From: a virus
Length of the DNA stretch: 64,000 bases
Virus record (IMG/VR): IMGVR_UViG_3300020166_000020
Coordinates: 1 to 64,000 of that record
Direction: 5' to 3' (one strand)
A program made the translations under genes and the position numbers. The first letter of the stretch is position 1. The number at the start of each line of letters is the position of its first letter. The notes under the pieces are model-generated. The model searched no databases. It was given only the letters and a program-made list of their open reading frames with translations, and was not told the DNA's origin. Positions 1 through 64,000 of the stretch are shown here, one piece after another.

Positions 1-721
1 CTTCGTCTGCGTCGCGCTGAGCTTGTAAGCTAGAAACGTCGCTTTCGAGTTCACCTTTGTTGGTGGAGATACTATTAACGTTAGTAGAGATATCACCAGC
101 AAGACTGGAAACGTCACTATCTGTAGTACCTTCGTCTGCGTCGCGCTGAGCTTGTAAGCTAGAAACGTCGCTTTCGAGTTCACCTTTGTTGGTGGAGATA
201 CTATTAACGTTAGTAGAGATATCACCAGCAAGACTGGAAACGTCACTATCTGTAGTGCCTTCGTCTGCGTCGCGCTGAGCTTGTAAGCTAGAAACGTCGC
301 TTTCGAGATCACCTGTGTTTCCTGAAGCTAATTCTTGTAAGCTAGAAACGTCGCTTTCGAGTTCACCTTTGTTAGTGGAGATGTCACCAGCAAGACTGGA
401 AACGTCACTATCTGTAGTACCTTCGTCTGCGTCGCGCTGAGCTTGTAAGCTAGAAACGTCGCTTTCGAGTTCACCTTTGTTGGTGGAGATACTATTAACG
501 TTAGTAGAGATATCGCCAGCAAGACTGGAAACGTCACTATCTGTAGTGCCTTCGTCTGCGTTACGCTGAGCTTGTAAGCTAGAAACGTCGCTTTCGAGTT
601 CACCTTTGTTGGTGGAGATACTATTAGCGTTAGTAGAGATATCGCCAGCAAGACTGGAAACGTCACTATCTGTAGTGCCTTCGTCTGCGTTACGCTGAGC
701 TTGAAGGGATGAGATATCGCT
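1..721 (-). repeat. Tandem 129-bp coding repeat (43 codons)
   Basis: Copies of the same unit begin at plus-strand positions 1, 130, 259, 421, 550 and 679. Spacing is exactly 129 bp except between 259 and 421, where it is 162 bp. The long interval carries an extra ELASGNTGDLESDVSS-type insert and lacks the STNVNSI segment. All spacings are multiples of three, so the frame is kept. Copies are nearly identical at DNA level (for example alternating gcg/gta in the QRDA or QRNA codons), which points to recent duplication and to likely copy-number variation. Confidence 0.93.
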
Positions 722-850
722 TTCAATTGTAGCTTTACTCATTAGTGTGGATCCGCCTGCGCTCTGAATTTCGAACGCGCCAGCTCCACTCGAGGCCAAT
801 CGGATATTGTCCGATAGGCTTAATGTTTCGGTACGGAATACCTTTGCCAT
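1..850 (-). CDS. Repeat-rich tail/fibre-like structural protein, C-terminal part outside window
   Basis: The minus-strand reading frame is open from an ATG at 850 to the window edge, so the protein is cut after about 283 residues. It begins MAKVFRTETLSLSDNI, a short N-terminal segment like those of other phage structural proteins in this genome. From about residue 42 it consists of near-identical 43-residue repeats with recurring ESDVSSL, TDSDVSSL and STNKGELE blocks. The regular spacing of hydrophobic V/L/I residues suggests an alpha-helical coiled-coil stalk. It lies downstream of the glycosyltransferase genes, in the same direction as the tail genes. A fibre shaft or tail needle is likely but unproven; no enzymatic motif is visible. 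Confidence 0.7.
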   Translation of the reverse strand, partial: MAKVFRTETLSLSDNIRLASSGAGAFEIQSAGGSTLMSKATIESDISSLQAQRNADEGTTDSDVSSLAGDISTNANSISTNKGELESDVSSLQAQRNADEGTTDSDVSSLAGDISTNVNSISTNKGELESDVSSLQAQRDADEGTTDSDVSSLAGDISTNKGELESDVSSLQELASGNTGDLESDVSSLQAQRDADEGTTDSDVSSLAGDISTNVNSISTNKGELESDVSSLQAQRDADEGTTDSDVSSLAGDISTNVNSISTNKGELESDVSSLQAQRDADE

Positions 851-867
851 TACTATTAATTACGTTT

Positions 868-890
868 AAAAAAAGTTTTTGGGAACTTTT
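868..890 (-). terminator. Possible weak intrinsic terminator
   Basis: On the minus strand the sequence AAAAGTT, a short C-A loop, AACTTTT and further T residues can form a small AT-rich hairpin followed by a T run. It lies in the 83-bp gap after the glycosyltransferase gene ending at 934 and before the repeat protein starting at 850. The stem is only about 7 bp with one G-C pair, so termination would be weak. Confidence 0.3.
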
Positions 891-933
891 ATTTTTTCTG
901 CAACCCTGACAAACAAAGGGCTTTAAGGTTTTT

Positions 934-1710
934 TTAGCTGCACCAATAGCTCATGAATATTTTTTTTAATTCATGCGGGTAGGCCATAAAATGTAATATA
1001 AATGTATCTTCGTTCACTAATCTTGGATCCGTGTTGAATTCATTCATTTCAAATATTTTTCTATTAAATCCGAAACCATCAGATTTTCGTAGAATTTCGC
1101 ATAATATTTCTTGATCTCCTCCACTCGCATATAATGAAGACTTATCTCCGTTAAAATCTCTCCATTTTGTGATTAAGTTTTTTGTGTATTGATGAGATTT
1201 AAAAAATAATACTCCGCTATTTAACATGCAATGATTGCCAATGTCTTTTGTGGCAAGTATGAATTTTTTAGGAGCTTTTTCTATAATCGACTCGAGTTTT
1301 TTTTCTGGATTGAAAATTAAAGTATCTGAATCCATCCATACAATATAATCGTGATCATCGATATGATTAAGTAGCGCTTGAGATTTTGACCAGTTTGGAC
1401 TTCCGTTTCTATCTAAACTTTCTCTGTAGACGTAAAAGCTATAACCCTGCTTTTGGCAGTAATCCTTAATGCTTTTTTCTGAATAAATAGCGAATTCAGA
1501 AATTTCTTTAGTATACAAGCTGATAATAGCAATCTTCTTGAATGGATTAAAGCAATTGAATCTATCTTCAGGTTCTTGAGTTGCGGGTATTTGAGAGCTT
1601 GTGTATTTAACCCAATCAAAAAGCTTTCTGTGTTTTCCGAATCTATCATTGTTGAAAAAACTAAGCCATTGTTTTTTTAGGTCTATGAATTCTTGTTGTT
1701 TTTTATTCAT
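934..1710 (-). CDS. GT34-like glycosyltransferase (GT-A fold)
   Basis: This 258-residue protein looks like a retaining galactosyl/mannosyl-transferase of the GT34 (GMA12/MNN10) type. The core begins near residue 58 (KKIAIISLY). A DxD metal/nucleotide-sugar motif is visible as W-M-D127-S-D129 followed by TLI. Downstream are NSGVLFFK, a GGDQ segment and a C-terminal FILHFMAYP, all in the order usual for this family. The start codon follows directly after the stop codon of the upstream gene, so translation is probably coupled. It is the last gene of the minus-strand sugar operon. A paralogue lies at 5892-6686. Acceptor and donor sugars cannot be read from sequence. Confidence 0.78.
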   Translation of the reverse strand: MNKKQQEFIDLKKQWLSFFNNDRFGKHRKLFDWVKYTSSQIPATQEPEDRFNCFNPFKKIAIISLYTKEISEFAIYSEKSIKDYCQKQGYSFYVYRESLDRNGSPNWSKSQALLNHIDDHDYIVWMDSDTLIFNPEKKLESIIEKAPKKFILATKDIGNHCMLNSGVLFFKSHQYTKNLITKWRDFNGDKSSLYASGGDQEILCEILRKSDGFGFNRKIFEMNEFNTDPRLVNEDTFILHFMAYPHELKKIFMSYWCS

Positions 1711-3312
1711 TTAATATAATTTAAAATCTTCACTGTTTAAAATTTTTGCTCCTGCGTTTTTAATCTTGCTTGTTAATAATAACTCGTTAATTATGCACTC
1801 AGTTTTTTTCTTGAATAGTTTAACATTTGATTCTATCTTAAATTTACTATGCCAGCCTTTTGTTAGCCAGTTTATTATGTGATTCTTTAAATCGCTTGAA
1901 ATCCTTGGCGAATTTAGAAATGAATTTAATTCGTTTTCATCCTGAATTAATGAGTCAATTTTTATTTCCGAAGAGTTATCTAAATTTATTTTTTGCAGTA
2001 TTTTATTTGGTATAATAATCGCGTTGCTACAAATCCAGTTGTTAAATTTTATGTTATCTAGTGAAAAGTTTTTTTTTGATAAATTTAATCCATCAATCTT
2101 TCCGAAAACTATATCGTGTTTTTTTAATACATTTAATAAATCTTGATTTAAATGTTTGTCTATAATTTTTGTATTATAATTTAAGAAAGAATCATTTGTT
2201 ATTAAAGTTAAATCATAATGCTTGCCTTTTGATTCGTTGAATCCTTTTTGCCAGCCCGAAAATTCCCAGTTTAAGTTGTTACCTGGAATTATTGATATTT
2301 TTTTTCCTTGAAGTTTATTTAAGTCTTCTCGTTTATTATCTATCACTATGCAATCAAAATCTATACCTTTATTGTATAAGGCGTCGGATAAAATTTTAAA
2401 AGAATGAGGATATTTGTTGGAATCGAATTGAGTATATAAAACTAAAAGATTTGCTTTATTTTTAGGGTTAATTTTAAATCTAGAGCAATATCTATCATGC
2501 ACTCCACATAATACGAAGATATCTGCACCCTCTTTTTCTAAGCTGCAACAATAAGCCTTGTCTTCTGGGGCATTTATTTCTTTTTTTTCTTTTATTATTA
2601 TTTCTTTATCTATTATTTCAAAGCTTATCTCGTTAAACTTGTATTCGTATGTATCTCTTCTTTCGTGGCAAAGCATCTTAAATTTATTAGAATTAATATT
2701 TACAGGATTGCATGAGTTTCTGAGTTCTATAGGTTGTGTTAAGTTGGAGTTATTAAACGAAATATTTTCTAGTTTATCTGCTGTTGTATAAACGAGTGGG
2801 AACATGGAGCTTATTGCGTAAAATAAGTTTTCGTGCTTAAAGCACATCCAGTTTTTACTTGGATTGATTTGGTTTATTGGGTCAAACTTTTTAATATTAG
2901 TTATTTCTAGTTTGGATAAGTTTACTGAACAGTAACCTGCTGAAAAATCAATAGACAATTTTTTGCATTCTTCGTTATGGCAGACAACTTGGTTTATTAT
3001 TGTGCACGTAGCTAAAGCAATGATATCGCCGTTTTCTATTGTTTCTGTACCATGTATAAATCTTATATCTTCAGGAAATTTACAATCTGGATTTACGTCT
3101 TTTTTTATATAGCTGTCGAATTTTTCCCCTTTTATATTGAATTTTAATTTAACATATTCTCCGGAATTTTCTTTTAGCCAATAGGTAGATTGACCATTAA
3201 AGGAGCCTCTGGGCGGAGGTGAGTTTTTGTAGTCTTCTCCTCGCGCGATAGTATATTTTTTGCCATTAAAATTTATTGAGCTTGGATTAAAAATGTGAGT
3301 TGTTTTATTCAT
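1711..3312 (-). CDS. Two-domain glycan-related protein (propeller-like N-terminus, glycosyltransferase-like C-terminus)
   Basis: I do not recognise a named family over the full 533 residues. The first ~280 residues (IFNPSSINFNGKKYTIARGED..., FRLEN/WMCFKHENLFYAISSM-type strands, CSLEKEGADIFVLCGVHD) resemble the repeated beta blades of glycosidase-like propeller proteins found fused to glycosyltransferases. From about residue 285 (ANLLVLYTQFD) a Rossmann-like region follows, with FDCIVIDN, GWQKGFNES and LTLITNDSFLNY. These resemble rhamnan-synthesis F-type glycosyltransferases, where the LxNDS-type segment replaces a DxD motif. It overlaps the upstream gene by 4 bp (ATGA type) and abuts the next gene, so it belongs to one polycistronic unit. 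Function is inferred mainly from context. Confidence 0.5.
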   Translation of the reverse strand: MNKTTHIFNPSSINFNGKKYTIARGEDYKNSPPPRGSFNGQSTYWLKENSGEYVKLKFNIKGEKFDSYIKKDVNPDCKFPEDIRFIHGTETIENGDIIALATCTIINQVVCHNEECKKLSIDFSAGYCSVNLSKLEITNIKKFDPINQINPSKNWMCFKHENLFYAISSMFPLVYTTADKLENISFNNSNLTQPIELRNSCNPVNINSNKFKMLCHERRDTYEYKFNEISFEIIDKEIIIKEKKEINAPEDKAYCCSLEKEGADIFVLCGVHDRYCSRFKINPKNKANLLVLYTQFDSNKYPHSFKILSDALYNKGIDFDCIVIDNKREDLNKLQGKKISIIPGNNLNWEFSGWQKGFNESKGKHYDLTLITNDSFLNYNTKIIDKHLNQDLLNVLKKHDIVFGKIDGLNLSKKNFSLDNIKFNNWICSNAIIIPNKILQKINLDNSSEIKIDSLIQDENELNSFLNSPRISSDLKNHIINWLTKGWHSKFKIESNVKLFKKKTECIINELLLTSKIKNAGAKILNSEDFKLY

Positions 3313-4814
3313 TTGAATTTCATTTTGTTTTTATCTATGGGGTTTTTTACCCCCCAATGCTCAACACCGCTTTCGTCGTACATAGCTTCCTTTCCGAGAC
3401 CGTTGGCTGTATTAAAGTTTTCTTTATTGTATTGAAAAATAAAAGTTTTTTCAGGAGGGGTTTCTACGAAAGTTTGAACATACTTTGATTGATTTATTTT
3501 TTGAATTATTTTATCAAGAACTTTTTGACTCGGGCGCCTTTCGAGTGAATGGCCGTATATAATTTTGGTTAAACCATGAAAGTAGGTAATTGGTGCCAAT
3601 GTTAGTATGTCCTGCCATCCTGACCTTCTTCTTCTGAGCATTAGGTCTAGCGCTGACTTATGTAGTGGATTATTTGGGGCGCTTATCATAATATCTTGCG
3701 AAAAATCTATAATTTTCCCATGATTAGAATGTAGTGGTAGAACGCATTTTGAATTTATATCTATAATTGAATTTAAGTTTTTATTTGCATGCCTGTCTAT
3801 ATCTGTATATAGGCCACCTTCGTTAATTATTTTTAATAAACGCCATGTGTCAACTTTTGATACAATTGGGGCATCTTTTATTAAATTATAATCTATAGTT
3901 GATAAATTTTCTCTTAAATATAGTTCGACTTCATTATCATCTGAAATTTCAAGTTTCCATTCTGGGTTTATTTTTACTAGATTCTGTATTCCATTTACTG
4001 CTAATTGATTTGAGCTTTCTAATACAGACTTATCTTTCCATGAAATATGGATTTTCTTAGGTATTGAAGATAAAAGCTCAAGGAGGTCGTCTAAATTTTC
4101 TTTCTGCGAACTTATTCTCATCACGGAAGAGTTTTTAAAGAAATTAGATTTTTGATCCGACAACTCTATGGGGTCTGAAAAAACTTCTTTACTGTATCTT
4201 TCATTATTCAATTCAAAATTGGTTGCAGCCTCTCTCCCTCCAAGCTTTAAATCCTGCAAGAAGAGGGGTTTTTTAAGCGCGTATACATTATAGTTTACTT
4301 GCATTTCAGCGGCAAATACATCCCAGATCTTTTCTTGATAAAAGCCGTCGATCATAGCTTTTTGATAGGCTGAAGCGCCAAGCGGAGAGCAAATCATGAT
4401 TGCGTGACCACTGAGCATGTTGAAAATTTGATATACGTTTTCATCAATTTGTTGGGCGGAAATATTATCAATAGCTTTACCATCATTCATGGCTAGTTGA
4501 GATAGGCCTAGATAAAATAAATCTGCATCATTAGGAATATCAATTTCCTTTGGCATTTCTCGATAAAAAGATACGTCATCCTCTAGTATTACGAATGGCT
4601 GAAATGGCCTTGAGTTATCTTGCTCTCTTAAGCCTGCTTCAATCATTCTTGCGTGACCTATGCTTCCGGATTTTTCTTTTGATATGCCTATTTCAAAAGG
4701 TATTATTTTTTTGCATTGATAATCTTTTAATATAGATTCTACGTGTTTAGAATTTTCACTATCTTCTGTTTTTGTGAGGTAGTAAAATTTAAGACTGTCT
4801 GTTTTTAATATCAT
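3309..4814 (-). CDS. Bifunctional glycosyltransferase: GT25-like plus GT32-like domains
   Basis: The 501-residue protein joins two different transferase types. Residues ~10-210 resemble GT25/LPS glycosyltransferases: YYLTKTEDSEN at the start, a G-S-I-G-H segment, FVILEDDVSF as the acidic nucleotide-sugar motif, and an LSGHAIMI region. Residues ~255-490 match the GT32 'sugar-binding region containing DXD': KKIHISWKDK, NPEWKLEISDD, DTWRLLKIINEGGLYTDIDRH (the D-I-D motif) and SAPNNPL. Such fusions usually add two sugars in succession to one acceptor; that is inference. Its start overlaps the end of the DUF2827 gene by 26 bp, and its end overlaps the next gene by 4 bp. Confidence 0.75.
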   Translation of the reverse strand: MILKTDSLKFYYLTKTEDSENSKHVESILKDYQCKKIIPFEIGISKEKSGSIGHARMIEAGLREQDNSRPFQPFVILEDDVSFYREMPKEIDIPNDADLFYLGLSQLAMNDGKAIDNISAQQIDENVYQIFNMLSGHAIMICSPLGASAYQKAMIDGFYQEKIWDVFAAEMQVNYNVYALKKPLFLQDLKLGGREAATNFELNNERYSKEVFSDPIELSDQKSNFFKNSSVMRISSQKENLDDLLELLSSIPKKIHISWKDKSVLESSNQLAVNGIQNLVKINPEWKLEISDDNEVELYLRENLSTIDYNLIKDAPIVSKVDTWRLLKIINEGGLYTDIDRHANKNLNSIIDINSKCVLPLHSNHGKIIDFSQDIMISAPNNPLHKSALDLMLRRRRSGWQDILTLAPITYFHGLTKIIYGHSLERRPSQKVLDKIIQKINQSKYVQTFVETPPEKTFIFQYNKENFNTANGLGKEAMYDESGVEHWGVKNPIDKNKMKFK

Positions 4815-5895
4815 TTATTATATTATTATATATATTAATGTTGTCTTGATTATGTGGGCTATACTGTTTCAAAAAGTTTTTGTTATCGTCCTTCGTTTGT
4901 TCTAGCGTTTCGCTGTGATTTAGTATAGCGTTCTTTAATTGGTTCGCCCCGAAGTCCACATCACAGTCCGGATAATAATAACCTACATCTTCTAAAGTTG
5001 AAGAGTTGTGTATCAAGGGCAGGTTTAGAAACAGAGCTTCAAGGTAGCTGTAGTTTAATTCGTTTTTAATTTGATGGCTAACTATGGTACTACCAAATTT
5101 ACTTAACGCATCAAGCGTTCCCCATCTTTTATTGAAGTAGCAAAAGTCTTTCTTTTTTACAACCTCTAGTCTATTCATAAGCTTTTCGAAGAACGGATTA
5201 AACTTGATTCTTTGACAGCAGAATACGTTTATGGATTTTAATATTTCCCGATCTTTGTTGTAAAGATTTTCCAATATGTTGATTGGTATTACGCAATTTT
5301 TAATAAAAGATATGTTTGGTTCAAAGATGCATATTTTGTTGATTTTTTCTTTTTTAAAGCTTGGATCTAATCCTTTTTTTTGAAGTTCTTTGATTTTATC
5401 TTCCATAAAAAAAGAGTCCCATATGAAAGGAATAACTATAACATCTTTAAAATTATAATAAGTTTTTATATAGCTTTTGGAAAACTCGTGTTGGGGAGAT
5501 ATCCAGATTTGATTTAGGTATTTCGGTTTTTCTAGTGGCAGTTTTGTGCTTTTGCTTGATAGCGAGTGGTGAATATCATCCATCAATTTATTGCCAAAAT
5601 GTATTAGTATCGTTTTGAAATTATTGTTCCTGGCTTTTAATTTGTCGTACATTTCTGGAAGTAAATCGAATCCGGCGACGATTACTAGGTCTAAATTTTC
5701 ATTATCGTCGGCAAGTAAATCTTCTAAAAGCATACCTTTGTGATTCTTCTTTAGTTTGTGAGTCGGGTTTTTATGGGTGATATAAAAGCATTCGTGGCCG
5801 CATCTATCTATCATTTCATAAAGAAATACGATGTTTTGTTGCATTCCGTTAGCCCAAAAAGCAATGGACATATCTAGGGTTATTCCTATTTTCAT
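4789..5895 (-). CDS. DUF2827-family glycosyltransferase-like protein
   Basis: The 368-residue sequence matches the DUF2827 family as I know it: start MKIGITLDMSIAFWANGMQQNIVFL, where the NG..QN..FL motif is characteristic, then a central DQ/WISPQHE segment and ICIFEPNISFIKN. Near the C-terminus are NYSYLEALFLNLPLIHNS and GYYYPDCD, which read like the donor-binding half of a GT-B transferase (E in YLEAL, then the G-Y-Y-Y-P segment). It is predicted to be a cytoplasmic glycosyltransferase. A paralogue with the same landmarks lies at 6683-7762, each paired with a GT34-like gene. It overlaps both neighbours, consistent with coupled translation. Confidence 0.75.
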   Translation of the reverse strand: MKIGITLDMSIAFWANGMQQNIVFLYEMIDRCGHECFYITHKNPTHKLKKNHKGMLLEDLLADDNENLDLVIVAGFDLLPEMYDKLKARNNNFKTILIHFGNKLMDDIHHSLSSKSTKLPLEKPKYLNQIWISPQHEFSKSYIKTYYNFKDVIVIPFIWDSFFMEDKIKELQKKGLDPSFKKEKINKICIFEPNISFIKNCVIPINILENLYNKDREILKSINVFCCQRIKFNPFFEKLMNRLEVVKKKDFCYFNKRWGTLDALSKFGSTIVSHQIKNELNYSYLEALFLNLPLIHNSSTLEDVGYYYPDCDVDFGANQLKNAILNHSETLEQTKDDNKNFLKQYSPHNQDNINIYNNIINDIKNRQS

Positions 5896-6686
5896 AATTT
5901 TATTTTTGTTTTTCGCAATGGTAAGAAGTCTATATTATTTGCGATCAGTAATATTGCCTGTTTATATATTTCAATAGGCCTATGGTTTATTTTGTCATCA
6001 CCTTCGTAGCTTCTTTGATATGCCCCCCAAACTTGACACGAAAACACTAGCCAATAATACTCTAGTTCTATGTCGCACGAGATTTCTTCATTCGCGAATC
6101 TAACAAAACCATCATAATCTAAAGGGTGGTGACCCATAAAGTGTATTAAAAAGTCTCCACGATTGTATAGAGTTGGGTATATATTAAAGTGATGTGGGTT
6201 TACGGGGTTGAGTTTGCTATGTTTTTTTAGAATATCTACTAGCCTACCTTGGTCTTCATTGTTACCTCCATGCCTCCAGGGTTTGTCTACACCTATGTAT
6301 CGAGATTCCCACCACTCATTTAACACTTGTAGTGAAAAATCATTTGTTTTAAAAAACAAAACCCCACTATTTAGTGCTTGTCCTCCTAAGTCTTTTGCAT
6401 GTAAAATATCTTGTTCTGAGTTTTTTAGATAATTATATAAATCGAAATTTCTATTAGCTATTGTAGTGTCCATATCTAGCCACCCTAAATATTCATATTC
6501 ATTAAAATGATGTAATAATTTTAGCGGTTTTTGGTAGCAAAGGTGGGTTGATTTATCAAGGGTTCCTGCGCTTCCCAGGTGGTCGTAGCCTTTTTTGTTG
6601 CAATAATCTATAACTGAATTTACGCAATTCTTGCGTTTTTCATAATATCTTGAATCGGATAGTTGACAAATTCCTATTTTTTTCAT
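5892..6686 (-). CDS. GT34-like glycosyltransferase (paralogue of 934-1710)
   Basis: This 264-residue protein has the GT34-type core: KKIGICQLSDSRYYEKRKNCVNSV, WLD71-M-D73-TTI as DxD motif, QALNSGVLFFK, a GGNNEDQGRL segment and FLIHFMGHHP near residue 193. The same landmarks occur in the protein encoded at 934-1710, which has a longer N-terminal extension. It overlaps both DUF2827-type neighbours by 4 bp, giving an alternating DUF2827, GT34, DUF2827 order. A C-terminal tail of ~60 residues rich in aromatics (EYYWLVFSCQVWGAY) is not explained by the transferase core. Donor sugar is unknown. Confidence 0.78.
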   Translation of the reverse strand: MKKIGICQLSDSRYYEKRKNCVNSVIDYCNKKGYDHLGSAGTLDKSTHLCYQKPLKLLHHFNEYEYLGWLDMDTTIANRNFDLYNYLKNSEQDILHAKDLGGQALNSGVLFFKTNDFSLQVLNEWWESRYIGVDKPWRHGGNNEDQGRLVDILKKHSKLNPVNPHHFNIYPTLYNRGDFLIHFMGHHPLDYDGFVRFANEEISCDIELEYYWLVFSCQVWGAYQRSYEGDDKINHRPIEIYKQAILLIANNIDFLPLRKTKIKL

Positions 6687-7762
6687 GATAATAATTTTTT
6701 ATATTTTTCTATAACAATTGGATTATTTGGTGAGTGTTTGTAGATTGTTTTTTGCGCTTGCTCTTTGTATTTATCTAGATTTTGATCGTGATAATTTAAG
6801 GCGAGGTTTAGAGCCTCTGCCCCCAACTTGGTGTCGTAATTAGGGTAGTAGTATCCAGATTCTTTAATCAGCTCAGAGTTGTGAACAAGGGGGAAATTGA
6901 AATGCAATGCTTCGAAATACGTATAATTTAAGGCGTTCAATAGTTGATTTGAGATTATGACATTAGACATATCTGCAAATATTTTAGAAACTTTTATTCT
7001 TCCTTTAAATTCTATTTTATTTTCTTTTGTTACATCTAGGTTCCACATTAGGGATTTGAAGTATTTTTTATCAGTAAATTTTGCCGCGCAATAAACTGTT
7101 ATTTTGTTAAAATCTTCCTTGCTGACCTTTGTATAAAATTCTTCAGCTATCATTATCGATGGCAGGCAGTGTTTTGTTATGTTTAAATTAGGTTCGAGTA
7201 TTCCAATATTTTTGTCTTCGCCTGGACGGTAGTAGCAGGTCTTGTTTATTTTGTTCCATATTTTTTCATGCATGTCTATATATTTCGAGCTCCAGATATA
7301 AGGCAGTTCAAATACTCTTTCTGTGTTGTAATATGTTTTGTAGTAGTTATATGAAAATTTGTAATGAGGGGATATCCATACTTCGTCGACCATTTCTGGA
7401 CTTATAGCTAAATGATCTTGCCAGCTACATCTTTCTATGTCTGCCAGAAGACCATTTCCGTAAACAATATGTATGTTTTTGAAATTTTTATTTTTTTCTT
7501 TTATTGATTTTATTGTATCATTATTTATTAGCCAGGAAGCGTTTAATATAAAAGATATATCTTCACAATATTCTAATAATTCATTTTCTTCTATAATTAA
7601 TATATCAGATGGTGGATCAATGCATTCTTCTATTTTATGATTTATGGCAATAATTGGAGTAAAGCCAATGCCTTTTAATAGTTCAGCAAGGAAAACTATA
7701 TTTTGTTGAAGTCCGTTGCTGAATAACCCGTTTTTATAATTAGCAGTAAGCAATATATTCAT
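6683..7762 (-). CDS. DUF2827-family glycosyltransferase-like protein (paralogue)
   Basis: The 359 residues begin MNILLTANYKNGLFSNGLQQNIVFLAELL, with the NG.QQNIVFL motif of DUF2827 proteins. Further shared landmarks with the 4789-5895 product are WISPHYKFSYNYYKTYYN, IGILEPNLNITKHCLP, NALNYTYFEALHFNFPLVHNS and GYYYPNYD. The pair therefore arose by duplication or shared transfer. It is the first gene of the minus-strand sugar operon. A late-type GTGTAATAA element lies 7-15 bp before its start codon, so this operon is probably expressed with structural genes. That timing suggests the glycan is attached late in infection, perhaps to virion parts; this is inference. Confidence 0.75.
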   Translation of the reverse strand: MNILLTANYKNGLFSNGLQQNIVFLAELLKGIGFTPIIAINHKIEECIDPPSDILIIEENELLEYCEDISFILNASWLINNDTIKSIKEKNKNFKNIHIVYGNGLLADIERCSWQDHLAISPEMVDEVWISPHYKFSYNYYKTYYNTERVFELPYIWSSKYIDMHEKIWNKINKTCYYRPGEDKNIGILEPNLNITKHCLPSIMIAEEFYTKVSKEDFNKITVYCAAKFTDKKYFKSLMWNLDVTKENKIEFKGRIKVSKIFADMSNVIISNQLLNALNYTYFEALHFNFPLVHNSELIKESGYYYPNYDTKLGAEALNLALNYHDQNLDKYKEQAQKTIYKHSPNNPIVIEKYKKLLS

Positions 7763-7768
7763 TGCATT

Positions 7769-7777
7769 TTATTACAC
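7769..7777 (-). promoter_or_regulatory. Late-type GTGTA element before the minus-strand sugar operon
   Basis: Read on the minus strand this is GTGTAATAA, followed by AATGCA and the ATG at 7762. It matches the element found before fibre and tail genes at 10392, 12085, 56495 and elsewhere. No TTGACA-like box is obvious at the right distance. If TAATAA acts as a -10 element, transcription would begin almost on the start codon. Confidence 0.45.
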
Positions 7778-7792
7778 AGCAATTTTCAATAT

Positions 7793-10378
7793 TTATTCAG
7801 AAATTACGAAACTAGCGGGATTTGATGGAACTGCATTAGCGGACCTGTTCAATTTGTCTAGATTGAATATATAACTTCCGTTAGAGTCAGTGATTCCGTT
7901 TATGTCACATATCGCGAATTTATTATTAATATCGTAAGTGTTGTCTAGTTGGGTTCCGTCTGCGTACGCTTGGTATGTATATATTGTTCCTCCGTTTTGT
8001 GCGGAACCTCCTTCCGAAATGTTCTCAAGGGATAAATTATTAGGGTTGGATACTGAGGTTCCTATGCTTGCTAAACCTTGCCCAATACTGTTGGGTGAAG
8101 CTTCTATCGTTCTTGAGGAAAAACCCTCCAATTTATATGTGGGGTTTACTGCTATTGACGTAGTTTCTATTCCTGCAAGATTGACTGCCGAAGCTTGCCA
8201 GGAGAAGGTTCCTTTTGTATCTACATCTAGGGCTGTAATCGTATAAGAGTTGCTTAATTTTCCTGTACCTTGGGAGTTTTGAGATAGAGTTGACGAGTTT
8301 GCTTGGGCTGTATCAGTACTTAAGGTTGGGTTCGCTAACATTAGTTGGTCGCTCGCTAAAGAAAACTGATCTTGGTTTCCGCTCGGTGAGCTACTTAGTT
8401 TTTGAGAAAGGTTAATTATTGACAAGCTTAGTGGAGTGTTTGCGATATTTATAACATCTTCCTTTTCTATAGTTATTCCATTAGAGTTTTTTGTGGCGGA
8501 TATTTTTATATTGTTATCTCCTCCGTCTGATTTTATATTATAACTACCATTTAAGTAGGATACATTTTTTAGGGATTCGAACGACGAGGAATTATCTATT
8601 GAGAGTTGATTGTTTTGAGAGGAATAAGTTATAATGTCGAAATTTGAAGCCGTGTTATTCAGGGCTGCTGATTCCGTGGATTTTATAGCTTGTTGTGAAT
8701 TGGGGTAGGATATTGCTCCGATATTCACAGACGGAAAGCTTAGGTTGTTAAGTCGAGCGGTGTCTGAAGTGGTGAATTTGTCGCTAGTAGAGCCAAAATT
8801 ATTCTTAGCTATTATTGATATGGGGAGATCTCCATCTCTAGACGAAGAGCCTATTGACCCGAATACATTTATCGGAACTTCGAATTTAAAACTTCCGTCG
8901 CTCAATACGGTCTTGGAGAAGTTTGAGTTGTAGTTAGTTTGAGAGCCATTTGATAAACCTTCGTTTCTTATAGATATAGAAATGTCGTTTATATCAACCC
9001 CTTTTCCATCTATAAATATTTCTGAACCTACTACGTCTCCAGCTTTCACCTCTGATGTCCCTATAGAGTGAGGCGGTATTGAGGATGTAGCTATAGCGGA
9101 TAAATTTGCGCCTGTTATTGCGGGGCCGTTTTCGATTTTAACTTTTACTCTTTCCGTATCGGTTGCTCCGTTGTTTGTTCTTACTGCGTTAATTTCTATA
9201 TTGTCTGAATTGTTGTATATTCCATTTACATAATTTACCGACTTGCTGCTTTCAAAGGTTGATGTATTGGATATCGAAATGTCTGAATTTAGGGCTGTGT
9301 ATGAAACTGTATCGGAGGTGTTGGACCAGTTTGAAATAGTGTTTGAGAAGGAGGTGCTCTCTCCCTCTCTTAATCCATCAGATCTTCCATTGTACGAACT
9401 GGGATTATTGGCTGATATTATGGGGTATGATTGATCTAAATTTCTTGTCCCGCTAAAATGCATAAAGTCAGTAGATTCTTTAAGCTCTCCGGTAGAGCCG
9501 AAAGAGTTTATCGCTTGTATTGCAACGGGTTGAGGTCCTGTTTCGTTAGAGATGGTCACTGGTATTGTGGCTCTATAACGGCCCCCCAGGTTTGATAGTT
9601 GATAGTTTGCGAAATCTATCTCTTGAGCTAATCCGTACCCGTGAACTTTTATTAAAGTTATATCGTTTGTGTCGAAGTCTGCATATATGTTTATTTTATC
9701 TCCAGCTTTTAAGTGGCTTACTCCTAGCTGTTGCTGGGGTTTTGGCGTAGCGTTGATAATTTCATCTATGAATATGTTTATTGGCTCAGGACCTAAACCT
9801 AGTTCGTTTAATGAAATTTCAGAAACTCTTCCGTTCGCTGTTGCGGTTATTGATGTGGCTCCCTCTAGGTTTATATTATTCAAAAAACCTTTAAATCTTC
9901 GGGTGTCTTGCCCTAACTGCTCAATGTTACTTAAGGGTATTTTTTGATTATTAATAAAAGCTTCCCCCATGTAATCGTAATTTGGGCCATCCCATTGTAT
10001 TTCCACTCTTAGATCTGATGCAGATGCAACTGTTATTCCTGATAAATAAAGATTTGGATCCGGGGAGTCAAAGAAGGTCTTGTTTGTTACGCCGTTATTA
10101 TCTTGAACATCGGATATAAAAAGAAATTCTGCAGCTCCAGATTCTACTTGGGATATTGATGTGCCCAGCTTGGAAACATCTACCCCTCCGAGCGTTAAGG
10201 AGTCTGTAAAATTTCCACTCACAAACTCTACACTATCTGAGGTTCTTACGTTTTGGTCCATGGAGACCATTAATCCGCCAAAATATAAATTATCAAATAC
10301 TCCTGTCGCCCAAGCTTTGTCTAGCCTGCCGACTCCACCTTCTCCGCTATTCCTTGGAACTAAATTTCTTGTAGCCAT
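7793..10378 (-). CDS. Fibre-like structural protein with tandem beta-sandwich modules
   Basis: This 861-residue protein starts MATRNLVPRNSGEGGVGRL and continues DQNVRTSDSVEFVSGNFTDSLTLGG, an N-terminus typical of phage tail fibre or virion proteins. Two large similar modules follow. Each opens with a VKAGD segment (about residues 225 and 440), contains INSFGSTG or KNNFGSTS, and ends with a 'F-E-S...V-x-Y-x-N-G-x-Y-N' strand pattern (near 370 and 590). They look like immunoglobulin-like or other beta-sandwich repeats. There is no catalytic motif. The C-terminus (NKFAICDINGITDSNGSYIFNL) may be a head-binding or receptor-binding tip. A perfect GTGTAATATA element precedes the start. Confidence 0.65.
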   Translation of the reverse strand: MATRNLVPRNSGEGGVGRLDKAWATGVFDNLYFGGLMVSMDQNVRTSDSVEFVSGNFTDSLTLGGVDVSKLGTSISQVESGAAEFLFISDVQDNNGVTNKTFFDSPDPNLYLSGITVASASDLRVEIQWDGPNYDYMGEAFINNQKIPLSNIEQLGQDTRRFKGFLNNINLEGATSITATANGRVSEISLNELGLGPEPINIFIDEIINATPKPQQQLGVSHLKAGDKINIYADFDTNDITLIKVHGYGLAQEIDFANYQLSNLGGRYRATIPVTISNETGPQPVAIQAINSFGSTGELKESTDFMHFSGTRNLDQSYPIISANNPSSYNGRSDGLREGESTSFSNTISNWSNTSDTVSYTALNSDISISNTSTFESSKSVNYVNGIYNNSDNIEINAVRTNNGATDTERVKVKIENGPAITGANLSAIATSSIPPHSIGTSEVKAGDVVGSEIFIDGKGVDINDISISIRNEGLSNGSQTNYNSNFSKTVLSDGSFKFEVPINVFGSIGSSSRDGDLPISIIAKNNFGSTSDKFTTSDTARLNNLSFPSVNIGAISYPNSQQAIKSTESAALNNTASNFDIITYSSQNNQLSIDNSSSFESLKNVSYLNGSYNIKSDGGDNNIKISATKNSNGITIEKEDVINIANTPLSLSIINLSQKLSSSPSGNQDQFSLASDQLMLANPTLSTDTAQANSSTLSQNSQGTGKLSNSYTITALDVDTKGTFSWQASAVNLAGIETTSIAVNPTYKLEGFSSRTIEASPNSIGQGLASIGTSVSNPNNLSLENISEGGSAQNGGTIYTYQAYADGTQLDNTYDINNKFAICDINGITDSNGSYIFNLDKLNRSANAVPSNPASFVISE

Positions 10379-10382
10379 TACT

Positions 10383-10392
10383 TATATTACAC
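10383..10392 (-). promoter_or_regulatory. Late-type GTGTAATATA element
   Basis: On the minus strand GTGTAATATA is followed by AGTA and then the ATG at 10378. The ten bases are identical to the element before the gene starting at 12068. It lies in the 22-bp gap between two structural genes. Read as a -10 region, it would give a leader of only a few bases. Confidence 0.5.
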
Positions 10393-10400
10393 AAATATTA

Positions 10401-10805
10401 TTAAAAAGATATATCATCTGTAAAAGCTTCGGGGCCTGTATCATACCTCCAGATATTAGCTCTTAATTCTAGATTATTATCATCCCTTAATATCCACATT
10501 GAATCTGATATAAGTGGGGCGTTAGAAGGGGATATATCTCCCAGCTCATCTTTCTCAAAGGCTTCTGATATATCAAGCCTATTGTCTCGAAGGTTAGAGT
10601 TAAAAATTTGATCTTGCAGTGAGCTTCCTGTTATGTAGTCTGATACATTTAGGCCGTTTATAAATAAAGCGGAAGTTGCATATATCTCATCAACCTCAAG
10701 CCTGTTTCCATCTAGCCTTAACTGTGGTTCAGTTAAGCTTCTCCCGATTATATAACTATCTGGCCCTACCCTTTTTAGAGGGTCTTTGATTCTGAAATAG
10801 TCCAT
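10401..10805 (-). CDS. Small structural protein, unknown
   Basis: A 134-residue protein starting MDYFRIKDPLKRVGPDSYIIGRSL. I do not recognise a family. It contains ATSALFINGLNVSDYITGSSLQ, a phrase similar to the 'FINGLNVS' stretches in phage fibre N-termini, and ends with a beta-like WRYDTGPEAFTDDISF. Its start codon follows immediately after the stop of the 420-residue gene, and it sits between two fibre-like genes. A small virion or fibre-attachment protein is the most likely reading. Confidence 0.55.
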   Translation of the reverse strand: MDYFRIKDPLKRVGPDSYIIGRSLTEPQLRLDGNRLEVDEIYATSALFINGLNVSDYITGSSLQDQIFNSNLRDNRLDISEAFEKDELGDISPSNAPLISDSMWILRDDNNLELRANIWRYDTGPEAFTDDISF

Positions 10806-12068
10806 TTAGCCGTCGATCCTGTCTTGCTCCGCTGGAACTTTATATATAATTGCGTAATCTACTGAATATCCTGATATAGTATGCGGTCTTTTTACAAAAA
10901 CTCTTCCTGCTTCGTCATTGTGTATCTTAACGGCCATATCTGGATCGAGGAATATTAAATTATCTTTTCCTTCTTTTACTGAATCTGTTATTGAAAACCT
11001 TCTGTCGCTCGTGTGAAACTGTATGGGGTAGGGAGAATGGTTGTATATTACAATATGATCAAGTAGTCCTCTTTCATATAATTCATTATAATCTTGTAAT
11101 TCGTAAGAATTTTTTAAACTAGCCTTAAAGTTTTCTTGCCTTAATCCGTATTGAGTATCGCTATCAAAAGTAGAAAAAGAGTCTCTACATCTATCAGGTT
11201 TTGTATATTCTGCGTGCAGGAAAAAATCTGGATGTGATTTTTCTGGTTCACTGGAATTTTTTCTTCCATTATTGAAGTAGTTTCCGAATAAATCATCTTT
11301 TATGTTTCTGTCTTGACCTAAGCAATCTCCAGAGTTTGAGCCAAACCTTAATTCTTCAGGAATGTCTTCCATTAGTATGAAGTCTTCTTCTATTTTTTGC
11401 GAAACCGTCTTGGTTCTGAGTTTCCATTGTTGAGACTTACTTCTTGATTGATTTCCAGTAATGGAGTCGGACGGGCTTACTCCTATTTGGTCAAGTTTTC
11501 CTATTACTCCCGAAAGTAGTTCGTGGGTTTTATTGTCATCTACATCTAGATTTGATAAACCTATGGATAAGCCTGATAGCAAACCGTGAGCTTTTGTGTC
11601 GTTTACGTCAAGATTAGTTAGCGAATCTAAGACTCCAGATAGCAATCTATGAGATTCAACATCTTTATCTATCTCTACATCAATGTGTATGTTTGATAAT
11701 TCTGATTTTACTCCTGATAGCAACTCATGAGATCTCGTGTCGTTTACCCCTAGGTTAAGCAATTCGCCATGAATGCCTGATAGTAACCTATGGGATTCTA
11801 TATCCCTGTCGATCTCAACCTCAACATGAATATTTGAGAGTTCTCCTGATATACCTGACAATAACTTTACACTACTAGAGCTTTGCCTGTTTAACTCTGC
11901 GAGCTCTCCAGATAACCCTTCTAGTATAAAATCTACTTCCGCTGCAGGGTCCCATCTTCCCGATGCTTTGTTCCAGTTATAAGAAAAAGATGGCGAGGGT
12001 GATAGCGCATCAAGTTTTGTTATATCCGTATATAACGGATTATTCTTAAAATCTCCTGGGTCTGACAT
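10806..12068 (-). CDS. Structural protein with 'LLSG' helical repeats
   Basis: The 420-residue protein has about eight repeats in residues ~50-205, each of roughly 17-22 residues and built on H-x-LLSG-x-x-x-x-L-x-N-L-x-V-x-D (for example SHRLLSGIHGELLNLGVND). The spacing of leucines suggests a trimeric coiled-coil or stacked helices. The C-terminal ~120 residues (LLDHIVIYNHSPYPIQFHTSDRRFSIT..., VFVKRPHTISGYSVDYAIIYK) resemble a compact beta domain found in phage head-tail or tail accessory proteins. The gene is preceded by a GTGTAATATA element and a 19-bp palindrome. Function is structural by context; a specific role cannot be given. Confidence 0.6.
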   Translation of the reverse strand: MSDPGDFKNNPLYTDITKLDALSPSPSFSYNWNKASGRWDPAAEVDFILEGLSGELAELNRQSSSSVKLLSGISGELSNIHVEVEIDRDIESHRLLSGIHGELLNLGVNDTRSHELLSGVKSELSNIHIDVEIDKDVESHRLLSGVLDSLTNLDVNDTKAHGLLSGLSIGLSNLDVDDNKTHELLSGVIGKLDQIGVSPSDSITGNQSRSKSQQWKLRTKTVSQKIEEDFILMEDIPEELRFGSNSGDCLGQDRNIKDDLFGNYFNNGRKNSSEPEKSHPDFFLHAEYTKPDRCRDSFSTFDSDTQYGLRQENFKASLKNSYELQDYNELYERGLLDHIVIYNHSPYPIQFHTSDRRFSITDSVKEGKDNLIFLDPDMAVKIHNDEAGRVFVKRPHTISGYSVDYAIIYKVPAEQDRIDG

Positions 12069-12075
12069 ACAGGAG

Positions 12076-12085
12076 TATATTACAC
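12076..12085 (-). promoter_or_regulatory. Late-type GTGTAATATA element
   Basis: On the minus strand GTGTAATATA is followed by CTCCTGT and the ATG at 12068. It is a ten-of-ten match to the element at 10392-10383. Its GTGT end lies inside a 9-1-9 palindrome, so the same site could be under repressor or activator control. Confidence 0.5.
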
Positions 12086-12100
12086 CTAAAATTTAGGTGT
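12082..12100. repeat. 19-bp palindrome (9-1-9)
   Basis: ACACCTAAA, one A, TTTAGGTGT form a perfect inverted repeat. It spans the stop codon of the FmdB-like gene (ending at 12093) and overlaps the late-type element of the next gene. It could be a DNA operator or form a small hairpin at the end of the upstream transcript. No T run follows directly, so a terminator is less likely. Confidence 0.6.
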
Positions 12101-12437
12101 TGTCAAGAGGGTGCTTTATGCCCCTTCTCTTGCTACTATAATCCTTGAAGTATTTTTTTTGAACAGGGTCGTACCCTAGTTTATCTTTTCTCATTTGCCC
12201 CAACTCTTTACTTTTTTCTAGCACATCGTTATAAGAACCTTTTTTATTAAAGGTTTTAGACTTGAACGCTTCTTTGTCGAACGGGTCAATACTTGAGTCT
12301 GTTGAAGCTTCAGGCGCGTAAAATACTCTATTCCACTTTACTCCTTCATTGTCAATATATATGTGATCCTCTTTCATCGATTGAACTATGTCAATCAACT
12401 CTTCTGTTTCGGGGTGCTCATATGTATATAGAGGCAT
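12093..12437 (-). CDS. FmdB-like protein without zinc cysteines
   Basis: The 114-residue protein opens MPLYTYEHPETEELIDIVQSM, which aligns with the MPxYEYxC..CG.....QSM start of FmdB-family zinc-ribbon proteins. The cysteines are replaced (H-P-E-T), so no zinc can be bound in the usual way. The rest (FDKEAFKSKTF, a lysine-rich KKYFKDYSSKRRGIKHP tail) is charged and probably binds nucleic acid or another protein. It overlaps the upstream GT4-like gene by one base. FmdB-like proteins recur in phage genomes, but their role there is not established. Confidence 0.55.
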   Translation of the reverse strand: MPLYTYEHPETEELIDIVQSMKEDHIYIDNEGVKWNRVFYAPEASTDSSIDPFDKEAFKSKTFNKKGSYNDVLEKSKELGQMRKDKLGYDPVQKKYFKDYSSKRRGIKHPLDNT

Positions 12438-13489
12438 TATTCTAAAATCTTATTTAGTGTGTTTTCATAGGTGAACTTATGCTTTAATTTTTCACCTTCT
12501 GTATTTGTTATGGTACATTTTTCTTCAGCTTTTTCCATTGCATCGATGAATTCATCTTGATCAAAAGTATATATGTTGCCCTGATTAAACTCTTCTCCTT
12601 CTTTAAAAAACATATTATCATAAGCAGGCTCTTTGCCGCTTGGGTTTACTAGTACGCAGTTGTCTTTAGAAGCCCAATCTTTATGAGAGCTACTATTTAG
12701 TACTATGCTCCATTTTCCTAGGCAGGTTGCGTTAAAAGAGGGGAGGTTCCAACCTTCTGCGCCACTCATTCCTCCTAGGTCAATATCTATTGAGTTTAAG
12801 TAGTCGTTTACTTGAGAATTTTTAGGAAGGAAGGGTAAGAAATTAATGTTCTCACATCTTTCTCCTCCTAGAATTCGTGATATTACGGCCTCCATTTGTT
12901 CTTTCTTTAGAAATGGGTTTGTTATGCAGCATGTCAATTGGTAGTTGTGGTTACCTCCGTACTTACGGATCCAGCATTTTATTATTTTTTCGGTATGCTT
13001 TCTTTTTTCAAATTTACCCATTAACCCAAAGTGGGTTTTTCCCTCAAGGTATTTTTTTTCAGTTTTATGAAAAAAGCTATCAAACCCCAAAGGGGAAAAC
13101 GATGAATCTGGAAAGAGAGATTGAGCTTGAGATGAGCTAAATACAGTCTTATCTTGAAAGTTTGCTAGGGAAATTTCCGTGCTAGTTGGCTTATCTAACT
13201 CGTAAAAAGTATACAGTATCTGCTTGGGGGATATTCTGTTTTCCGAACCATTTAAGTGCCACATTTGCAACGTTGTGTCAGATTTCTTGAATATTTGAAA
13301 CCTATCATTAATCCCAGATTCTATCCATGTTTTAAAATCTTGATCTATTTCGAAGGCGCTAACATCTATATTGCCATTCGGGAATATAGCTACGTTCATT
13401 CCCTTTTCGAACATTGCCTTTAGTAGGTTTACGGACACGTTCCCAAATGATAAGGAGTTTAGTGGGCCTTTATATATTATTGAATTCAT
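12437..13489 (-). CDS. GT4-like glycosyltransferase (GT-B fold)
   Basis: A 350-residue group-1-type glycosyltransferase. The N-terminal half starts with IIYKGPLNSLSFGNVSVNLLKAM. The C-terminal half has the expected donor-domain landmarks: FGLMGKFEKRKHTEKIIKCW, a central strand NINFLPFLP, and GGMSGAEGWNLPSFNATCLGKWSIVL in place of the usual E-x7-E region (G-A-E-G-W-N-L-P). It lies between ssb and the FmdB-like gene rather than in a sugar operon, and may act separately from them. The start follows the ssb stop by one base. Acceptor is unknown. Confidence 0.72.
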   Translation of the reverse strand: MNSIIYKGPLNSLSFGNVSVNLLKAMFEKGMNVAIFPNGNIDVSAFEIDQDFKTWIESGINDRFQIFKKSDTTLQMWHLNGSENRISPKQILYTFYELDKPTSTEISLANFQDKTVFSSSQAQSLFPDSSFSPLGFDSFFHKTEKKYLEGKTHFGLMGKFEKRKHTEKIIKCWIRKYGGNHNYQLTCCITNPFLKKEQMEAVISRILGGERCENINFLPFLPKNSQVNDYLNSIDIDLGGMSGAEGWNLPSFNATCLGKWSIVLNSSSHKDWASKDNCVLVNPSGKEPAYDNMFFKEGEEFNQGNIYTFDQDEFIDAMEKAEEKCTITNTEGEKLKHKFTYENTLNKILE

Positions 13490-13490
13490 G

Positions 13491-13874
13491 TTAAAACGGG
13501 ATGTCTGCGAAGTCGTCCTCTTCTATTATTCGCTCAGCTTTCCTATCAACGTTTTCTTTTTGGTTCTCCTCTGAAGGCTTATCAAGAAAGTTTACAAAAT
13601 CAGCCCTACAATAAGTCTTACTTCTGTTTTCTCCAGATTTAGAAACCCAGCTACTTGACAATAGTTTCCCTTCGAGTAAAACTTTTCTGCCTTTCGATAG
13701 GAACCTGTTGCAGTTTTCAGCCACATTTCCCCATGCTTCTACGTCAATGTAGAATACTGAGTTGCTAGCCTTGTTGTTTATAGCGACACTAAAGTCACAA
13801 ACAGTGTTTCCATTTTTTGTTTTTTTAATCGCAGGTTCCCTAGTTAGGTTACCAAGCCCTATGAATTTATTCAT
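13491..13874 (-). CDS. ssb: Single-stranded DNA-binding protein
   Basis: At 127 residues this is a short but complete SSB. The N-terminus MNKFIGLGNLTREPAIKKT, then VCDFSVAINN, FYIDVEAWGNVAENCNRFLSKGRKVLLEGKL and the SWVSKSGENRSKTY strand follow the bacterial OB-fold SSB order. A short acidic linker leads to the tip D-D-F-A-D-I-P-F, the docking motif for replication and repair partners. It coats ssDNA during phage replication. A strong ribosome site AGGAGG lies four bases before its ATG, making it one of the best-initiated genes here. It overlaps the end of the sigma-like gene by 4 bp. Confidence 0.95.
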   Translation of the reverse strand: MNKFIGLGNLTREPAIKKTKNGNTVCDFSVAINNKASNSVFYIDVEAWGNVAENCNRFLSKGRKVLLEGKLLSSSWVSKSGENRSKTYCRADFVNFLDKPSEENQKENVDRKAERIIEEDDFADIPF

Positions 13875-14467
13875 ACTTCCTCCTTTAGTTGTTCCTTGAA
13901 GCTGTTAATTGCAGAGTTATGTATATTTATACAACCTTGTATACTTAATTTCATTACTATGCCTATTTTTTTCCAAGACATTACTTTATTTTTATGTCCT
14001 ATTATATATCTCATATTAAAAATTCTTTTTACTCTTTTGTCTGGATGTTCATCTATTACATTTAATACTTTATTTAATAAATCTTTTTTGACGTTCGCGG
14101 ACATTGGGTCGCATTGGAAGTCTGGAGATTCAGGTATATTTTCTAAGTAGTCTGAGTGCCATGTTGGTCTTCTTTTGTTCTTATTGTATATATTTAAGCA
14201 CATCCATTTTGTTTCGTTTCCTAGGTAAGTACTAAACTTTGCCCCTTTAGTCTTGTCAAATTTTATTGCGGCGCTGTAAATTTTATATTCTTTATCGTTA
14301 ACCAGATCATTGTAATCAATAAACGGGCTGTTTGGACTAGCATAAGAATTTACCATTTCTAAGTAAATTCCACTATGCCTTTCCACTAAGGCGTTTAAGC
14401 TGTCTTCTTGTTTTTTATTATTCTGTATGTTCTCGATCAGAGTTAAGTCTGTAGTTTCTTCGTTCAT
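13871..14467 (-). CDS. Sigma-70-family RNA polymerase sigma factor (candidate late sigma)
   Basis: The 198-residue protein has region-2-like sequence at about residues 45-105: DYNDLVND, AAIKFDKTKGAKFSTYLGNETKW, the equivalent of the A-x-x-FSTYA core and promoter-melting segment. Region-4-like sequence follows at about 140-190: RVKRIFNMRYIIGHKNKVMSWKKIGIVM then a helix-turn-helix (LSIQGCINIHNSAI). Size and layout fit small phage sigma factors. It would redirect host RNA polymerase to phage promoters. It overlaps the dNMP kinase gene and ssb by 4 bp each and is transcribed from the early-type promoter at 15346. The GTGTA elements before structural genes are plausible targets; this is inference. 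Confidence 0.78.
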   Translation of the reverse strand: MNEETTDLTLIENIQNNKKQEDSLNALVERHSGIYLEMVNSYASPNSPFIDYNDLVNDKEYKIYSAAIKFDKTKGAKFSTYLGNETKWMCLNIYNKNKRRPTWHSDYLENIPESPDFQCDPMSANVKKDLLNKVLNVIDEHPDKRVKRIFNMRYIIGHKNKVMSWKKIGIVMKLSIQGCINIHNSAINSFKEQLKEEV

Positions 14468-15012
14468 AAAATTGATTGTAAAGCTAACTCTACTGTATTT
14501 CTAAGTTTATCTATATATTTGTCAGGGAAATTATTGCAAGTTATGCGTATATTAGATTTACGCTTGAGTATGGGATTGTTAATTTCTTCGTCTAGATTAG
14601 GGGGCGCGGTACCCTCTCTGGTTATGTGTACCGTTTTTCCTCCCATTCTATGTATCCAGTCTATTTCATTTTCAAACCTTACATCCGTAATAAATACGAC
14701 TTTGCCCAGGTTCAAATTTTTAAGAACCTCTTCTTCTATTTTTTCTATCCAGCAGTTCTCGTTAAGCTTTCTTCTTATGTTTGTGCCATAAGCCACAAGA
14801 AGCGGTCTAATCATCTTCTTTTCCTCGTCCTTCTCAGTAAAGGATGATATATTAGTATATTTCCCTAGTAGCTCGTCGCATTCCAACTTTAGGGAATCAG
14901 CGAAAGCAAACTTCTTAGCCTCTGAGCCTTTCTCTCTTAATATACTTTTTGATATTTCAAAAAAAGTGTCCTTCCCGCACCTAGCTAAACCGCATATACC
15001 TATAAGTTTCAT
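14464..15012 (-). CDS. Deoxynucleoside monophosphate kinase (T4 gp1-like)
   Basis: The 182-residue protein starts MKLIGICGLARCGKDT; G-L-A-R-C-G-K-D-T is the Walker A loop of phage dNMP kinases. FAFADSLK (residues ~35-43), RPLLVAYGTNIRRK (~70-83) and VVFITDVRFENEID (~107-121) are further landmarks of the family, the latter holding the acidic DVR motif. The enzyme phosphorylates dNMPs to dNDPs to feed phage DNA synthesis. A GGAG sequence lies seven bases before the ATG. It is the second gene of the early minus-strand unit and overlaps the sigma-like gene by 4 bp. Confidence 0.88.
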   Translation of the reverse strand: MKLIGICGLARCGKDTFFEISKSILREKGSEAKKFAFADSLKLECDELLGKYTNISSFTEKDEEKKMIRPLLVAYGTNIRRKLNENCWIEKIEEEVLKNLNLGKVVFITDVRFENEIDWIHRMGGKTVHITREGTAPPNLDEEINNPILKRKSNIRITCNNFPDKYIDKLRNTVELALQSIL

Positions 15013-15014
15013 AT

Positions 15015-15311
15015 TTACGCTCCGAATATATGCTTCATGCTTGAGGATAAGTCATGCATTCCCGCATTGGCCAGCATCCTAGAAACTGAATGGTAGGATA
15101 CCGGATCATCATACCTTTCGTCCATTACATCTGGTATTAATTCTTGTGTTACCATAACTGAAGATAATTTTAAGTCTTTGCCCGACTTGTCCAACATTTC
15201 AGTTAATGCAGAGGTACACGCCTCTGTTTCGCTCGAGGCTTCGGTGATTACCGACCAGTCTGAGCACTTTACTAAAAAGAACCTTCCATCACTTAAATCT
15301 AAAAACTTCAT
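15015..15311 (-). CDS. Small protein of unknown function, first gene of early minus unit
   Basis: A 98-residue protein starting MKFLDLSDGRFFLVKCSDWSVITEASSETEACTSALTEML. I do not recognise a family; the start reads as a short beta sheet with a following helix (a pattern seen in small phage proteins beginning with a beta strand and a strand-helix domain). The ATG A at 15311 lies seven bases from the end of the -10 hexamer of a consensus promoter, so the mRNA is predicted to be leaderless. Two bases separate its stop from the dNMP kinase start. Confidence 0.65.
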   Translation of the reverse strand: MKFLDLSDGRFFLVKCSDWSVITEASSETEACTSALTEMLDKSGKDLKLSSVMVTQELIPDVMDERYDDPVSYHSVSRMLANAGMHDLSSSMKHIFGA

Positions 15312-15317
15312 TCAACT

Positions 15318-15346
15318 ACTATATCACCATCTATACAATTTGTCAA
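15318..15346 (-). promoter_or_regulatory. Early sigma-70 promoter (minus strand), predicted leaderless start
   Basis: On the minus strand TTGACA (15346-15341) is followed by a 17-bp spacer and TATAGT (15323-15318). Both boxes are near-consensus. The expected start point, six to seven bases on, is 15312-15311, which is the A of the ATG of the 98-residue gene. It drives the dNMP kinase, sigma and ssb unit. Confidence 0.75.
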
Positions 15347-15406
15347 TTCTTATATTTATATAATATTAAAAAAATATATTAATGTATATCTATATTATTA
15401 ACATTG

Positions 15407-15420
15407 TACAATTAATTGTA
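15407..15420. promoter_or_regulatory. Palindrome in divergent control region, candidate operator
   Basis: TACAATTAATTGTA is a perfect 14-bp palindrome; the overlapping TTGTACAA at 15404-15411 is another, and TGTACA recurs at 15428-15433. They lie between the two divergent early promoters, about 30 bp upstream of the plus-strand -35 box. A dimeric regulator, possibly the adjacent winged-helix-like protein, could bind here. No binding is demonstrated. Confidence 0.4.
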
Positions 15421-15449
15421 TGTCGCATGTACAGTTTTTTGAATGTTGC

Positions 15450-15478
15450 TTGACAAAAGTAAGCTTTTATGATATTAT
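15450..15478 (+). promoter_or_regulatory. Early sigma-70 promoter (plus strand)
   Basis: TTGACA (15450-15455), a 17-bp spacer and TATTAT (15473-15478) form a near-consensus promoter. The first ATG of the following frame, at 15469, lies inside the spacer and cannot be in the transcript. The predicted start point is 15484-15487, on or beside the next two ATGs. The promoter would drive the whole plus-strand sugar operon. Confidence 0.78.
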
Positions 15479-15483
15479 CAAAC

Positions 15484-15798
15484 ATGATGAAAAAATTCAC
15501 ACAAATTCCAGTCGTTGTACAAGAAGATATTATCAATGGAAACTTAATTGGTAATGATTTAGTTGTATATAACTATCTTGTTTCCAAGGCGTCCCACGGA
15601 AAGCCAATCTTTTTTTCTAACGAAAGAATAGGGTTGGATCTTGGGGGAATGTCATACGGAAAAATATCAGGAAGTCTTAACAGGTTAGCCAAGGCCAAGC
15701 ATATCAAAAGAAAAAAAACTTGCAATAAAACATTAACCCAGTTAACTACTGTAGTACTCGGCGGAGATAACGTAATAATAAGAGGCAGTAGACAGTGA
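15484..15798 (+). CDS. Small winged-helix-like DNA-binding protein
   Basis: The frame opens at ATG 15469, but that codon lies within the promoter, so I place the start at 15484 (or the ATG at 15487), giving about 104 residues. The segment VVYNYLVSKASHGKPIFFSNERIGLDLGGMSYGKISGSLNRLAKAKHIKRKK reads as a winged helix: a helix, a helix-turn-helix with S-N-E-R-I-G-L-D-L and S-Y-G-K-I-S-G-S-L-N-R-L recognition helix, and a beta wing (LTQLTTVVLGG). It may be an autoregulator of the divergent region or a replication-initiator-like fragment. The stop overlaps the next start (GTGA). Confidence 0.6.
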   Translation: MMKKFTQIPVVVQEDIINGNLIGNDLVVYNYLVSKASHGKPIFFSNERIGLDLGGMSYGKISGSLNRLAKAKHIKRKKTCNKTLTQLTTVVLGGDNVIIRGSRQ

Positions 15799-16745
15799 AG
15801 GTATCAGTAAGAATGGAGGGAGGGCTAGGAGACCATTTTGCGGCAAATCGTTTTGTTCCCGCAATAAAGGAGCTTTACCCAGATTGCTCTATAGATTTAT
15901 TCTCAGACACACAAGGAAGCGAGAGTCAATCAAAGATACTTAATAAAATGTGGCCTTCTCATTTTAATGAAACATTCATCATTAAAGAAAAAAAATACAA
16001 AACATTTAAAATAAAATCATCCAATTTTCCAGATGAAGATCACATCGGCAATATAAAGAATGTACCCGATAACATATTCAACAAAATGAATAAAGAATAT
16101 GATAAATTTTATGATTTACATATCGATTCATTAGAATGGTTAAATTATGATTTTGACTGGTTTAAAAGATTTAATTTTTTTCCAAAACCAGAATGCCAAA
16201 TAAACTCAAAAATAGATCTTCCAGAAAGATTCATAATGTCACATCTTTACGCTAGAGATGGGGCAGATTCGAATATGGAAGATTGGTATATTGATAAACT
16301 CTTAAATAACATCTCCTTGGACTTTGATGTGGTCATACTTATGGATGAAAACTCCAAGCATAAATACAAAGACCTTATCAAAGAAGAAAACCCCAGACTA
16401 CATTTCATCAATGCGTCCTTAAAAGAAATATTCTTCATATCAAGCAAATGTATTGCAGCCTTTGGAATTGACTCGGGAATAAGATTCATACCCTACCATT
16501 ATGGCAAACCAACTTTTACATTCTCAAAATACTCCGAATCATACGGGGTAGCACAATATTCATATCTAATTAGGTGGCTATTCAATGAAAAATTTGTTTT
16601 CCCGCTTCACTATGACGTAAAGAGTGCAAGTCAAATAATCAAGAATACATTAAGGAACCCCGCCTATAGATTATACCCCTTTTTGCTAGATAATATTGAA
16701 AAATTGGTAGCGCAAAGGGATATAATTGAATATATAACAGAATGA
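15795..16745 (+). CDS. GT9-like (heptosyltransferase-type) glycosyltransferase
   Basis: The 316-residue protein begins with GTG overlapping the previous stop. Its N-terminus, VRMEGGLGDHFAANRFVPAIKELYPDCSIDLFSD, has the G-G-L-G-D-x-x-x-A acceptor-side motif of GT-B GT9 enzymes. The C-terminal half has FIMSHLYARDG, FDVVILMDENS and CIAAFGIDSGIRFIPYHYGKPTFTFS, equivalent to the 'G-x-D-S-G-x-x-H-x-A' donor region, although H-x-A is replaced by R-F-I-P. It is the first sugar gene of the plus operon; GT9-like genes recur at 20264 and across 24302-27357. Specificity for heptose is not shown. Confidence 0.65.
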   Translation: MKVSVRMEGGLGDHFAANRFVPAIKELYPDCSIDLFSDTQGSESQSKILNKMWPSHFNETFIIKEKKYKTFKIKSSNFPDEDHIGNIKNVPDNIFNKMNKEYDKFYDLHIDSLEWLNYDFDWFKRFNFFPKPECQINSKIDLPERFIMSHLYARDGADSNMEDWYIDKLLNNISLDFDVVILMDENSKHKYKDLIKEENPRLHFINASLKEIFFISSKCIAAFGIDSGIRFIPYHYGKPTFTFSKYSESYGVAQYSYLIRWLFNEKFVFPLHYDVKSASQIIKNTLRNPAYRLYPFLLDNIEKLVAQRDIIEYITE

Positions 16746-17533
16746 AGACTGCATTATGTTTTAGCGGAAAACTAGGTGATTGGGAAATATGCCGAGAATC
16801 TATCTTTGATAATATAATATTACCACTCAAACCTGATATTTTCCTATCAACCTGGAATGACGAACCCTACCCGGAATTCATAGATTACTATAAGCCAAAA
16901 AAATGGAAAGCCTTAAACTTCAGAGAGACAATGTCTCTAATAAACCCTAAAGATAATTTCCCTCAACAACCAAACACCGGATTAATCCCGATGCTAGCGG
17001 GGATCAAAGCAGTTAACTCGATATTAAACGAGCATTTAATAAAAAATAAAACACAATACGACCTAGTAATCAGGCTAAGACCAGATATTGAAGTTCTAGA
17101 ACAAATTAAAATGCATGAAGTAAAAGATTGCATTAAAAATAAATTAATAAGATTACCCTTGTTTGAAAGCGACAATATATACAATCACGAAGAAGAATCT
17201 AAGAAAAATTTTTCATTCAGTTTTATTTACGATAAAGCATCATTACCCAATCAAATAAATGATCAAATAGCAATTGGCCACCCAGATCAAATGTTCAAAT
17301 ATATGGATAGCTTAAGTAGAGTAAAACAAGCTATAAATTTTCTATGGGACGAGGGTTACCCCGATTACATGATAAAAGTGCCAGAGTCAGTTATGACTAT
17401 ATGTCTAAACTTGCAAAACTGCAAATACAAGCAACTAACAGGAACGAACTCCTTTGGAAATATTAATACTATTTTATGTAAAGAAGGAAAAAAATGGAGA
17501 AACCAAGGGCATAACTCTATCATCTCAAAATGA
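16742..17533 (+). CDS. Glycosyltransferase-like protein
   Basis: A 263-residue protein starting MKTALCFSGKLGDWEICRESIFDNIILPLKPDIFLSTWND. This opening ('ALCFSG...', then 'D-x-F-x-S-T-W') and the later YDLVIRLRPDIEV and NDQIAIGHPDQM segments match a family of short bacterial and viral glycosyltransferase-like proteins found in surface-polysaccharide loci; the R-x-R-P-D region is where a nucleotide-sugar motif is expected. It overlaps both neighbours by 4 bp (ATGA). I cannot name a CAZy family with confidence. Confidence 0.6.
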   Translation: MKTALCFSGKLGDWEICRESIFDNIILPLKPDIFLSTWNDEPYPEFIDYYKPKKWKALNFRETMSLINPKDNFPQQPNTGLIPMLAGIKAVNSILNEHLIKNKTQYDLVIRLRPDIEVLEQIKMHEVKDCIKNKLIRLPLFESDNIYNHEEESKKNFSFSFIYDKASLPNQINDQIAIGHPDQMFKYMDSLSRVKQAINFLWDEGYPDYMIKVPESVMTICLNLQNCKYKQLTGTNSFGNINTILCKEGKKWRNQGHNSIISK

Positions 17534-18432
17534 AAACACCGATTGTACTAACCGCCTACAATAGACCCGACTACTTCAAAAAAGTTCTAGAATCTTTATC
17601 AAGTCAATGTTGGGATAGAAAAGTTTATTGTGTTATAGATGGACCAAGATTCAAGGAAGATATAGAGCTGATTCAAGCCTCACTTAATTTATCGAAAGAA
17701 ATTATACCTCATTGTGAGACTATTATTGCTAAATCAAATCAAGGTGTGGCTAAAATAATGAAGTACGCTAGAGAATTAGTTTTTAAAGATAATGATTTCT
17801 TAATTTTAATAGAAGACGACTCGGTTTTACAACCTTACTATATACAACAATTAGATTTTTTAATTGATAAATTCAGGGATGACGAAAGAATCGCGATGAT
17901 AAATTGCTTTGGCGAACATCATAGGTCAAAAAAAACTCATAGATATTCATACATTAATTATTCTGGAGAGCAAGACAATAAAGTTTCATTACAAGAACAA
18001 GAAAATAATAAAGATAAGATAATATTAATGGATCATCTTTGGGCATATGCCATGAGAAAATCTTCCTACGAAAGAATATATGACATACTAGAGTCTTACT
18101 GGAATTTGTTACCACAAGAATATCGATTTAGACCGCATGGAGAAATCTTAAACTTAATGTCATCAATCGGAGCTGACCCTAATAAAATAGTTTCAAGTCA
18201 AGACTCATGCACATCTGCAGCTTTCGCAGCAAGAGGTATGATCAAAATATCTACTTTTACAAATAATTTTAAATATATAGGCGAAATCGGAGAGCATAGT
18301 CGCCCAGATAACTTCAAAAGTGCAGGCTGGTCAGATCAAGACATATTCACTAAATTTCAACCAGAATTTCTATGGAATGATGATGTTTTTGATGAAATAA
18401 AAACTCACATGAAAAACAAATATTTAAAATGA
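17530..18432 (+). CDS. GT-A (GT2-like) glycosyltransferase
   Basis: The 300-residue protein starts TPIVLTAYNRPDYFKKVLESLSS, a GT-A opening in which V-L-T-A-Y-N-R-P is the typical first strand and loop. VYCVIDGPR follows, then NQGVAKIMKYA and FLILIEDDSVLQPYYI, in which E-D-D serves as the DxD-type metal motif (about residues 95-97). A later DHLWAYAMRKSSYE segment is the usual acceptor-side region. It sits in an uninterrupted run of ATGA-overlapping genes. Sugar specificity is unknown; GT13-like proteins share similar landmarks. Confidence 0.75.
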   Translation: MKTPIVLTAYNRPDYFKKVLESLSSQCWDRKVYCVIDGPRFKEDIELIQASLNLSKEIIPHCETIIAKSNQGVAKIMKYARELVFKDNDFLILIEDDSVLQPYYIQQLDFLIDKFRDDERIAMINCFGEHHRSKKTHRYSYINYSGEQDNKVSLQEQENNKDKIILMDHLWAYAMRKSSYERIYDILESYWNLLPQEYRFRPHGEILNLMSSIGADPNKIVSSQDSCTSAAFAARGMIKISTFTNNFKYIGEIGEHSRPDNFKSAGWSDQDIFTKFQPEFLWNDDVFDEIKTHMKNKYLK

Positions 18433-18965
18433 ATATCCCAAATCAACCATGGATGTCGAAACAGGAGATTAATTTAATATTAAGTTTCCTTAACAAAGAT
18501 GACATAATGCTTGAGTATGGCTGTGGAGGAAGCACAATGTTCTTCCCTAATTATGTAAAAGAGTATTACAGCGTTGAATCAGATGAATCTTGGGCTAATT
18601 CCGTGGAAAAGATCATGCCCAAAAACGTAACAATGCACTGTGTGCCTGTTGTTAGACCTGATGATCCAGATCAAAAACACGCAACAAAATGGGATCAATT
18701 ATATACAACTAAAATGTACCACGCCTACAAAGAATATATCGAAACAGGATCTAAGATACAAAAACCGCCATCCAGGATTCTTATAGATGGTAGAGCCAGA
18801 CCTCAGTGTGCTAGGTATATGTACGATTTTATAGATAATGACTGCATCATCTTTATTCATGACTGGCACCCTTGTAGAACTCATTACAGGTCAGTCCTAG
18901 AGAAGTATAAAATAATAAAAGAAATTAATTCAGGACAGTGCTTGGTAGCTTTATCTAAAAAATGA
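18429..18965 (+). CDS. SAM-dependent methyltransferase-like protein
   Basis: At 178 residues this is a compact Rossmann protein. MLEYGCGGSTMFFPNYVKEYYSVESDESWA (about residues 29-58) is a class I SAM-binding motif I (E-Y-G-C-G-G-S-T) followed by the acidic end of strand 2 (V-E-S-D). RILIDGRARPQCARYMYDFI and CIIFIHDWHPCRTHY match strands 4 and 5 of the family. It may methylate a sugar or another small substrate made by the surrounding enzymes. It overlaps both neighbours by 4 bp. Confidence 0.7.
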   Translation: MNIPNQPWMSKQEINLILSFLNKDDIMLEYGCGGSTMFFPNYVKEYYSVESDESWANSVEKIMPKNVTMHCVPVVRPDDPDQKHATKWDQLYTTKMYHAYKEYIETGSKIQKPPSRILIDGRARPQCARYMYDFIDNDCIIFIHDWHPCRTHYRSVLEKYKIIKEINSGQCLVALSKK

Positions 18966-19642
18966 AAAAAGTAATATCAACATGTTTATTCGGCAATAGG
19001 CCAGTGGCCTATCACAAATATGCATTAGGCGCACCAAGAAACGCTAAATTTGTATCAGAGAATATGCCTGATTGGAAATTTAGATTGTATTTTGATGACA
19101 CAGCTCCTTTAAATATAATTAAATCTGTTGAGTCAATTAATAATACTGAATGTATAAAAATGCCAAAAGGAAAAGGTAGAGAGGGTTGCTTTTGGAGATT
19201 TCTGGCGCTAGACGATTGCGATGTAGCAGTATGCAGAGATTTAGATTTTCAGATACAACAGAATGATATCATATCCATCAATGAGTGGTTAAAAACAGAT
19301 CATCTATTGCATTTTGTATGGCTTGCTCACGACAGACTCTCCGCCTGGAATAGAAAAAATAGAAGATACTACATGGCAGGCTGTTTCGGTGGTCGCAATC
19401 TACCTTTTAAAATTACAGACTTAATAAATAAATATAAAGATCCTCTTTCAGAATTTGGCGCAGATGAATATTTCCTAACAGAACACTTGGTTCCTAGAAT
19501 ACTACAATATCAAAAAAAAATATTGATGCACATCGAACCAAACCCAAAAAACATACCAAGAGGCAAAACTAAAGAATATGTGGAATTATTTCCAAACAAA
19601 GAACAATATGTATATTTAAAAAAAGATTGGGTGGGAATATAA
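18962..19642 (+). CDS. GT-A-type glycosyltransferase-like protein
   Basis: A 226-residue protein starting KKVISTCLFGNRPVAYHKYALGAPRNAKFVSENMPDWKFRLYFDD. The pattern of a first strand with C-L-F-G, a P-x-W-x-x-R-x-Y-x-D-D region and CFWRFLALDDCDVAVCRDLDFQI is that of short viral and bacterial glycosyltransferase-like proteins; R-D-L-D is the probable DxD motif. YMAGCFGGRN and FGADEYFL follow, as in GT families that end with an acidic acceptor loop. One base separates it from the next gene. Family assignment is uncertain. Confidence 0.6.
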   Translation: MKKVISTCLFGNRPVAYHKYALGAPRNAKFVSENMPDWKFRLYFDDTAPLNIIKSVESINNTECIKMPKGKGREGCFWRFLALDDCDVAVCRDLDFQIQQNDIISINEWLKTDHLLHFVWLAHDRLSAWNRKNRRYYMAGCFGGRNLPFKITDLINKYKDPLSEFGADEYFLTEHLVPRILQYQKKILMHIEPNPKNIPRGKTKEYVELFPNKEQYVYLKKDWVGI

Positions 19643-19643
19643 A

Positions 19644-20264
19644 ATGAACACAACAGAAAGAAAAAATCATTTTGAAGAAATCTACAAAAAACAACTTTGG
19701 GGCAAACATGGAAACACTTTATCAGGAAGAGGCTCTAGCGATTCTTTCACAAATCATGACTCCGAGTTTATTTCAGATGTAATTTCAACAAAAAACATAC
19801 AATCAATAATTGATATCTGCGGAGATTTCTCATGGCAACATAAATTTCTAAAAAATTATACGGGAGATTACTTAGGTATAGATATATCAGAATCCTGCCT
19901 AGACAAGATAAATAAGACTAACGCTAAAAATAATATAAAATTTAAACAACTAGATGCATGCCACGATAATATTCCTTATTGTGATTTATTTATTTGCAGA
20001 GACGTACTTTTCCATCTTTCAAACGAAGACATATTTTCATTTCTCGAAAAACTAATTTCCAGCAAAACCAAATGGCTTATAGTCACAAGCTTTGATCACT
20101 CGATACAAGACTATAAATCAAGAAAAGCTAATGCCTGCCAGCACAACCTTAGCTTATCTCCATATAATCTAAAATTCGAAAAACGTTTTTTTGGCTACAA
20201 AAGCACGCGAGGATATGAAAAAAAATTCTTAGGCCTAACAAGAGTAGAAAACATTCCTAAATAA
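19644..20264 (+). CDS. SAM-dependent methyltransferase
   Basis: The 206-residue protein has a class I methyltransferase layout. KNIQSIIDICGDFSWQHKFL (about residues 50-69) is motif I with the usual glycines partly replaced, GDYLGIDISESCLDKIN is strand 2 with its acidic end, FKQLDAC is the next strand, and DLFICRDVLFHLSNEDIFSFL is motif IV/post-IV. It is the second methyltransferase-like gene in this operon. The substrate may be a sugar or a lipid-linked intermediate. The stop and next start share a base (TAATG). Confidence 0.72.
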   Translation: MNTTERKNHFEEIYKKQLWGKHGNTLSGRGSSDSFTNHDSEFISDVISTKNIQSIIDICGDFSWQHKFLKNYTGDYLGIDISESCLDKINKTNAKNNIKFKQLDACHDNIPYCDLFICRDVLFHLSNEDIFSFLEKLISSKTKWLIVTSFDHSIQDYKSRKANACQHNLSLSPYNLKFEKRFFGYKSTRGYEKKFLGLTRVENIPK

Positions 20265-20959
20265 TGAACTTCCTAGGTTACGGGGGAGTTGGCGACTGCT
20301 TAATTATAATATTAAAATTATTAGAACAAAAATGTAATTATAAATATTTTCATATAGAATCAACTAAAGAAAAATTATTAATGTGCGGCGATCTGTTAAA
20401 TATATTTAATATAAATCATCAATTAATACACGCCCCCAACTTAAGACACTGGTGGCAAACGAATTATTACAAATTCAATAAATGCTTTAATGTATGCGCT
20501 CATGGCCAAATCAAATGCCCACCTAAAGATTTTCACTGGCAACCTTGTATTGACGAAGGTTTTAAAAATTCATACATAAATAATACAGTTGATAAAAAAT
20601 ATGACTTATGCATACAAGTAAATGGAGGAATGAAAAACGAAGGTAAGAAACGCCATATTAGTAAAAGACCAATACTACAATATTTGAACAATTTTAATTT
20701 TAATAAAAATAAAGTTTGCTGGGTCGGCATAGAAGAAACTAATCCCCCATTCGGTAAAAGTTTTAGTGGAAAATCTTCTCTCAAAGGAACACTTAAAGTT
20801 ATTAGTCAAAGCAAAAAATTTATAGGCTTCAATAGTATACTTTTATATTGGGCGCTTTATAATAAAATAGAAAGCCATTTATTCATGGATCATCAAGGAA
20901 AATATGACATTAGAATACATGATGATTGGAAAAAATATTTAACTTATATAAATGATTAA
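20264..20959 (+). CDS. GT9-like glycosyltransferase, short
   Basis: A 231-residue protein beginning MNFLGYGGVGDCLIIILKLLEQ, which carries the G-G-V-G-D motif of GT9/heptosyltransferase N-termini. It is shorter than the usual ~320-350 residues. KYDLCIQVNGG and KVCWVGIEETN appear at the domain junction, and SQSKKFIGFNSILLYWALYNKIESHLF corresponds to the donor-side 'F-I-G-F-N-S' region. No standard H-x-A follows. It may be a minimal or partly degraded enzyme. It overlaps the HAD-nucleotidyltransferase gene by 8 bp. Confidence 0.55.
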   Translation: MNFLGYGGVGDCLIIILKLLEQKCNYKYFHIESTKEKLLMCGDLLNIFNINHQLIHAPNLRHWWQTNYYKFNKCFNVCAHGQIKCPPKDFHWQPCIDEGFKNSYINNTVDKKYDLCIQVNGGMKNEGKKRHISKRPILQYLNNFNFNKNKVCWVGIEETNPPFGKSFSGKSSLKGTLKVISQSKKFIGFNSILLYWALYNKIESHLFMDHQGKYDIRIHDDWKKYLTYIND

Positions 20960-22334
20960 ATTAATAATATTTGATTTAGATGGAGTGCTAGTTGAATCTC
21001 GCGATCTACATTTTATCGCCTTAAATAAAGCTTTAGCAGAAATCGGCGAACAATATGTAATTAGTAAAGAAGAACATCTATGCAAGTATGATGCATTGAC
21101 AACTACGCAAAAATTAAAAAAGCTAACAAATGAAAAAGGTTTACCCAAAGAATATCACAATAAAATTTGGCAACTAAAACAACAGAAAACATTAGAAGTT
21201 ATAGATGCGTATAAAATAGACCACCGCATAAGGGATATTATTAAAAAATTAAAAAACCAAGGGTATACCATTGCTTGCGCGACAAACTCAATTAGAGAGA
21301 CATCAAAATTAATGTTGATAAGAAAAGGTTTCTTTGAATATATAGACTTTCTATACTCAAACGAAGATGTTTGCCTACCAAAGCCTAATGCAGAAATTTA
21401 TATGCAGTGCATGATTAAGGCTCAAGTCAACCCTGATGAAACCGTAATTATTGAAGATTCTCATATTGGAAGAAAGGGGGCAATAAGAAGTGGAGCTCAT
21501 TTATGCGCTGTTACGGATTCTAATGACTTGACATTTACTAAGGTAAACAATACTATACTAAGTGCAGAAAAAACATCATCAATTTCACCCAAATGGCAAG
21601 GAGGTAAAATGAACGTACTCATTCCTATGGCTGGAGCAGGGTCCAGATTCGAGCAAGCAGGTTATACTTTCCCTAAGCCCCTAATTGATGTTGATGGAAA
21701 ACCTATGATACAAAGAGTTGTCGAAAACTTAAATATCGACGCCAAGCATATCTTTATTGTACAAAAAGAACATTACGAAAAATACTCCCTAAAGCATACT
21801 TTAAATTTAATTTCTCCAAACTGCGAAATAGTTCAAGTAGAAGGCTTAACCGAGGGAGCGGCATGCACGACGCTTTTAGCTAAAGAGTTTATCAACAATA
21901 ATCAACCATTAGTTCTAGCAAACTCCGATCAGTATGTACAGTGGGACAGTAATCAATTCATGTACTCATCTATGGCAGACGACATCGATGCGTCCATTTT
22001 AACATTTCACTCAACTCACCCCAAGTGGAGTTACGCAAAATTAAATGATGACGGATTCGTGATTGAAGTAGCAGAAAAGAAACCCATCAGCGAACATGCA
22101 ACTGTTGGTATATACTTCTGGAGAAAAGGCTCTGATTACGTAAAATCAGCAGAACAGATGATAGAAAAAAATATTAGAGTCAATAATGAATTCTACGTAT
22201 GCCCAGTATATAACGAAGCTTTATTGAATGGAGCTAGAGTAAAAACGTTCCATATTGAAAAGATGTGGGGGCTAGGAACTCCAGAGGATCTAGAAACTTT
22301 CTTAAAATATGATATTAATATCCCACAGGGGTAA
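20952..22334 (+). CDS. HAD phosphatase fused to sugar nucleotidyltransferase
   Basis: The 460 residues form two enzymes. Residues 1-~205 are a HAD-superfamily hydrolase close to beta-phosphoglucomutase types: IIFDLDGVLVES (catalytic D8, D10), ATNSIRETS, KPNAEIYMQCM and VIIEDSHIGRKGA are motifs I-IV. From M220 a nucleotidyltransferase follows: MNVLIPMAGAGSRFEQAGYTFPKPLIDVDGKPMI (signature with the catalytic K), VLANSDQYVQ and HATVGIYFW. A strong ribosome site lies just before M220. Together they could dephosphorylate and activate a sugar or polyol to its nucleotide form for the transferases around it. It overlaps the next gene by 26 bp. Confidence 0.87.
   Translation: MIKLIIFDLDGVLVESRDLHFIALNKALAEIGEQYVISKEEHLCKYDALTTTQKLKKLTNEKGLPKEYHNKIWQLKQQKTLEVIDAYKIDHRIRDIIKKLKNQGYTIACATNSIRETSKLMLIRKGFFEYIDFLYSNEDVCLPKPNAEIYMQCMIKAQVNPDETVIIEDSHIGRKGAIRSGAHLCAVTDSNDLTFTKVNNTILSAEKTSSISPKWQGGKMNVLIPMAGAGSRFEQAGYTFPKPLIDVDGKPMIQRVVENLNIDAKHIFIVQKEHYEKYSLKHTLNLISPNCEIVQVEGLTEGAACTTLLAKEFINNNQPLVLANSDQYVQWDSNQFMYSSMADDIDASILTFHSTHPKWSYAKLNDDGFVIEVAEKKPISEHATVGIYFWRKGSDYVKSAEQMIEKNIRVNNEFYVCPVYNEALLNGARVKTFHIEKMWGLGTPEDLETFLKYDINIPQG
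21598..21605 (+). promoter_or_regulatory. Strong internal ribosome binding site (AAGGAGGT) before codon 220 of the HAD-nucleotidyltransferase gene
   Basis: AAGGAGGT at 21598-21605 matches eight bases of the anti-Shine-Dalgarno complement and is followed by AAA and an in-frame ATG at 21609. That ATG is exactly where the nucleotidyltransferase domain starts. AGGAGG plus four bases is the same arrangement used by ssb. A free nucleotidyltransferase is likely made besides the fusion. Confidence 0.6.
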
Positions 22335-22731
22335 CATTACTGGCCCTAACGAAAAAAGAGAAAACTCAATAAGTTACATAGAGGAAGCTCTAGAACTAGG
22401 ATTTGATGTCGAAATTGACATCTGGGCAGATAAGCAATTATGGCTCGGGCATGATAACCCAGAAACTCCGTGTCCTACAAAATTTCTCATTCAGAACTTC
22501 AGACACTTATGGATTCATTGTAAAAACCTAGAAGCAATGGACCTACTTAGCCAGTTTAGAACTTTAAATTATTTTTGGCATGAGTCAGACGACTTTACGT
22601 TAACTTCTAAAAATTTCATATGGACCTATCCAGGAAAAAGGGTCAGCAATAAAAGCGTTTTGGTTGTAGATGATGCAAGGCGGTATGCGGGGCCTCCATG
22701 CTTTGGCTTATGTTCTGATTATTTAAAATGA
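22309..22731 (+). CDS. Short GDPD-like phosphodiesterase domain protein
   Basis: The 140-residue protein starts MILISHRGN and carries the glycerophosphodiester phosphodiesterase landmarks: H6-R7 near the start, ENSISYIEEALELGFDVEIDIW with E35 and D37, and LWLGHD with H48. It is only about half the usual length (240-300 residues), so the TIM barrel is incomplete or this is a separate small family. Such proteins occur beside HAD and nucleotidyltransferase genes in capsule loci, where they may act on glycerol-phosphate-like groups. Its start lies inside the previous gene; its stop overlaps the WavE gene. Confidence 0.65.
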   Translation: MILISHRGNITGPNEKRENSISYIEEALELGFDVEIDIWADKQLWLGHDNPETPCPTKFLIQNFRHLWIHCKNLEAMDLLSQFRTLNYFWHESDDFTLTSKNFIWTYPGKRVSNKSVLVVDDARRYAGPPCFGLCSDYLK

Positions 22732-23606
22732 ACGAATGGAACCCACACAAATTAAAAAACAAGGAAGGGCAAGAACTAAGTTTCGTTTCAAGTTTTACTA
22801 ATTTTTCGATATCGCTACAAAAAGGAATATTAAAAAGATTCGAACAGCTCGAAAGAACAGTATCAATAATAATACAAGGACCACTTCACGAAAGATCAAT
22901 AAGCACCATCAATAACTATTTACGCTACGGAGAAGTTATAGTAAGTTGTTGGGACACAGATGACCTATCAAGACTAGATAATTACAAAGATAAAATAAAA
23001 ATCGTAGTCAATAAATATAAAAACGTAAAAGTTAAAAATAAAAAGCCAGGAAAACAAGCCCCATGGATATACCAAAACATAACGACATTAAGCGGAATCA
23101 AAAAGGCGACAGGTTTCTTTTGCATAAAAGTTAGATCTGACGAGAGTTACCCAACCCTAGAGCCATTCATATCAAAATTAATAAACAACTCTCACATAAA
23201 TAAAAAAAACGGAGAATATCAATGGTTTAAAATAATAACTTCGAATATCTATTTTAGATTCTCAAGGCAGAACAAATTCCACCCATCCGATCATATTGTA
23301 GCTGGAGAGCGAACAAGGATGCTTGATGTGTTTAAACTATCAACAGAGCTTTGTAATAAAAAAAGGATATCTCAATTTCCAGAACAGCTACTGTGTCGAG
23401 CTATAATAGAAAGCTTTTGGGACAAAAACTTAAAAAGGGCTGGCGTGCTAGATGAAAAAAAATGCACAGAACTAATGAAAAAACATTTTGACATAATAAG
23501 AATACGCGATTTACCAAATCACATATGGACATCTAGCTACAGAAAGTATGACGCGCTATACAACGAAGAAGACTGGTGTCACGACATAGAATTAATTGAT
23601 AGTTGA
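22728..23606 (+). CDS. WavE-like polysaccharide synthesis protein
   Basis: The 292-residue protein matches WavE lipopolysaccharide-synthesis proteins. VSIIIQGPLHERSISTINNYLRY opens the domain (near residue 44), IVSCWDTDD and KIKIVVNK follow, then IKVRSDESYP as the nucleotide-sugar-binding acidic region. FHPSDHIVAGERTRMLDVF corresponds to the 'S-D-x-x-x-x-G' region typical of WavE. It is the last gene of the first sugar block. The TGA stop is part of the TTGACA box of the next promoter. Confidence 0.78.
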   Translation: MNEWNPHKLKNKEGQELSFVSSFTNFSISLQKGILKRFEQLERTVSIIIQGPLHERSISTINNYLRYGEVIVSCWDTDDLSRLDNYKDKIKIVVNKYKNVKVKNKKPGKQAPWIYQNITTLSGIKKATGFFCIKVRSDESYPTLEPFISKLINNSHINKKNGEYQWFKIITSNIYFRFSRQNKFHPSDHIVAGERTRMLDVFKLSTELCNKKRISQFPEQLLCRAIIESFWDKNLKRAGVLDEKKCTELMKKHFDIIRIRDLPNHIWTSSYRKYDALYNEEDWCHDIELIDS

Positions 23607-23630
23607 CAAAACAAATATGAATGTTATTAT
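23603..23630 (+). promoter_or_regulatory. Early-type promoter before the SSB-like gene
   Basis: TTGACA (23603-23608), 16-bp spacer, TATTAT (23625-23630). A second TATTAT overlaps at 23628-23633. The -35 box overlaps the stop codon of the WavE gene. The design is the same as at 15450-15478. Start is expected near 23637, giving a leader of about 15 bases before the ATG at 23652. It drives the recombination-related and second sugar block. Confidence 0.72.
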
Positions 23631-23651
23631 TATTAAAATATCTTTAACATC

Positions 23652-24302
23652 ATGTCATTATCTTTATACAAACCAAACAGCAAAAACGCAGGTTGCGCTT
23701 TCAATTTCTCAATAGGTCACAACAAAAAGAAAGAGCCGGTTGTTTACGCAAACGCCATTCAACAGCACAGCTGGAACGACAAAACAAAAACGGGAAGCTT
23801 TTCTCAAAATGCGAATGATCCAGATAAAAAAATAAATATAAAATTTACTGAATTCGAAATAGGCGGAGTAATAAGCGCGTTTAAAAACAGAAACGAATTC
23901 TCATCTTTTCATGCATTTGAAGACAACAAGACTTCAATAAAATTTACCCCCTGGGACAAGAAGTCAAAAATAAAAACCGCAGATTCTGAAAAATGGGTAA
24001 CTCTTCCCGCCTTCGGAATAACCCTAACTAGAAATGGAAGTCAAAATTTCAGAATACCACTAGAACCTGGCGAGGTAGAGAATCTAACCGAATTTTTTAA
24101 ACATTACCTTCATTGTCTCTACGAGTACAGAAGAATAGAGGACCATAAAAAGATGCAAAGCTATCGAGATAAAAGCGATAATAGATCCCAAGATTATCTA
24201 GCTGGAGGATTAGGTATGCTTCAAAAACTACTAAACATTTCTTGTGATGGCGCAAATAATAAAACCGAAAAACCGACGCCCTCAGAGGATGCTCCGTTTT
24301 AA
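23652..24302 (+). CDS. Predicted ssDNA-binding protein with SSB-type acidic tip
   Basis: The 216-residue protein starts MSLSLYKPNSKNAGCAFNFSIGHNKKKEPVVYANAIQQHSWND and contains INIKFTEFEIGGVISAF, FSSFHAFEDNKTSIKFTPW and FGITLTRNGSQNFRIPLEPGEVENLTEFFKHYL. This is the layout of a family of phage proteins often found next to replication and recombination genes. The C-terminus is a flexible spacer ending P-S-E-D-A-P-F, the acidic-aromatic tip that bacterial SSBs use to recruit partners. I predict binding of ssDNA or RNA. It has its own promoter and a putative annealing protein lies downstream. Confidence 0.55.
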   Translation: MSLSLYKPNSKNAGCAFNFSIGHNKKKEPVVYANAIQQHSWNDKTKTGSFSQNANDPDKKINIKFTEFEIGGVISAFKNRNEFSSFHAFEDNKTSIKFTPWDKKSKIKTADSEKWVTLPAFGITLTRNGSQNFRIPLEPGEVENLTEFFKHYLHCLYEYRRIEDHKKMQSYRDKSDNRSQDYLAGGLGMLQKLLNISCDGANNKTEKPTPSEDAPF

Positions 24303-26206
24303 TGAATAAAAAAAAAATCTTAATACACTCCAATCACTGTAAAGCTTTTACTGGATTCGGAAAGCATACGAAAAATATACTACTCTACTTACAAAAAACA
24401 GGAAAGTATGATATAGTAGAGTTCTCAAACGGCATACAATGGGGAGACTCGTCTTTAAAAAACTTGCCATGGAAGTGTGAGGGCTCTCTCCCTAACAATC
24501 CATCTTTATTAAGAAAATTAAAAGAAGATCCAAGTTTAGCAAGAAGCGCCAGCTACGGAACCCACACGATTGACAAGATAATTGAACAGGAGAAACCTGA
24601 TGTTTACATAGGTATAGAAGACATATGGGCCTTCTCAGGATATACAGAAAAGAAATGGTGGAACAAAATAAATTGCATGATCTGGACTACTTTAGACAGC
24701 CTGCCAATACTACCCGAAGCAGAGAAAGTTGCCCCAGAGATCAAAAACTATTTTACGTGGTCATCCTTCGCGTCAAAAGCTTTAAATAAATTAGGTCACG
24801 ATCATGTAAAAACTTTACATGGAGCCCTAGACACCTCAAACTTTAAAAAGTTAGAGGATCAAGATAGAAAGAAGATAAGAAACTTCTTTAAAATAGATAA
24901 AGACTTTGTGATAGGTTTCGTTTTCAGGAACCAATTAAGAAAGAGCGTCCCAAATCTACTTGAAGGATTCAAGATTTTTTGTAACCAAAATCCAAACTCA
25001 TCAGCTAAATTACTATTACACACTAGCTGGTCAGAGGGCTGGGATATCCCGAGGCTAATCAAGGAGAAGAAAATAGATCCATCCAGAGTATTAACTACTT
25101 ATATATGCTCTAATTGCAAAAACTTCGAGATAAAAAGTTTCTCGAAAGAGGAAGAAGATTGCCCTTTTTGCGGTTCAAAGAAAAGCCAAAACACAACAAA
25201 TGCTAAACTAGGAGTTAGTGAAATTCAGTTAAATCAGATATATAACTGCATGGACGTCTATTGCCACCCATTTACAAGCGGGGGTCAAGAGATACCTATA
25301 CAAGAAGCGAAGCTAACAGAGTTGATAACTCTAGTAACAAATTATAGCTGCGGAGAAGATTGCTGCACCAAAGACTCGGCAGGCCTACCGCTTAGCTGGA
25401 CTGAATATAGAGAACCGGGCACCCAGTTTATCAAAGCTAGCACCAGTCCTGACAGTATAGCCAGTCAATTAAGAAAAGTATTCAGAATGAGTAACAGTAA
25501 AAGAGAAGAGCTTGGCAGGAAAGCTAGAGATTTTACAATAAAAAATTACGGAATAGAATCTATAGGAAAAAAACTGGAGCTACTTCTAGATAATATGTAT
25601 GCTCCAGATTGGGATTTTGATTTTAAATCAAAACCTAAAAACCCTGAATATAACCCTCCAGAGATAGAGGATCAATCTGATTGGTTAAAAGATATTTATA
25701 GAAATATCCTAGATATGGAAATTAAAGAATCTGATGATGGGCACAAGCATTGGTCAAAAAAATTATCCGAAGGCGCCACCAGGGATGAAATATTAAAATA
25801 CTTTAAGCAAGTAGCAGCAAAAGATAATGAAAAAAATAAAAACATAAATTTCTCTGAGCTTTTAAGTGAGGACGATAAAGGGAAAAGGCTTTTAATATCG
25901 ATGCCCGAAAGTATAGGAGATGTATATCTATGCACTTCTTTACTAAAAAACATAAAAGAGACTTACCCAGATTTAAATATTTACTTTGCAACGAAAAAAG
26001 AGTATTTTGAAGTACTAGAAGGAAATCCTTATATACATAAGGTTATACCCTACGATAAGAATTTAGATAACCTTACAGTAATGGAAGGGCACGGAGATCA
26101 CGAAGGTTTCTTTGAAATAGCTTTTTTACCTTTCATAGGAACTCAAAGAATGTTAAATTACATGCACAACGGAAAAGATAAAATACAATTCGACATATGC
26201 ACTTAA
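24302..26206 (+). CDS. GT4 glycosyltransferase with zinc ribbon, fused to the N-terminal half of a GT9 enzyme
   Basis: The 634-residue protein begins as a GT4 transferase: ILIHSNHCKAFTGFGKHTKNILLYL, DKIIEQEKPDVYIGIED, VIGFVFRNQLRKSVPNLLEGFKIF and VYCHPFTSGGQEIPIQEAKL (the E-x7-E-type donor loop). A zinc-ribbon insert is clear: C269-x2-C272 and C287-x2-C290. From about residue 528 a new domain starts: RLLISMPESIGDVYLCTSLLKNIKETYPDLNIYFAT, the acceptor half of a GT9 enzyme, which ends abruptly at residue 634. The missing half starts the next, overlapping gene. Start shares a base with the SSB-like stop. Confidence 0.78.
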   Translation: MNKKKILIHSNHCKAFTGFGKHTKNILLYLQKTGKYDIVEFSNGIQWGDSSLKNLPWKCEGSLPNNPSLLRKLKEDPSLARSASYGTHTIDKIIEQEKPDVYIGIEDIWAFSGYTEKKWWNKINCMIWTTLDSLPILPEAEKVAPEIKNYFTWSSFASKALNKLGHDHVKTLHGALDTSNFKKLEDQDRKKIRNFFKIDKDFVIGFVFRNQLRKSVPNLLEGFKIFCNQNPNSSAKLLLHTSWSEGWDIPRLIKEKKIDPSRVLTTYICSNCKNFEIKSFSKEEEDCPFCGSKKSQNTTNAKLGVSEIQLNQIYNCMDVYCHPFTSGGQEIPIQEAKLTELITLVTNYSCGEDCCTKDSAGLPLSWTEYREPGTQFIKASTSPDSIASQLRKVFRMSNSKREELGRKARDFTIKNYGIESIGKKLELLLDNMYAPDWDFDFKSKPKNPEYNPPEIEDQSDWLKDIYRNILDMEIKESDDGHKHWSKKLSEGATRDEILKYFKQVAAKDNEKNKNINFSELLSEDDKGKRLLISMPESIGDVYLCTSLLKNIKETYPDLNIYFATKKEYFEVLEGNPYIHKVIPYDKNLDNLTVMEGHGDHEGFFEIAFLPFIGTQRMLNYMHNGKDKIQFDICT

Positions 26207-27357
26207 TAGAACAATATGCGCTTTCCTGCGGAGTTAAGATAGATACTCCTCACATAGAACCTCTTTTTTTTCCGGTTCCGCACGATAAATATATAACGCT
26301 GCATGCGAGCAGCGGAATGGAATCAAAAAACTACGACTACTTTGAAGATGTAATTTTAATGATTGAACCCTACCTAAGAAAAATGGGAATAAAAATTATA
26401 CAAATAGGAGGAAAAGACGACAAAGGCATACCTGGATGCACGAATTTCCACGGAAAGACCTCAATAAGGCAAACAGCCTATTTAATAAAAAACTCCTTAC
26501 TCCACTTCGGAAACGACTCATTCAGCACACATATAGCGTCAGGATACAACAAAAAAATAGTGTGCCTATATAGTATATTATATAAAGAATGTTGCGGCCC
26601 TTATTGGGGCGACAAAAATAATCAAATATTAATAGAGTCAGATAGAAAAGGGCTAAAGCCCTCCTTCTCAAGTAAAGAGCTGCCAAAAACAGTTAACCTA
26701 ATCAAGCCAGAAGAGATAGCTTTGGGCGTATTAAATTTATTAAAAATAAAGAATGATCTAGATAAAATAGAAACAATACATACTGGAGTGGAGTACCACA
26801 AAAGCTCTATATCTGTTGTGCCAAACCACATCATGCCGTCCTCTTTCGCAGAGGGTCAAGCAGTAAACATATGGGGTAACGAATGCTTTGATGAAGAAAA
26901 TATAGTCAAATGGGCATACGATAGAAAATGCAATATTTTCCTAGATAAACCCATGCAAATAAAATACCTCAATATAATAAAGGATAACATAAACTATATA
27001 AATTACTATGTATCAGAAGAAGATAATGAAAACTATTTTAGATTATTAGAAAGATCAAATATAAAATTTAATTTAATAAGCAAAGATAAAAAAAATATAA
27101 ACAATATAAGAGTTAAGTTTTTTGATTGGAATATTTTACTACAACAACCAAAAACAAAAAAAGATCTTGACAAATCAGAAAAACTATGCGATAATTCTCG
27201 TTATAAATGTTCAATGAAAATAGTATCAGGAGGCCAAATATACAACAGTAAGGCTGCGTGGAAGTACGACAAGCCAGGAAATCATAATGAAATTATTGAT
27301 TGTGAAGAATTCTGGGAAGACTTGAACATAATAAAAATTTACAACGAAAGCAAATAA
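26197..27357 (+). CDS. C-terminal half of a GT9 enzyme plus unknown domain
   Basis: The 386-residue protein has no GT9 N-terminal half. It opens MHLIEQYALSCGVKID, which is normally the linker in the middle of such enzymes. The donor half follows: YITLHASSGMESKNY, IKIIQIGGKDDKGIPG, HGKTSIRQTAYLI and HFGNDSFSTHIASGYNKKIVCLYS (G-N-D-S-x-x-x-H-x-A). From about residue 205 a second, ~180-residue region (SSFAEGQAVNIWGNECFDEENIVKWAYDRKCNIFLDKP) is unassigned. The start overlaps the upstream gene by 10 bp in the -1 frame. The two proteins probably assemble or come from a frameshift. Confidence 0.72.
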   Translation: MHLIEQYALSCGVKIDTPHIEPLFFPVPHDKYITLHASSGMESKNYDYFEDVILMIEPYLRKMGIKIIQIGGKDDKGIPGCTNFHGKTSIRQTAYLIKNSLLHFGNDSFSTHIASGYNKKIVCLYSILYKECCGPYWGDKNNQILIESDRKGLKPSFSSKELPKTVNLIKPEEIALGVLNLLKIKNDLDKIETIHTGVEYHKSSISVVPNHIMPSSFAEGQAVNIWGNECFDEENIVKWAYDRKCNIFLDKPMQIKYLNIIKDNINYINYYVSEEDNENYFRLLERSNIKFNLISKDKKNINNIRVKFFDWNILLQQPKTKKDLDKSEKLCDNSRYKCSMKIVSGGQIYNSKAAWKYDKPGNHNEIIDCEEFWEDLNIIKIYNESK

Positions 27358-28184
27358 TGACAAAATCAAAATCAGCCACAGACAACTCAGTAACTCTCGA
27401 ATCAACCGCAGAAATAAAAGAAGAACCCAAAAACTATATAAAAAACTATAAAGATGGGCCAGGAAAATTCTGCAGAAATCAATTTGGCTTATTAGATAAC
27501 GTTGATTATGAATTCGCAGAAGATGGATCAGTAAACTGGAGATCAATGATAAAAGATGAGCATTTATTTCCGAACAAATCATGGTTTGATTTAAGAAAAA
27601 AAGATATGCCAAGGAGCGTAGTTGGACTGGGAGATCACCAACTATTAATAAAACTAAGCGGAATAAAAGAACTTGCAAAGCTTAGAGGTTTTCTGGATGT
27701 TTCTTATGACATAGTTAAATGTGAACAAGATCACGTAGCAGCAGTTTGCAAAATAAAATTTTTACCAAACTATGAAACAGGAAACAAAGCTGTTGAGTTT
27801 CAAGATATGGCGAACGCTACTCTAAATAACACCAGTAGCTTTGCCACAAAATTCCTTGAAACAATAGCTTGCAATAGAGCGTTTGTTAGATGCGTGAGAA
27901 ATTTTTTAAACGTGCATATCGTAGGAGACGATGAAATAGATAAATCGAATAACAAGTCATTCTCCGGACAATCAAATTCATCTCCATCACTTACCCCCCA
28001 CTCAATGATAGAAAACTTAGCCAAAGAAAAATTAAACTGCTCAAGCTTTGAAGAATTTAAAGTTTATCTCAGAGATTGGTGGAAAGATGGAAAATACAAA
28101 AACGATTCAGTGAAAGAATGGAATGACTTTTCAGATATACCTGCGACGCAAGCTAGAGTGTTAATGAAAGTTATGAACGACTAG
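27357..28184 (+). CDS. Putative ssDNA-annealing/recombination protein (Erf/Sak-like)
   Basis: A 275-residue protein. The central part, RSVVGLGDHQLLIKLSGIKELAKLRGFLDVSYDIVKCEQDHVAAVCKIKFLP, then FQDMANATLNNTSSFATKFLETIACNRAFVRCVRNFLNVHIVGDDEI, has the strand-helix pattern and the 'A-x-x-R-A-F-V-R-x-x-R' helix plus acidic end seen in phage annealing proteins of the Erf/Rad52-like group. The C-terminal tail (SSFEEFKVYLRDWWKDG) could bind SSB. The upstream SSB-like gene with an acidic tip supports a recombination role. It is the last gene of the plus operon and overlaps the opposing fibre gene by 14 bp. Confidence 0.5.
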   Translation: MTKSKSATDNSVTLESTAEIKEEPKNYIKNYKDGPGKFCRNQFGLLDNVDYEFAEDGSVNWRSMIKDEHLFPNKSWFDLRKKDMPRSVVGLGDHQLLIKLSGIKELAKLRGFLDVSYDIVKCEQDHVAAVCKIKFLPNYETGNKAVEFQDMANATLNNTSSFATKFLETIACNRAFVRCVRNFLNVHIVGDDEIDKSNNKSFSGQSNSSPSLTPHSMIENLAKEKLNCSSFEEFKVYLRDWWKDGKYKNDSVKEWNDFSDIPATQARVLMKVMND

Positions 28185-29085
28185 ACCGCCGCTCCAGACT
28201 TTCAAGCCTTTTTTCTAAAAATTCTATTTTCTTTTGTTGTTCCTGCACGGCTCCAACAATTAAAGAATTTATCTTATCATATTTAATTGCCTTGTATCCA
28301 TCACTTCTGGTGACTACCAACTCTGGAGCAACCTCTTCTACCTGTTGAGCAATCAACCCGAGATCGTGACCTCTGTATGCATGCTGGCTAGAATTCCAGT
28401 CAAATTCTACAGCATCAAGAGATAAAACTTTATCGAGAGGGTTTTTTATCAAAGAAATATTATCTTTTAAATTCCTGTCAGAGGAAGAAAAAGAAATTAC
28501 ATCTCCTTGAACATTCAAATTAGAAAGCTTTTGGGTTTGGGAAGGATCGGTGGTTATAAAAAGATCAGAACTTGTATCGCTATCTTCCTCTATAAAGCCA
28601 TTATGTATTCTTACTGCCCACCTTTGAGTCATGTCTTCCAGGTCCATTTGAGCGTCAAAATCTACATAACCAAAGTCGTTTCCACCCTTAAAGTAACCGT
28701 TTTCCATGTCCAACCATGAATTATCAGGAAAAAAACCTGAAGGCTGAATATGCCTATTGCTACTTCCGCCAATCCTAACCTCCCCACCAAACATAGCATC
28801 ATGAGTAACAGACAATCCTCTTTTTGCGAATATTGGCCCCCATGAATAAGTTCCGTTAAAGCAACCTATATTAAAAGTATTATCCTCAAGCTGAAGAGAG
28901 CCTGCGCCCATATAATCACCTATTGCATGGCAATTATATTTACCGCTAATAAAACTAGAAGAGCCTTGAAGAATTGAGCATCTCGAGCTGTTTATTATTT
29001 GATTATCTACTCCAGCGCCAATGAAATTATTATCATTATAATAATCACTGAAACCTTGCGTTGATGTTGGGGAAGAAGTTGTCAT
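28171..29085 (-). CDS. Tail fibre with C-terminal S74 (intramolecular chaperone) domain
   Basis: The 304-residue protein begins with YadA-head-like repeats (NNFIGAGVDNQI, SSFISGKYN), has a short beta part, and from about residue 196 carries a peptidase S74/endosialidase-type chaperone: SFSSSDRNLKDNIS, LSLDAVEFDW, HDLGLIAQQVEEVAPELV, IKYDKINSLIVGAVQEQQKKIEFLEKRL. The predicted autocleavage dyad is S202 and K207, matching the S-x4-K spacing of the family. The domain trimerises the fibre and then cuts itself off. It lies just after the giant fibre gene and is probably its partner or a separate side fibre. It overlaps the opposing annealing-protein gene by 14 bp. Confidence 0.9.
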   Translation of the reverse strand: MTTSSPTSTQGFSDYYNDNNFIGAGVDNQIINSSRCSILQGSSSFISGKYNCHAIGDYMGAGSLQLEDNTFNIGCFNGTYSWGPIFAKRGLSVTHDAMFGGEVRIGGSSNRHIQPSGFFPDNSWLDMENGYFKGGNDFGYVDFDAQMDLEDMTQRWAVRIHNGFIEEDSDTSSDLFITTDPSQTQKLSNLNVQGDVISFSSSDRNLKDNISLIKNPLDKVLSLDAVEFDWNSSQHAYRGHDLGLIAQQVEEVAPELVVTRSDGYKAIKYDKINSLIVGAVQEQQKKIEFLEKRLESLERRSSRS

Positions 29086-29104
29086 TTTTTAATTTCTTTC
29101 ATTA

Positions 29105-32100
29105 TTAGGGCACACTAATCGGTGAGTGCCATTGTTGAGTGCCAAAATGATACAACTTAATTTCAGAATTATCCTTTTTTAAAAAATACCATCCAGTATT
29201 GGCGCTCACTTGAGACGATCTGTAAAGCATAATACCTAGACCCAAAGAAAGCCCAGACTGCGCCAGAGAAAAACCTTCATCTTTGTACCAGAAATAAAAA
29301 TCCTGAAAGTCTGGGTCAAAACCTGCCATAAAGACGTAAAACGAATCTTTATTAGGATAAGCTTTTCCATATAAACTATTATAAATTCTATATTCAGCGT
29401 CATTATACATTTCACTACTTTGATCCGGAAAGAGGCACCACTTTAAATCGGTATGATAAACCCAGGCGCTTTGACTTATTCCTCGGTTAGTTCCTATATA
29501 AAATACATCACTTAACGTATTCACACCCCAATCTTTTTTGTATGATGGCCACCAAGAGTTTTCAACCCAACCTGGCGAACCATCCACGAAATTAGCGCTT
29601 TTATTATACGCAAAACCTCCACCCCCATAGCCAGAAAAAGTTCCAAGAAAACCTGGAGAAAGCCAACCTTGTTGACCATCAAAAGCTACAAGCTCGTCCC
29701 CAACATTTCCTGTTTGCTGAATAAGGTTTTCGCTTCCATTTACTATAGTTTGCGAAGTTCCTCCGTCAATAATATTATGTATTCCTGCCCCAATAAGATT
29801 AGCTCCTTGATGCAGCTCTCCAGTATTTGGCATTTCGTTATTGTATCCAGCAACAATAGCAGAGAAATTGTCGCCCATATTATTATCAAAACCTCCACCT
29901 ATAAAAGAAAACCTTCCACTTATATCATTTCCTCCCCCACCAACAATCGAGGAACCCAAACCTGATATCGAATTATTATATCCACCACCAATAAATGTTG
30001 CGTCCTCTCCATCTATAGAATTTTTGTTTAAATTATTATTATCCCTACTATTAATAATCAATGATCCTTTAATTTCTACTCTATCTGAATCACCATCAAA
30101 CCTAATAAAAGAACTTTCTCCCCCAACATCAAATTGAGGATTCGGAGGATTTCCTGTATTACCCAAGAAAAACCCAGTCACTCCATTTCCAAATTCTTTT
30201 CCAACAGTCTTTATTAATCCGCCATGCCCAACATATTCATTTCCACCATTTATATCACCTTGACCCATTGTAAGGGTGTGAGTTATCACAGCATCTTTCG
30301 ATAATAATAAATCAGTCGCAACACTCTCAAACTCAGCGCCGAAACTCTCCCATTTTCCTGCAAGCTTATCGCTTGCAAAATCAACGCTAGTATGATCTTC
30401 TTGCGCTATCCAATATTTAAAAGAAGACTGATTCCCATCGTCATAAAAAACAACATCTCCTCTATCAGATGTTTCTGTTGCTCCTATATATATTTTATCA
30501 GACTCCCAGAGTCCCCTAAAAACAACTCCAACTCCTCGATTACCTATTTCTCCTTCGCCAGCGATAGACTTTGAAAAGGTTTGAACTTTATTTATTGGTC
30601 CAAATTCAATACCCTCATCATTTCTTCCTGTAATTGTAAAATCTATAAAAGCAGAATTACCAGCCATATTACTGACTGAGGGAGTCCTACAACCATTTGA
30701 ATGTTGTTCTAAATTACCCGCATTTATTCCGCCCTCAGTTTTTGCTACATTATATTTTGAAGCGTCGTTGCCTACATCAGCGATAGAAAAATTCAACTCG
30801 GTAGCACCTTGAAACACTTGAATACTTGTCTGGCCGCCGCCATAGTCTGAAACATTTCCATCGCTATCAGCAGTAAAAGAATGAGCTTCGTTACTTAATA
30901 TTGCTGTTATAACGTCAGATCCGTCTTGAATACCATAAATTGTCACCTCATCTTCAGCCAGGATAGTCCCGCTTGTCCCGTTTTCGCTTATCTTTACCTT
31001 TATTTTTATTGGATCAAATATACCGTTAGGTGGGCTAAATGTACGGGTTGACCCAGTACCACCTAAACTGTAACTGTTATCCACCTCCCAAATATAAGCT
31101 ACAGTACCAACCGTATTATGAGCTTCTGCAGTTAATGTAATACTTCCAGGATTTGGAGTTTTCCCTGCTGTATTATATTTCACAGCTTGCTTGCTTGCAA
31201 GCAAATCTACTTTTCTTGCTATTGTTCCATCAAAAGTTTTAACTAAATTTTGTTCTGCATCTAATTCTCTTTTTTGTTTATCATGATCAATTACAGTTAT
31301 TGCATAATTTATTTTGGCTGAATTTTCGCTCGTAATCCAATCTGAGGCTTGAGCTATGCTTGTTTTAAATTGTTTAGGCTGACCGGTAACAGCCCCAGAG
31401 GTTACTGTTAAAGATGCACTTCCTTGAGCATTATTCGATGAAGTAGCAGTAATATAAAAACCAATATCTGCATTATCTATGGTTGTCGGAACAGGGTCTG
31501 ATTTATAATTTAATTGATTTGTTCCATCAAAAACAGTTAAAATATTTTCTGTATTAGAAACATCTACATCAGTTACTCCACCAGAGCTATCATTTTTTAC
31601 AGGAACATTAACAAATTGCTGAGACTGAATTACAGTGATAGCATTAGAGCCTTCTTTCAGACCGAATATTGTAATTTGATCTGTAGCTCTTGGTTGATTG
31701 TCATCATCTTTTACAGAGTTACCTGCGACCACTGTCTCGTCGTATGCTTTACATTCTATCGTAACAGGCAAACTATAAGTTGCAGGATTTGTTGTTGCAG
31801 TTCCATCATGAGTATTAGGAATTGCAACGCCTACAGTATTATCCGGTCCCCTACCTTTAATTTTAATGTTACTTGTATTTGGCTCTGTTACTACAAAAAA
31901 TTCATACTCCACATTTCCCGCTCCACCTTGTGCTTGAGCAATGAAATTAGTCGTAAATGCGGTTATTGTAACTGTTTGATTTTGTGTTGGATTATCACCC
32001 GCAGTATCATACTTAACCGCCTGTGTATCAGCAGACAACTCAACAGTTCTTCCCTTGGCAGCTTCTATTGATTTTGAGTAGGTATATATTTTTTCAAAAG

Positions 32101-35100
32101 TAACTTCTGGATCTGGAGAGCTATATTGATTATCTTTTACTTTTATTGTAAAAGTCCCCTCATTCTTATCGTCAGGATAGGCAGCCATTTTAACAAAAAG
32201 TTTTCTATCAACACCAACCCCTTGTGGATCTGCAGAATGAGTAACAGCTGAATCACTGCTAGTCATACTAACAAGACTAAATGTATTTTCGCCGAATGGA
32301 CTAGTTTCATCAAAGGCATACTCTTGATTTCCCCTAAAGAATCTAACTTGAGTTTTACCTACGTCAAGATCAGAACTACTAACAAAACCATTTTCATTTG
32401 CTGGATATGTATGATTTTCATTTGTTAGAAAAACAGAATACGAATCTTTACCTGGATGTGTTCCGAAAAATGTAAAACGATCAGAGGCAAGTATAGCTGA
32501 ATCGTCTTGTCCACTTATATCCACAGAAAAAGTTATCGGCATATCTTTAAATTCTTCAGGTATATTTGGTACTACATAAGAATTTGATTCTGAATCTTGC
32601 AAACTTAATCCCGCAGAATCTTTAAAGTTGTAATATATCAATCCATCAGCATTATATGCCGCCGCAGTTAATGTAGGATCACTATTCGTTGCAAGCTCAT
32701 TTCCATCTGAATCGTATTCAAAAACTTGTTGATCTGCAGTAAGTTCTACATATACAGCAGCAGCTCCATCGGCTACAAAATTAATTGGAATTGATCTTTC
32801 AGTTGAGGTATTTAATCCTGATGCAGAAACAATAATTGTTGTAAGCTGCGAATCAACAGTGTTAATCATTTGATTAAATCCAGTTACATTAAATTCCGCA
32901 GTAGCAACCTTAGGTTCTCCGCCTACAAAGTCACCATTGGTTGGATCATATTTAAATCCGCTTATATTGTATTTACCATATGTCGCAGAAGCAGGATTAT
33001 CATTAAAATCGCTATACTTAATAAATTCATATCCATTATTAGGATTACTGACTCTAAATCTAACTTGATTGCCTTGAACAAAACTATTTTGAAAAGACGC
33101 CCTAATTTCACAGGTTTGAGGTCCATCACTAACATATGTTCCATCAGACAATTCACTATAAAAGAAAGAATCAGGTGAAGCATCTAAATCTATAAACGTA
33201 TATTCTTTACCATCAACTTGCTTAAGCTTTCCTTCTAATACAAGTTCGCCATCATCAAAGTGCAATCTTCCGTCGTCCGCCGCAAAAACGAAGCTTCCGT
33301 CTCCACTAACAACAAAACCTTTTCCAGTATCAGCAAGACCATCGAAGCCAGCGCTCCTAATTTGACCGCTACCCCCACCAAGACCCACCTGAATATCTTG
33401 ACCTTTTATTTCTGCACTTCTAATTTTGTCTGCAGTTAAGTTATGAATTTTTGCATTTGTAATAGCGGCATTTTCTATGTGAGCACTACCAATCAATGCG
33501 TTAGCAAATGCGTGCCACATTGGAGAGGCTACGCCGTTTACATTTCTTGCTATTATAAAATCGCTATCATCTACTACTGCCGGAAGCTCATTGTCGGTAC
33601 CCTGCCCCTGTCCAGCGGGATGATAATCTACAGAATCGTAATCTCCAGTAAAGACTACATTCCTGAGGGGATTATTTTTAGAGTCGTCAAGAGTTCCTCC
33701 TCCAGCTTGACCCAGCTTTAATTCTTCCTTCTTTTGGTCTTCAGTTAACTCTAAAGAACTTCCCGTAAAATAAAGAAATTTATCGTCTGTGCTACCTGCA
33801 GAAATATAATAGCCAGTTCCGTTATTATACAAATAATGACTTTCCCAAGATATAGACGAACTATTGGGGTCTTGATTTTTAAAAGGGTTATTAGGAACCA
33901 AAGCTACCGTATTAGGAAATGTTTTTGTTATATTTTGCTCAAAGTCAGCAATATCTGTAGTTTTTGCTTGTCCTAAAATTAACTTCAAACCCTCTACATT
34001 ATCAGTATTAGCAAGATCGGATGCACCAGTAAAAGGCCCTTTATTTCCAGCGTGATCAACAGGTCTTACCCAAAAGTAACTAGTATCATTTACTTGTCCT
34101 CTATGAGTTATTTGTATAGACGGAGAAGATGCATCTATATCCAATACATTTGTAGCATTTACAATACCACTCGCAAAATCTTCATATTCAGTTGGAATAT
34201 TATCTCCAAAGGTATATTGTATTCCATCAATTCTTCTGTATCCTGTAGCATTTTGCTCTTCTGTTAAAAAAGATCCATCAGAAAATTGTAAAAAATTATT
34301 AGGTTGCCCTGCTGATTGCCACACCTCATAGTAACTAATATCATTTGGAGCAGCATCAACCAAAAGATTATTTTGAATTTGAGCATTAGGCATATTCCAA
34401 TTCAAGAAATAATTTTCAAAAGCAGTTTCGCCTTCTAAGTTCTTTACAGGTCCAGGAATTTCGTCTGTAGTAATTTTTATAGCGGGACCAGTAGGAGCAT
34501 CTGGATTTTTTGAATGAAAGTTTTTAGGTAAAACCCAAACTTTTTCTATTGGATCTTTATCATCAACCGCAGTATACAATACTCCACTACCAAAATCATC
34601 GAAAGGTAATAATTTATAATAGTATCCAGTTATTTCCTCGCCCACTTCTGCGGTATCATCTACTATTTGAGTAATATTATCTCCAAAAGTTGCATCTCCT
34701 TCTCCCAGTACGGACTTAACAAAAGTAGAGTTTGTCTGATTAATTTCAGTAAATGGCAAACCATCGGAACCTGTTATCTCAAAATCAGGTTGATCAGATC
34801 TATATAAATTCAATAAAGTAGTTTTTTCTTGCCTACCTCGAATATAATTAAAATTAAATTTTACTTTTGTTACTTCGCTTTGAGAATCTACAGAAAAACC
34901 ATTACTTGATATTGTTGGAGCTGGATTATCGCCAATAATTCTATCCGAAACAACAACAGTCCCGTTGGAATCTACAATCCCGACCTCAAGCCCAACACTT
35001 CTTTTTCCGCCTTCCGGAATACCAACATGCTTAAATACGACGTCGTCGAAACGATCATCTAACTCCCAAAAAGGAGTCCATTCTTCAGCAGAATAATCTT

Positions 35101-37396
35101 GATTTAAGCTAACTAACGGAGTTGTAGGAGCTAAGGTCGGATTAGAGACATTTCTCTTAAATACAAACCCTTCAGAATAAATATTATCCGTTAAAGGTTG
35201 ACTGGAAAAACTGTCCGCAAAAAGAGAAAAGCTAGAAGAACTACCTGGAGTTTGTATGGACCATTCTGCAGATCCCTCACTCGGAGGAGTGTTGGATAAA
35301 CCCACATCGATATTAGCTTTAAATAAAAACAGGTTCGTTTTTTCATAAACATGTCGCTTTTTCCAGTACTCAAAATTGGAGTCCGGAAAACTTAATATAT
35401 TATTAGGCTCTATATCTCTTAAGCATTCAAATACAGAACCCTCAAAAAGAACCATTTCGCCAACAAAATACCTATCAGATGGAGTAAAAATGTTAAAGCC
35501 TACGGGAAATAAAACGACATCCCCCGCCTTATAGACAGAGGTTTCATTAAAAAGCCCTAGTGAAGAGCTCAACCCTGGGCCAAAATCTTGAACCACCTCA
35601 AATAACTTATCGTTATAAGAGACTATATCCGAAAAAGGAGAACCTTCTCTTTTGTAATAATCTCTCGAAGAATCCCAAAGTTCGTACACAGGCTTAATGT
35701 AAGGCTGCTCAAGAGAATTATCTAGATAAGCAGAAAACAATTTTTGATCAACTTCGCAATTATTAAGGCTTGAGCCGGGGGAATATACCAAAGACGGGTC
35801 AAAACTAAAAACTCCCGGCGGATAACCCCCGTTTTTATAAATTTGATTATTCTTTTCTCTAGAATACGAAAAACTTTCTATAATCTCTTCTGAAAAAATT
35901 CCAGACAAATACTGATCAGTGTGATTATCAAAAAGGTGGCCGCTTACTCCGATAACAGAAGGAGCATCTAAAACATTCGTTAAATATTTATAAGAGCTAA
36001 TTGCGACAGGTAAACCATCTTGATCTTCAAACTTCCAATCAAAAACTAAAGAGTCTCCTCTCTCCCTAAAAGATAAGTCTCTAATTTTTATCGAAGAAGT
36101 TATACTTTTTAAATCTGAATACTGAGAGTATCTAAGGGCAAGCGAGCTATTTCCCCAGCTATCCTCACTTAAATTATAAATAGCCCCAGAACCGTAAGCG
36201 TCAAAAGGCTGAAAATCGTAATAATAAGAATAACCAAACAGCTGGTCTACCTCAAAAAAATCCAAGTCAGTATCCTCTTGAGAAGTTATATAAGGAACCT
36301 TCTCCCCAAGATCCTGCCAAAAATCAGAATTCCCAGGTTTCAAATTATCAGAACTAACATGATCCTGTATAGATTTATATACGTGACCATCCTCAAATAC
36401 AACAAACCTATCCCCGCTAGCAATATACTCGTTTTTTAAAAAAACGTAATCAGAGGCCCCATTAATTGAAGCGTAATATTCCTGATTTAGCTCTATACTT
36501 GAAGAATCAAACAAAGCTTCGCCCTCTGGAATAGCGATAAACCTTATTCGGGTAGACTCAAAATCTGTATCTAAAGATGAAAATGCAAACGAGCATTTTG
36601 ACCCATGCAAAGACTGGGAAGCGGTTAAGTTTGGCTCGTAGTTTACGCCCGTCAACATACCAGTGCAAGAATTCCCAAAAACATCAAAACCAACAATTTC
36701 AAAAGATACAGTCCTACTCAGGTTAAGCTCAGACTCTTCAAAAACTTCTCTACTTAAGTGAAGATTAAAATCTCTATAATAATTCAGTTTATCAGAAACT
36801 TCGTCGGTAGAAAGGTTGTTGCGTAAAGCGGCAGACGAGTCAAGGATCGAATCTTCAATAATTAAAGAGTCGGCGCCATTCTTAATTTTCACTTTAAAAT
36901 GATCAAAAAACTTATCAGAAAGCAACTCGGAGCTTACAGGCGCCCCCTCAAGAGGGTGACCAGCGGGCGGAAGAAGATCCCAAGATAGCTTTATATCCCT
37001 TCCGATATATTCTGAATTTACTATCATTTTATCGCCAGGGTATTCAGGCGTATGTATAATTGTTTTTCCTACCTCTGAAATTTGACTAATTCCATCTATT
37101 TTTAGATTAGAAAAAGTAAAAGTACCATCAAACTCCGGAGGGCTAATATTTACAGTATCCTCTAAAAATGAAGATCTTATCCCTATATCACTTACAGCAA
37201 AAACTCTTACTTTGAAGACTCCATAATTACCCTTCAAGGAAATAACCTCCTGAACGGTATCACCTATATTACTAACAATGTCATTACCTCTACCCAATTC
37301 ATACTGGAAAGAATAGTTATCTGAAGTCCCAACAACCTCGTACTTAGCACTTAAATCTAAAACCTTAAATTCGACGCCTAATGAAGTGGAAACCAT
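29105..37396 (-). CDS. Giant tail fibre/receptor-binding protein
   Basis: The 2763-residue protein is the largest here. It opens MVSTSLGVEFKVLDLSAKY and contains many fibronectin/Ig-like beta segments in the first ~1300 residues. Three similar modules follow near residues 1549, 1784 and 2060, each with V-x-L-x-A-x-x-Q-x-x-x-Y (VELTADQQVFEYD, VELSADTQAVKYD, VDLLASKQAVKYN) and a following 'TFxGxHPG' or 'IYGIQDGS' strand. At about 2450-2565 are YadA-head-like repeats (ATFIGGGYNNSISG, SSIVGGGGN). The last ~180 residues are an aromatic-rich module (WVYHTDLKW). Carbohydrate-binding-like Y-x-x-G-D-x-V segments occur at several places. It follows the gpJ-like gene and likely forms the tip fibre. Confidence 0.75.
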   Translation of the reverse strand: MVSTSLGVEFKVLDLSAKYEVVGTSDNYSFQYELGRGNDIVSNIGDTVQEVISLKGNYGVFKVRVFAVSDIGIRSSFLEDTVNISPPEFDGTFTFSNLKIDGISQISEVGKTIIHTPEYPGDKMIVNSEYIGRDIKLSWDLLPPAGHPLEGAPVSSELLSDKFFDHFKVKIKNGADSLIIEDSILDSSAALRNNLSTDEVSDKLNYYRDFNLHLSREVFEESELNLSRTVSFEIVGFDVFGNSCTGMLTGVNYEPNLTASQSLHGSKCSFAFSSLDTDFESTRIRFIAIPEGEALFDSSSIELNQEYYASINGASDYVFLKNEYIASGDRFVVFEDGHVYKSIQDHVSSDNLKPGNSDFWQDLGEKVPYITSQEDTDLDFFEVDQLFGYSYYYDFQPFDAYGSGAIYNLSEDSWGNSSLALRYSQYSDLKSITSSIKIRDLSFRERGDSLVFDWKFEDQDGLPVAISSYKYLTNVLDAPSVIGVSGHLFDNHTDQYLSGIFSEEIIESFSYSREKNNQIYKNGGYPPGVFSFDPSLVYSPGSSLNNCEVDQKLFSAYLDNSLEQPYIKPVYELWDSSRDYYKREGSPFSDIVSYNDKLFEVVQDFGPGLSSSLGLFNETSVYKAGDVVLFPVGFNIFTPSDRYFVGEMVLFEGSVFECLRDIEPNNILSFPDSNFEYWKKRHVYEKTNLFLFKANIDVGLSNTPPSEGSAEWSIQTPGSSSSFSLFADSFSSQPLTDNIYSEGFVFKRNVSNPTLAPTTPLVSLNQDYSAEEWTPFWELDDRFDDVVFKHVGIPEGGKRSVGLEVGIVDSNGTVVVSDRIIGDNPAPTISSNGFSVDSQSEVTKVKFNFNYIRGRQEKTTLLNLYRSDQPDFEITGSDGLPFTEINQTNSTFVKSVLGEGDATFGDNITQIVDDTAEVGEEITGYYYKLLPFDDFGSGVLYTAVDDKDPIEKVWVLPKNFHSKNPDAPTGPAIKITTDEIPGPVKNLEGETAFENYFLNWNMPNAQIQNNLLVDAAPNDISYYEVWQSAGQPNNFLQFSDGSFLTEEQNATGYRRIDGIQYTFGDNIPTEYEDFASGIVNATNVLDIDASSPSIQITHRGQVNDTSYFWVRPVDHAGNKGPFTGASDLANTDNVEGLKLILGQAKTTDIADFEQNITKTFPNTVALVPNNPFKNQDPNSSSISWESHYLYNNGTGYYISAGSTDDKFLYFTGSSLELTEDQKKEELKLGQAGGGTLDDSKNNPLRNVVFTGDYDSVDYHPAGQGQGTDNELPAVVDDSDFIIARNVNGVASPMWHAFANALIGSAHIENAAITNAKIHNLTADKIRSAEIKGQDIQVGLGGGSGQIRSAGFDGLADTGKGFVVSGDGSFVFAADDGRLHFDDGELVLEGKLKQVDGKEYTFIDLDASPDSFFYSELSDGTYVSDGPQTCEIRASFQNSFVQGNQVRFRVSNPNNGYEFIKYSDFNDNPASATYGKYNISGFKYDPTNGDFVGGEPKVATAEFNVTGFNQMINTVDSQLTTIIVSASGLNTSTERSIPINFVADGAAAVYVELTADQQVFEYDSDGNELATNSDPTLTAAAYNADGLIYYNFKDSAGLSLQDSESNSYVVPNIPEEFKDMPITFSVDISGQDDSAILASDRFTFFGTHPGKDSYSVFLTNENHTYPANENGFVSSSDLDVGKTQVRFFRGNQEYAFDETSPFGENTFSLVSMTSSDSAVTHSADPQGVGVDRKLFVKMAAYPDDKNEGTFTIKVKDNQYSSPDPEVTFEKIYTYSKSIEAAKGRTVELSADTQAVKYDTAGDNPTQNQTVTITAFTTNFIAQAQGGAGNVEYEFFVVTEPNTSNIKIKGRGPDNTVGVAIPNTHDGTATTNPATYSLPVTIECKAYDETVVAGNSVKDDDNQPRATDQITIFGLKEGSNAITVIQSQQFVNVPVKNDSSGGVTDVDVSNTENILTVFDGTNQLNYKSDPVPTTIDNADIGFYITATSSNNAQGSASLTVTSGAVTGQPKQFKTSIAQASDWITSENSAKINYAITVIDHDKQKRELDAEQNLVKTFDGTIARKVDLLASKQAVKYNTAGKTPNPGSITLTAEAHNTVGTVAYIWEVDNSYSLGGTGSTRTFSPPNGIFDPIKIKVKISENGTSGTILAEDEVTIYGIQDGSDVITAILSNEAHSFTADSDGNVSDYGGGQTSIQVFQGATELNFSIADVGNDASKYNVAKTEGGINAGNLEQHSNGCRTPSVSNMAGNSAFIDFTITGRNDEGIEFGPINKVQTFSKSIAGEGEIGNRGVGVVFRGLWESDKIYIGATETSDRGDVVFYDDGNQSSFKYWIAQEDHTSVDFASDKLAGKWESFGAEFESVATDLLLSKDAVITHTLTMGQGDINGGNEYVGHGGLIKTVGKEFGNGVTGFFLGNTGNPPNPQFDVGGESSFIRFDGDSDRVEIKGSLIINSRDNNNLNKNSIDGEDATFIGGGYNNSISGLGSSIVGGGGNDISGRFSFIGGGFDNNMGDNFSAIVAGYNNEMPNTGELHQGANLIGAGIHNIIDGGTSQTIVNGSENLIQQTGNVGDELVAFDGQQGWLSPGFLGTFSGYGGGGFAYNKSANFVDGSPGWVENSWWPSYKKDWGVNTLSDVFYIGTNRGISQSAWVYHTDLKWCLFPDQSSEMYNDAEYRIYNSLYGKAYPNKDSFYVFMAGFDPDFQDFYFWYKDEGFSLAQSGLSLGLGIMLYRSSQVSANTGWYFLKKDNSEIKLYHFGTQQWHSPISVP

Positions 37397-37400
37397 AACT

Positions 37401-37428
37401 ATTATACAGTTAAATCTGTTAAAATCAA
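37401..37428 (-). promoter_or_regulatory. Promoter before the giant fibre gene
   Basis: On the minus strand TTGATT (37428-37423), 16 bp, then TATAAT (37406-37401), with TG two bases before the -10 box, precede the ATG at 37396 by four bases. It lies at the end of the gpJ-like gene. This is a hybrid: a good -10 and -35, yet placed like the late elements (CTGTATAATA). Confidence 0.55.
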
Positions 37429-40400
37429 ACCTTCAGGAGGCTCAGGTACAGACATATCTGCTTGAGGGGGTATTGGCAATGAAGGTTTTCTGACTATACC
37501 CTTTTTATCTATGGCCGCAAACTTCGAAGGGTTATATTCTAAAGCTGATACCTTATACTTATTATAAGGCTCTTCATTAATAGACATTACCCGATACAAC
37601 GCGGACTCATAAATCCTCTGGTTAATTGATCTGGCGTTTTCGAAAAAACTAATATATCCATAATTCTGCAAAGAAAAATTCTGCGTGTCCATTATTTGCT
37701 TTAATTGCGAAGAACCAATAAGCTCAACAATGTCTTCAGATATCCTAATAGTGTGCCAGGATTGAGCAATAATGCTTTGGTGAAAAGCCCCACTTATATT
37801 ATCCTCAACACTATCGAAATTAACCGTAAAGTTTTGACTAAGATCCGCGTCATGAGAATTTAAAATCTTTACATGAACAGACTCCTCTCCCTGAATGGAA
37901 CTTTCCGAACCAGAAGGAATAAACTCCAAAACCCCCACTCTTTTGAAATTTGAATTATCCAAGAAATTTTCAACAGATGCGGCAGTAGGAGTGGTGCTGG
38001 AATTAGATATTGAGTCTCTATAAGAATCATCCCAGCCTTTAGCAAAATCATCCCTAAATGCTAAAACATAATATTCAGCACCCTGAACAGGAACAGAAAT
38101 AACCTCAAGATCAATATCGCCAATCCTGTAGTCGTCCGAAACTTCCAGAACTCCACCACTCTGCATATTATCAAATAAAAATATACAATAAATCTTTCCT
38201 TTTTCTGAAATTATAGGAGAAATCCAAGTTCCGTCTTCCGAACCTCTCTCTCCATCAGAAACAAGCCAGAATTCAACACCATCATTATAGTAAACATCAC
38301 TCAACCAAATCCAACCCAACTCAAGACTCCAAACCCAACCGCTGAACAGTTCATTATCGAAAAAATTATCTATAGATATCCACCTGGCGTAATGAGAGGA
38401 CAAAAGGATCCAAGATCTAGAGTGAATATAAATTCTACCAAATCTGGAAGATTGAGCCCAACCAAAACCTGAATCGTGCGTAACCCCAAGCTTGTTTAAT
38501 TCCGCATCAGTAAAACCTATTCCGTCTACCCCCAAATCAACACTCCTTCTTTCAGAGTCAAAAAGCCCAGCAATAGAATAAGCTGAACCTGGGTCTATTT
38601 GCTCTATTGCGCTTAAAGTAAGGGGGGAAATCCCTTCGATATTTTCGGGAGAAACGAAATGCTTTCCTCCTCGATTAGACAAAGAGTCGAAACCTTGATC
38701 TACAATATTCACAACCGCCCCTCCATCTTCAAGAGACAAAGTAAAACTATGTCGGTTTACATCTTTAACAAAATAAGCTTTTTGGAATTTTCTATCGACA
38801 GATAGCCCCCCAGGAAGAACCCCAGAGGAAGAAAACCGAACCCTATCCCCGCTCTTTAAGTTATGGTTAAATAACTTAACCTGATTTAAGGTTATATCAA
38901 ACTCAACCTGAAGCTTCAACATTAAATCCGTAAGATAAGTAGACTGCCCATCGGGACCAAAATCCTCTGGGTCGCTAGAAACATTAATAAATGCTGAAAA
39001 CTTAAAGTACTGAGGAGTCTGCAGGGAATCAATTTCCTGATCTTGATCTTGTTGAGAAGATTCGCTTTTACTTCTTTTTTCTATCAAATCAAGATCAGTA
39101 TTAATTGCTCCAGAAGCTATTGTAACCTCAATCCTGGACAAGGAAGGCTCTGACTCTATTCTTTTATCAACAAAGATGAGGTGCTTAATAATCTCTTTGC
39201 CAGCAGCGGTTGTTCTTTTTTTTCTTTTTAAAGAAAGAACCCTTCCGCTTTTATTTTTACCTGCTCGCATTTCGTCAGACACCTCAATAATAGAACCAGG
39301 AGCCAAGTATGCCGCCTCTTGACCGCACTCAAAAGACACCCCCTCAGTCTCTAACTGGGAGGTCATTAGCACCCACCTAGCAAACCTCCTTGCTTGACTC
39401 TGAGACGTAACTCCCATCGACATAATCTCGTGTTCTAAATAACCAGAAGACTGGGAAGCTTCAGCGTCTTCTTCAAACACAATATCCGGTTTAAAATTTT
39501 TTTCTGAATTATTATACCTGATCAAGACAGCGGTTATTCTTTTATTTTTGTAAACGCCAGAATACGTAAAACCATCTGGAGAAACATTTGAATTATTAAA
39601 AAGCATAGAAGGCTTCTTGAAGCAATCAATCACAGACGTGACCTTCCCATCTTGATAGGAAGTTATACCTCTAAACACAGAAGCTATAGAGTTTAGAATC
39701 TTTAACGAGTCAGCTCTTTCGGTAAAGTAAAAGTTTGAAGAAAACCTAGGCTCAACGACAGCATGATTTTTCTGAACAACGCAGGCTCCAATAGTATTTT
39801 TTATAATTCCTACCCCCGGCATATTATGCTCAAAGGTTGCTGAGTTACTTTCAAAACTAGGACCTGTAACAGTCAACTTTCGTTTCTTCCAGTCGCTAGA
39901 ATGAATAACTCTTTCCTCGATCACAATTTCCCCCTCCCTAAAAGCGGACCTTTCTTGAGCTAACCTCCTTTGCGAAAGGGTTAACCCGCCTAACGAAAAA
40001 GAGTGTTGATGTATAAAAAACGCAATCTTTTTACCCCTAAAAGAATCTCCGTCCCCGAATTCATCTATCCACTCATCATCGGTAAGCGTAACGTTTTCTC
40101 TGTCTTGATCAAAGGAGCTCCCCGAAATATCTAAATCAAAAACGCCCAAATCATATTCATTTCCATCAAACACAATCTCATTATAAGTGCTAAACAGGCG
40201 AGGCACGCCATGTTTGTTTTCTATAGGAAAATCAGTCTCAACCAACTCATCGCAATATTTAGCGATCCTATAAAGCTGCCATTTGTCTATATTTTTTTCC
40301 TCCAAGCCGTATTTCCCTAGGCCGTACCTGCAATTATTCAACATATCAAAGTATACCCAAGCGGGATTATCTGTCCACACTTTATCTTTATCGCTTATGC

Positions 40401-42024
40401 TATATATAGATTCAGAGGATGATTTTTGACCCTTGAACAAGCCGTTCCACGGACCTATGTATTTTTTCGAAAACTCATCAAAATTAGAAGGGACCAGTAC
40501 CCTTTTTAATTTCACGTGGAAAGTTCTAGCAGGAACTTTCGAGAAGTTCTTGGAATCGATACAAAAAGATATCAATGAGGAATTAGGGTATAAAAGTTTT
40601 TCGTTAATTACTTCGACGATATGCGCAACCGACAATGCTCTCTCCCTCCTCATTCCACCAACAGTTCCCCCGCTAACAGAAGGGTCCAACTCAGAACTGA
40701 GTTTTATAAAGTTTAGACTAGATACATTTTCCCCTAAGTCTATCTTAAGATCTACCTGGTAAGCTGATGTAGCAAGACCGTTAATCACGAACATCCCATC
40801 ATTTTCCCCTGTTTTCTCGAGCCAATAAAAAGACCCACTGCCATTACTCAGGGTATTTCCTGAAAAGTCAAAACCCGAAGTAGGATCTTTTTTTAAATCG
40901 ACCAAATTATACTTTTCATTATCAATTACAACCTCAATAGCAAACCTTACGTTCCAACCAGAGACTTCGCCACTCTGTTTATTGGTTTGAGAACCTTGAA
41001 ATTTAAACGCGGCGATTACCGAAGATACGGAACTATTAGAGACTGAATGAGCGAACGCCTTAGCCCCTTGTTTCATAGCTCTTTTCGTTGTTCCCCAGAA
41101 ATCTGCACTTCCCGGAGAAGTTGACGGGCCATAAGGGCTTGAGCCAAACATGACATTTTGATAATCAATTAAATATCTTACATCTGGACTCAAAAGCTTA
41201 GTCTCGCCATCTTCACCCAATTTTATTACAGGAACATCTTCTGTATCTTCATTTAAAATATAGTTTAGAGAATTATCCCCTTCCCCGCTAGATTTTGGAG
41301 TATTCTTTACTTGAACATTATTTAAAAAAATACCCTCTCTAAGATCTGAAGTGCTAAGGAGCGCTCCATTAGAGTTGGTTAATCCTAAAATTGGCCCTTC
41401 AGAGATAAGGTCAACATACCTCAACTTAACATAAGACTCTAAATGGCCGTTTTTAGAGTTGGTATATTTAAAAGTCTCCTGGTAGTGAGAAATTTCGGTA
41501 GAGCCAATAATCAACCTTCCGTAACCCAAAGGAACAGCGATTCCCTGGGCTCGCCTATTAGAGCTTCCAGAAAGAAGAAAAGACTTTGTAGATACTGGGT
41601 CTTTCCTATCGTCCTTAGGTTCAGGAGGCTTTGTTATTATAGCTATAGCTATTTGAACAGCCGTCATAACTATCATAACCTTAGTCATAACAGCTGCAGC
41701 TTTCCAGGCTGCTACAACGGCTGTTATAACTCCGGAACCAGCAACAACTGGAAGAACGTGAATTTCTTTAGAGTTAACAATTAAGTTAAAATTACTATCT
41801 CCTATAGAGTTATCAATTAAATCTCTTTCATTCTTTATGCTCGAAGGGTGCCTACAAACTATAGCGTAGTGAACCTCCCTCAATTGTTGATCAATGATAT
41901 AATCAAAAAAACCTTCACAATTTGAGTCTATAGCTCGAAAAGCCTCCAGCGCACTATCGACGTTAAGGTCGAATTTTCGACCAAATTTCTCACCTAATTT
42001 TCCGTATAAAAAAACACTCTTCAC
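37402..42024 (-). CDS. Tail tip protein: lambda gpI-like domain fused to gpJ-like host-specificity protein
   Basis: The 1540-residue protein starts with GTG (MKSVFLYGKLGEKFGRKFDLNVDSALEAFRAI), which is the tail-assembly gpI opening. It reaches an HVLPVVAGSG segment and a hydrophobic stretch (about residues 97-130) typical of gpI. From about residue 145 it continues as gpJ: RAQGIAVPLGYGRLIIGS, KLRYVDLISEGPILGL and GIFLNNVQVKN, then FDLDISG, ERALSVAHIVEVINEKLLYPNSSLISFCIDS. In lambda these are separate proteins. An aromatic-rich insert lies near residues 1180-1285. gpJ-type proteins sit at the tail tip, contact the receptor and trigger DNA release. Confidence 0.85.
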   Translation of the reverse strand: MKSVFLYGKLGEKFGRKFDLNVDSALEAFRAIDSNCEGFFDYIIDQQLREVHYAIVCRHPSSIKNERDLIDNSIGDSNFNLIVNSKEIHVLPVVAGSGVITAVVAAWKAAAVMTKVMIVMTAVQIAIAIITKPPEPKDDRKDPVSTKSFLLSGSSNRRAQGIAVPLGYGRLIIGSTEISHYQETFKYTNSKNGHLESYVKLRYVDLISEGPILGLTNSNGALLSTSDLREGIFLNNVQVKNTPKSSGEGDNSLNYILNEDTEDVPVIKLGEDGETKLLSPDVRYLIDYQNVMFGSSPYGPSTSPGSADFWGTTKRAMKQGAKAFAHSVSNSSVSSVIAAFKFQGSQTNKQSGEVSGWNVRFAIEVVIDNEKYNLVDLKKDPTSGFDFSGNTLSNGSGSFYWLEKTGENDGMFVINGLATSAYQVDLKIDLGENVSSLNFIKLSSELDPSVSGGTVGGMRRERALSVAHIVEVINEKLLYPNSSLISFCIDSKNFSKVPARTFHVKLKRVLVPSNFDEFSKKYIGPWNGLFKGQKSSSESIYSISDKDKVWTDNPAWVYFDMLNNCRYGLGKYGLEEKNIDKWQLYRIAKYCDELVETDFPIENKHGVPRLFSTYNEIVFDGNEYDLGVFDLDISGSSFDQDRENVTLTDDEWIDEFGDGDSFRGKKIAFFIHQHSFSLGGLTLSQRRLAQERSAFREGEIVIEERVIHSSDWKKRKLTVTGPSFESNSATFEHNMPGVGIIKNTIGACVVQKNHAVVEPRFSSNFYFTERADSLKILNSIASVFRGITSYQDGKVTSVIDCFKKPSMLFNNSNVSPDGFTYSGVYKNKRITAVLIRYNNSEKNFKPDIVFEEDAEASQSSGYLEHEIMSMGVTSQSQARRFARWVLMTSQLETEGVSFECGQEAAYLAPGSIIEVSDEMRAGKNKSGRVLSLKRKKRTTAAGKEIIKHLIFVDKRIESEPSLSRIEVTIASGAINTDLDLIEKRSKSESSQQDQDQEIDSLQTPQYFKFSAFINVSSDPEDFGPDGQSTYLTDLMLKLQVEFDITLNQVKLFNHNLKSGDRVRFSSSGVLPGGLSVDRKFQKAYFVKDVNRHSFTLSLEDGGAVVNIVDQGFDSLSNRGGKHFVSPENIEGISPLTLSAIEQIDPGSAYSIAGLFDSERRSVDLGVDGIGFTDAELNKLGVTHDSGFGWAQSSRFGRIYIHSRSWILLSSHYARWISIDNFFDNELFSGWVWSLELGWIWLSDVYYNDGVEFWLVSDGERGSEDGTWISPIISEKGKIYCIFLFDNMQSGGVLEVSDDYRIGDIDLEVISVPVQGAEYYVLAFRDDFAKGWDDSYRDSISNSSTTPTAASVENFLDNSNFKRVGVLEFIPSGSESSIQGEESVHVKILNSHDADLSQNFTVNFDSVEDNISGAFHQSIIAQSWHTIRISEDIVELIGSSQLKQIMDTQNFSLQNYGYISFFENARSINQRIYESALYRVMSINEEPYNKYKVSALEYNPSKFAAIDKKGIVRKPSLPIPPQADMSVPEPPEGLILTDLTV

Positions 42025-42041
42025 CTTAAACCTTAATATAC

Positions 42042-42410
42042 CTATACACTTATATTCCCGTATAAGAAAAACTCTTTATCCATTAAGCTATATATCAAGA
42101 AAGGTAAGCACAGTTCGTCAGAAATTTTCATATCAAAAGGAGTGGGCCTACAACTGGTTCTCGGGTGAGAGTGAAATATGCATACTGTATTATATTCAAT
42201 TATAAGGCGATTATCTATTATAAAAAAATCAAACTTATTGTCACTCAAATTCTTTGCGGGTAAAAAATAAAACTGATCTTCAATTTTATGAATAATACCG
42301 CAAGACTCCTCAAGAGGATTAGACAATGCATACGCTTCTATTTCTTTTAATATTTTTTCATTAAAATCAACCCTGGACATTATACTTTTCTGTACCAGGA
42401 AAACCTCCAA
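42042..42410 (-). CDS. Tail assembly protein, gpK-like JAB/MPN metalloprotease domain
   Basis: The 122-residue protein has the JAMM motif of lambda gpK: EESCGIIHKI near residue 34 supplies the glutamate, and H80-S-H82 with T90-x-x-D93 supplies the metal ligands (the usual serine of S-x-x-D is a threonine). gpK normally also has a C-terminal NlpC/P60 peptidase domain, which is missing here. It acts in tail tip assembly and possibly in cell-wall cutting during DNA entry. Its start overlaps the gpL-like gene by 44 bp. An internal ATG at codon 11 (MSRVDFNEK) may be the true start. Confidence 0.8.
   Translation of the reverse strand: MEVFLVQKSIMSRVDFNEKILKEIEAYALSNPLEESCGIIHKIEDQFYFLPAKNLSDNKFDFFIIDNRLIIEYNTVCIFHSHPRTSCRPTPFDMKISDELCLPFLIYSLMDKEFFLYGNISV
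42043..42049 (-). promoter_or_regulatory. Late-type GTGTA element before the gpI/gpJ gene
   Basis: On the minus strand AGTGTATAGGTATATT precedes the GTG start at 42024 by about 19 bases, with AAGG close to the start as a weak ribosome site. GTGTATA matches the motif of other structural genes. It lies just after the gpK-like gene's stop. Confidence 0.4.
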
Positions 42411-43392
42411 ATCTCAAACCTTCATAAGTTTGATCAGCCCTATTGTAAGGAATAAGGTCTAGCTTAGATCTACCAAACCTCTTCGAGCAAGATTCCAGCG
42501 TTTTAGAGCATTCATCTTTCAACCAGTACCTAGAGTCTAGATAAGGGTGATGCATAGACACATCCTTATGCTGTTTGTTACAAACAAAAACTTGAGGAAC
42601 CCTTTTTTGGGGGTTTTTGTAAACTTTGCCTTCAATCATTACAACATCTCCGACTTCATATTCAGATTTATTTCGATCCCATTCAGCAATACTAGAATTC
42701 TTATCGGGATCTATATCGTTGTACAATACCCTCCCCTCTTGAGTCTCAATAGGTAAGCCCTTATAACCGCATCCAATAGAGCAACGATAGGTCCAGTTAC
42801 AATAATCAGCCATCACGATCCTTGCAGGAACCCAAGACCCTTCAAATTCTAAAGCCGAGACAAGCTCAAATTGGATAACTTGTTTGTTTTCTGAAACTTT
42901 TTTATTTATAAAGTAAACATCGTCCAAGAGGTGGGAATTTGGATCCGCCGCGCCAAAAGGATTCTTCCCTTTTTCGTTTAAATTTTTATTTTGAAAGTTT
43001 TCATCATCAAGAAATCTTGCATAAGTCCTCTTTCTTGTGACTTGGCAATTTGAGAAATCTTGATTAGAGTGAGAGATTTTAGAAAATATACCTTCTGGAT
43101 TAGCCATTGAAAGCATAGGCCTTGGAAGCTTACCGTCAGAGGAAGAATCAAAACCTTCCATCTTAATAGGTAAAGGTTGATACGATACACCTTGCCATAT
43201 TACAGGATTAGAGTTGTTAATCATTGGGCAAAATCTATACTTAGCCTCAGCTCCGAAGTTGACCCCGTACAAGTCACTTAAATTCTCAAAATCTACCTGA
43301 AGATTAGAAAAATCTATCTCAAAAAAAGATATAAGAGAGTCAGGAATTAAAGATGTTAATTGCTTATTTAAATTCGATTGGGACTTACTCAT
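42367..43392 (-). CDS. Minor tail protein, gpL-like with predicted Fe-S site
   Basis: The 341-residue protein resembles lambda gpL. FFEIDFSNLQVDFE and YRFCPMINNSNPVIWQGVSYQPLPIKMEGF form the N-terminal domain. The C-terminal domain has the cysteines that bind an iron-sulphur cluster in lambda: C198, C204 or C208, and the pair C295-x6-C302 followed by the R-F-G...G-F-P-G ending. Between C208 and C295 is a larger insert than in lambda, containing the Y-E-V-G-D-V-V segment of a carbohydrate-binding-like module. It is part of the tail tip, next to the gpK- and gpM-like genes, and overlaps both. Confidence 0.85.
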   Translation of the reverse strand: MSKSQSNLNKQLTSLIPDSLISFFEIDFSNLQVDFENLSDLYGVNFGAEAKYRFCPMINNSNPVIWQGVSYQPLPIKMEGFDSSSDGKLPRPMLSMANPEGIFSKISHSNQDFSNCQVTRKRTYARFLDDENFQNKNLNEKGKNPFGAADPNSHLLDDVYFINKKVSENKQVIQFELVSALEFEGSWVPARIVMADYCNWTYRCSIGCGYKGLPIETQEGRVLYNDIDPDKNSSIAEWDRNKSEYEVGDVVMIEGKVYKNPQKRVPQVFVCNKQHKDVSMHHPYLDSRYWLKDECSKTLESCSKRFGRSKLDLIPYNRADQTYEGLRFGGFPGTEKYNVQG

Positions 43393-46300
43393 AAATTTTT
43401 AATATATACACTTAATGAAGCTTCTTGAGGGCTAAATTGCTCACTGCTTTCTATAATAATCTTTGAACTATAATACGTATCTTCATTGGAAATTTCAATA
43501 GGCCCGGAAGATTCAGGCAAAGTTCTCGACTGAGAGGGACCATGATCGTTCCAGTGAATCTTACCAAATAAAGATTTACTAGTTTTATCTTTAAACTCTG
43601 GAGACCCTTCGATTATTTTAATCGCCTGCCCAACAGTAGTATTTCCATCAAAAGTCCAACCCCAATGATCATTCGTTTCTACATAGCTAGGAACCCTGTC
43701 CAACATTTTTTGAAACAAAGTACTAAGTGTATCGCTAGTATGAATCTTTAATTTGAATTCGCGAGAAAAAGAAAGTTTTTGACTCAAAAAACTTAAATAA
43801 GAGGCAGATAGATCTGAATATTTATTAACGTATGATTCGTAAATATCATCGCCGACCAACTTATAATATATTTGCTCGCCATCTTCGTTCACTAGGTAAT
43901 TTTTTTCCTGCGAGAAACCTTCCCCATCAAAGACTATATCAATAAAACCAGAAGATCCTCCGGGAATTTCTGCTTGAGAATTGTTTTCAAAAAACTGCTC
44001 AGCAATAAAATATTCACAAAGGTAACGTTCGCCATCCTCATCTAAAACATCCCTTATTTTTCCTGTGTTATCCTGAAAAAAAGATTGCTGGCGACCATTT
44101 ACTAACTTAGGAGTCCACTCGCTTTTTACTGTCCCGCTACCCTCCATTAATATAAAAAATTGCCCACCGTCTAAACCATCCTTAAATTTCTTATCAAGTT
44201 TAATTTTTGCCCCATCAAGATTAAAAGGTAAATTCTTATCACTCGGCAAGACGTAAATAAAAGACTCTGCAGAGGTGGACTCGGGAATAAAAGGGGGCAC
44301 CAAGGAGTTAGAGCCAAGAATTTCAAAATGATCATCATTGCAAATAATTGAATGTAAAGTAACAGGTCCATCACCTATATTCTCCAACTTTAACCTATTC
44401 CTTATTCTTTGTTTATTATAACCTCCAGAAGAAAATTTATCCGAGAAAACCAGTGGAGACGAAAAACTTAACTCTCCGGGAGTATACAAAGGTGGAGAAG
44501 TATAACTGGATAAATTCGAAGAGGTTAAATTAAAAGGGAACTGCTCAAAAACAGCAGAAATGCTATGATTATTCTTAAAATTATAAACATGACTCCACTC
44601 CGAACATATAAAATTTTGAGGAGTCTCGTATGGAGCAGGAGGAGAGAATAAGAACGGAATAGATCCGTAATGACTCTCTAAAAAATGAAGAATGGCCCAA
44701 GCCTCCTCGTCACCCCTATTATTAAAACTCAAGTTCAGCGTAAGTAAATTATCATTAATACCATCTTTATACATCTGAATATAAGAGTTATCAACAGAGA
44801 TTTCCTGGAGAGAAACTGAATGGTTTACCTCAAGACCCAAAGAAGGCTTCCAAAAGAAATCTCTAGTCCAAAATTCTTTATTTATTTGTTCGTAATAACC
44901 AAACTCACGAGAATATTCGCTCGTTTCACGAACCGGACTTCTTCCATTAACAGAAGAAGACTCATTCCAGTAATAATAATACTCATGATCTCCAGTAGAA
45001 AAAATTACATCATTAAGTTGATAATTTATATTTTCATTATAACTGCCAGGAGGCTTTACATACATACTTTCAGACTTATTAAGTATTGAAGTATTAAAAT
45101 TTCTAAAAGATAAAGAAATATCATTACTGTTTTCGAAATTCAAAGAATGGGAAAATTCATTACAGTAAAAATCTTTAGACTGATTAGATATTGAATCGTA
45201 CGGATGGAAGGTTGAATCCCCGCCCCACCTAAATCCAGACACTCCCTGAGAATATTTTAAGTTTACTGAATTTTCGTGTTTTTCATGCTGCCCCTGATGA
45301 TTTTCTAAAAAATGAATAATTGCATTAGCTTCTCTGTTAGTCCTATTCTTAAAACTTAAATTAAAATTGCAACTTAGAGAATTAATAGACTTCGGCTGCG
45401 TTATATAATAACCATTACCAAATTCATATTTAAAATTATCGCATTTAAAATTAGCAGAAGAGCCGTAATCGCAGTCAAAAAAGAACAAATCCTTTGCCCA
45501 TTTATCAGGGCTACTGCCAGGAGTAAAGTTTATCAAGGATAACTTTATAGGGTTAGAGGATTTCTCCTCGAAAGACACTATAGAGTCATTATCTGTTAAC
45601 CCTTGAATTTGTATTTTTGAAACCTTTCCGTCTCCCAGTCTGTCAGGAACAGGAAAAGAAGGCTTAGATTGAGTAATAGTAACTCCATTGACATTATTAT
45701 TTACTCCAGCAAGATCCCTTTTTATGCCGTACCATTTTTCGTTAGAAAAATTATAAATAAACATAGAGTTATCTTGATCGCCTTTGCTCAGATATAACCA
45801 ACCTTCAGGCCCAAGCTCATTAGTAAATTGAGGAACCAAGTAAAGAAAACTGTTTGATTCGAGATCACTTCCTCCGATAAGTTCTTCACTAGCATAGATC
45901 CAATGCCCCGCAGGTAAGGCCCCCTCAGGAGTATTTCTTGAAAAAAACGTCTCTCTAAAAAACCACAACTTTCTCTCTGGGGGAGATAAGCTTAAGCCCT
46001 GCGGCAAAGGTGAAAGGTACAACCAACCAAGAGCGCTAGTTCTTATCCAGTTAGTTTCTTGAGAGCGCCAGAATGAAGTTAAATTTAATTCATTATCTCC
46101 ACCTCTTCCAGGAAACAAGAACCAGCTTGATCTATACCAACCAAACCCAACAGTAGAAACATCAAGGGTTTGAAGAATAATGTCGCTATCGGGAATATTC
46201 TCAACGTTAGCTTCAACGTCTTTAATTAAAAAACTTCCATCATTACCATTAACAGAACCCTCTATTTTTAAAGTCTGACCCACTTGAAGTTCACTGCCGA

Positions 46301-46613
46301 GAGCTTCAGCTTCAGCAAGTTCATCTATTATATAATAAGATGGCTTGCCGTCAATTAACGGTCCGTCAGGATCAAGAGAAAATCGGTGAGAGCTCTCGAG
46401 AACCAGTCCCGCTCCGTCGGTAATATCCTCCTTTGCATAATAAAAAGAACTATCTCCAGTATTGTAAACAAAATCGAACTTTTTATAACTAGCTCCTTGT
46501 TCAAAATTACCACTATAATTCGAAATATGCCCAGCGAAAGAAGGAGGCTTAAATCCTGGATCAATATTCTCTAGTAACTGATCTATATAAAATGGAGATC
46601 CTGGGTATTTCAT
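43389..46613 (-). CDS. Minor tail protein, gpM-like (duplicated domain) with extra modules
   Basis: The 1074-residue protein holds two copies of the gpM-like domain: NLSFKNRTNREANAIIHFLENHQG with FYCNEFSHSLNFENSNDISLSFRNF, and NLSFNNRGDEEAWAILHFLESHYG with FICSEWSHVYNFKNNHSISAVFEQF. In lambda gpM is a single ~110-residue domain. A long aromatic-rich module (GFGWYRSSWFLFPG, GWLYLSPLPQG, GWLYLSKGDQ, KWYGIKRD) lies at about residues 150-295, and two Y-x-x-F/N-D-x-V segments near 33-65 and 525-560. Residues ~735-830 read as a beta-sandwich (GDGPVTLHSIICNDDHFEI). It would sit at the tail tip. It overlaps gpL by 4 bp. Confidence 0.75.
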   Translation of the reverse strand: MKYPGSPFYIDQLLENIDPGFKPPSFAGHISNYSGNFEQGASYKKFDFVYNTGDSSFYYAKEDITDGAGLVLESSHRFSLDPDGPLIDGKPSYYIIDELAEAEALGSELQVGQTLKIEGSVNGNDGSFLIKDVEANVENIPDSDIILQTLDVSTVGFGWYRSSWFLFPGRGGDNELNLTSFWRSQETNWIRTSALGWLYLSPLPQGLSLSPPERKLWFFRETFFSRNTPEGALPAGHWIYASEELIGGSDLESNSFLYLVPQFTNELGPEGWLYLSKGDQDNSMFIYNFSNEKWYGIKRDLAGVNNNVNGVTITQSKPSFPVPDRLGDGKVSKIQIQGLTDNDSIVSFEEKSSNPIKLSLINFTPGSSPDKWAKDLFFFDCDYGSSANFKCDNFKYEFGNGYYITQPKSINSLSCNFNLSFKNRTNREANAIIHFLENHQGQHEKHENSVNLKYSQGVSGFRWGGDSTFHPYDSISNQSKDFYCNEFSHSLNFENSNDISLSFRNFNTSILNKSESMYVKPPGSYNENINYQLNDVIFSTGDHEYYYYWNESSSVNGRSPVRETSEYSREFGYYEQINKEFWTRDFFWKPSLGLEVNHSVSLQEISVDNSYIQMYKDGINDNLLTLNLSFNNRGDEEAWAILHFLESHYGSIPFLFSPPAPYETPQNFICSEWSHVYNFKNNHSISAVFEQFPFNLTSSNLSSYTSPPLYTPGELSFSSPLVFSDKFSSGGYNKQRIRNRLKLENIGDGPVTLHSIICNDDHFEILGSNSLVPPFIPESTSAESFIYVLPSDKNLPFNLDGAKIKLDKKFKDGLDGGQFFILMEGSGTVKSEWTPKLVNGRQQSFFQDNTGKIRDVLDEDGERYLCEYFIAEQFFENNSQAEIPGGSSGFIDIVFDGEGFSQEKNYLVNEDGEQIYYKLVGDDIYESYVNKYSDLSASYLSFLSQKLSFSREFKLKIHTSDTLSTLFQKMLDRVPSYVETNDHWGWTFDGNTTVGQAIKIIEGSPEFKDKTSKSLFGKIHWNDHGPSQSRTLPESSGPIEISNEDTYYSSKIIIESSEQFSPQEASLSVYIKNL

Positions 46614-46615
46614 AA

Positions 46616-47536
46616 TTAGCTGACTACTTCTCTGATTGATATGGAACCCATTGAGTGTTGACCCTCAGAAATGGATAAAGACTGATCAACAATTCTGCCG
46701 GAGCAATCAAACTTAGCTATCTGAGTATCCTGCAAAGAGTACAAAAAAGCAGAAGCATCAACCATTAGATCGCTATTTACGCCAGCAAGCCTTTGTTGAA
46801 CTCCGTAAGAATTTAAAAAAGGAACAATTTCGTTAGAAGTTATATTCATTTTTTTTTCTATTCCTTCAACAGAAACCCTGCAAGGAAGAACTCCCGAAGC
46901 GTTAGTATTTACAGAGGTGTTTTCAGATTCTCTAACTCGATAATGCGTTTTTCTTTCCACCTTTATACTATAACTTAACTCGCTAATTTCAAATCTGCCC
47001 CCAACAACATCCTCCGCAATTGACGAACCAATTTTTAAATCCCCAAAAGATTTCAATCCGTGAGCAAAATCAACCTCGCTCTTATTAAAGGTGTCGGCAA
47101 CACCCTTATTAGTTATAGTTCCGTAAATAGCGTAAGACGCTGAAGCCTGAATAACGCCAAAAGGAACAAGCTTGAAGCTCAAAGATGTTAAAAAAGCGTT
47201 GTCAAACGAGTACCTCCCAACTTTATTTCCGTTAACAGGAAGCTCTGACATTCCACTCTTTATATCGAAGATCCTATTTATGTTATTAGGGGAGCCGTCT
47301 TTTGAAAAAGTTTCTGCAGATATATAGAAACCTATATCCAAAGTTCCAGTTAGCGGCTGAATAGGAGAAAAGCCAACAAATTCAACTCCCGCTCCAGACA
47401 ATCCCCTTTTATAATTTCCGTAAACTTTTTCAACAGCAAGAGATGGGCTCATAGACAAATTAGCAGAGTTGACCATTAAATCTTTATTACCTAAAGATAT
47501 TTTACCGCTTTCAAATCTTAAAAAAGGGTCACTCAT
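46616..47536 (-). CDS. Tail-tube-like/distal tail protein
   Basis: The 306-residue protein starts MSDPFLRFESGKISLGNKDLMVNSANLSMSPSLAVEK and is rich in alternating beta strands. Its opening pattern, with PLTGTLDIGFYISAETF, resembles the tail tube protein (60660-62189) and its paralogue (62240-63367), as does the neighbour at 47529. It lies between the tape measure and gpM-like genes, where distal-tail or tail-tip ring proteins are encoded. Two bases separate it from the gpM-like start and it overlaps the upstream gene by 8 bp. The specific role is inferred. Confidence 0.55.
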   Translation of the reverse strand: MSDPFLRFESGKISLGNKDLMVNSANLSMSPSLAVEKVYGNYKRGLSGAGVEFVGFSPIQPLTGTLDIGFYISAETFSKDGSPNNINRIFDIKSGMSELPVNGNKVGRYSFDNAFLTSLSFKLVPFGVIQASASYAIYGTITNKGVADTFNKSEVDFAHGLKSFGDLKIGSSIAEDVVGGRFEISELSYSIKVERKTHYRVRESENTSVNTNASGVLPCRVSVEGIEKKMNITSNEIVPFLNSYGVQQRLAGVNSDLMVDASAFLYSLQDTQIAKFDCSGRIVDQSLSISEGQHSMGSISIREVVS

Positions 47537-49256
47537 AATTTAAATACCTGTAAGTGTCATAACCTTTATATGTCAAAGATATAGACATCTCCCCCTCAAC
47601 AGAAGAAGAAATAGATTCTCCCACGAGCCTTACGTTTCTTCCAAAAAAAGAATCAATTTCCAACCCTGTCTTAGAATCACTTATGATTATACTTACGTTA
47701 CTCTTTGGGGCGGACTGAATTCTATCTTTTATTTCTCTTATTTCGTAATTATTTACTATAATAGTAACATTAATGTCTGTTTCTATTGGGTACTGAGTGT
47801 CAACTTGAACAGGTTCTAGATTTTTCACTGAAGCCTTTTTCCCCAAAGCCCAATCCTCTGAAGTTCCTTTTGGGATCGCGTATATAGGTTGAAGATTTAT
47901 TGCTCGACTAAAACTAAAATCACTAACAGCGTCTATATTAAAATCATCAATAATTATTGATATAGTTGATTGGTCTGGAAAGCTGATTGGTGGATGACTA
48001 CTTCTTATAAGTTTATTGACATCGTAAGTAGCTAGCTCAAAAGCGTCTTTTCCCAGAGTCAAAATATCCGAGGCGGGGAGCAGAAGGTTATCCTGAACAG
48101 TTGCAGAAGGAGCTAGGCTTGGAGATAGTTGTCTTAAATTTATATCCTCTAAGCTTAACTCTTCAAGTATTAATTTGGAAGTAGAATCAACAGATAACCC
48201 CGACATTCCGAGCCACCTTGAGCCAGAATGGTCATAAAGAATAGATTTATACTCGCCCAAAGAATCTCTAAAAAATTCAACCCAAGTATTCTGCATAATA
48301 TTTTGTTCTGGAGAGAATAAATAAGCTACACCCCTCGAATTTAACAATTCCTGATCGGACCACATCCAAACCGGCGACTGAAAAGCCCCTCCACTCCCTT
48401 GCAATTCAAGAAAAACAGAAAACCACATTTGCTTGCTCGAGGAAAAATTAGACTCAGAAGTTTGAACGTAAACCCAGCCAAGAAAATTATTAAAGACCCA
48501 ATAAGAACTTAAGGTATGATCGAAAACCCCGTTCACTTCCGGGCAATATGTAAGGCTATAGTTTAAAGACAAAGAGGTATTCTTCTTGGAAATAAAAAAC
48601 CAATCGGAATAATACCACCCCGAGGAATAAGTGCGCAACCCTAAAGCCTCAACAAATCCGTACTGGATAAATTTAGAGTCCTCGGCTAGACCATTATAAG
48701 CCTGATCAGATACACTAAGAGTTTTATTTTTCCAAGACTCAAGCAGATTTACGTTTTGATCAATAAATTCTTCGCTAGAGCTCGTTAGGTAAACGTAATC
48801 CCCATCAAAACCTTCATTATAATTTTTTTTCAAAACAAACAACGAGCTATTCCCAGCCATCACCCCTTTTCCCAGTTCTCCATATACAGTTAAACTCGTC
48901 TCTATGGAGGGTATATCTCCCACAGAGCAAGATATCGAATACTGATTAACCCGAGCCTTAGTAAAACCGAAACCTTTCGAGTTATTATCGTATAAAATAA
49001 CTCCACTGATTTCTTGTTCGTCAAATTTATAATTACCCAAAGAGTCCCGCTGAAGCAATGGGTCAGAACTTACCATTTCCCTCGATACCGAAAAGTTACC
49101 CTCTAGAGGCTTGTCAACTAGGGCATCAATAAAACCAACCCCTGCAACCTTAATTGGCTTTTCGGATATCCCATAATTAGCCTCCACACTCTGAACTCCC
49201 GATAAGGCAAAACCGTCGAGAATGACAACTTGTTCGTAATTCGAGTAGCTCATCAA
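47529..49256 (-). CDS. Tail-tube-like/distal tail protein with aromatic-rich insert
   Basis: The 575-residue protein begins YSNYEQVVILDGFALSGVQSVEANYGISEKPIKVAGVGFIDALVDKPLEGNFSVSREMV, the same pattern as the tail-tube family in this genome (Q-S-V-x-A-N-Y, V-A-G-V-G, P-L-x-G). At about residues 205-350 an aromatic-rich module is inserted: YSSGWYYSDWFFIS, FLGWVYVQTSE, VWMWSDQEL, RWLGM. The remaining C-terminus (residues ~400-575) returns to tail-tube-like strands (SIIIDDFNIDAVSDFSFSRAINLQP). It lies directly after the tape measure gene and overlaps its end by 4 bp. Confidence 0.6.
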   Translation of the reverse strand: MMSYSNYEQVVILDGFALSGVQSVEANYGISEKPIKVAGVGFIDALVDKPLEGNFSVSREMVSSDPLLQRDSLGNYKFDEQEISGVILYDNNSKGFGFTKARVNQYSISCSVGDIPSIETSLTVYGELGKGVMAGNSSLFVLKKNYNEGFDGDYVYLTSSSEEFIDQNVNLLESWKNKTLSVSDQAYNGLAEDSKFIQYGFVEALGLRTYSSGWYYSDWFFISKKNTSLSLNYSLTYCPEVNGVFDHTLSSYWVFNNFLGWVYVQTSESNFSSSKQMWFSVFLELQGSGGAFQSPVWMWSDQELLNSRGVAYLFSPEQNIMQNTWVEFFRDSLGEYKSILYDHSGSRWLGMSGLSVDSTSKLILEELSLEDINLRQLSPSLAPSATVQDNLLLPASDILTLGKDAFELATYDVNKLIRSSHPPISFPDQSTISIIIDDFNIDAVSDFSFSRAINLQPIYAIPKGTSEDWALGKKASVKNLEPVQVDTQYPIETDINVTIIVNNYEIREIKDRIQSAPKSNVSIIISDSKTGLEIDSFFGRNVRLVGESISSSVEGEMSISLTYKGYDTYRYLNYE

Positions 49257-52200
49257 TCAAAAAGCAACCCTCCTGGACGCTGCTCCTGGACAATGACAGC
49301 TACAACTTGAGTTTTTATTTTGTCCGCAAACTCTTGAGCTCCGTCAGGCCCTCCATCCTCCGAATTTGGTTTTGCATCTTCAACCTGAGTTGCGTCTTCA
49401 CCTGTGCCCTTTTTAATGTTGACCGATATGGAAATATTATTAGTGTTCCCTCCTGAAGATGTTGATTCAGCAACCGAGTTTATAGGGGAAACCTCTCCTC
49501 CGAATTGAAATTTTCCTGCATTTATTTGATCAAGCATTGGCTTACCAAGTTGACGAGCACTACTAGCCTTGATTACATACTCTCCTTCGCTTAACATCGC
49601 AGGAATTTGATCGATTCCAGATTTTCCTGCGATGTGTCCACCACTGGCATACTTACGAATTGGGCCTCCGTTGTATAATCGACCTAACTGGCTACTATAA
49701 TTATAATCACCAAATTGAGAAAAATCTCCTACAGGGCTAGACTTAACGCCCGAAAAATCAAATGAGCTTTCAGGCATTCTTGATATAGTGTCCCTTCCTA
49801 GCCCCATTTTTGGCCCACTGCTGCCGCTAAATATTTTTCCAAGTGCAAATTGAGCGGCAACGCCAATAGCCATATTCATCAACTGCTTCCTTTTTGCTTT
49901 TTTAGCCTGCCTTCTTGCTTCTTCCATTTGACGAATATGATCTTCCTCTGAAAGTATTGATTGCATTGCACCTGTATCCTCGGTAAGTCCCACATTATCA
50001 GACTGAGCGTAAAAAGCGCTGCTCATCGCTCTTTTTTGGTATAACCTACCAGAGTCAAAACCTCGCCCTCCTCCAAAATTTTGGGCAAGCGCAGACCCTT
50101 GTTCTACAGGCGCCCCCATAGAACCCTCTTCTCTTTTTATTTTCCCCTTCGATAGTAAATTATTCTCCACAGCAGTTCTCAGAGAATCTTGACGTTTCTT
50201 TTTTCCTTCTAAAATTTTTGAAGATATACCGCCACCAATTAATCCAGCACTAAAAACTTCCCCGCCGCTAGCGAATTCAGGAGCGCGCCCTCCAGCGTTC
50301 AATCCATGCATAAATGATCCGCCGTATTTATTTACAGCCTCTCGACTCATTAAATATTCTCCATCCGAAACCCTTGCGGGAACATTTCCGCCTTTTGAGT
50401 AATTGCGGACATTACCTCCTTGAGAAAACCCCATGGACCCCATTGCTTGCATGACCATTTTTTGCATCATGGCTTTTTGAATCATACCAAGAAACCCAAT
50501 CGCGGCATCCATTAAACCTTCTTTTATGCTTTTTGTGCCATTAATTGCGTCAACCATTGCGTTGGAAAGCCCATCAGCGAAAGCTTGCGGAATTCTTTGG
50601 CCAAGCTCGTAGTCCATCATAGCGACCCGCTTTTCCATATCTATCCCAGCATCTTTAATGCCCTCTCCGAAAGCGCCAGGGCCAGTTTTTCGCGCATATT
50701 CTTTTTCTCTGATTTGTTGTAGTTTTTCTTCTTTTGAGATTTTTTGATTAGTTAAATTTAATTGATCTTCAATTTTTTTGGTTGTATCTTGCATTAATTG
50801 TTTTTCTTCTTCTTTTGCGACATTTACTGACCCTTGTAGAGTTTTTAATTCCTGCAGTTCTTGATTAACTTCTTTCCAATTGGCGATGGGAGCAGGGGTC
50901 ATGGCAATTTTTTCTAATCTTTGAACTTCAGCTTCTCCGCCTTGCGATGCAAACAGGCCCTCAAGGTCCTCACGAGTCTTTGATGCTTCTACTATTTTTG
51001 CACTCTTGGAAGCCGTGAATTTTACATATTCACCAATAGTGTCTTGCTTTCGTTGCTCGACAAGCCTTCTTTCTTCGGCCACAATTTCTTCTCTAGTCCT
51101 GTCGGGTCCAGCTCTAAATTGAGCAGATGCTATTTCTGATTCCATGGCTCTCGATTGAGTTGCATAATCTAAGCCTCGAACGTAATTTTGCATTTCACGA
51201 TTAATATCTTCCATTAATGTTTTTCGCTCTGCAAGCTTCATATTTAAGTCGCGCTCTAATTGACTTCGCTTGTTTGTCAATGTCTCTTGCTTTTTTAGAG
51301 TATCAATAGCATTTTCGTACAATAAATTTCTATTTTCTATTATTTTGTTTGCTGCATCCCCCGATATATTAAGATTTTTTAAAATTACCAATAATTCCTC
51401 AGCGTCCATTGCTGCTAATTTATAAGTCAAATCTGCAGTCTCGACTTCTTTGACTTTTGAGTATTTTTTACCTTTTCCGATTTCATCTTTAAACAACTCC
51501 TGCTTTAAAGCTTGTTGTAGATTTTTATCTTTGCCAATATCCGTAATAATTCCTGCCCTTTTATCGGCTACAGCAGCCTGAGCGCCTAACGCATAAGCCT
51601 CACTAGCTTTTAATAAATTTTTATTATACTGAATTCTAACTTTTTGCTCTTCACTCATTAACCCGCCGAGCATTTTTTCTTGAGAATTCAATAAATTAGA
51701 TTGTTTTAGATATTTTGATTTTATATCAACCTGAGCCTTATAAGCGGCTCGTTGAGCAGTGATCATAGCTTTCTGAGTATTTAGTTGTAGAATGACTGCT
51801 CGCTGTTGCCCCTTTGAAGTGGTGAGTACTTTTTTAGTAGATAATCCTATGCTTTGCAATAATTTAGCTAACTGCTGGCCTTCTTCTGCGGCCTCAACTG
51901 CCGCCAAAAGTTGACGCTTATTAACAGTTTCTATTTTGCCTTTAATTTCTACTTGCATTTCCGAATCATCATCCAAACCTTTTTCAATAAAAGATTTCAC
52001 CACTGACTTAGCTGCACCTTCCCGATCTTTACCTTGAAGATCTTCAACCGAAAGATTACCAAGTACGGCGACTGATTCAGCAAGGGTCTTTGGAGCTTCT
52101 TTATAAAATCCCTGAAATTCTTTCGCAAAAGAAGTTGTTACCTCTTGAGTTTTATAAAAATCAGCAATTATTGCCCGCCCTCCCTCCATCTGATTCATTT

Positions 52201-55200
52201 GAACAATCAAAGCTCTTCTAAGATCTTCTCTGGATTCATTTAAACTATTTATAGCTATATTTGATGGGTCGTCATCCTCAGCGCCAACGCCTTTTTCTGT
52301 GATAGTTCTGTTTAATATACCTTCGACGACTTTATCTATTTGCAGGATACTATCTCTAAAGTCAAAAAACTCGCCCTCATTTTCTCTTGTAAATTGAACT
52401 GCATTCTGATCAATCAAGTCCTCAACTTCAAGTCCTAAAAGATTTGCAGCCTTGCCGCCTTTTGAATCTGGAGTTGCTATAATTGCGCGCAAAGAATCAG
52501 TTAATTTATCTGCGGTCTCCCCATTTTTCATTCCGAATATTCCTGAACCCGCTTTGCCCAATTTAGAGAATACAGAAACTTGCTCCGAAATATTGGCTTG
52601 AGCATCAAAATTGATCTTAGAAGTGTTTTGTACAATTTCTCCAATCATCGCATTAAAAGAAGCAGCAACTTTATCGTCGTTTATTTTTTGTCGAGCGATG
52701 TTTTGTTCTGCGACTAACAAAGCCTGAGAGTCTTTGGCTTTTTCAATTCCAGAAGTTAAACCGTAAAGTGCTCCAGCAGTTGCTCCTATTGCGGTTCCAA
52801 GAGGTCCAAACATCATCCCCATTGAAGCTCCCGTCCCAGCCCCCTGTAAAGCTCCGCCAATCGCAGAACCAAGTGTTCCTCCTACATTTTCTTCTACAAA
52901 TCCCCCTGCCATAGGTAATCCCATCATAAGAGCCATTTGTCCACCGCTACTATCAAGTGCCTTACCAACCTTGCTGCCCGCAAATTTACTATTCATACCA
53001 GATAGACCCGCTTTAGCTTTACTAATAGAGCCTTGCATAGAATTAAGTTCTTTCGACACTTTTGAAGATGCATTTGCATTTACTCTGTATTTTTGATTTA
53101 AATTATTTGAACCTTTTATTAATTGCTCGTGGCTCAGTTTTTTTCGCTCAAAAAGTTTTATTAATTTTTGCAGACTTTTATTGTACTGCTTGGCGTTTTT
53201 TTCCATTTGTGCTTGCGCAGCTGAAGAGCCTCCGCTTCTGCCGGAACCTATATCAGAGTATGTTAATGGAGTCGGTGCATAATTTGGCACATATCCATTA
53301 GCGGCACCAAATACATCTCGCAGTCCATTTGGTTCATCGTCAGTATTGGTTACGCCGAGTCCTACAGGATTGCTTTTGCCCATGAGTGCAGGATGGGAGC
53401 CAATTCGTATTTTAGAAACAGGAACCCCAGCCTCTTTTTCCCTACCTATCGCATCAGATAATGGGTCAGCAAAGTTAGGAATATAGCCTTTCGCCATAGC
53501 TAAGCTTGAGATTCCCTCTCCGATCGATTTTGAATGCATGCTTGCAAGACCATACGCTTGTAAGGCTCGGTTAGACACCCCTTGTTTGAGTAGCCACCTG
53601 CTTAATTTACGCTTATCTTTTTTCGGAAAACTGTCCCATGTAAGATGTTCATTCATCAAGCCGTTGAAGTAAGGATTAGATCTTACCAGTCTTGTCATTT
53701 GCCTACGATCTATATTGCCAAATTTGTTTTTTCCAACCAATCCACCCGTGAGAGCTAGCCGTGCTGCGGCGAAGTTGGGAATGTGACCGTAAGCCCTACC
53801 TTTCTTAAAATAAGCGCCCCCCCTTCTTTCCAAACCTGCATCTTCAGTCGGCCCCCTCATTTGGTCCTTAAAATTTTTATCCTTATATTGCCATGCCGCA
53901 CGACCCCCCGCTAAAACCTGATAAAACTTATTGGCAGCACCTTGTTGCAAATTGTTAGCTAGATCAGCTTTTACCTCTGCCCCCATTTTCCCAGCACCAG
54001 GAGGAGCTCCAAAATACTGAAACACCTTAGGGTCATAAGGTAAATCTATAGCAGATGTATCAGTTCTTGCTTTATAATCTTGAAACAAATAAGAGTCAAG
54101 GGCTGCAGCTATTGCACTCTCGAATGCGCTACCAGCGGCGCCCTTAAAAGCGCCTTTATTAAATGTTTCTTTAATTTGTTCTCTATTAAAAGGTTTTAAA
54201 TTCTTCTCTCCCCCGACAATTTGCTTGGCTATATCAAGAGCTTTGCCTGATGCTGCAGCAGTAATTGCCTTTTGTATCGAGGGTAAGTCTATTTTGCTTT
54301 TCCTACTTTTGTCGTTTTTATCTAGAGAATAATACGGAACATCTACTTGGTAATAACCCGTAGTCCTCTTTGAAGCTAGATCTGCAGTGTTTAAAATTTT
54401 TGTCCCACCCTTAGGGTCTTTCCCCACAAAGAACCTCGACTCGCTATCAGCAGAAGAGTCAGCTGTTAATAAAATTAAAGAAGAATCTTTATTCAGATCT
54501 CCCAGTTTTTTAGAATTAAGATTTCGTGGAATATCAGAAGTTTTAGATGCGGTTTTTTTCGCAAAATTCGGTATATATCCTCCTGCAGCATATGGATCGA
54601 ATCCATGTATACTATCAAATGCTTGTTGATAATTTTCTCCAGCTTTACTTGACTTTGGAGGCATAATCGCGGGCTGACTCATGCCTTTAAAATTCTTTAC
54701 TTTTTCTGCGCTATTATATATTACCGAGCCTTCACCAGGCATGTTCATACTGCGAATACTTCCAGCAGCATACCCACCTTGTGCGGCTTGCTGGCGCTCA
54801 GCGTCTACATAATTAGGTATATAACCTTGCGCGCTTGTACGGCGAGGTTTTCCTCTGGGAGCAAGATTAGATCCGAAACCTTTTTGATACAAATTAGCTG
54901 CAGAACTTCTCGCGATAGTGTTTAAAGTATTAGCTTCCACTACCTGAGCTTTAAGCAATCCAAGAATTATTCTTTCCTTTTCTGTTCGAGAGATATCGGT
55001 GCGCAACATTTCCTTGCTAAGAGCTGCGTTCTGACCAAATAAAGTAACCAAAGAAGTTTGTATAGCTTTTTGTTTTTGAGCTTCACTCGTAACACCAATC
55101 AACGAGCTCAAACTTTCTCGAGCATACTGAGCCGCTTTTAAAAATAGTTTGCCAAACACGGCAACGATAACAACCAATCCCGGACCAGTAATAATATTAC

Positions 55201-56461
55201 CGAGTCCTTTTAAAAAACCTGTAGCAAATTTATTTCCAGAAGACTCTCCATCTCCAAGCATATCAGAAGCTCCCTCCGCAAAACCTTTAACGATATTTAA
55301 AATCTTTTCCATTCCAGGAGCTATCGCGAGCTCCCCTATTTTAGCAGAAACTTCTTTAAGTGCGAGACCTGTTTCGCTAGCCATTGCAGACATTGTGCTT
55401 CTTAATTGTTCATTCTTTTGTATAGCTTCATCCGTAGCTCCTGCAGAAATTTGTGTTGCGTTCGCAAGAATTCCGTTTTGTTTCGCGGCATCACTTAACA
55501 CAGCCTTAAGAACATTGATTTGAAAAACTCCACCAACTGTTTGTGCAATTTGAGCTTTTTGCGACTCGGTCAAAGAGTCAAACGTATTTGCAAGATCAGT
55601 CAAAATTCTTTTTGCGCCGATTGTATTTCCTTCGACATCTCGAACAGCAATGCCTAAGTTTTCTAATTGATTTAATGTATCAGTTCTTCCTATTCTCGTG
55701 AAAATTGTTTTAAACGAGTTTCCAATTACCTTACCTCCTCGCGCAGTTTGCTGCTGAGCGGCAGTAACCAAACCAACCAATTCATCAATATCCACTCCAG
55801 CGCTTTTTGCAGCCTGACCAGTACGAGATATTGCATCAGCAAAGTCTTCTGCGCTAACCGCAAATTTAACGTCTACTGCGGCAAACTTACTAACCAATTG
55901 AGTAGTATCTTTTATTTGATCTCCGTATGTATTCATCGCAGCAGTTAAAGCTTTAACTGCATTTGCAGAGTCCATGCCTGTTAATCGAGTCAAGATTAAA
56001 GCGTCCTTGGTTCTTTTTAAAGTTTCCTCGACAGCTAAACCCTGACGTGCATATTCCGTAGCTGCTGCAGCGGCTACATCAAAACTTGCAGCAGTTTCCT
56101 TTGCTACCTTAAATAAAGAGTCTGAAAATTTATCCAAGTTAGCTAAACTTAAACCCATCACAACATTAATATCTGCCAAAGCTTTTTCTACCTGAACGAC
56201 ATTGGTGACCATAGCTTTGAATGCGTCAGAAATTCCATTTATAATCGCCATACTTGCTCCAAAAGCTATAATACGAGCGTTCGCAGCTTCCATCGATTTG
56301 CTAAACTCATCAGCTCCCCGCTTCATATTGCCCAAGGGCTGAGTAGCACCCTTATCGTCAACAGTTACCTTGATTGGGGTCTTACGAATTCTGTTTACAG
56401 CCGCCTGAACAGCTGCCTCCAGCGGGGCCGTATTACCGTTTACATTTAAATTTATAGACAT
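49253..56461 (-). CDS. Tail tape measure protein with embedded nuclease-like domain and IPNF motifs
   Basis: The 2402-residue protein determines tail length. Residues ~70-420 are a TP901-type tape measure core (VEKALADINVVMGL, ATEYARQGL, RTGQAAKSAGVDIDELVGLVTAAQQQTARGG). G-Y/H-I/V-P-N-F/Y motifs occur near residues 546, 628, 891, 990 and 1055. Between 628 and 891 lies a domain with GSAFESAIAAAL (~779), AIDLPYDP (~806) and AEVKAD (~827), which reads as a PD-(D/E)xK nuclease fold. Coiled coil fills ~1450-2050. The end has GGNVPARVSDGEYLMS and GKSGIDQIPAMLSEGEYVI, the usual tape measure C-terminal repeats. A GTGTATTAATA element and AAGGA site precede it. Confidence 0.92.
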   Translation of the reverse strand: MSINLNVNGNTAPLEAAVQAAVNRIRKTPIKVTVDDKGATQPLGNMKRGADEFSKSMEAANARIIAFGASMAIINGISDAFKAMVTNVVQVEKALADINVVMGLSLANLDKFSDSLFKVAKETAASFDVAAAAATEYARQGLAVEETLKRTKDALILTRLTGMDSANAVKALTAAMNTYGDQIKDTTQLVSKFAAVDVKFAVSAEDFADAISRTGQAAKSAGVDIDELVGLVTAAQQQTARGGKVIGNSFKTIFTRIGRTDTLNQLENLGIAVRDVEGNTIGAKRILTDLANTFDSLTESQKAQIAQTVGGVFQINVLKAVLSDAAKQNGILANATQISAGATDEAIQKNEQLRSTMSAMASETGLALKEVSAKIGELAIAPGMEKILNIVKGFAEGASDMLGDGESSGNKFATGFLKGLGNIITGPGLVVIVAVFGKLFLKAAQYARESLSSLIGVTSEAQKQKAIQTSLVTLFGQNAALSKEMLRTDISRTEKERIILGLLKAQVVEANTLNTIARSSAANLYQKGFGSNLAPRGKPRRTSAQGYIPNYVDAERQQAAQGGYAAGSIRSMNMPGEGSVIYNSAEKVKNFKGMSQPAIMPPKSSKAGENYQQAFDSIHGFDPYAAGGYIPNFAKKTASKTSDIPRNLNSKKLGDLNKDSSLILLTADSSADSESRFFVGKDPKGGTKILNTADLASKRTTGYYQVDVPYYSLDKNDKSRKSKIDLPSIQKAITAAASGKALDIAKQIVGGEKNLKPFNREQIKETFNKGAFKGAAGSAFESAIAAALDSYLFQDYKARTDTSAIDLPYDPKVFQYFGAPPGAGKMGAEVKADLANNLQQGAANKFYQVLAGGRAAWQYKDKNFKDQMRGPTEDAGLERRGGAYFKKGRAYGHIPNFAAARLALTGGLVGKNKFGNIDRRQMTRLVRSNPYFNGLMNEHLTWDSFPKKDKRKLSRWLLKQGVSNRALQAYGLASMHSKSIGEGISSLAMAKGYIPNFADPLSDAIGREKEAGVPVSKIRIGSHPALMGKSNPVGLGVTNTDDEPNGLRDVFGAANGYVPNYAPTPLTYSDIGSGRSGGSSAAQAQMEKNAKQYNKSLQKLIKLFERKKLSHEQLIKGSNNLNQKYRVNANASSKVSKELNSMQGSISKAKAGLSGMNSKFAGSKVGKALDSSGGQMALMMGLPMAGGFVEENVGGTLGSAIGGALQGAGTGASMGMMFGPLGTAIGATAGALYGLTSGIEKAKDSQALLVAEQNIARQKINDDKVAASFNAMIGEIVQNTSKINFDAQANISEQVSVFSKLGKAGSGIFGMKNGETADKLTDSLRAIIATPDSKGGKAANLLGLEVEDLIDQNAVQFTRENEGEFFDFRDSILQIDKVVEGILNRTITEKGVGAEDDDPSNIAINSLNESREDLRRALIVQMNQMEGGRAIIADFYKTQEVTTSFAKEFQGFYKEAPKTLAESVAVLGNLSVEDLQGKDREGAAKSVVKSFIEKGLDDDSEMQVEIKGKIETVNKRQLLAAVEAAEEGQQLAKLLQSIGLSTKKVLTTSKGQQRAVILQLNTQKAMITAQRAAYKAQVDIKSKYLKQSNLLNSQEKMLGGLMSEEQKVRIQYNKNLLKASEAYALGAQAAVADKRAGIITDIGKDKNLQQALKQELFKDEIGKGKKYSKVKEVETADLTYKLAAMDAEELLVILKNLNISGDAANKIIENRNLLYENAIDTLKKQETLTNKRSQLERDLNMKLAERKTLMEDINREMQNYVRGLDYATQSRAMESEIASAQFRAGPDRTREEIVAEERRLVEQRKQDTIGEYVKFTASKSAKIVEASKTREDLEGLFASQGGEAEVQRLEKIAMTPAPIANWKEVNQELQELKTLQGSVNVAKEEEKQLMQDTTKKIEDQLNLTNQKISKEEKLQQIREKEYARKTGPGAFGEGIKDAGIDMEKRVAMMDYELGQRIPQAFADGLSNAMVDAINGTKSIKEGLMDAAIGFLGMIQKAMMQKMVMQAMGSMGFSQGGNVRNYSKGGNVPARVSDGEYLMSREAVNKYGGSFMHGLNAGGRAPEFASGGEVFSAGLIGGGISSKILEGKKKRQDSLRTAVENNLLSKGKIKREEGSMGAPVEQGSALAQNFGGGRGFDSGRLYQKRAMSSAFYAQSDNVGLTEDTGAMQSILSEEDHIRQMEEARRQAKKAKRKQLMNMAIGVAAQFALGKIFSGSSGPKMGLGRDTISRMPESSFDFSGVKSSPVGDFSQFGDYNYSSQLGRLYNGGPIRKYASGGHIAGKSGIDQIPAMLSEGEYVIKASSARQLGKPMLDQINAGKFQFGGEVSPINSVAESTSSGGNTNNISISVNIKKGTGEDATQVEDAKPNSEDGGPDGAQEFADKIKTQVVAVIVQEQRPGGLLFD

Positions 56462-56484
56462 ATTTCCTTATTCCTTAGATAAGG

Positions 56485-56495
56485 TATTAATACAC
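56485..56495 (-). promoter_or_regulatory. Late-type GTGTATTAATA element before the tape measure gene
   Basis: On the minus strand GTGTATTAATA (56495-56485) lies about 23 bases before the ATG at 56461, with AAGGA near the start codon as ribosome site. It is in the 39-bp gap after the second chaperone-like gene. Confidence 0.45.
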
Positions 56496-56500
56496 CAAAA

Positions 56501-57487
56501 TTATCCTACGCCATGTAATTTCATTAAATCTTCCATATTTAAAGTACCGCCCTTCTTTTTTGCTTCTTCATGAAGATTGATTGTATTCTTTGGTTTTTCG
56601 ACTCCAAGATACTCATAATCTTCATCCTTCGCCCCAACTATAGTGCCTCCATCTCCCTGCGAAAGTTTATCCTTAGCTTTGTCCCGCTCCTCCCTAGAGC
56701 TGCTTCCAAACTCTAGCAATTTCGCAGGATCTTTTCTTATATTTTCAGGAATATTTTCATTTGTATCAAATATATTTTTAAATACTCTAGTATATACAAT
56801 TAATCTTATTTGATTGTATGTTAAATCACAAAATGCTTTGCCATAAAATTGCATACTATCTTCAGCAAAACTTAAATATGGATTATAAAAATCTTCTAGT
56901 ATAGTATATTGTATACTTTCTTCATTAAAGCTTTCGAATATTTCATTGTATCTATTTATAACAACTTTTATATCATGATTATCAAGCTCATCAAATTTAT
57001 CTTGACTAAATAAAGGCTTCTTCATATCAACATCAGAGAAAAAACTTTTAATCATATAAAAATCATTTAATCTATCTTTTGCATATTTTTCGCAAGTGTT
57101 TCCGATCAAAGAAATTTTTTCGAATTGCTTTTGCCGTAATAAACTTTCTTCTTGTTCGATCAACTTTGACTGTCGATCAATATCCGATTTAAGAATTATT
57201 TTAGACTGAGCTTTTTTTAAATTTTCTATAAACATTTGCTTGTCAACAATAAACTTATCGTCATCTTCAGACCATTCTCCTTCTTGTTTAAGATAGGCGA
57301 GCATATCCTCTTCCGTGGGAACTCCTTTCCTTAAAGCTATATTAAAATATTTCTCCTCTATCTCCTCAAGTTCTACTTGATCATGAGGAGTCAAGTGTTT
57401 TATGTAAACATAATTATCCTTAAAGATTGTAGCAGAGAAACCTCGAACTATATCTCTAAATATTTTTCTGCGCTTGACAGTTTCCAC
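56501..57487 (-). CDS. Tail assembly chaperone-like protein
   Basis: The 328-residue protein starts METVKRRKIFRDIVRGFSATIFKDNYVYIKHLTPHDQVELEEIEEKYFNIALRKGVPTEEDML and is mostly helical, with long charged helices around residues 100-140. A C-terminal low-complexity acidic/glycine region ends GGTLNMEDLMKLHGVG. It directly precedes the tape measure gene in transcription order, where tail assembly chaperones that coat the tape measure are encoded. I identify it by position and composition; no sequence motif proves the role. No overlap or slippery site with the upstream gene was found. Confidence 0.6.
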   Translation of the reverse strand: METVKRRKIFRDIVRGFSATIFKDNYVYIKHLTPHDQVELEEIEEKYFNIALRKGVPTEEDMLAYLKQEGEWSEDDDKFIVDKQMFIENLKKAQSKIILKSDIDRQSKLIEQEESLLRQKQFEKISLIGNTCEKYAKDRLNDFYMIKSFFSDVDMKKPLFSQDKFDELDNHDIKVVINRYNEIFESFNEESIQYTILEDFYNPYLSFAEDSMQFYGKAFCDLTYNQIRLIVYTRVFKNIFDTNENIPENIRKDPAKLLEFGSSSREERDKAKDKLSQGDGGTIVGAKDEDYEYLGVEKPKNTINLHEEAKKKGGTLNMEDLMKLHGVG

Positions 57488-57492
57488 GCATA

Positions 57493-58311
57493 CTAAATGT
57501 TACCCTCTTCGATATCGTTGTCTAACTTTTCAAAATCGGCCGTAGATACCGCGCCAGAACTATAATACCAAAAGCTGTATAGGGCTGCGATTTTTCCACC
57601 AACCAAGTCGTAAAGCTCATCTCCATTTTCTTCTAGCTCATAATAAGTTTGAAGCTTTTGATCAAAATCATTTCCCTCGAATAGAGGAGTTGAATCATCA
57701 GAATCATCTTTTTGTATAAACGTTAAATGAAGAATATACCATTGAATAACTTTATTTTCTGCTCGAACGTCGGCAGTATGATTAAATAAATTAGAATAAG
57801 ATGTCTCGACATTAATGATATCTTTTCTTAATGTAGCGATCTCTCCAGCGATCTCTTCGAGCCGCTTTTTATCCTCATCTGTCTTGAGGTTTTTGATTTG
57901 CTTCTTTTCGCTTTCTTGAGAAAGTTCTCCGTAACGAATATACATTTTGGTGAGAGCTTTCGCATCTTCTTCCGCAAGAAGACCTCCCGTGTCGCTGTAT
58001 TTTTTTGCGAGCATAGCTTTGGTCAAAATACCTCTCTTAATACAGTTACTCATTTCAACACTAAACTCTAGCTCGGCTTCTTCGATTTGCCTTCTGTTAG
58101 GCTGCTTCATTATGACCCTATATGGAATCTTATCTACAACTTCCTTAGTGACAGAGATTTCCTCTTCCTCTCCACTCTCAGGATTGGTTACTTTTTTCGT
58201 TTCAGTTTTTTTTGCTTTTTCTTCTTTTTCAAAAGTGAAGCTGTAAATTTCACGCAACTTTTTGCGCGTATCGTCCATTGTTTGATCTTTTTCTAATGTT
58301 GATTCTGCCAT
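57493..58311 (-). CDS. Tail assembly chaperone-like protein
   Basis: A 272-residue, strongly helical and charged protein starting MAESTLEKDQTMDDTRKKLREIYSFTFEKEEK. A segment from about residue 60 (VPYRVIMKQPNRRQIEEAELEFSVEMSNCIKRGILTKAMLAKKYSDTGG) is close in pattern to the neighbouring chaperone-like protein (ELEEIEEKYFNIALRKGVPTEEDML), suggesting the two are distant paralogues. The end (FWYYSSGAVSTADFEKLDNDIEEGNI) is acidic. Five bases separate it from the next gene. Together they take the place of the lambda gpG/gpGT chaperones, but as two separate genes. Confidence 0.6.
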   Translation of the reverse strand: MAESTLEKDQTMDDTRKKLREIYSFTFEKEEKAKKTETKKVTNPESGEEEEISVTKEVVDKIPYRVIMKQPNRRQIEEAELEFSVEMSNCIKRGILTKAMLAKKYSDTGGLLAEEDAKALTKMYIRYGELSQESEKKQIKNLKTDEDKKRLEEIAGEIATLRKDIINVETSYSNLFNHTADVRAENKVIQWYILHLTFIQKDDSDDSTPLFEGNDFDQKLQTYYELEENGDELYDLVGGKIAALYSFWYYSSGAVSTADFEKLDNDIEEGNI

Positions 58312-58318
58312 AATATTA

Positions 58319-58606
58319 TTATTTAAATGTAAAGCCTATAGTATAATTATCTAATTCGCCTTCGATATTTCTAATTGTTTCATTACCAATATCTAAAGTT
58401 CTTTTTCTTAAGTATTGAAGTTTATCATCATCAAAATAGTTTGCTTGATCAATAATAGGGGAACAGCCCTCAGGAAGATTGTATTTTAATTTATTAAAAT
58501 GAATCTGATGCTCATTATGCAAGTCTTCAAGCATAACGAGGAAACCCTTAAAAAGGGAAACCGTATTCCTTTGACAGGATTTTTTAAAAATACCTTCTGC
58601 GTCCAT
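58319..58606 (-). CDS. Small protein of unknown function
   Basis: A 95-residue protein: MDAEGIFKKSCQRNTVSLFKGFLVMLEDLHNEHQIHFNKLKYNLPEGCSP. It looks helical and may be a small assembly factor; I recognise no family. It is the first gene of the tail minus-strand unit, seven bases before the first chaperone-like gene. A GTGTATATC element lies 20-28 bases before its ATG. An overlapping plus-strand frame up to 58664 is a shadow. Confidence 0.55.
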   Translation of the reverse strand: MDAEGIFKKSCQRNTVSLFKGFLVMLEDLHNEHQIHFNKLKYNLPEGCSPIIDQANYFDDDKLQYLRKRTLDIGNETIRNIEGELDNYTIGFTFK

Positions 58607-58625
58607 AAAACCTTATACCTAAAAC

Positions 58626-58634
58626 GATATACAC
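58626..58634 (-). promoter_or_regulatory. Late-type element, minus arm of a divergent pair
   Basis: On the minus strand GTGTATATC (58634-58626) lies about 19 bases before the ATG at 58606. It faces a GTGTAAAGT element at 58650-58658 on the plus strand, so one 57-bp gap serves two transcription units. Confidence 0.4.
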
Positions 58635-58649
58635 AAAAAATATTGTTTA

Positions 58650-58658
58650 GTGTAAAGT
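58650..58658 (+). promoter_or_regulatory. Late-type element, plus arm of a divergent pair
   Basis: GTGTAAAGT is followed by TATTC and the ATG at 58664. It shares GTGTA with the other structural-gene elements, less well in the second half. No ribosome site is visible between it and the start codon, so a leaderless start is possible. Confidence 0.35.
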
Positions 58659-58663
58659 TATTC

Positions 58664-59125
58664 ATGGTAGAATTCTTATCACCTTCAGACAGAGCAGACA
58701 TTGCGGCAAATTTATTAAACCTTCACGATACATTTGGAAGAGATATTATTGTATATAAAGAGGCTCAAAAAGTCATCATTAGTACAGACCCAAATTACAA
58801 CTATTTATATAATACAGCTGGAGCTCAAACAAATAGCGTGGAAAATGTTCCCGTAAAAAAAGTATTTAAAGCAAGAATAAGGTACGACACAGATAGAAGC
58901 TTAGAATATTTCGGAGATACAGACGCACAAGTTAAAGTGTCAAAGCCTGATGCTAACAGTATGGTAAGAATTAAACTAAAAATAGAAGACTACCAATATA
59001 TAAAAGACGCAAAAAGAATAGAGCTTGACGGAAGAATGTTCCATGTTGAGTCTGACCCCAGAGCTCACGGACTTTTCGACAAAGTTCAATTTTACACCTT
59101 GTTCCTAAGACCAACAGAAGTATAA
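58664..59125 (+). CDS. Neck/head-tail joining-type protein
   Basis: The open frame reaches upstream to 58499, but that part overlaps the divergent gene and control region; I place the start at the ATG at 58664 (MVEFLSPSDRADIAANLLNLHDTFGRDIIVYKEAQKV), giving 153 residues. The second half (VFKARIRYDTDRSLEYFG, KVSKPDANSMVRIKLKIEDYQYIKDAKRIELDGRMFHVESDPRAHGLFDKVQFYTLFLRPTE) reads as a small beta barrel, as in head-completion or stopper proteins. The one-base overlap with the next gene and the position before the tail tube support a neck role. Confidence 0.6.
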   Translation: MVEFLSPSDRADIAANLLNLHDTFGRDIIVYKEAQKVIISTDPNYNYLYNTAGAQTNSVENVPVKKVFKARIRYDTDRSLEYFGDTDAQVKVSKPDANSMVRIKLKIEDYQYIKDAKRIELDGRMFHVESDPRAHGLFDKVQFYTLFLRPTEV

Positions 59126-59748
59126 TGGCTGCGCGATTAGATAGATCAATAAAAACTTCTATTGTAAAACAATTACAGAGAGACAATGAGCTGATGCTCA
59201 AAACAAGAAACTTGATACAAAAAGAATTTAAAGTTCTGCACAATAAAATGATGAAAGATTTTGAATCTCACCCTGTTACTCGAGAATTAAAAAGCGGCCC
59301 AAACGCATCAAGTTCCTCAGGATTGACTCCTCGCGGCAATCTTTTTAGTTTTATTGGATTTAATGTAGAGACAGATCCATTATCAACCGTCGAATCATTA
59401 CTTCAAAAAACAGAAATTATACTCAAAAGAAGATCGATAGGAACAAAAGGTTTAATTTGGACTTATATAATAACCGCGCCCTCTTTAAATGATTTATACA
59501 AGGCAACCCCGATGCCGTGGGCAAAAGGATTAAGCTGGCTCAGAGAAATGGAAGGCGGAGGAATACCAAACTTAGGACAATACATTTTCAAAAGATCCTC
59601 AAAAGGAAGATCAGGAACAGGAATTCAAAACAGTAAAATATCAGGAGGAGGAAGAGTAAAAACTTCCTATATAAAGTCTTTATTAAATAATTTTGAAAAA
59701 GATTTAAATTCAATTCAAGCATCAAGAGTATCAAAATCTTATTTTTAA
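59125..59748 (+). CDS. Neck or tail-completion protein, unknown family
   Basis: A 207-residue protein beginning MAARLDRSIKTSIVKQLQRDNELMLKTRNLIQKEFKVLHNKMMKDFESHPVTREL, a long helix, followed by a serine/glycine-rich loop and then NLFSFIGFNVETDPLSTVESLLQKTEIILKR. This long-helix plus beta layout is like HK97 gp10-type head-tail connectors that follow the stopper gene. It ends with another helix. Assignment is by position and general shape. It overlaps each neighbour by one base. Confidence 0.5.
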   Translation: MAARLDRSIKTSIVKQLQRDNELMLKTRNLIQKEFKVLHNKMMKDFESHPVTRELKSGPNASSSSGLTPRGNLFSFIGFNVETDPLSTVESLLQKTEIILKRRSIGTKGLIWTYIITAPSLNDLYKATPMPWAKGLSWLREMEGGGIPNLGQYIFKRSSKGRSGTGIQNSKISGGGRVKTSYIKSLLNNFEKDLNSIQASRVSKSYF

Positions 59749-60593
59749 TGAAACCACAATTTCAACATGAATTAACAACAAGCTTTATGCTTTGGGCAGA
59801 CAACTTTATAACAAATAAAGCAGAAGCATTTACTAATCACACATCAACTTTTTATTCAAACGATTCAGATGACAGACTTGGAGATGGACTCGTAAGTTAC
59901 AGCAGTCCACACAAACAATGGGTTTACGATTCAAGCGTCGAAGGCGCAAGCATTCCAAGTGGGGTATTCGACAACGGAACCTTTATGAATCGAGGAGACG
60001 AAGGTCTGCAATTCGACTTTGACAATGGGCGCGCAATATTTGATTCGTCTTTTGGATCGTCGAACACAACGGTTAGTGGATCTTATGCAGTAAAAGATTT
60101 CAATTTTTATATAACAAATCAAACAGAAGAGCAATTAATTGTTGACAGTAAATTTGATGTAAACGGAAGATTCAAGCAGGATGTGTCAGGCATAGCTCCA
60201 TACAAACAAGTTGTTCCCGCTATCTTTGTAAACCCTGAACTTTCAGAAAACGAACCTTATGCATTTGGAGGTGAAGACAAAACAACAACAAACATCAGAT
60301 GCGTAGTGTTTGCAGAAAACACATACCAATTAGACGGAGCATTATCTGTTTTCGCAGATGCAAAAAATGAAGTATTTGCAAAATTAAATTTCGAAGATTA
60401 TCCATTCAATGAATATGGAGATGTTATAGAATTCAATTATAAACAATTTATAAATTCAAAAAGATATCCATTATTTCACGTTGAAGAATCAAGAGTTTCC
60501 AAGCTAAGCGACAGGGTTAGCAAAAATATAGATCCATCTTTATTTGTAGGCTTTATAGACTTCGAAGTAACTAGCCTAAGATTTCCTCGATAG
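59748..60593 (+). CDS. Tail terminator/completion-type protein
   Basis: The 281-residue protein starts MKPQFQHELTTSFMLWADNFITNKAEAF and is then rich in beta strands and glycine (GTFMNRGDEGLQFDFDNGRAIFDSSFGSSNTTVSGSYAVKDFNFYI). It contains APYKQVVPAIFVN and TNIRCVVFAENTYQLDGALSVFADAKNEVFA, and ends LFVGFIDFEVTSLRFPR. It lies between neck-type genes and the tail tube gene, the usual place of the tail terminator that caps the tube. I infer the role from position. Confidence 0.5.
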   Translation: MKPQFQHELTTSFMLWADNFITNKAEAFTNHTSTFYSNDSDDRLGDGLVSYSSPHKQWVYDSSVEGASIPSGVFDNGTFMNRGDEGLQFDFDNGRAIFDSSFGSSNTTVSGSYAVKDFNFYITNQTEEQLIVDSKFDVNGRFKQDVSGIAPYKQVVPAIFVNPELSENEPYAFGGEDKTTTNIRCVVFAENTYQLDGALSVFADAKNEVFAKLNFEDYPFNEYGDVIEFNYKQFINSKRYPLFHVEESRVSKLSDRVSKNIDPSLFVGFIDFEVTSLRFPR

Positions 60594-60659
60594 AAAAATT
60601 TCCCTTTATATACAAAAAAATGTAACTAACACAGAACTAACTTTTATACAAACAATATT

Positions 60660-62189
60660 ATGGCAGACAAAAATTTACCAGGACGAGCGCGAGTAATTTA
60701 TCAAAGCGAGGCATTATATGCCGGAACAGTTGACGCAACAGGACACCACTTCGCAGACGGCAACGTAGGCAAAGCAACTGACGTGGCTGGCGTAGACAAA
60801 ACAGGCATTCAACAACTTCGAAGAGTACAAAGCGCAAACTATAGTTTCAGTATTAATCGTCAAGACGTAAATCAATTTGGTCAGCTTGCTCGAGTAGACT
60901 CAGTCTCGATAGAGCCTCCCACAGTAACTCTCGATTTTTCATATTACTTAACAAACGGAATAAATGAAAGATTGCTAGGAATGAATGTTAGCGGAAAACA
61001 AAGCGCACTTTCAAGCGAAATTATGGATGGAGTTGTTTGTGGAGAAAGCGTTAACGCTGCAGGAAAAAACTTTTTTATATTAACAACCTGCGAAGGAAAA
61101 GATGCGGTCGGTGCAGACACAACAAGTTCAGACAATAAAAGTGTTATAGCGCTTGGAAACGGTTTTGTTTCAAACTATTCAATAGAAGCTGCAGTAGGCG
61201 GAATGCCAACTGCGAATGTTACAGTTGACGGTTTAAACTTAAAAAGTTATACAGGATGCAAAGATCTTGAAATTCCAGCAGTTAATACTAATTATGGAAC
61301 ACCAATTACAGACGTTAAATTTAGTATTCCTCCTGCAGTTAGTGGCGTTTTAAATGACAGCGCTACAGACACAGATCAAGAATCAGAAGGTTGGTCTTGC
61401 TTGCGCCCTGGAGATATAACACTATCTCTTGGAACAGATGGACGAGCTGCAGAATTCGAGCTTCTTCCAGGCGAAGATCCTCGAGCAAGCGACTACGGAA
61501 ATACAGTTAAGGGAAAATATATCAATGCATACCCAAGTTACGAAGCTAACACAACTTACGGTTTAGGCGATATTATTCAGAACACAGGGGTGAACGCAGA
61601 TGGCCCACATCTTTACAAATCGTTAACAGCCTCAAACACAGCAGTACCCACAGGACAAGACGGTAATTGGGATTTAGCGGAAAATCAAAAATTTGACGAT
61701 GGCACTTCGGTTTCAGTGCAAGATGACCCGAAAAAAGACTACTCTGTTGCAGGGTCAGCACACATTCAAAGCTTTAGTATCGATGTTCCTCTTTCAAGAT
61801 CTGTATTGAACAGATTAGGATCTCCATATGGATACAGCAGAGTGGTAGATTATCCAGTAAACATTTCAATTTCAGTAAATGCAATACTAGCAGACCTCAA
61901 AAAAGGCGACGTAGCAGAGCTGTTATGGAACACTGAAGAGCACGATCTAGTATTTACAATGCGTGAGCCAGCTCAAATGGGAAATGGCCCAGTAGCAATG
62001 CAATATGTTGTAAAGGGAGCTCTTCTCGAAGGAGAGTCGTTCAGTTCAAGCATTGGAGATAATAAATCTGTAGACTTAACCTTTACTGCTCAAGTTGGAG
62101 CTCCAGAAGATAAAGCAAGAGGTTTATTTATACTAGGATCTAGAAACGCTTTAGACGTTGAAAACCTACCTGGATGGTATTCTGGATAA
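60660..62189 (+). CDS. Major tail tube protein with inserted carbohydrate-binding-like module
   Basis: At 509 residues this is large for a tail tube protein. The fold core is in the first ~270 residues and the last ~140: LRRVQSANYSFSINRQDVNQFGQLARVDSVSIEPPTVTLDFSYYLTNGINERLLGM, ALGNGFVSNYSIEAAVGGMPTANVTVDGLNL, and HIQSFSIDVPLSRSVLNRLGSPYGYSRVV. Residues ~287-340 form an insert, YEANTTYGLGDIIQNTG, with LYKSLTASNTAVP and NWDLAEN, resembling the chitin-binding type-3 pattern (Y-x-x-G-D-x-V...W-x-L). It follows the terminator-type gene and precedes a bidirectional terminator. The paralogue at 62240-63367 lacks the insert. Confidence 0.8.
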   Translation: MADKNLPGRARVIYQSEALYAGTVDATGHHFADGNVGKATDVAGVDKTGIQQLRRVQSANYSFSINRQDVNQFGQLARVDSVSIEPPTVTLDFSYYLTNGINERLLGMNVSGKQSALSSEIMDGVVCGESVNAAGKNFFILTTCEGKDAVGADTTSSDNKSVIALGNGFVSNYSIEAAVGGMPTANVTVDGLNLKSYTGCKDLEIPAVNTNYGTPITDVKFSIPPAVSGVLNDSATDTDQESEGWSCLRPGDITLSLGTDGRAAEFELLPGEDPRASDYGNTVKGKYINAYPSYEANTTYGLGDIIQNTGVNADGPHLYKSLTASNTAVPTGQDGNWDLAENQKFDDGTSVSVQDDPKKDYSVAGSAHIQSFSIDVPLSRSVLNRLGSPYGYSRVVDYPVNISISVNAILADLKKGDVAELLWNTEEHDLVFTMREPAQMGNGPVAMQYVVKGALLEGESFSSSIGDNKSVDLTFTAQVGAPEDKARGLFILGSRNALDVENLPGWYSG

Positions 62190-62211
62190 GATACTATTAA
62201 TTATCTTTAAT

Positions 62212-62241
62212 AAAAACCCGCCTTTATTCGGCGGGTTTTTT
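62212..62241. terminator. Bidirectional intrinsic terminator
   Basis: AAAAACCCGCC (62212-62222), a seven-base loop and GGCGGGTTTTT (62230-62240) make an 11-bp stem with T runs on both strands. It lies between the convergent tail tube gene (stop at 62189) and the minus-strand paralogue (stop codon at 62240). It is the only clearly strong terminator in the window. Confidence 0.93.
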
Positions 62242-63367
62242 ATTGTCTATATAACTTTAATCCCTTTTTTCTACCTATTCCAAAAGTAAAAAAAGTTCCA
62301 ACAGTCATTTGGCCACCAATTCCAGCTCTGTATGCCTGCTGTTTTAATTGCGCTCCCTCTATTAAAAATGTATTAATCACAGAAGAAACTTCAACCCTGC
62401 CGTCATTTAAATCTCTATCAGTATGCTTGATTTTGATGTCGTATACAGAGCCTTTTGTAAAAAAAGAGTCTATCTGACCTTCATCAAATTCCCGAACAAT
62501 CATTTCTATAGCACACGATCCTATAATTGGAAGTTTTAATTTTCTATCAAAAACATAATTACTACCAAATCCAAAAATATTTTGCCGAGGAATTGGAACA
62601 TCGATAGATACGCTTTGTATTGCTGCGTTTACTTTTTCCAAAGGGACACCTCCGTAATCTCCAGCTTTTTTAGTTATTTCTATCAAAATATCTCCAGGCA
62701 TAATTGCATTGCAGTCTGCAGATACTTGTGGAGAAAACGTTTCAGAAGTTATATTAATTTTTTCTTCTGAAAATTTATTATCAGAGCCTAGCTTTAAAGA
62801 AGGAAAAGAGGGGGGGTTACTGTGCTCATAAATATCGAATTTCATGTTTCCGCAGTCATAAGTAACTGAAGCAGAAGGCAGCTGCCCAACAGAAGCTTCA
62901 TAGTTATAATCGATCAAAAAGGAGTTACCTAAACCTATTACATTATATCCCTCAAAAGAATCTTGATCTTTTATATTGTTTAAATCTATAGAGTCAACCT
63001 CGTTTGCGGCGACAATAACTATATTACTGTCGTTGTGGCCAGGAGCATCTATAAAATTTTTTAAAATTGTTTCGCTAGGGCTCAAATTAAAACCGATAGC
63101 TTCTTCGTTTTGTCCGCTAGAAAAAAGATATGAAATATTACACCGAACATCACCCTGCCTGACAACAGGAGACTCTTCGTCTTTAACAATTAAATTATCA
63201 AAACCAACAGACTTTAAATCTAAAGCGGGATGTGAAAAATCATAATCAACATCCTGAACTCTTATCAAGTTTTTGAAAACAGAACCTGCCTCTTTATAAG
63301 CGGGAGAATCAGATACCATAATTCCAAGCCTTTCGTATGTGATTCTAGTAGGAGAAGGTTTAGCCAT
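62240..63367 (-). CDS. Tail tube paralogue
   Basis: The 375-residue protein parallels the tail tube protein at 60660-62189 along most of its length: LIRVQDVDYDFSHPALDLKSVGFDN..., YLFSSGQNEEAIGF, IGLGNSFLIDYNYEASVGQLPSASVTYD, AAIQSVSIDVPIPRQNIFGFGSNYVFDR and FLIEGAQLKQQAYRAGIG. The inserted carbohydrate-binding-like module is absent. Such second copies can form a specialised ring at one end of the tail (for example at the neck or at the tip). It is transcribed toward its paralogue, on the opposite strand, and is preceded by a GTGTAATC element. Confidence 0.75.
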   Translation of the reverse strand: MAKPSPTRITYERLGIMVSDSPAYKEAGSVFKNLIRVQDVDYDFSHPALDLKSVGFDNLIVKDEESPVVRQGDVRCNISYLFSSGQNEEAIGFNLSPSETILKNFIDAPGHNDSNIVIVAANEVDSIDLNNIKDQDSFEGYNVIGLGNSFLIDYNYEASVGQLPSASVTYDCGNMKFDIYEHSNPPSFPSLKLGSDNKFSEEKINITSETFSPQVSADCNAIMPGDILIEITKKAGDYGGVPLEKVNAAIQSVSIDVPIPRQNIFGFGSNYVFDRKLKLPIIGSCAIEMIVREFDEGQIDSFFTKGSVYDIKIKHTDRDLNDGRVEVSSVINTFLIEGAQLKQQAYRAGIGGQMTVGTFFTFGIGRKKGLKLYRQ

Positions 63368-63373
63368 TAAACT

Positions 63374-63382
63374 GATTACACC
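63374..63382 (-). promoter_or_regulatory. Late-type element, minus arm of a divergent pair
   Basis: On the minus strand GGTGTAATC is followed by AGTTTA and the ATG at 63367. It shares a 51-bp gap with the TATAAATA element of the plus-strand gene starting at 63419. Confidence 0.4.
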
Positions 63383-63396
63383 TTTTTATTAATTAA

Positions 63397-63407
63397 GTGT
63401 ATAAATA
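63397..63407 (+). promoter_or_regulatory. Late-type element containing TATAAATA
   Basis: GTGTATAAATA, 11 bases before the ATG at 63419, contains TATAAATA (63400-63407). This is the core of T4 late promoters, recognised there by the sigma factor gp55. It also fits the GTGTA series of this genome. It supports reading the series as promoters, not as ribosome sites. Confidence 0.6.
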
Positions 63408-63418
63408 AAAGACTCGCC

Positions 63419-64000
63419 ATGCCTAATAAAAGAATTTCAGATTTACAAGAAAAAGAAATATTAATTTCTGATTTAACTCTAGAGAGCTTTCCAAGTTCTG
63501 CGCATTTAAACTCGCAAACAGAGCATGACAAAAAAATAGACTTCTTACTGGCTAGACCAAGAGAAAGAAATGAAAAAATATCTTACTCGAATTTAAAAAG
63601 CTCGATATTAGATAATGCAGTATGCTTAACAGGAACTCAATTGATAAGCGGAGAAAAAACTTTTAACTCCAACTGCTCGCTTAATTCGGCTGGCCCAACC
63701 AAAGATCTGTCGATATCAGGAAACTGTTTTTTGGAAAACGCGTTCATTCAAGAACAGCCCTCCGCAGAGTTTTTCAAAATTTCATCAATAAAAGATGAGA
63801 CAGTAGCATTCAAAACTCGGTTAAAAGAAGGGTTCGATGAATTTAAAATAAATTTACCAAAAACATTTGAATCGAATCCAGTAATATGCGCAAACCTTGA
63901 AAGCGAGAATGGAGGAGCAATAAAGCCGTTCATAATTTCAAACGTTACAAGGTACGATTTTTCTTTAAAATTAAGTTCCAAAACTCAAGGTCAAAACTAC
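63419..64000 (+). CDS. Virion structural protein, N-terminal part only (cut by window end)
   Basis: The plus-strand frame starts at ATG 63419 and is open to the last base, giving 194 residues. MPNKRISDLQEKEILISDLTLESFPSSAHLNSQTEHDKKIDFLLARPRERNEKISYSNLKSSI resembles phage fibre/structural N-termini of the 'K-R-I-S-D-L' type, and SGNCFLENAFIQE is a short beta segment. KPFIISNVTRYDFSLKLSSKTQGQNY at the end is like the beta-strand motif that recurs in phage neck and fibre proteins. The gene faces away from the tail tube paralogue. Confidence 0.7.
   Translation, partial: MPNKRISDLQEKEILISDLTLESFPSSAHLNSQTEHDKKIDFLLARPRERNEKISYSNLKSSILDNAVCLTGTQLISGEKTFNSNCSLNSAGPTKDLSISGNCFLENAFIQEQPSAEFFKISSIKDETVAFKTRLKEGFDEFKINLPKTFESNPVICANLESENGGAIKPFIISNVTRYDFSLKLSSKTQGQNY

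Follow-up and report, generated by a model that had tools for sequence, protein, structure and literature searches.

Periscope Proteins are bacterial-surface rods of near-identical tandem repeats that expand and contract (PMC9704523, in the sections drawn on here). The genes for SdgA and SdgB lie beside those of the Ser-Asp-repeat adhesins that the two enzymes glycosylate (PMC3794999, likewise in part), and mycobacteriophage virions are described as glycosylated, with glycans on the C-termini of capsid and tail-tube subunits (Freeman 2023, as cited in the portion of PMC12619734 used here). For the glycosyltransferases of pelagimyophages, modification of the host O-chain has been proposed (PMC7029224, in the part considered). 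Here we report a repetitive virus gene whose array is a real feature and which probably encodes a phage fibre stalk, variable in length in phase-preserving blocks and exchanged together with a glycosyltransferase cassette. Our search of the literature, which covered mostly publications available without subscription, found no previous description of a coiled-coil phage stalk that varies in length and is exchanged with such a cassette.

The window, by which we mean the whole 64,000-nucleotide stretch analysed, comprises positions 1-64000 of a 75,819-base virus record (IMGVR_UViG_3300020166_000020). The stalk gene lies at 2..850 on the minus strand, opens with an ATG at 850..848 and continues for 283 codons without a stop to base 2, where the record breaks off. 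Position 1 marks the end of an assembly; the gene is therefore truncated at its 3' side, and its true number of units cannot be read. The stalk region (5..718, minus strand) consists of 12 units beginning with D[IV]SSL, 11 of which are complete, at 18 or 25 residues, and the last of which is cut by the contig end.

An earlier note on this DNA had described near-identical 129-bp units with one 162-bp interval and small codon differences, and all of these are present in the reading frame from 850 to 2. Copies 1 to 4 of the 129-bp unit lie on the minus strand at 575..703, 446..574, 155..283 and 26..154, with the 162-bp interval at 284..445, and the distances from QAQR to QAQR are 43, 43, 54, 43 and 43 residues (129, 129, 162, 129 and 129 bp). 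The four full units differ pairwise by 1-5 bases, located in five codons, two of them non-synonymous (N/D and A/V). Tandem Repeats Finder recovered the array as two halves, each with a score of 617 and with 98% and 96% matches, far beyond chance. The 43-residue unit of the earlier note gives way to a composite: the [IV]SSL motifs are spaced at 18, 25, 18, 25, 18, 18, 18, 18, 25, 18 and 25 residues, and the underlying unit has 18 residues, to which 7 more may be added, such that 43 = 18+18+7 and 54 = 3x18. Every spacing in the 162-bp interval (54 residues) is accordingly 18, three units that lack the 7-residue insert. The recent duplication that had been read from the array fits the differences of 1-5 bases, but gene conversion would give the same picture.

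Relatives were gathered by six scans of viral contigs, which yielded 33 contigs with the stalk gene, the window counted in. A count of every SSL past residue 38 in the first 23 contigs gave 216 spacings, of which 201 can be written as sums of 7 and 11; one of the 201 (108 residues, in the second stalk gene of L034) is so long that its fit is trivial. The 15 that do not fit, of 6, 9 and 12 residues, come from extra SSL copies within longer intervals (L031, L032 and L057-L059). The ten later contigs, scored with a slightly looser motif and including some distances that cross the C-terminal knob described below, stand outside this count; most of their short spacings fit as well, with exceptions in L068 (17 and 12) and L067 (12). 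The [IV]SSL period is 18 in many relatives, 14 in L036 and L037, and 11 or 22 in L056, and motifs of this type alternate at 11 and 7 residues in L034 and L072. Since the spacings are sums of 7 and 11, changes in length would preserve the phase of a coiled coil.

Hydrophobic residues in the window recur with a period of 3.59 residues per turn (power 39.6 against a shuffle maximum of 8.3), within the range of 3.5-3.67 for a coiled coil. Among the relatives, the 18-residue stalks (L002-L008 and L038-L041) have periods of 3.59-3.61, and L056-L059 have periods of 3.67-3.68; the signal is weak or ambiguous for L007, L008, L036, L041 and L056, and the peaks of L007, L041 and L048 lie below their own shuffle 95% level, the values for L048, like those for L047, being meaningless because these fragments are mostly knob. 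A strict 18-residue repeat can peak in this range only at 3.6, and the telling figure is therefore the power relative to other harmonics. The window passes that comparison clearly (37.9 at 43/12 against 13.3 at the next best harmonic), as does L039; the margin is modest in L002 and L003 and almost nil in L008, and L036 and L056 fail. The values for L036, L037 and L039, of periodicity and composition alike, include the knob, the end of the stalk having gone unrecognised there.

Complete stalk genes, encoding 137-805 aa, are held by 16 of the 33 contigs. For one of them, L002, AlphaFold2 predicts beta strands between residues 9 and 37, a single helix from 39 to 217 and a beta domain from 220 to 295, with block-mean pLDDT of 88-97 over residues 41-210 and a whole-chain pTM of 0.33; the modelled protein is that of L002, as a single chain, and the window protein is one row of its alignment. 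The corresponding N-terminal domain of the window protein (residues 1-40; 731..850, minus strand) begins in alignments with a conserved MAKVFRTE and presumably attaches the protein to the virion. The predicted continuous helix, together with the hydrophobic period of the window, supports the fibre stalk proposed in the earlier note. At 0.149 nm per residue, the stalks would measure about 10-37 nm in the 11 of 14 genes in which the end can be placed, and that of the window at least 36 nm, an estimate that takes the modelled repeats as a helical rod, probably that of a bacterial-virus fibre.

Modelled alone, the knob of L002 has six strands (pLDDT 88.7). Foldseek gave it a probability of 1.00 to the phi297 tailspike, Helix aspersa agglutinin and the R1 pyocin fibre at weak E-values (0.008-0.02, best 7.8e-3, none at 0.001), the Helix agglutinin 4q56 scoring TMq 0.64 and E 0.014. 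VIA-align, with which models lacking a clear Foldseek match often reach Z 7-8, gave Z 8.3-9.2 over 79-81 residues at 2.4-2.7 Å to the LKA1 and phi297 tailspikes, R1 pyocin and Helix aspersa agglutinin, the last at Z 8.3, 79 residues and 2.4 Å; as in the H-type lectin fold, the modelled knob is a six-stranded beta domain that superposes on the Helix agglutinin. With Pfam H_lectin (PF09458), all five complete relatives scanned score below the gathering threshold of 24, the best at 16.6 bits, the window having no knob to scan. A profile search of PDB sequences with the knob found nothing, and among 50,697 phage records none matched a 74-residue knob query.

When the whole protein was searched against the same 50,697 records, 30 Bacillus phage records matched, all at less than 60% identity, and the matches listed span residues 32 or 41 to 276, which is the stalk. 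We rejected these matches, and one to a PHROG named minor head protein, as homology, since they concern the repetitive part at less than 60% identity and leave the N-terminus uncovered. Matches to Pfam HIP1, Syntaxin_2, Gp58 and others fell below cut-off and were taken as coiled-coil composition. One scan of bacterial genomes matched 44 stretches, none of them a relative.

Based on these observations, it is probable that the window holds the 5' part of a phage fibre gene. The small conserved N-terminal beta domain would be the anchor in the virion, and the single long alpha-helix, which must assemble as a coiled coil (probably a trimer), would be the rod, followed by a knob with the H-type-lectin/tailspike-tip fold that is absent from the window as the contig ends. 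The rod would be written in 7- and 11-residue steps, mostly 18 = 7+11, joined in the window by 25 = 18+7. When near-identical DNA units recombine unequally, in-frame blocks that keep the helix phase would be added or removed, with the length of the rod varying while anchor and knob remain in register.

Coiled-coil whiskers occur in phages, and the gene could accordingly encode a whisker or a fibre of the head or neck instead of a tail fibre. We regard this placing as unlikely, since the knob has the fold seen at the tips of tail fibres and tailspikes and the window stalk gene lies near a protein that matches a PHROG called tail sheath. The latter is an 861-aa protein (7793-10378) whose C-terminal half gives the match and which is distant kin of proteins of large Pseudomonas phages such as PaBG. 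Upstream of its gene are genes of 420 and 134 aa (10401-12068) with relatives of 420-587 and 134-671 aa, and the counterpart ORF in L019 is itself a tandem repeat. The window also encodes a protein matching central tail fibre J (37402-42024), an odd mixture with the tail-sheath-like one, as well as giant ORFs of 2763 aa (29105-37396, no PHROG match) and 2402 aa (49253-56461).

Some relatives carry more than one such gene. Behind a glycosyltransferase cassette, L034 has two different stalk-fibre genes in tandem (L034:10001-12163; 374 and 333 aa), each of which has a knob and a repeat type of its own. L079 and L080 are two fibre genes on one 58,613-base contig, L079 being a long-stalk gene cut by the contig end and L080, which L078 resembles, having a short stalk with an Asp-rich C-terminal extension.

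The earlier note also supposed that the number of units varies, a supposition that a constant number in all related genomes would have contradicted. Two near-identical pairs differ, both of them metagenome assemblies, in which short repeats can be miscounted. What sets L040 and L041 apart is a single in-frame block of 141 bp (47 residues = 18+18+11) with repeated DNA at its borders; their flanks on either side of the array are 99.67% identical over 2,134 bp and 99.96% over 9,892 bp. L072 has 3 units and L073, itself cut, at least 6, and starting inside the array the two share 3,431 bp at 100% identity. Against such variation, L036 and L037 have 23 motifs each although their DNA is only about 70% identical. 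If the helix is as continuous as the models predict, the number of units would set the length of the fibre.

Contig ends fall inside the stalk gene in 17 of the 33 contigs, the window included (10 among the first 23 contigs, 7 among the ten later ones), against 1.9-4.7 expected from contig sizes with gene lengths of 900 to 2,400 bp; assemblies are broken at this gene either by the repeats as such or by genuine mixtures of lengths. L059 and L068, both from metagenome 3300020187, carry the 5' and 3' ends of one stalk type, apparently split inside the array. Given these broken ends, short-read assembly of repeats might have produced the 162-bp interval, the numbers of units counted and the differences in copy number alike, and the three 54-bp units of L072 could be a collapsed longer array. 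Such an origin is nevertheless quite improbable, as the units in L040/L041 differ from one another while the remaining 12 kb or so is 99.7-99.96% identical, the gene is complete in 16 contigs, and neither the repeat itself nor the spacing rule depends on copy number. For viromes in general, contig ends and repeat counts at genes of this kind should be treated as unreliable.

Next door, and absent from the earlier note, is a cassette of glycosyltransferase genes whose type the stalk follows. Directly upstream of the stalk on the minus strand, the window encodes a glycosyltransferase with Pfam Glyco_transf_34 (cassette type I, 934..1710), a 533-aa protein with no Pfam match (1711..3312), a glycosyltransferase with Pfam Gly_transf_sug (3309..4814), DUF2827 protein 2 (4789..5895), a second Glyco_transf_34 glycosyltransferase (5892..6686) and DUF2827 protein 1 (6683..7762). 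DUF2827 protein 2 had no match in the phage collection. The pair of DUF2827 genes with glycosyltransferase genes directly upstream of the stalk was found in 16 of 23 records searched (the window and 15 others), four of the 23 being cut too close to the stalk for a cassette to be seen. The L017 cassette combines GT25, Gly_transf_sug, GT8, GT34, RXYLT1-like, GXM-like and pyruvyl-transferase domains, and other mixtures occur in L031, L034, L040, L056 and L057. A single phage protein of L017 (L017:14397-17117) carries GT8, RXYLT1-like, GXM-like and GT34 domains. Outside the cassette, the window has a further glycosyltransferase-like gene (24302-26206, plus strand; 634 aa, PHROG 2170), and a 350-aa gene (12437-13489, minus strand) matches PHROG 2170 as well.

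Four genomes allow stalk, cassette and backbone to be compared separately. The window and G004 share one backbone (dNMP kinase and a 350-aa protein 100% identical, the 861-aa tail protein 98%), and G001 and G006 share a second (100%, 100% and 96%), while between the two backbones these proteins are 53%, 68% and 66-67% identical, respectively. DUF2827 proteins 1 and 2, by contrast, are 97% and 95% identical between the window and G001 and 97% and 98% between G004 and G006, and only 67% and 49-50% within each backbone. The stalks behave in the same way, with 4-mer cosines of 0.87 (window and G001) and 0.92 (G004 and G006) against 0.26 and 0.21 within the backbones. All four combinations of two backbones and two cassettes thus exist, and the stalk goes with the cassette every time.

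The borders of the exchanged segment are partly visible. In six of six comparisons among these four genomes, identity over the first 180 nt of DUF2827 protein 1 is 92-99%, and past this stretch the identity between cassette types drops to about 70% and 65%, which places the upstream boundary at the same point in both pairs, near window position 7580. Over its first 135 nt, the stalk gene is 97-99% identical in every one of the six. Downstream, no boundary was found between L018 (of G001, type I) and L021 (of G006, type II), which are 95-97% identical just past the stalk gene and then drop to 76-86% before the data end.

Joint exchange may reflect function, in that the enzymes and their acceptor move together, or mere adjacency. 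According to the functional explanation the stalk is the substrate: the cassette would glycosylate the Ser/Thr/Asp-rich rod, the two would be exchanged together, and the number of units would set the number of glycans. This proposal, which adds to the fibre model above and replaces nothing in it, we hold tentatively, as possible rather than probable. It is favoured by the tracking of cassette and not backbone in all four combinations, and by a rank correlation of 0.68 between stalk and cassette similarity in eight genomes (0.69 as a partial correlation controlled for the 861-aa tail protein, with an exact permutation p of 0.011), which is support and not proof, the genomes being related and two pairs weighing heavily. 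Between the window and G004, moreover, the 420-, 134- and 861-aa structural neighbours are nearly unchanged, lying in a 10.6-kb block whose identity averages 93% (97-100% starting at the 134-aa gene and through most of the 861-aa gene, 86-93% at its end) while stalk and cassette differ, and L018 and L021 are 86% identical in the knob and 98% in the N-terminus with the stalk replaced. Ser and Thr make up 29% of the window stalk, and the sdgA/sdgB genes beside those of the Ser-Asp-repeat proteins that they glycosylate offer a precedent (PMC3794999, in part).

Several observations argue against the stalk as substrate. Adjacency by itself explains joint transfer, and G001 and G006 differ in two further structural genes before the 861-aa gene (541 against 587 and 396 against 433 aa; about 68% DNA identity over part). 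Stalks of the DISSL type are present in G011 and G012 with no match to DUF2827, GT34 or Gly_transf_sug in these 76-77 kb records, GT34 and Gly_transf_sug having been searched in 10 of the 23 records and the G011 stalk starting 707 bases from its contig end. The groups are not told apart by Ser+Thr content, which is 21% in L036 and L037 (knob included) and also 21% in L040, which has a cassette. When DUF2827 protein 1 was taken as the control, the partial correlation was 0.22 (p 0.07, n = 13) or 0.13 (p 0.28, n = 8); this protein belongs to the exchanged block and was set aside as a backbone control in favour of the 861-aa protein. The Ser-Ser of SSL was considered as a diagnostic glycan acceptor and rejected, since stalks from records that lack a cassette have the motif equally, and its conservation in the per-position unit counts is circular, those units having been chosen by [IVL]SSL.

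Linkage alone would equally account for joint transfer if the cassette alters the host surface (for example the O-antigen, or to block superinfection) and the stalk is exchanged as its neighbour in a hypervariable host-recognition island. We consider this explanation a strong contender, at slightly less than an even chance. It agrees with the published view of pelagimyophage glycosyltransferases, many of which lie in a host recognition cluster (PMC7029224, in the part considered), and with the upstream boundary, which in both pairs coincides with the conserved 5' end of DUF2827 protein 1. G014, whose DUF2827/glycosyltransferase cassette lies elsewhere, some 11 kb from the stalk gene, also points this way and away from the stalk as substrate: its cassette best matches those of L017 (0.50) and L040 (0.45) and its stalk those of L018 (0.50) and of the window and L040 (0.47), a partial agreement that does not support specific pairing of stalk and cassette, on a one-way measure whose query included DUF2827 protein 1 and omitted one 245-aa protein, unlike the measure behind the correlation controlled for DUF2827 protein 1. 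Against linkage alone, a change of receptor should alter the knob most, yet the knob is 86% identical where the stalk is replaced, in the one pair (L018 and L021) that permits the comparison between types, the knobs of the window and G004 being cut off.

The joint exchange with sugar-attaching enzymes hints that the rod may be sugar-coated. Taken furthest, this would make the stalk a scalable rod for glycan display, with each cassette dedicated to its own stalk type, the two exchanged as a unit through the conserved 5' ends of DUF2827 protein 1 and of the stalk gene, and the number of units tuning both reach and glycan load; we consider this extended proposal doubtful. The natural four-way exchange of backbone with stalk and cassette makes the target of phage glycosyltransferase clusters directly testable. 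More generally, a simple rule of 7/11 sums would let a viral fibre change length by recombination with its structure unbroken, and differences in predicted fibre length are seen here between near-identical environmental phages.

The knob fold resembles that of R-type pyocin fibres and of tailspikes with H-type-lectin-like tips (6cl5, 4ru5 and 4ru4; VIA-align Z of about 9 over 79-81 residues). Unlike those proteins, the one described here has a long coiled-coil rod of variable length in 7/11-residue steps, and its knob profile has no sequence match in the PDB. Its predicted stalk is also like the coiled-coil stalks of trimeric autotransporter adhesins such as UspA1 (PMC6839023, in the part used), which are bacterial surface proteins. 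Glycosylated mycobacteriophage virions demonstrate that glycans on phage virion proteins exist, and the portion of PMC12619734 considered mentions no fibre stalk. The Ser-Asp-repeat adhesins with SdgA and SdgB (PMC3794999, in part) have in common with this locus a repetitive stalk gene adjoining glycosyltransferase genes, an arrangement found here in 16 of 23 records; they are bacterial proteins of SD dipeptides with demonstrated glycosylation, whereas the present units are of the coiled-coil type and are putative acceptors. With Periscope Proteins (PMC9704523, in part) the locus shares a near-identical tandem-repeat rod of changing length, the number of units differing between near-identical genomes in two pairs (metagenome assemblies, one member cut). 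Periscope Proteins attach to bacterial cell surfaces, whereas the gene reported here belongs to a virus record and encodes a phage rod predicted to be a single helix.
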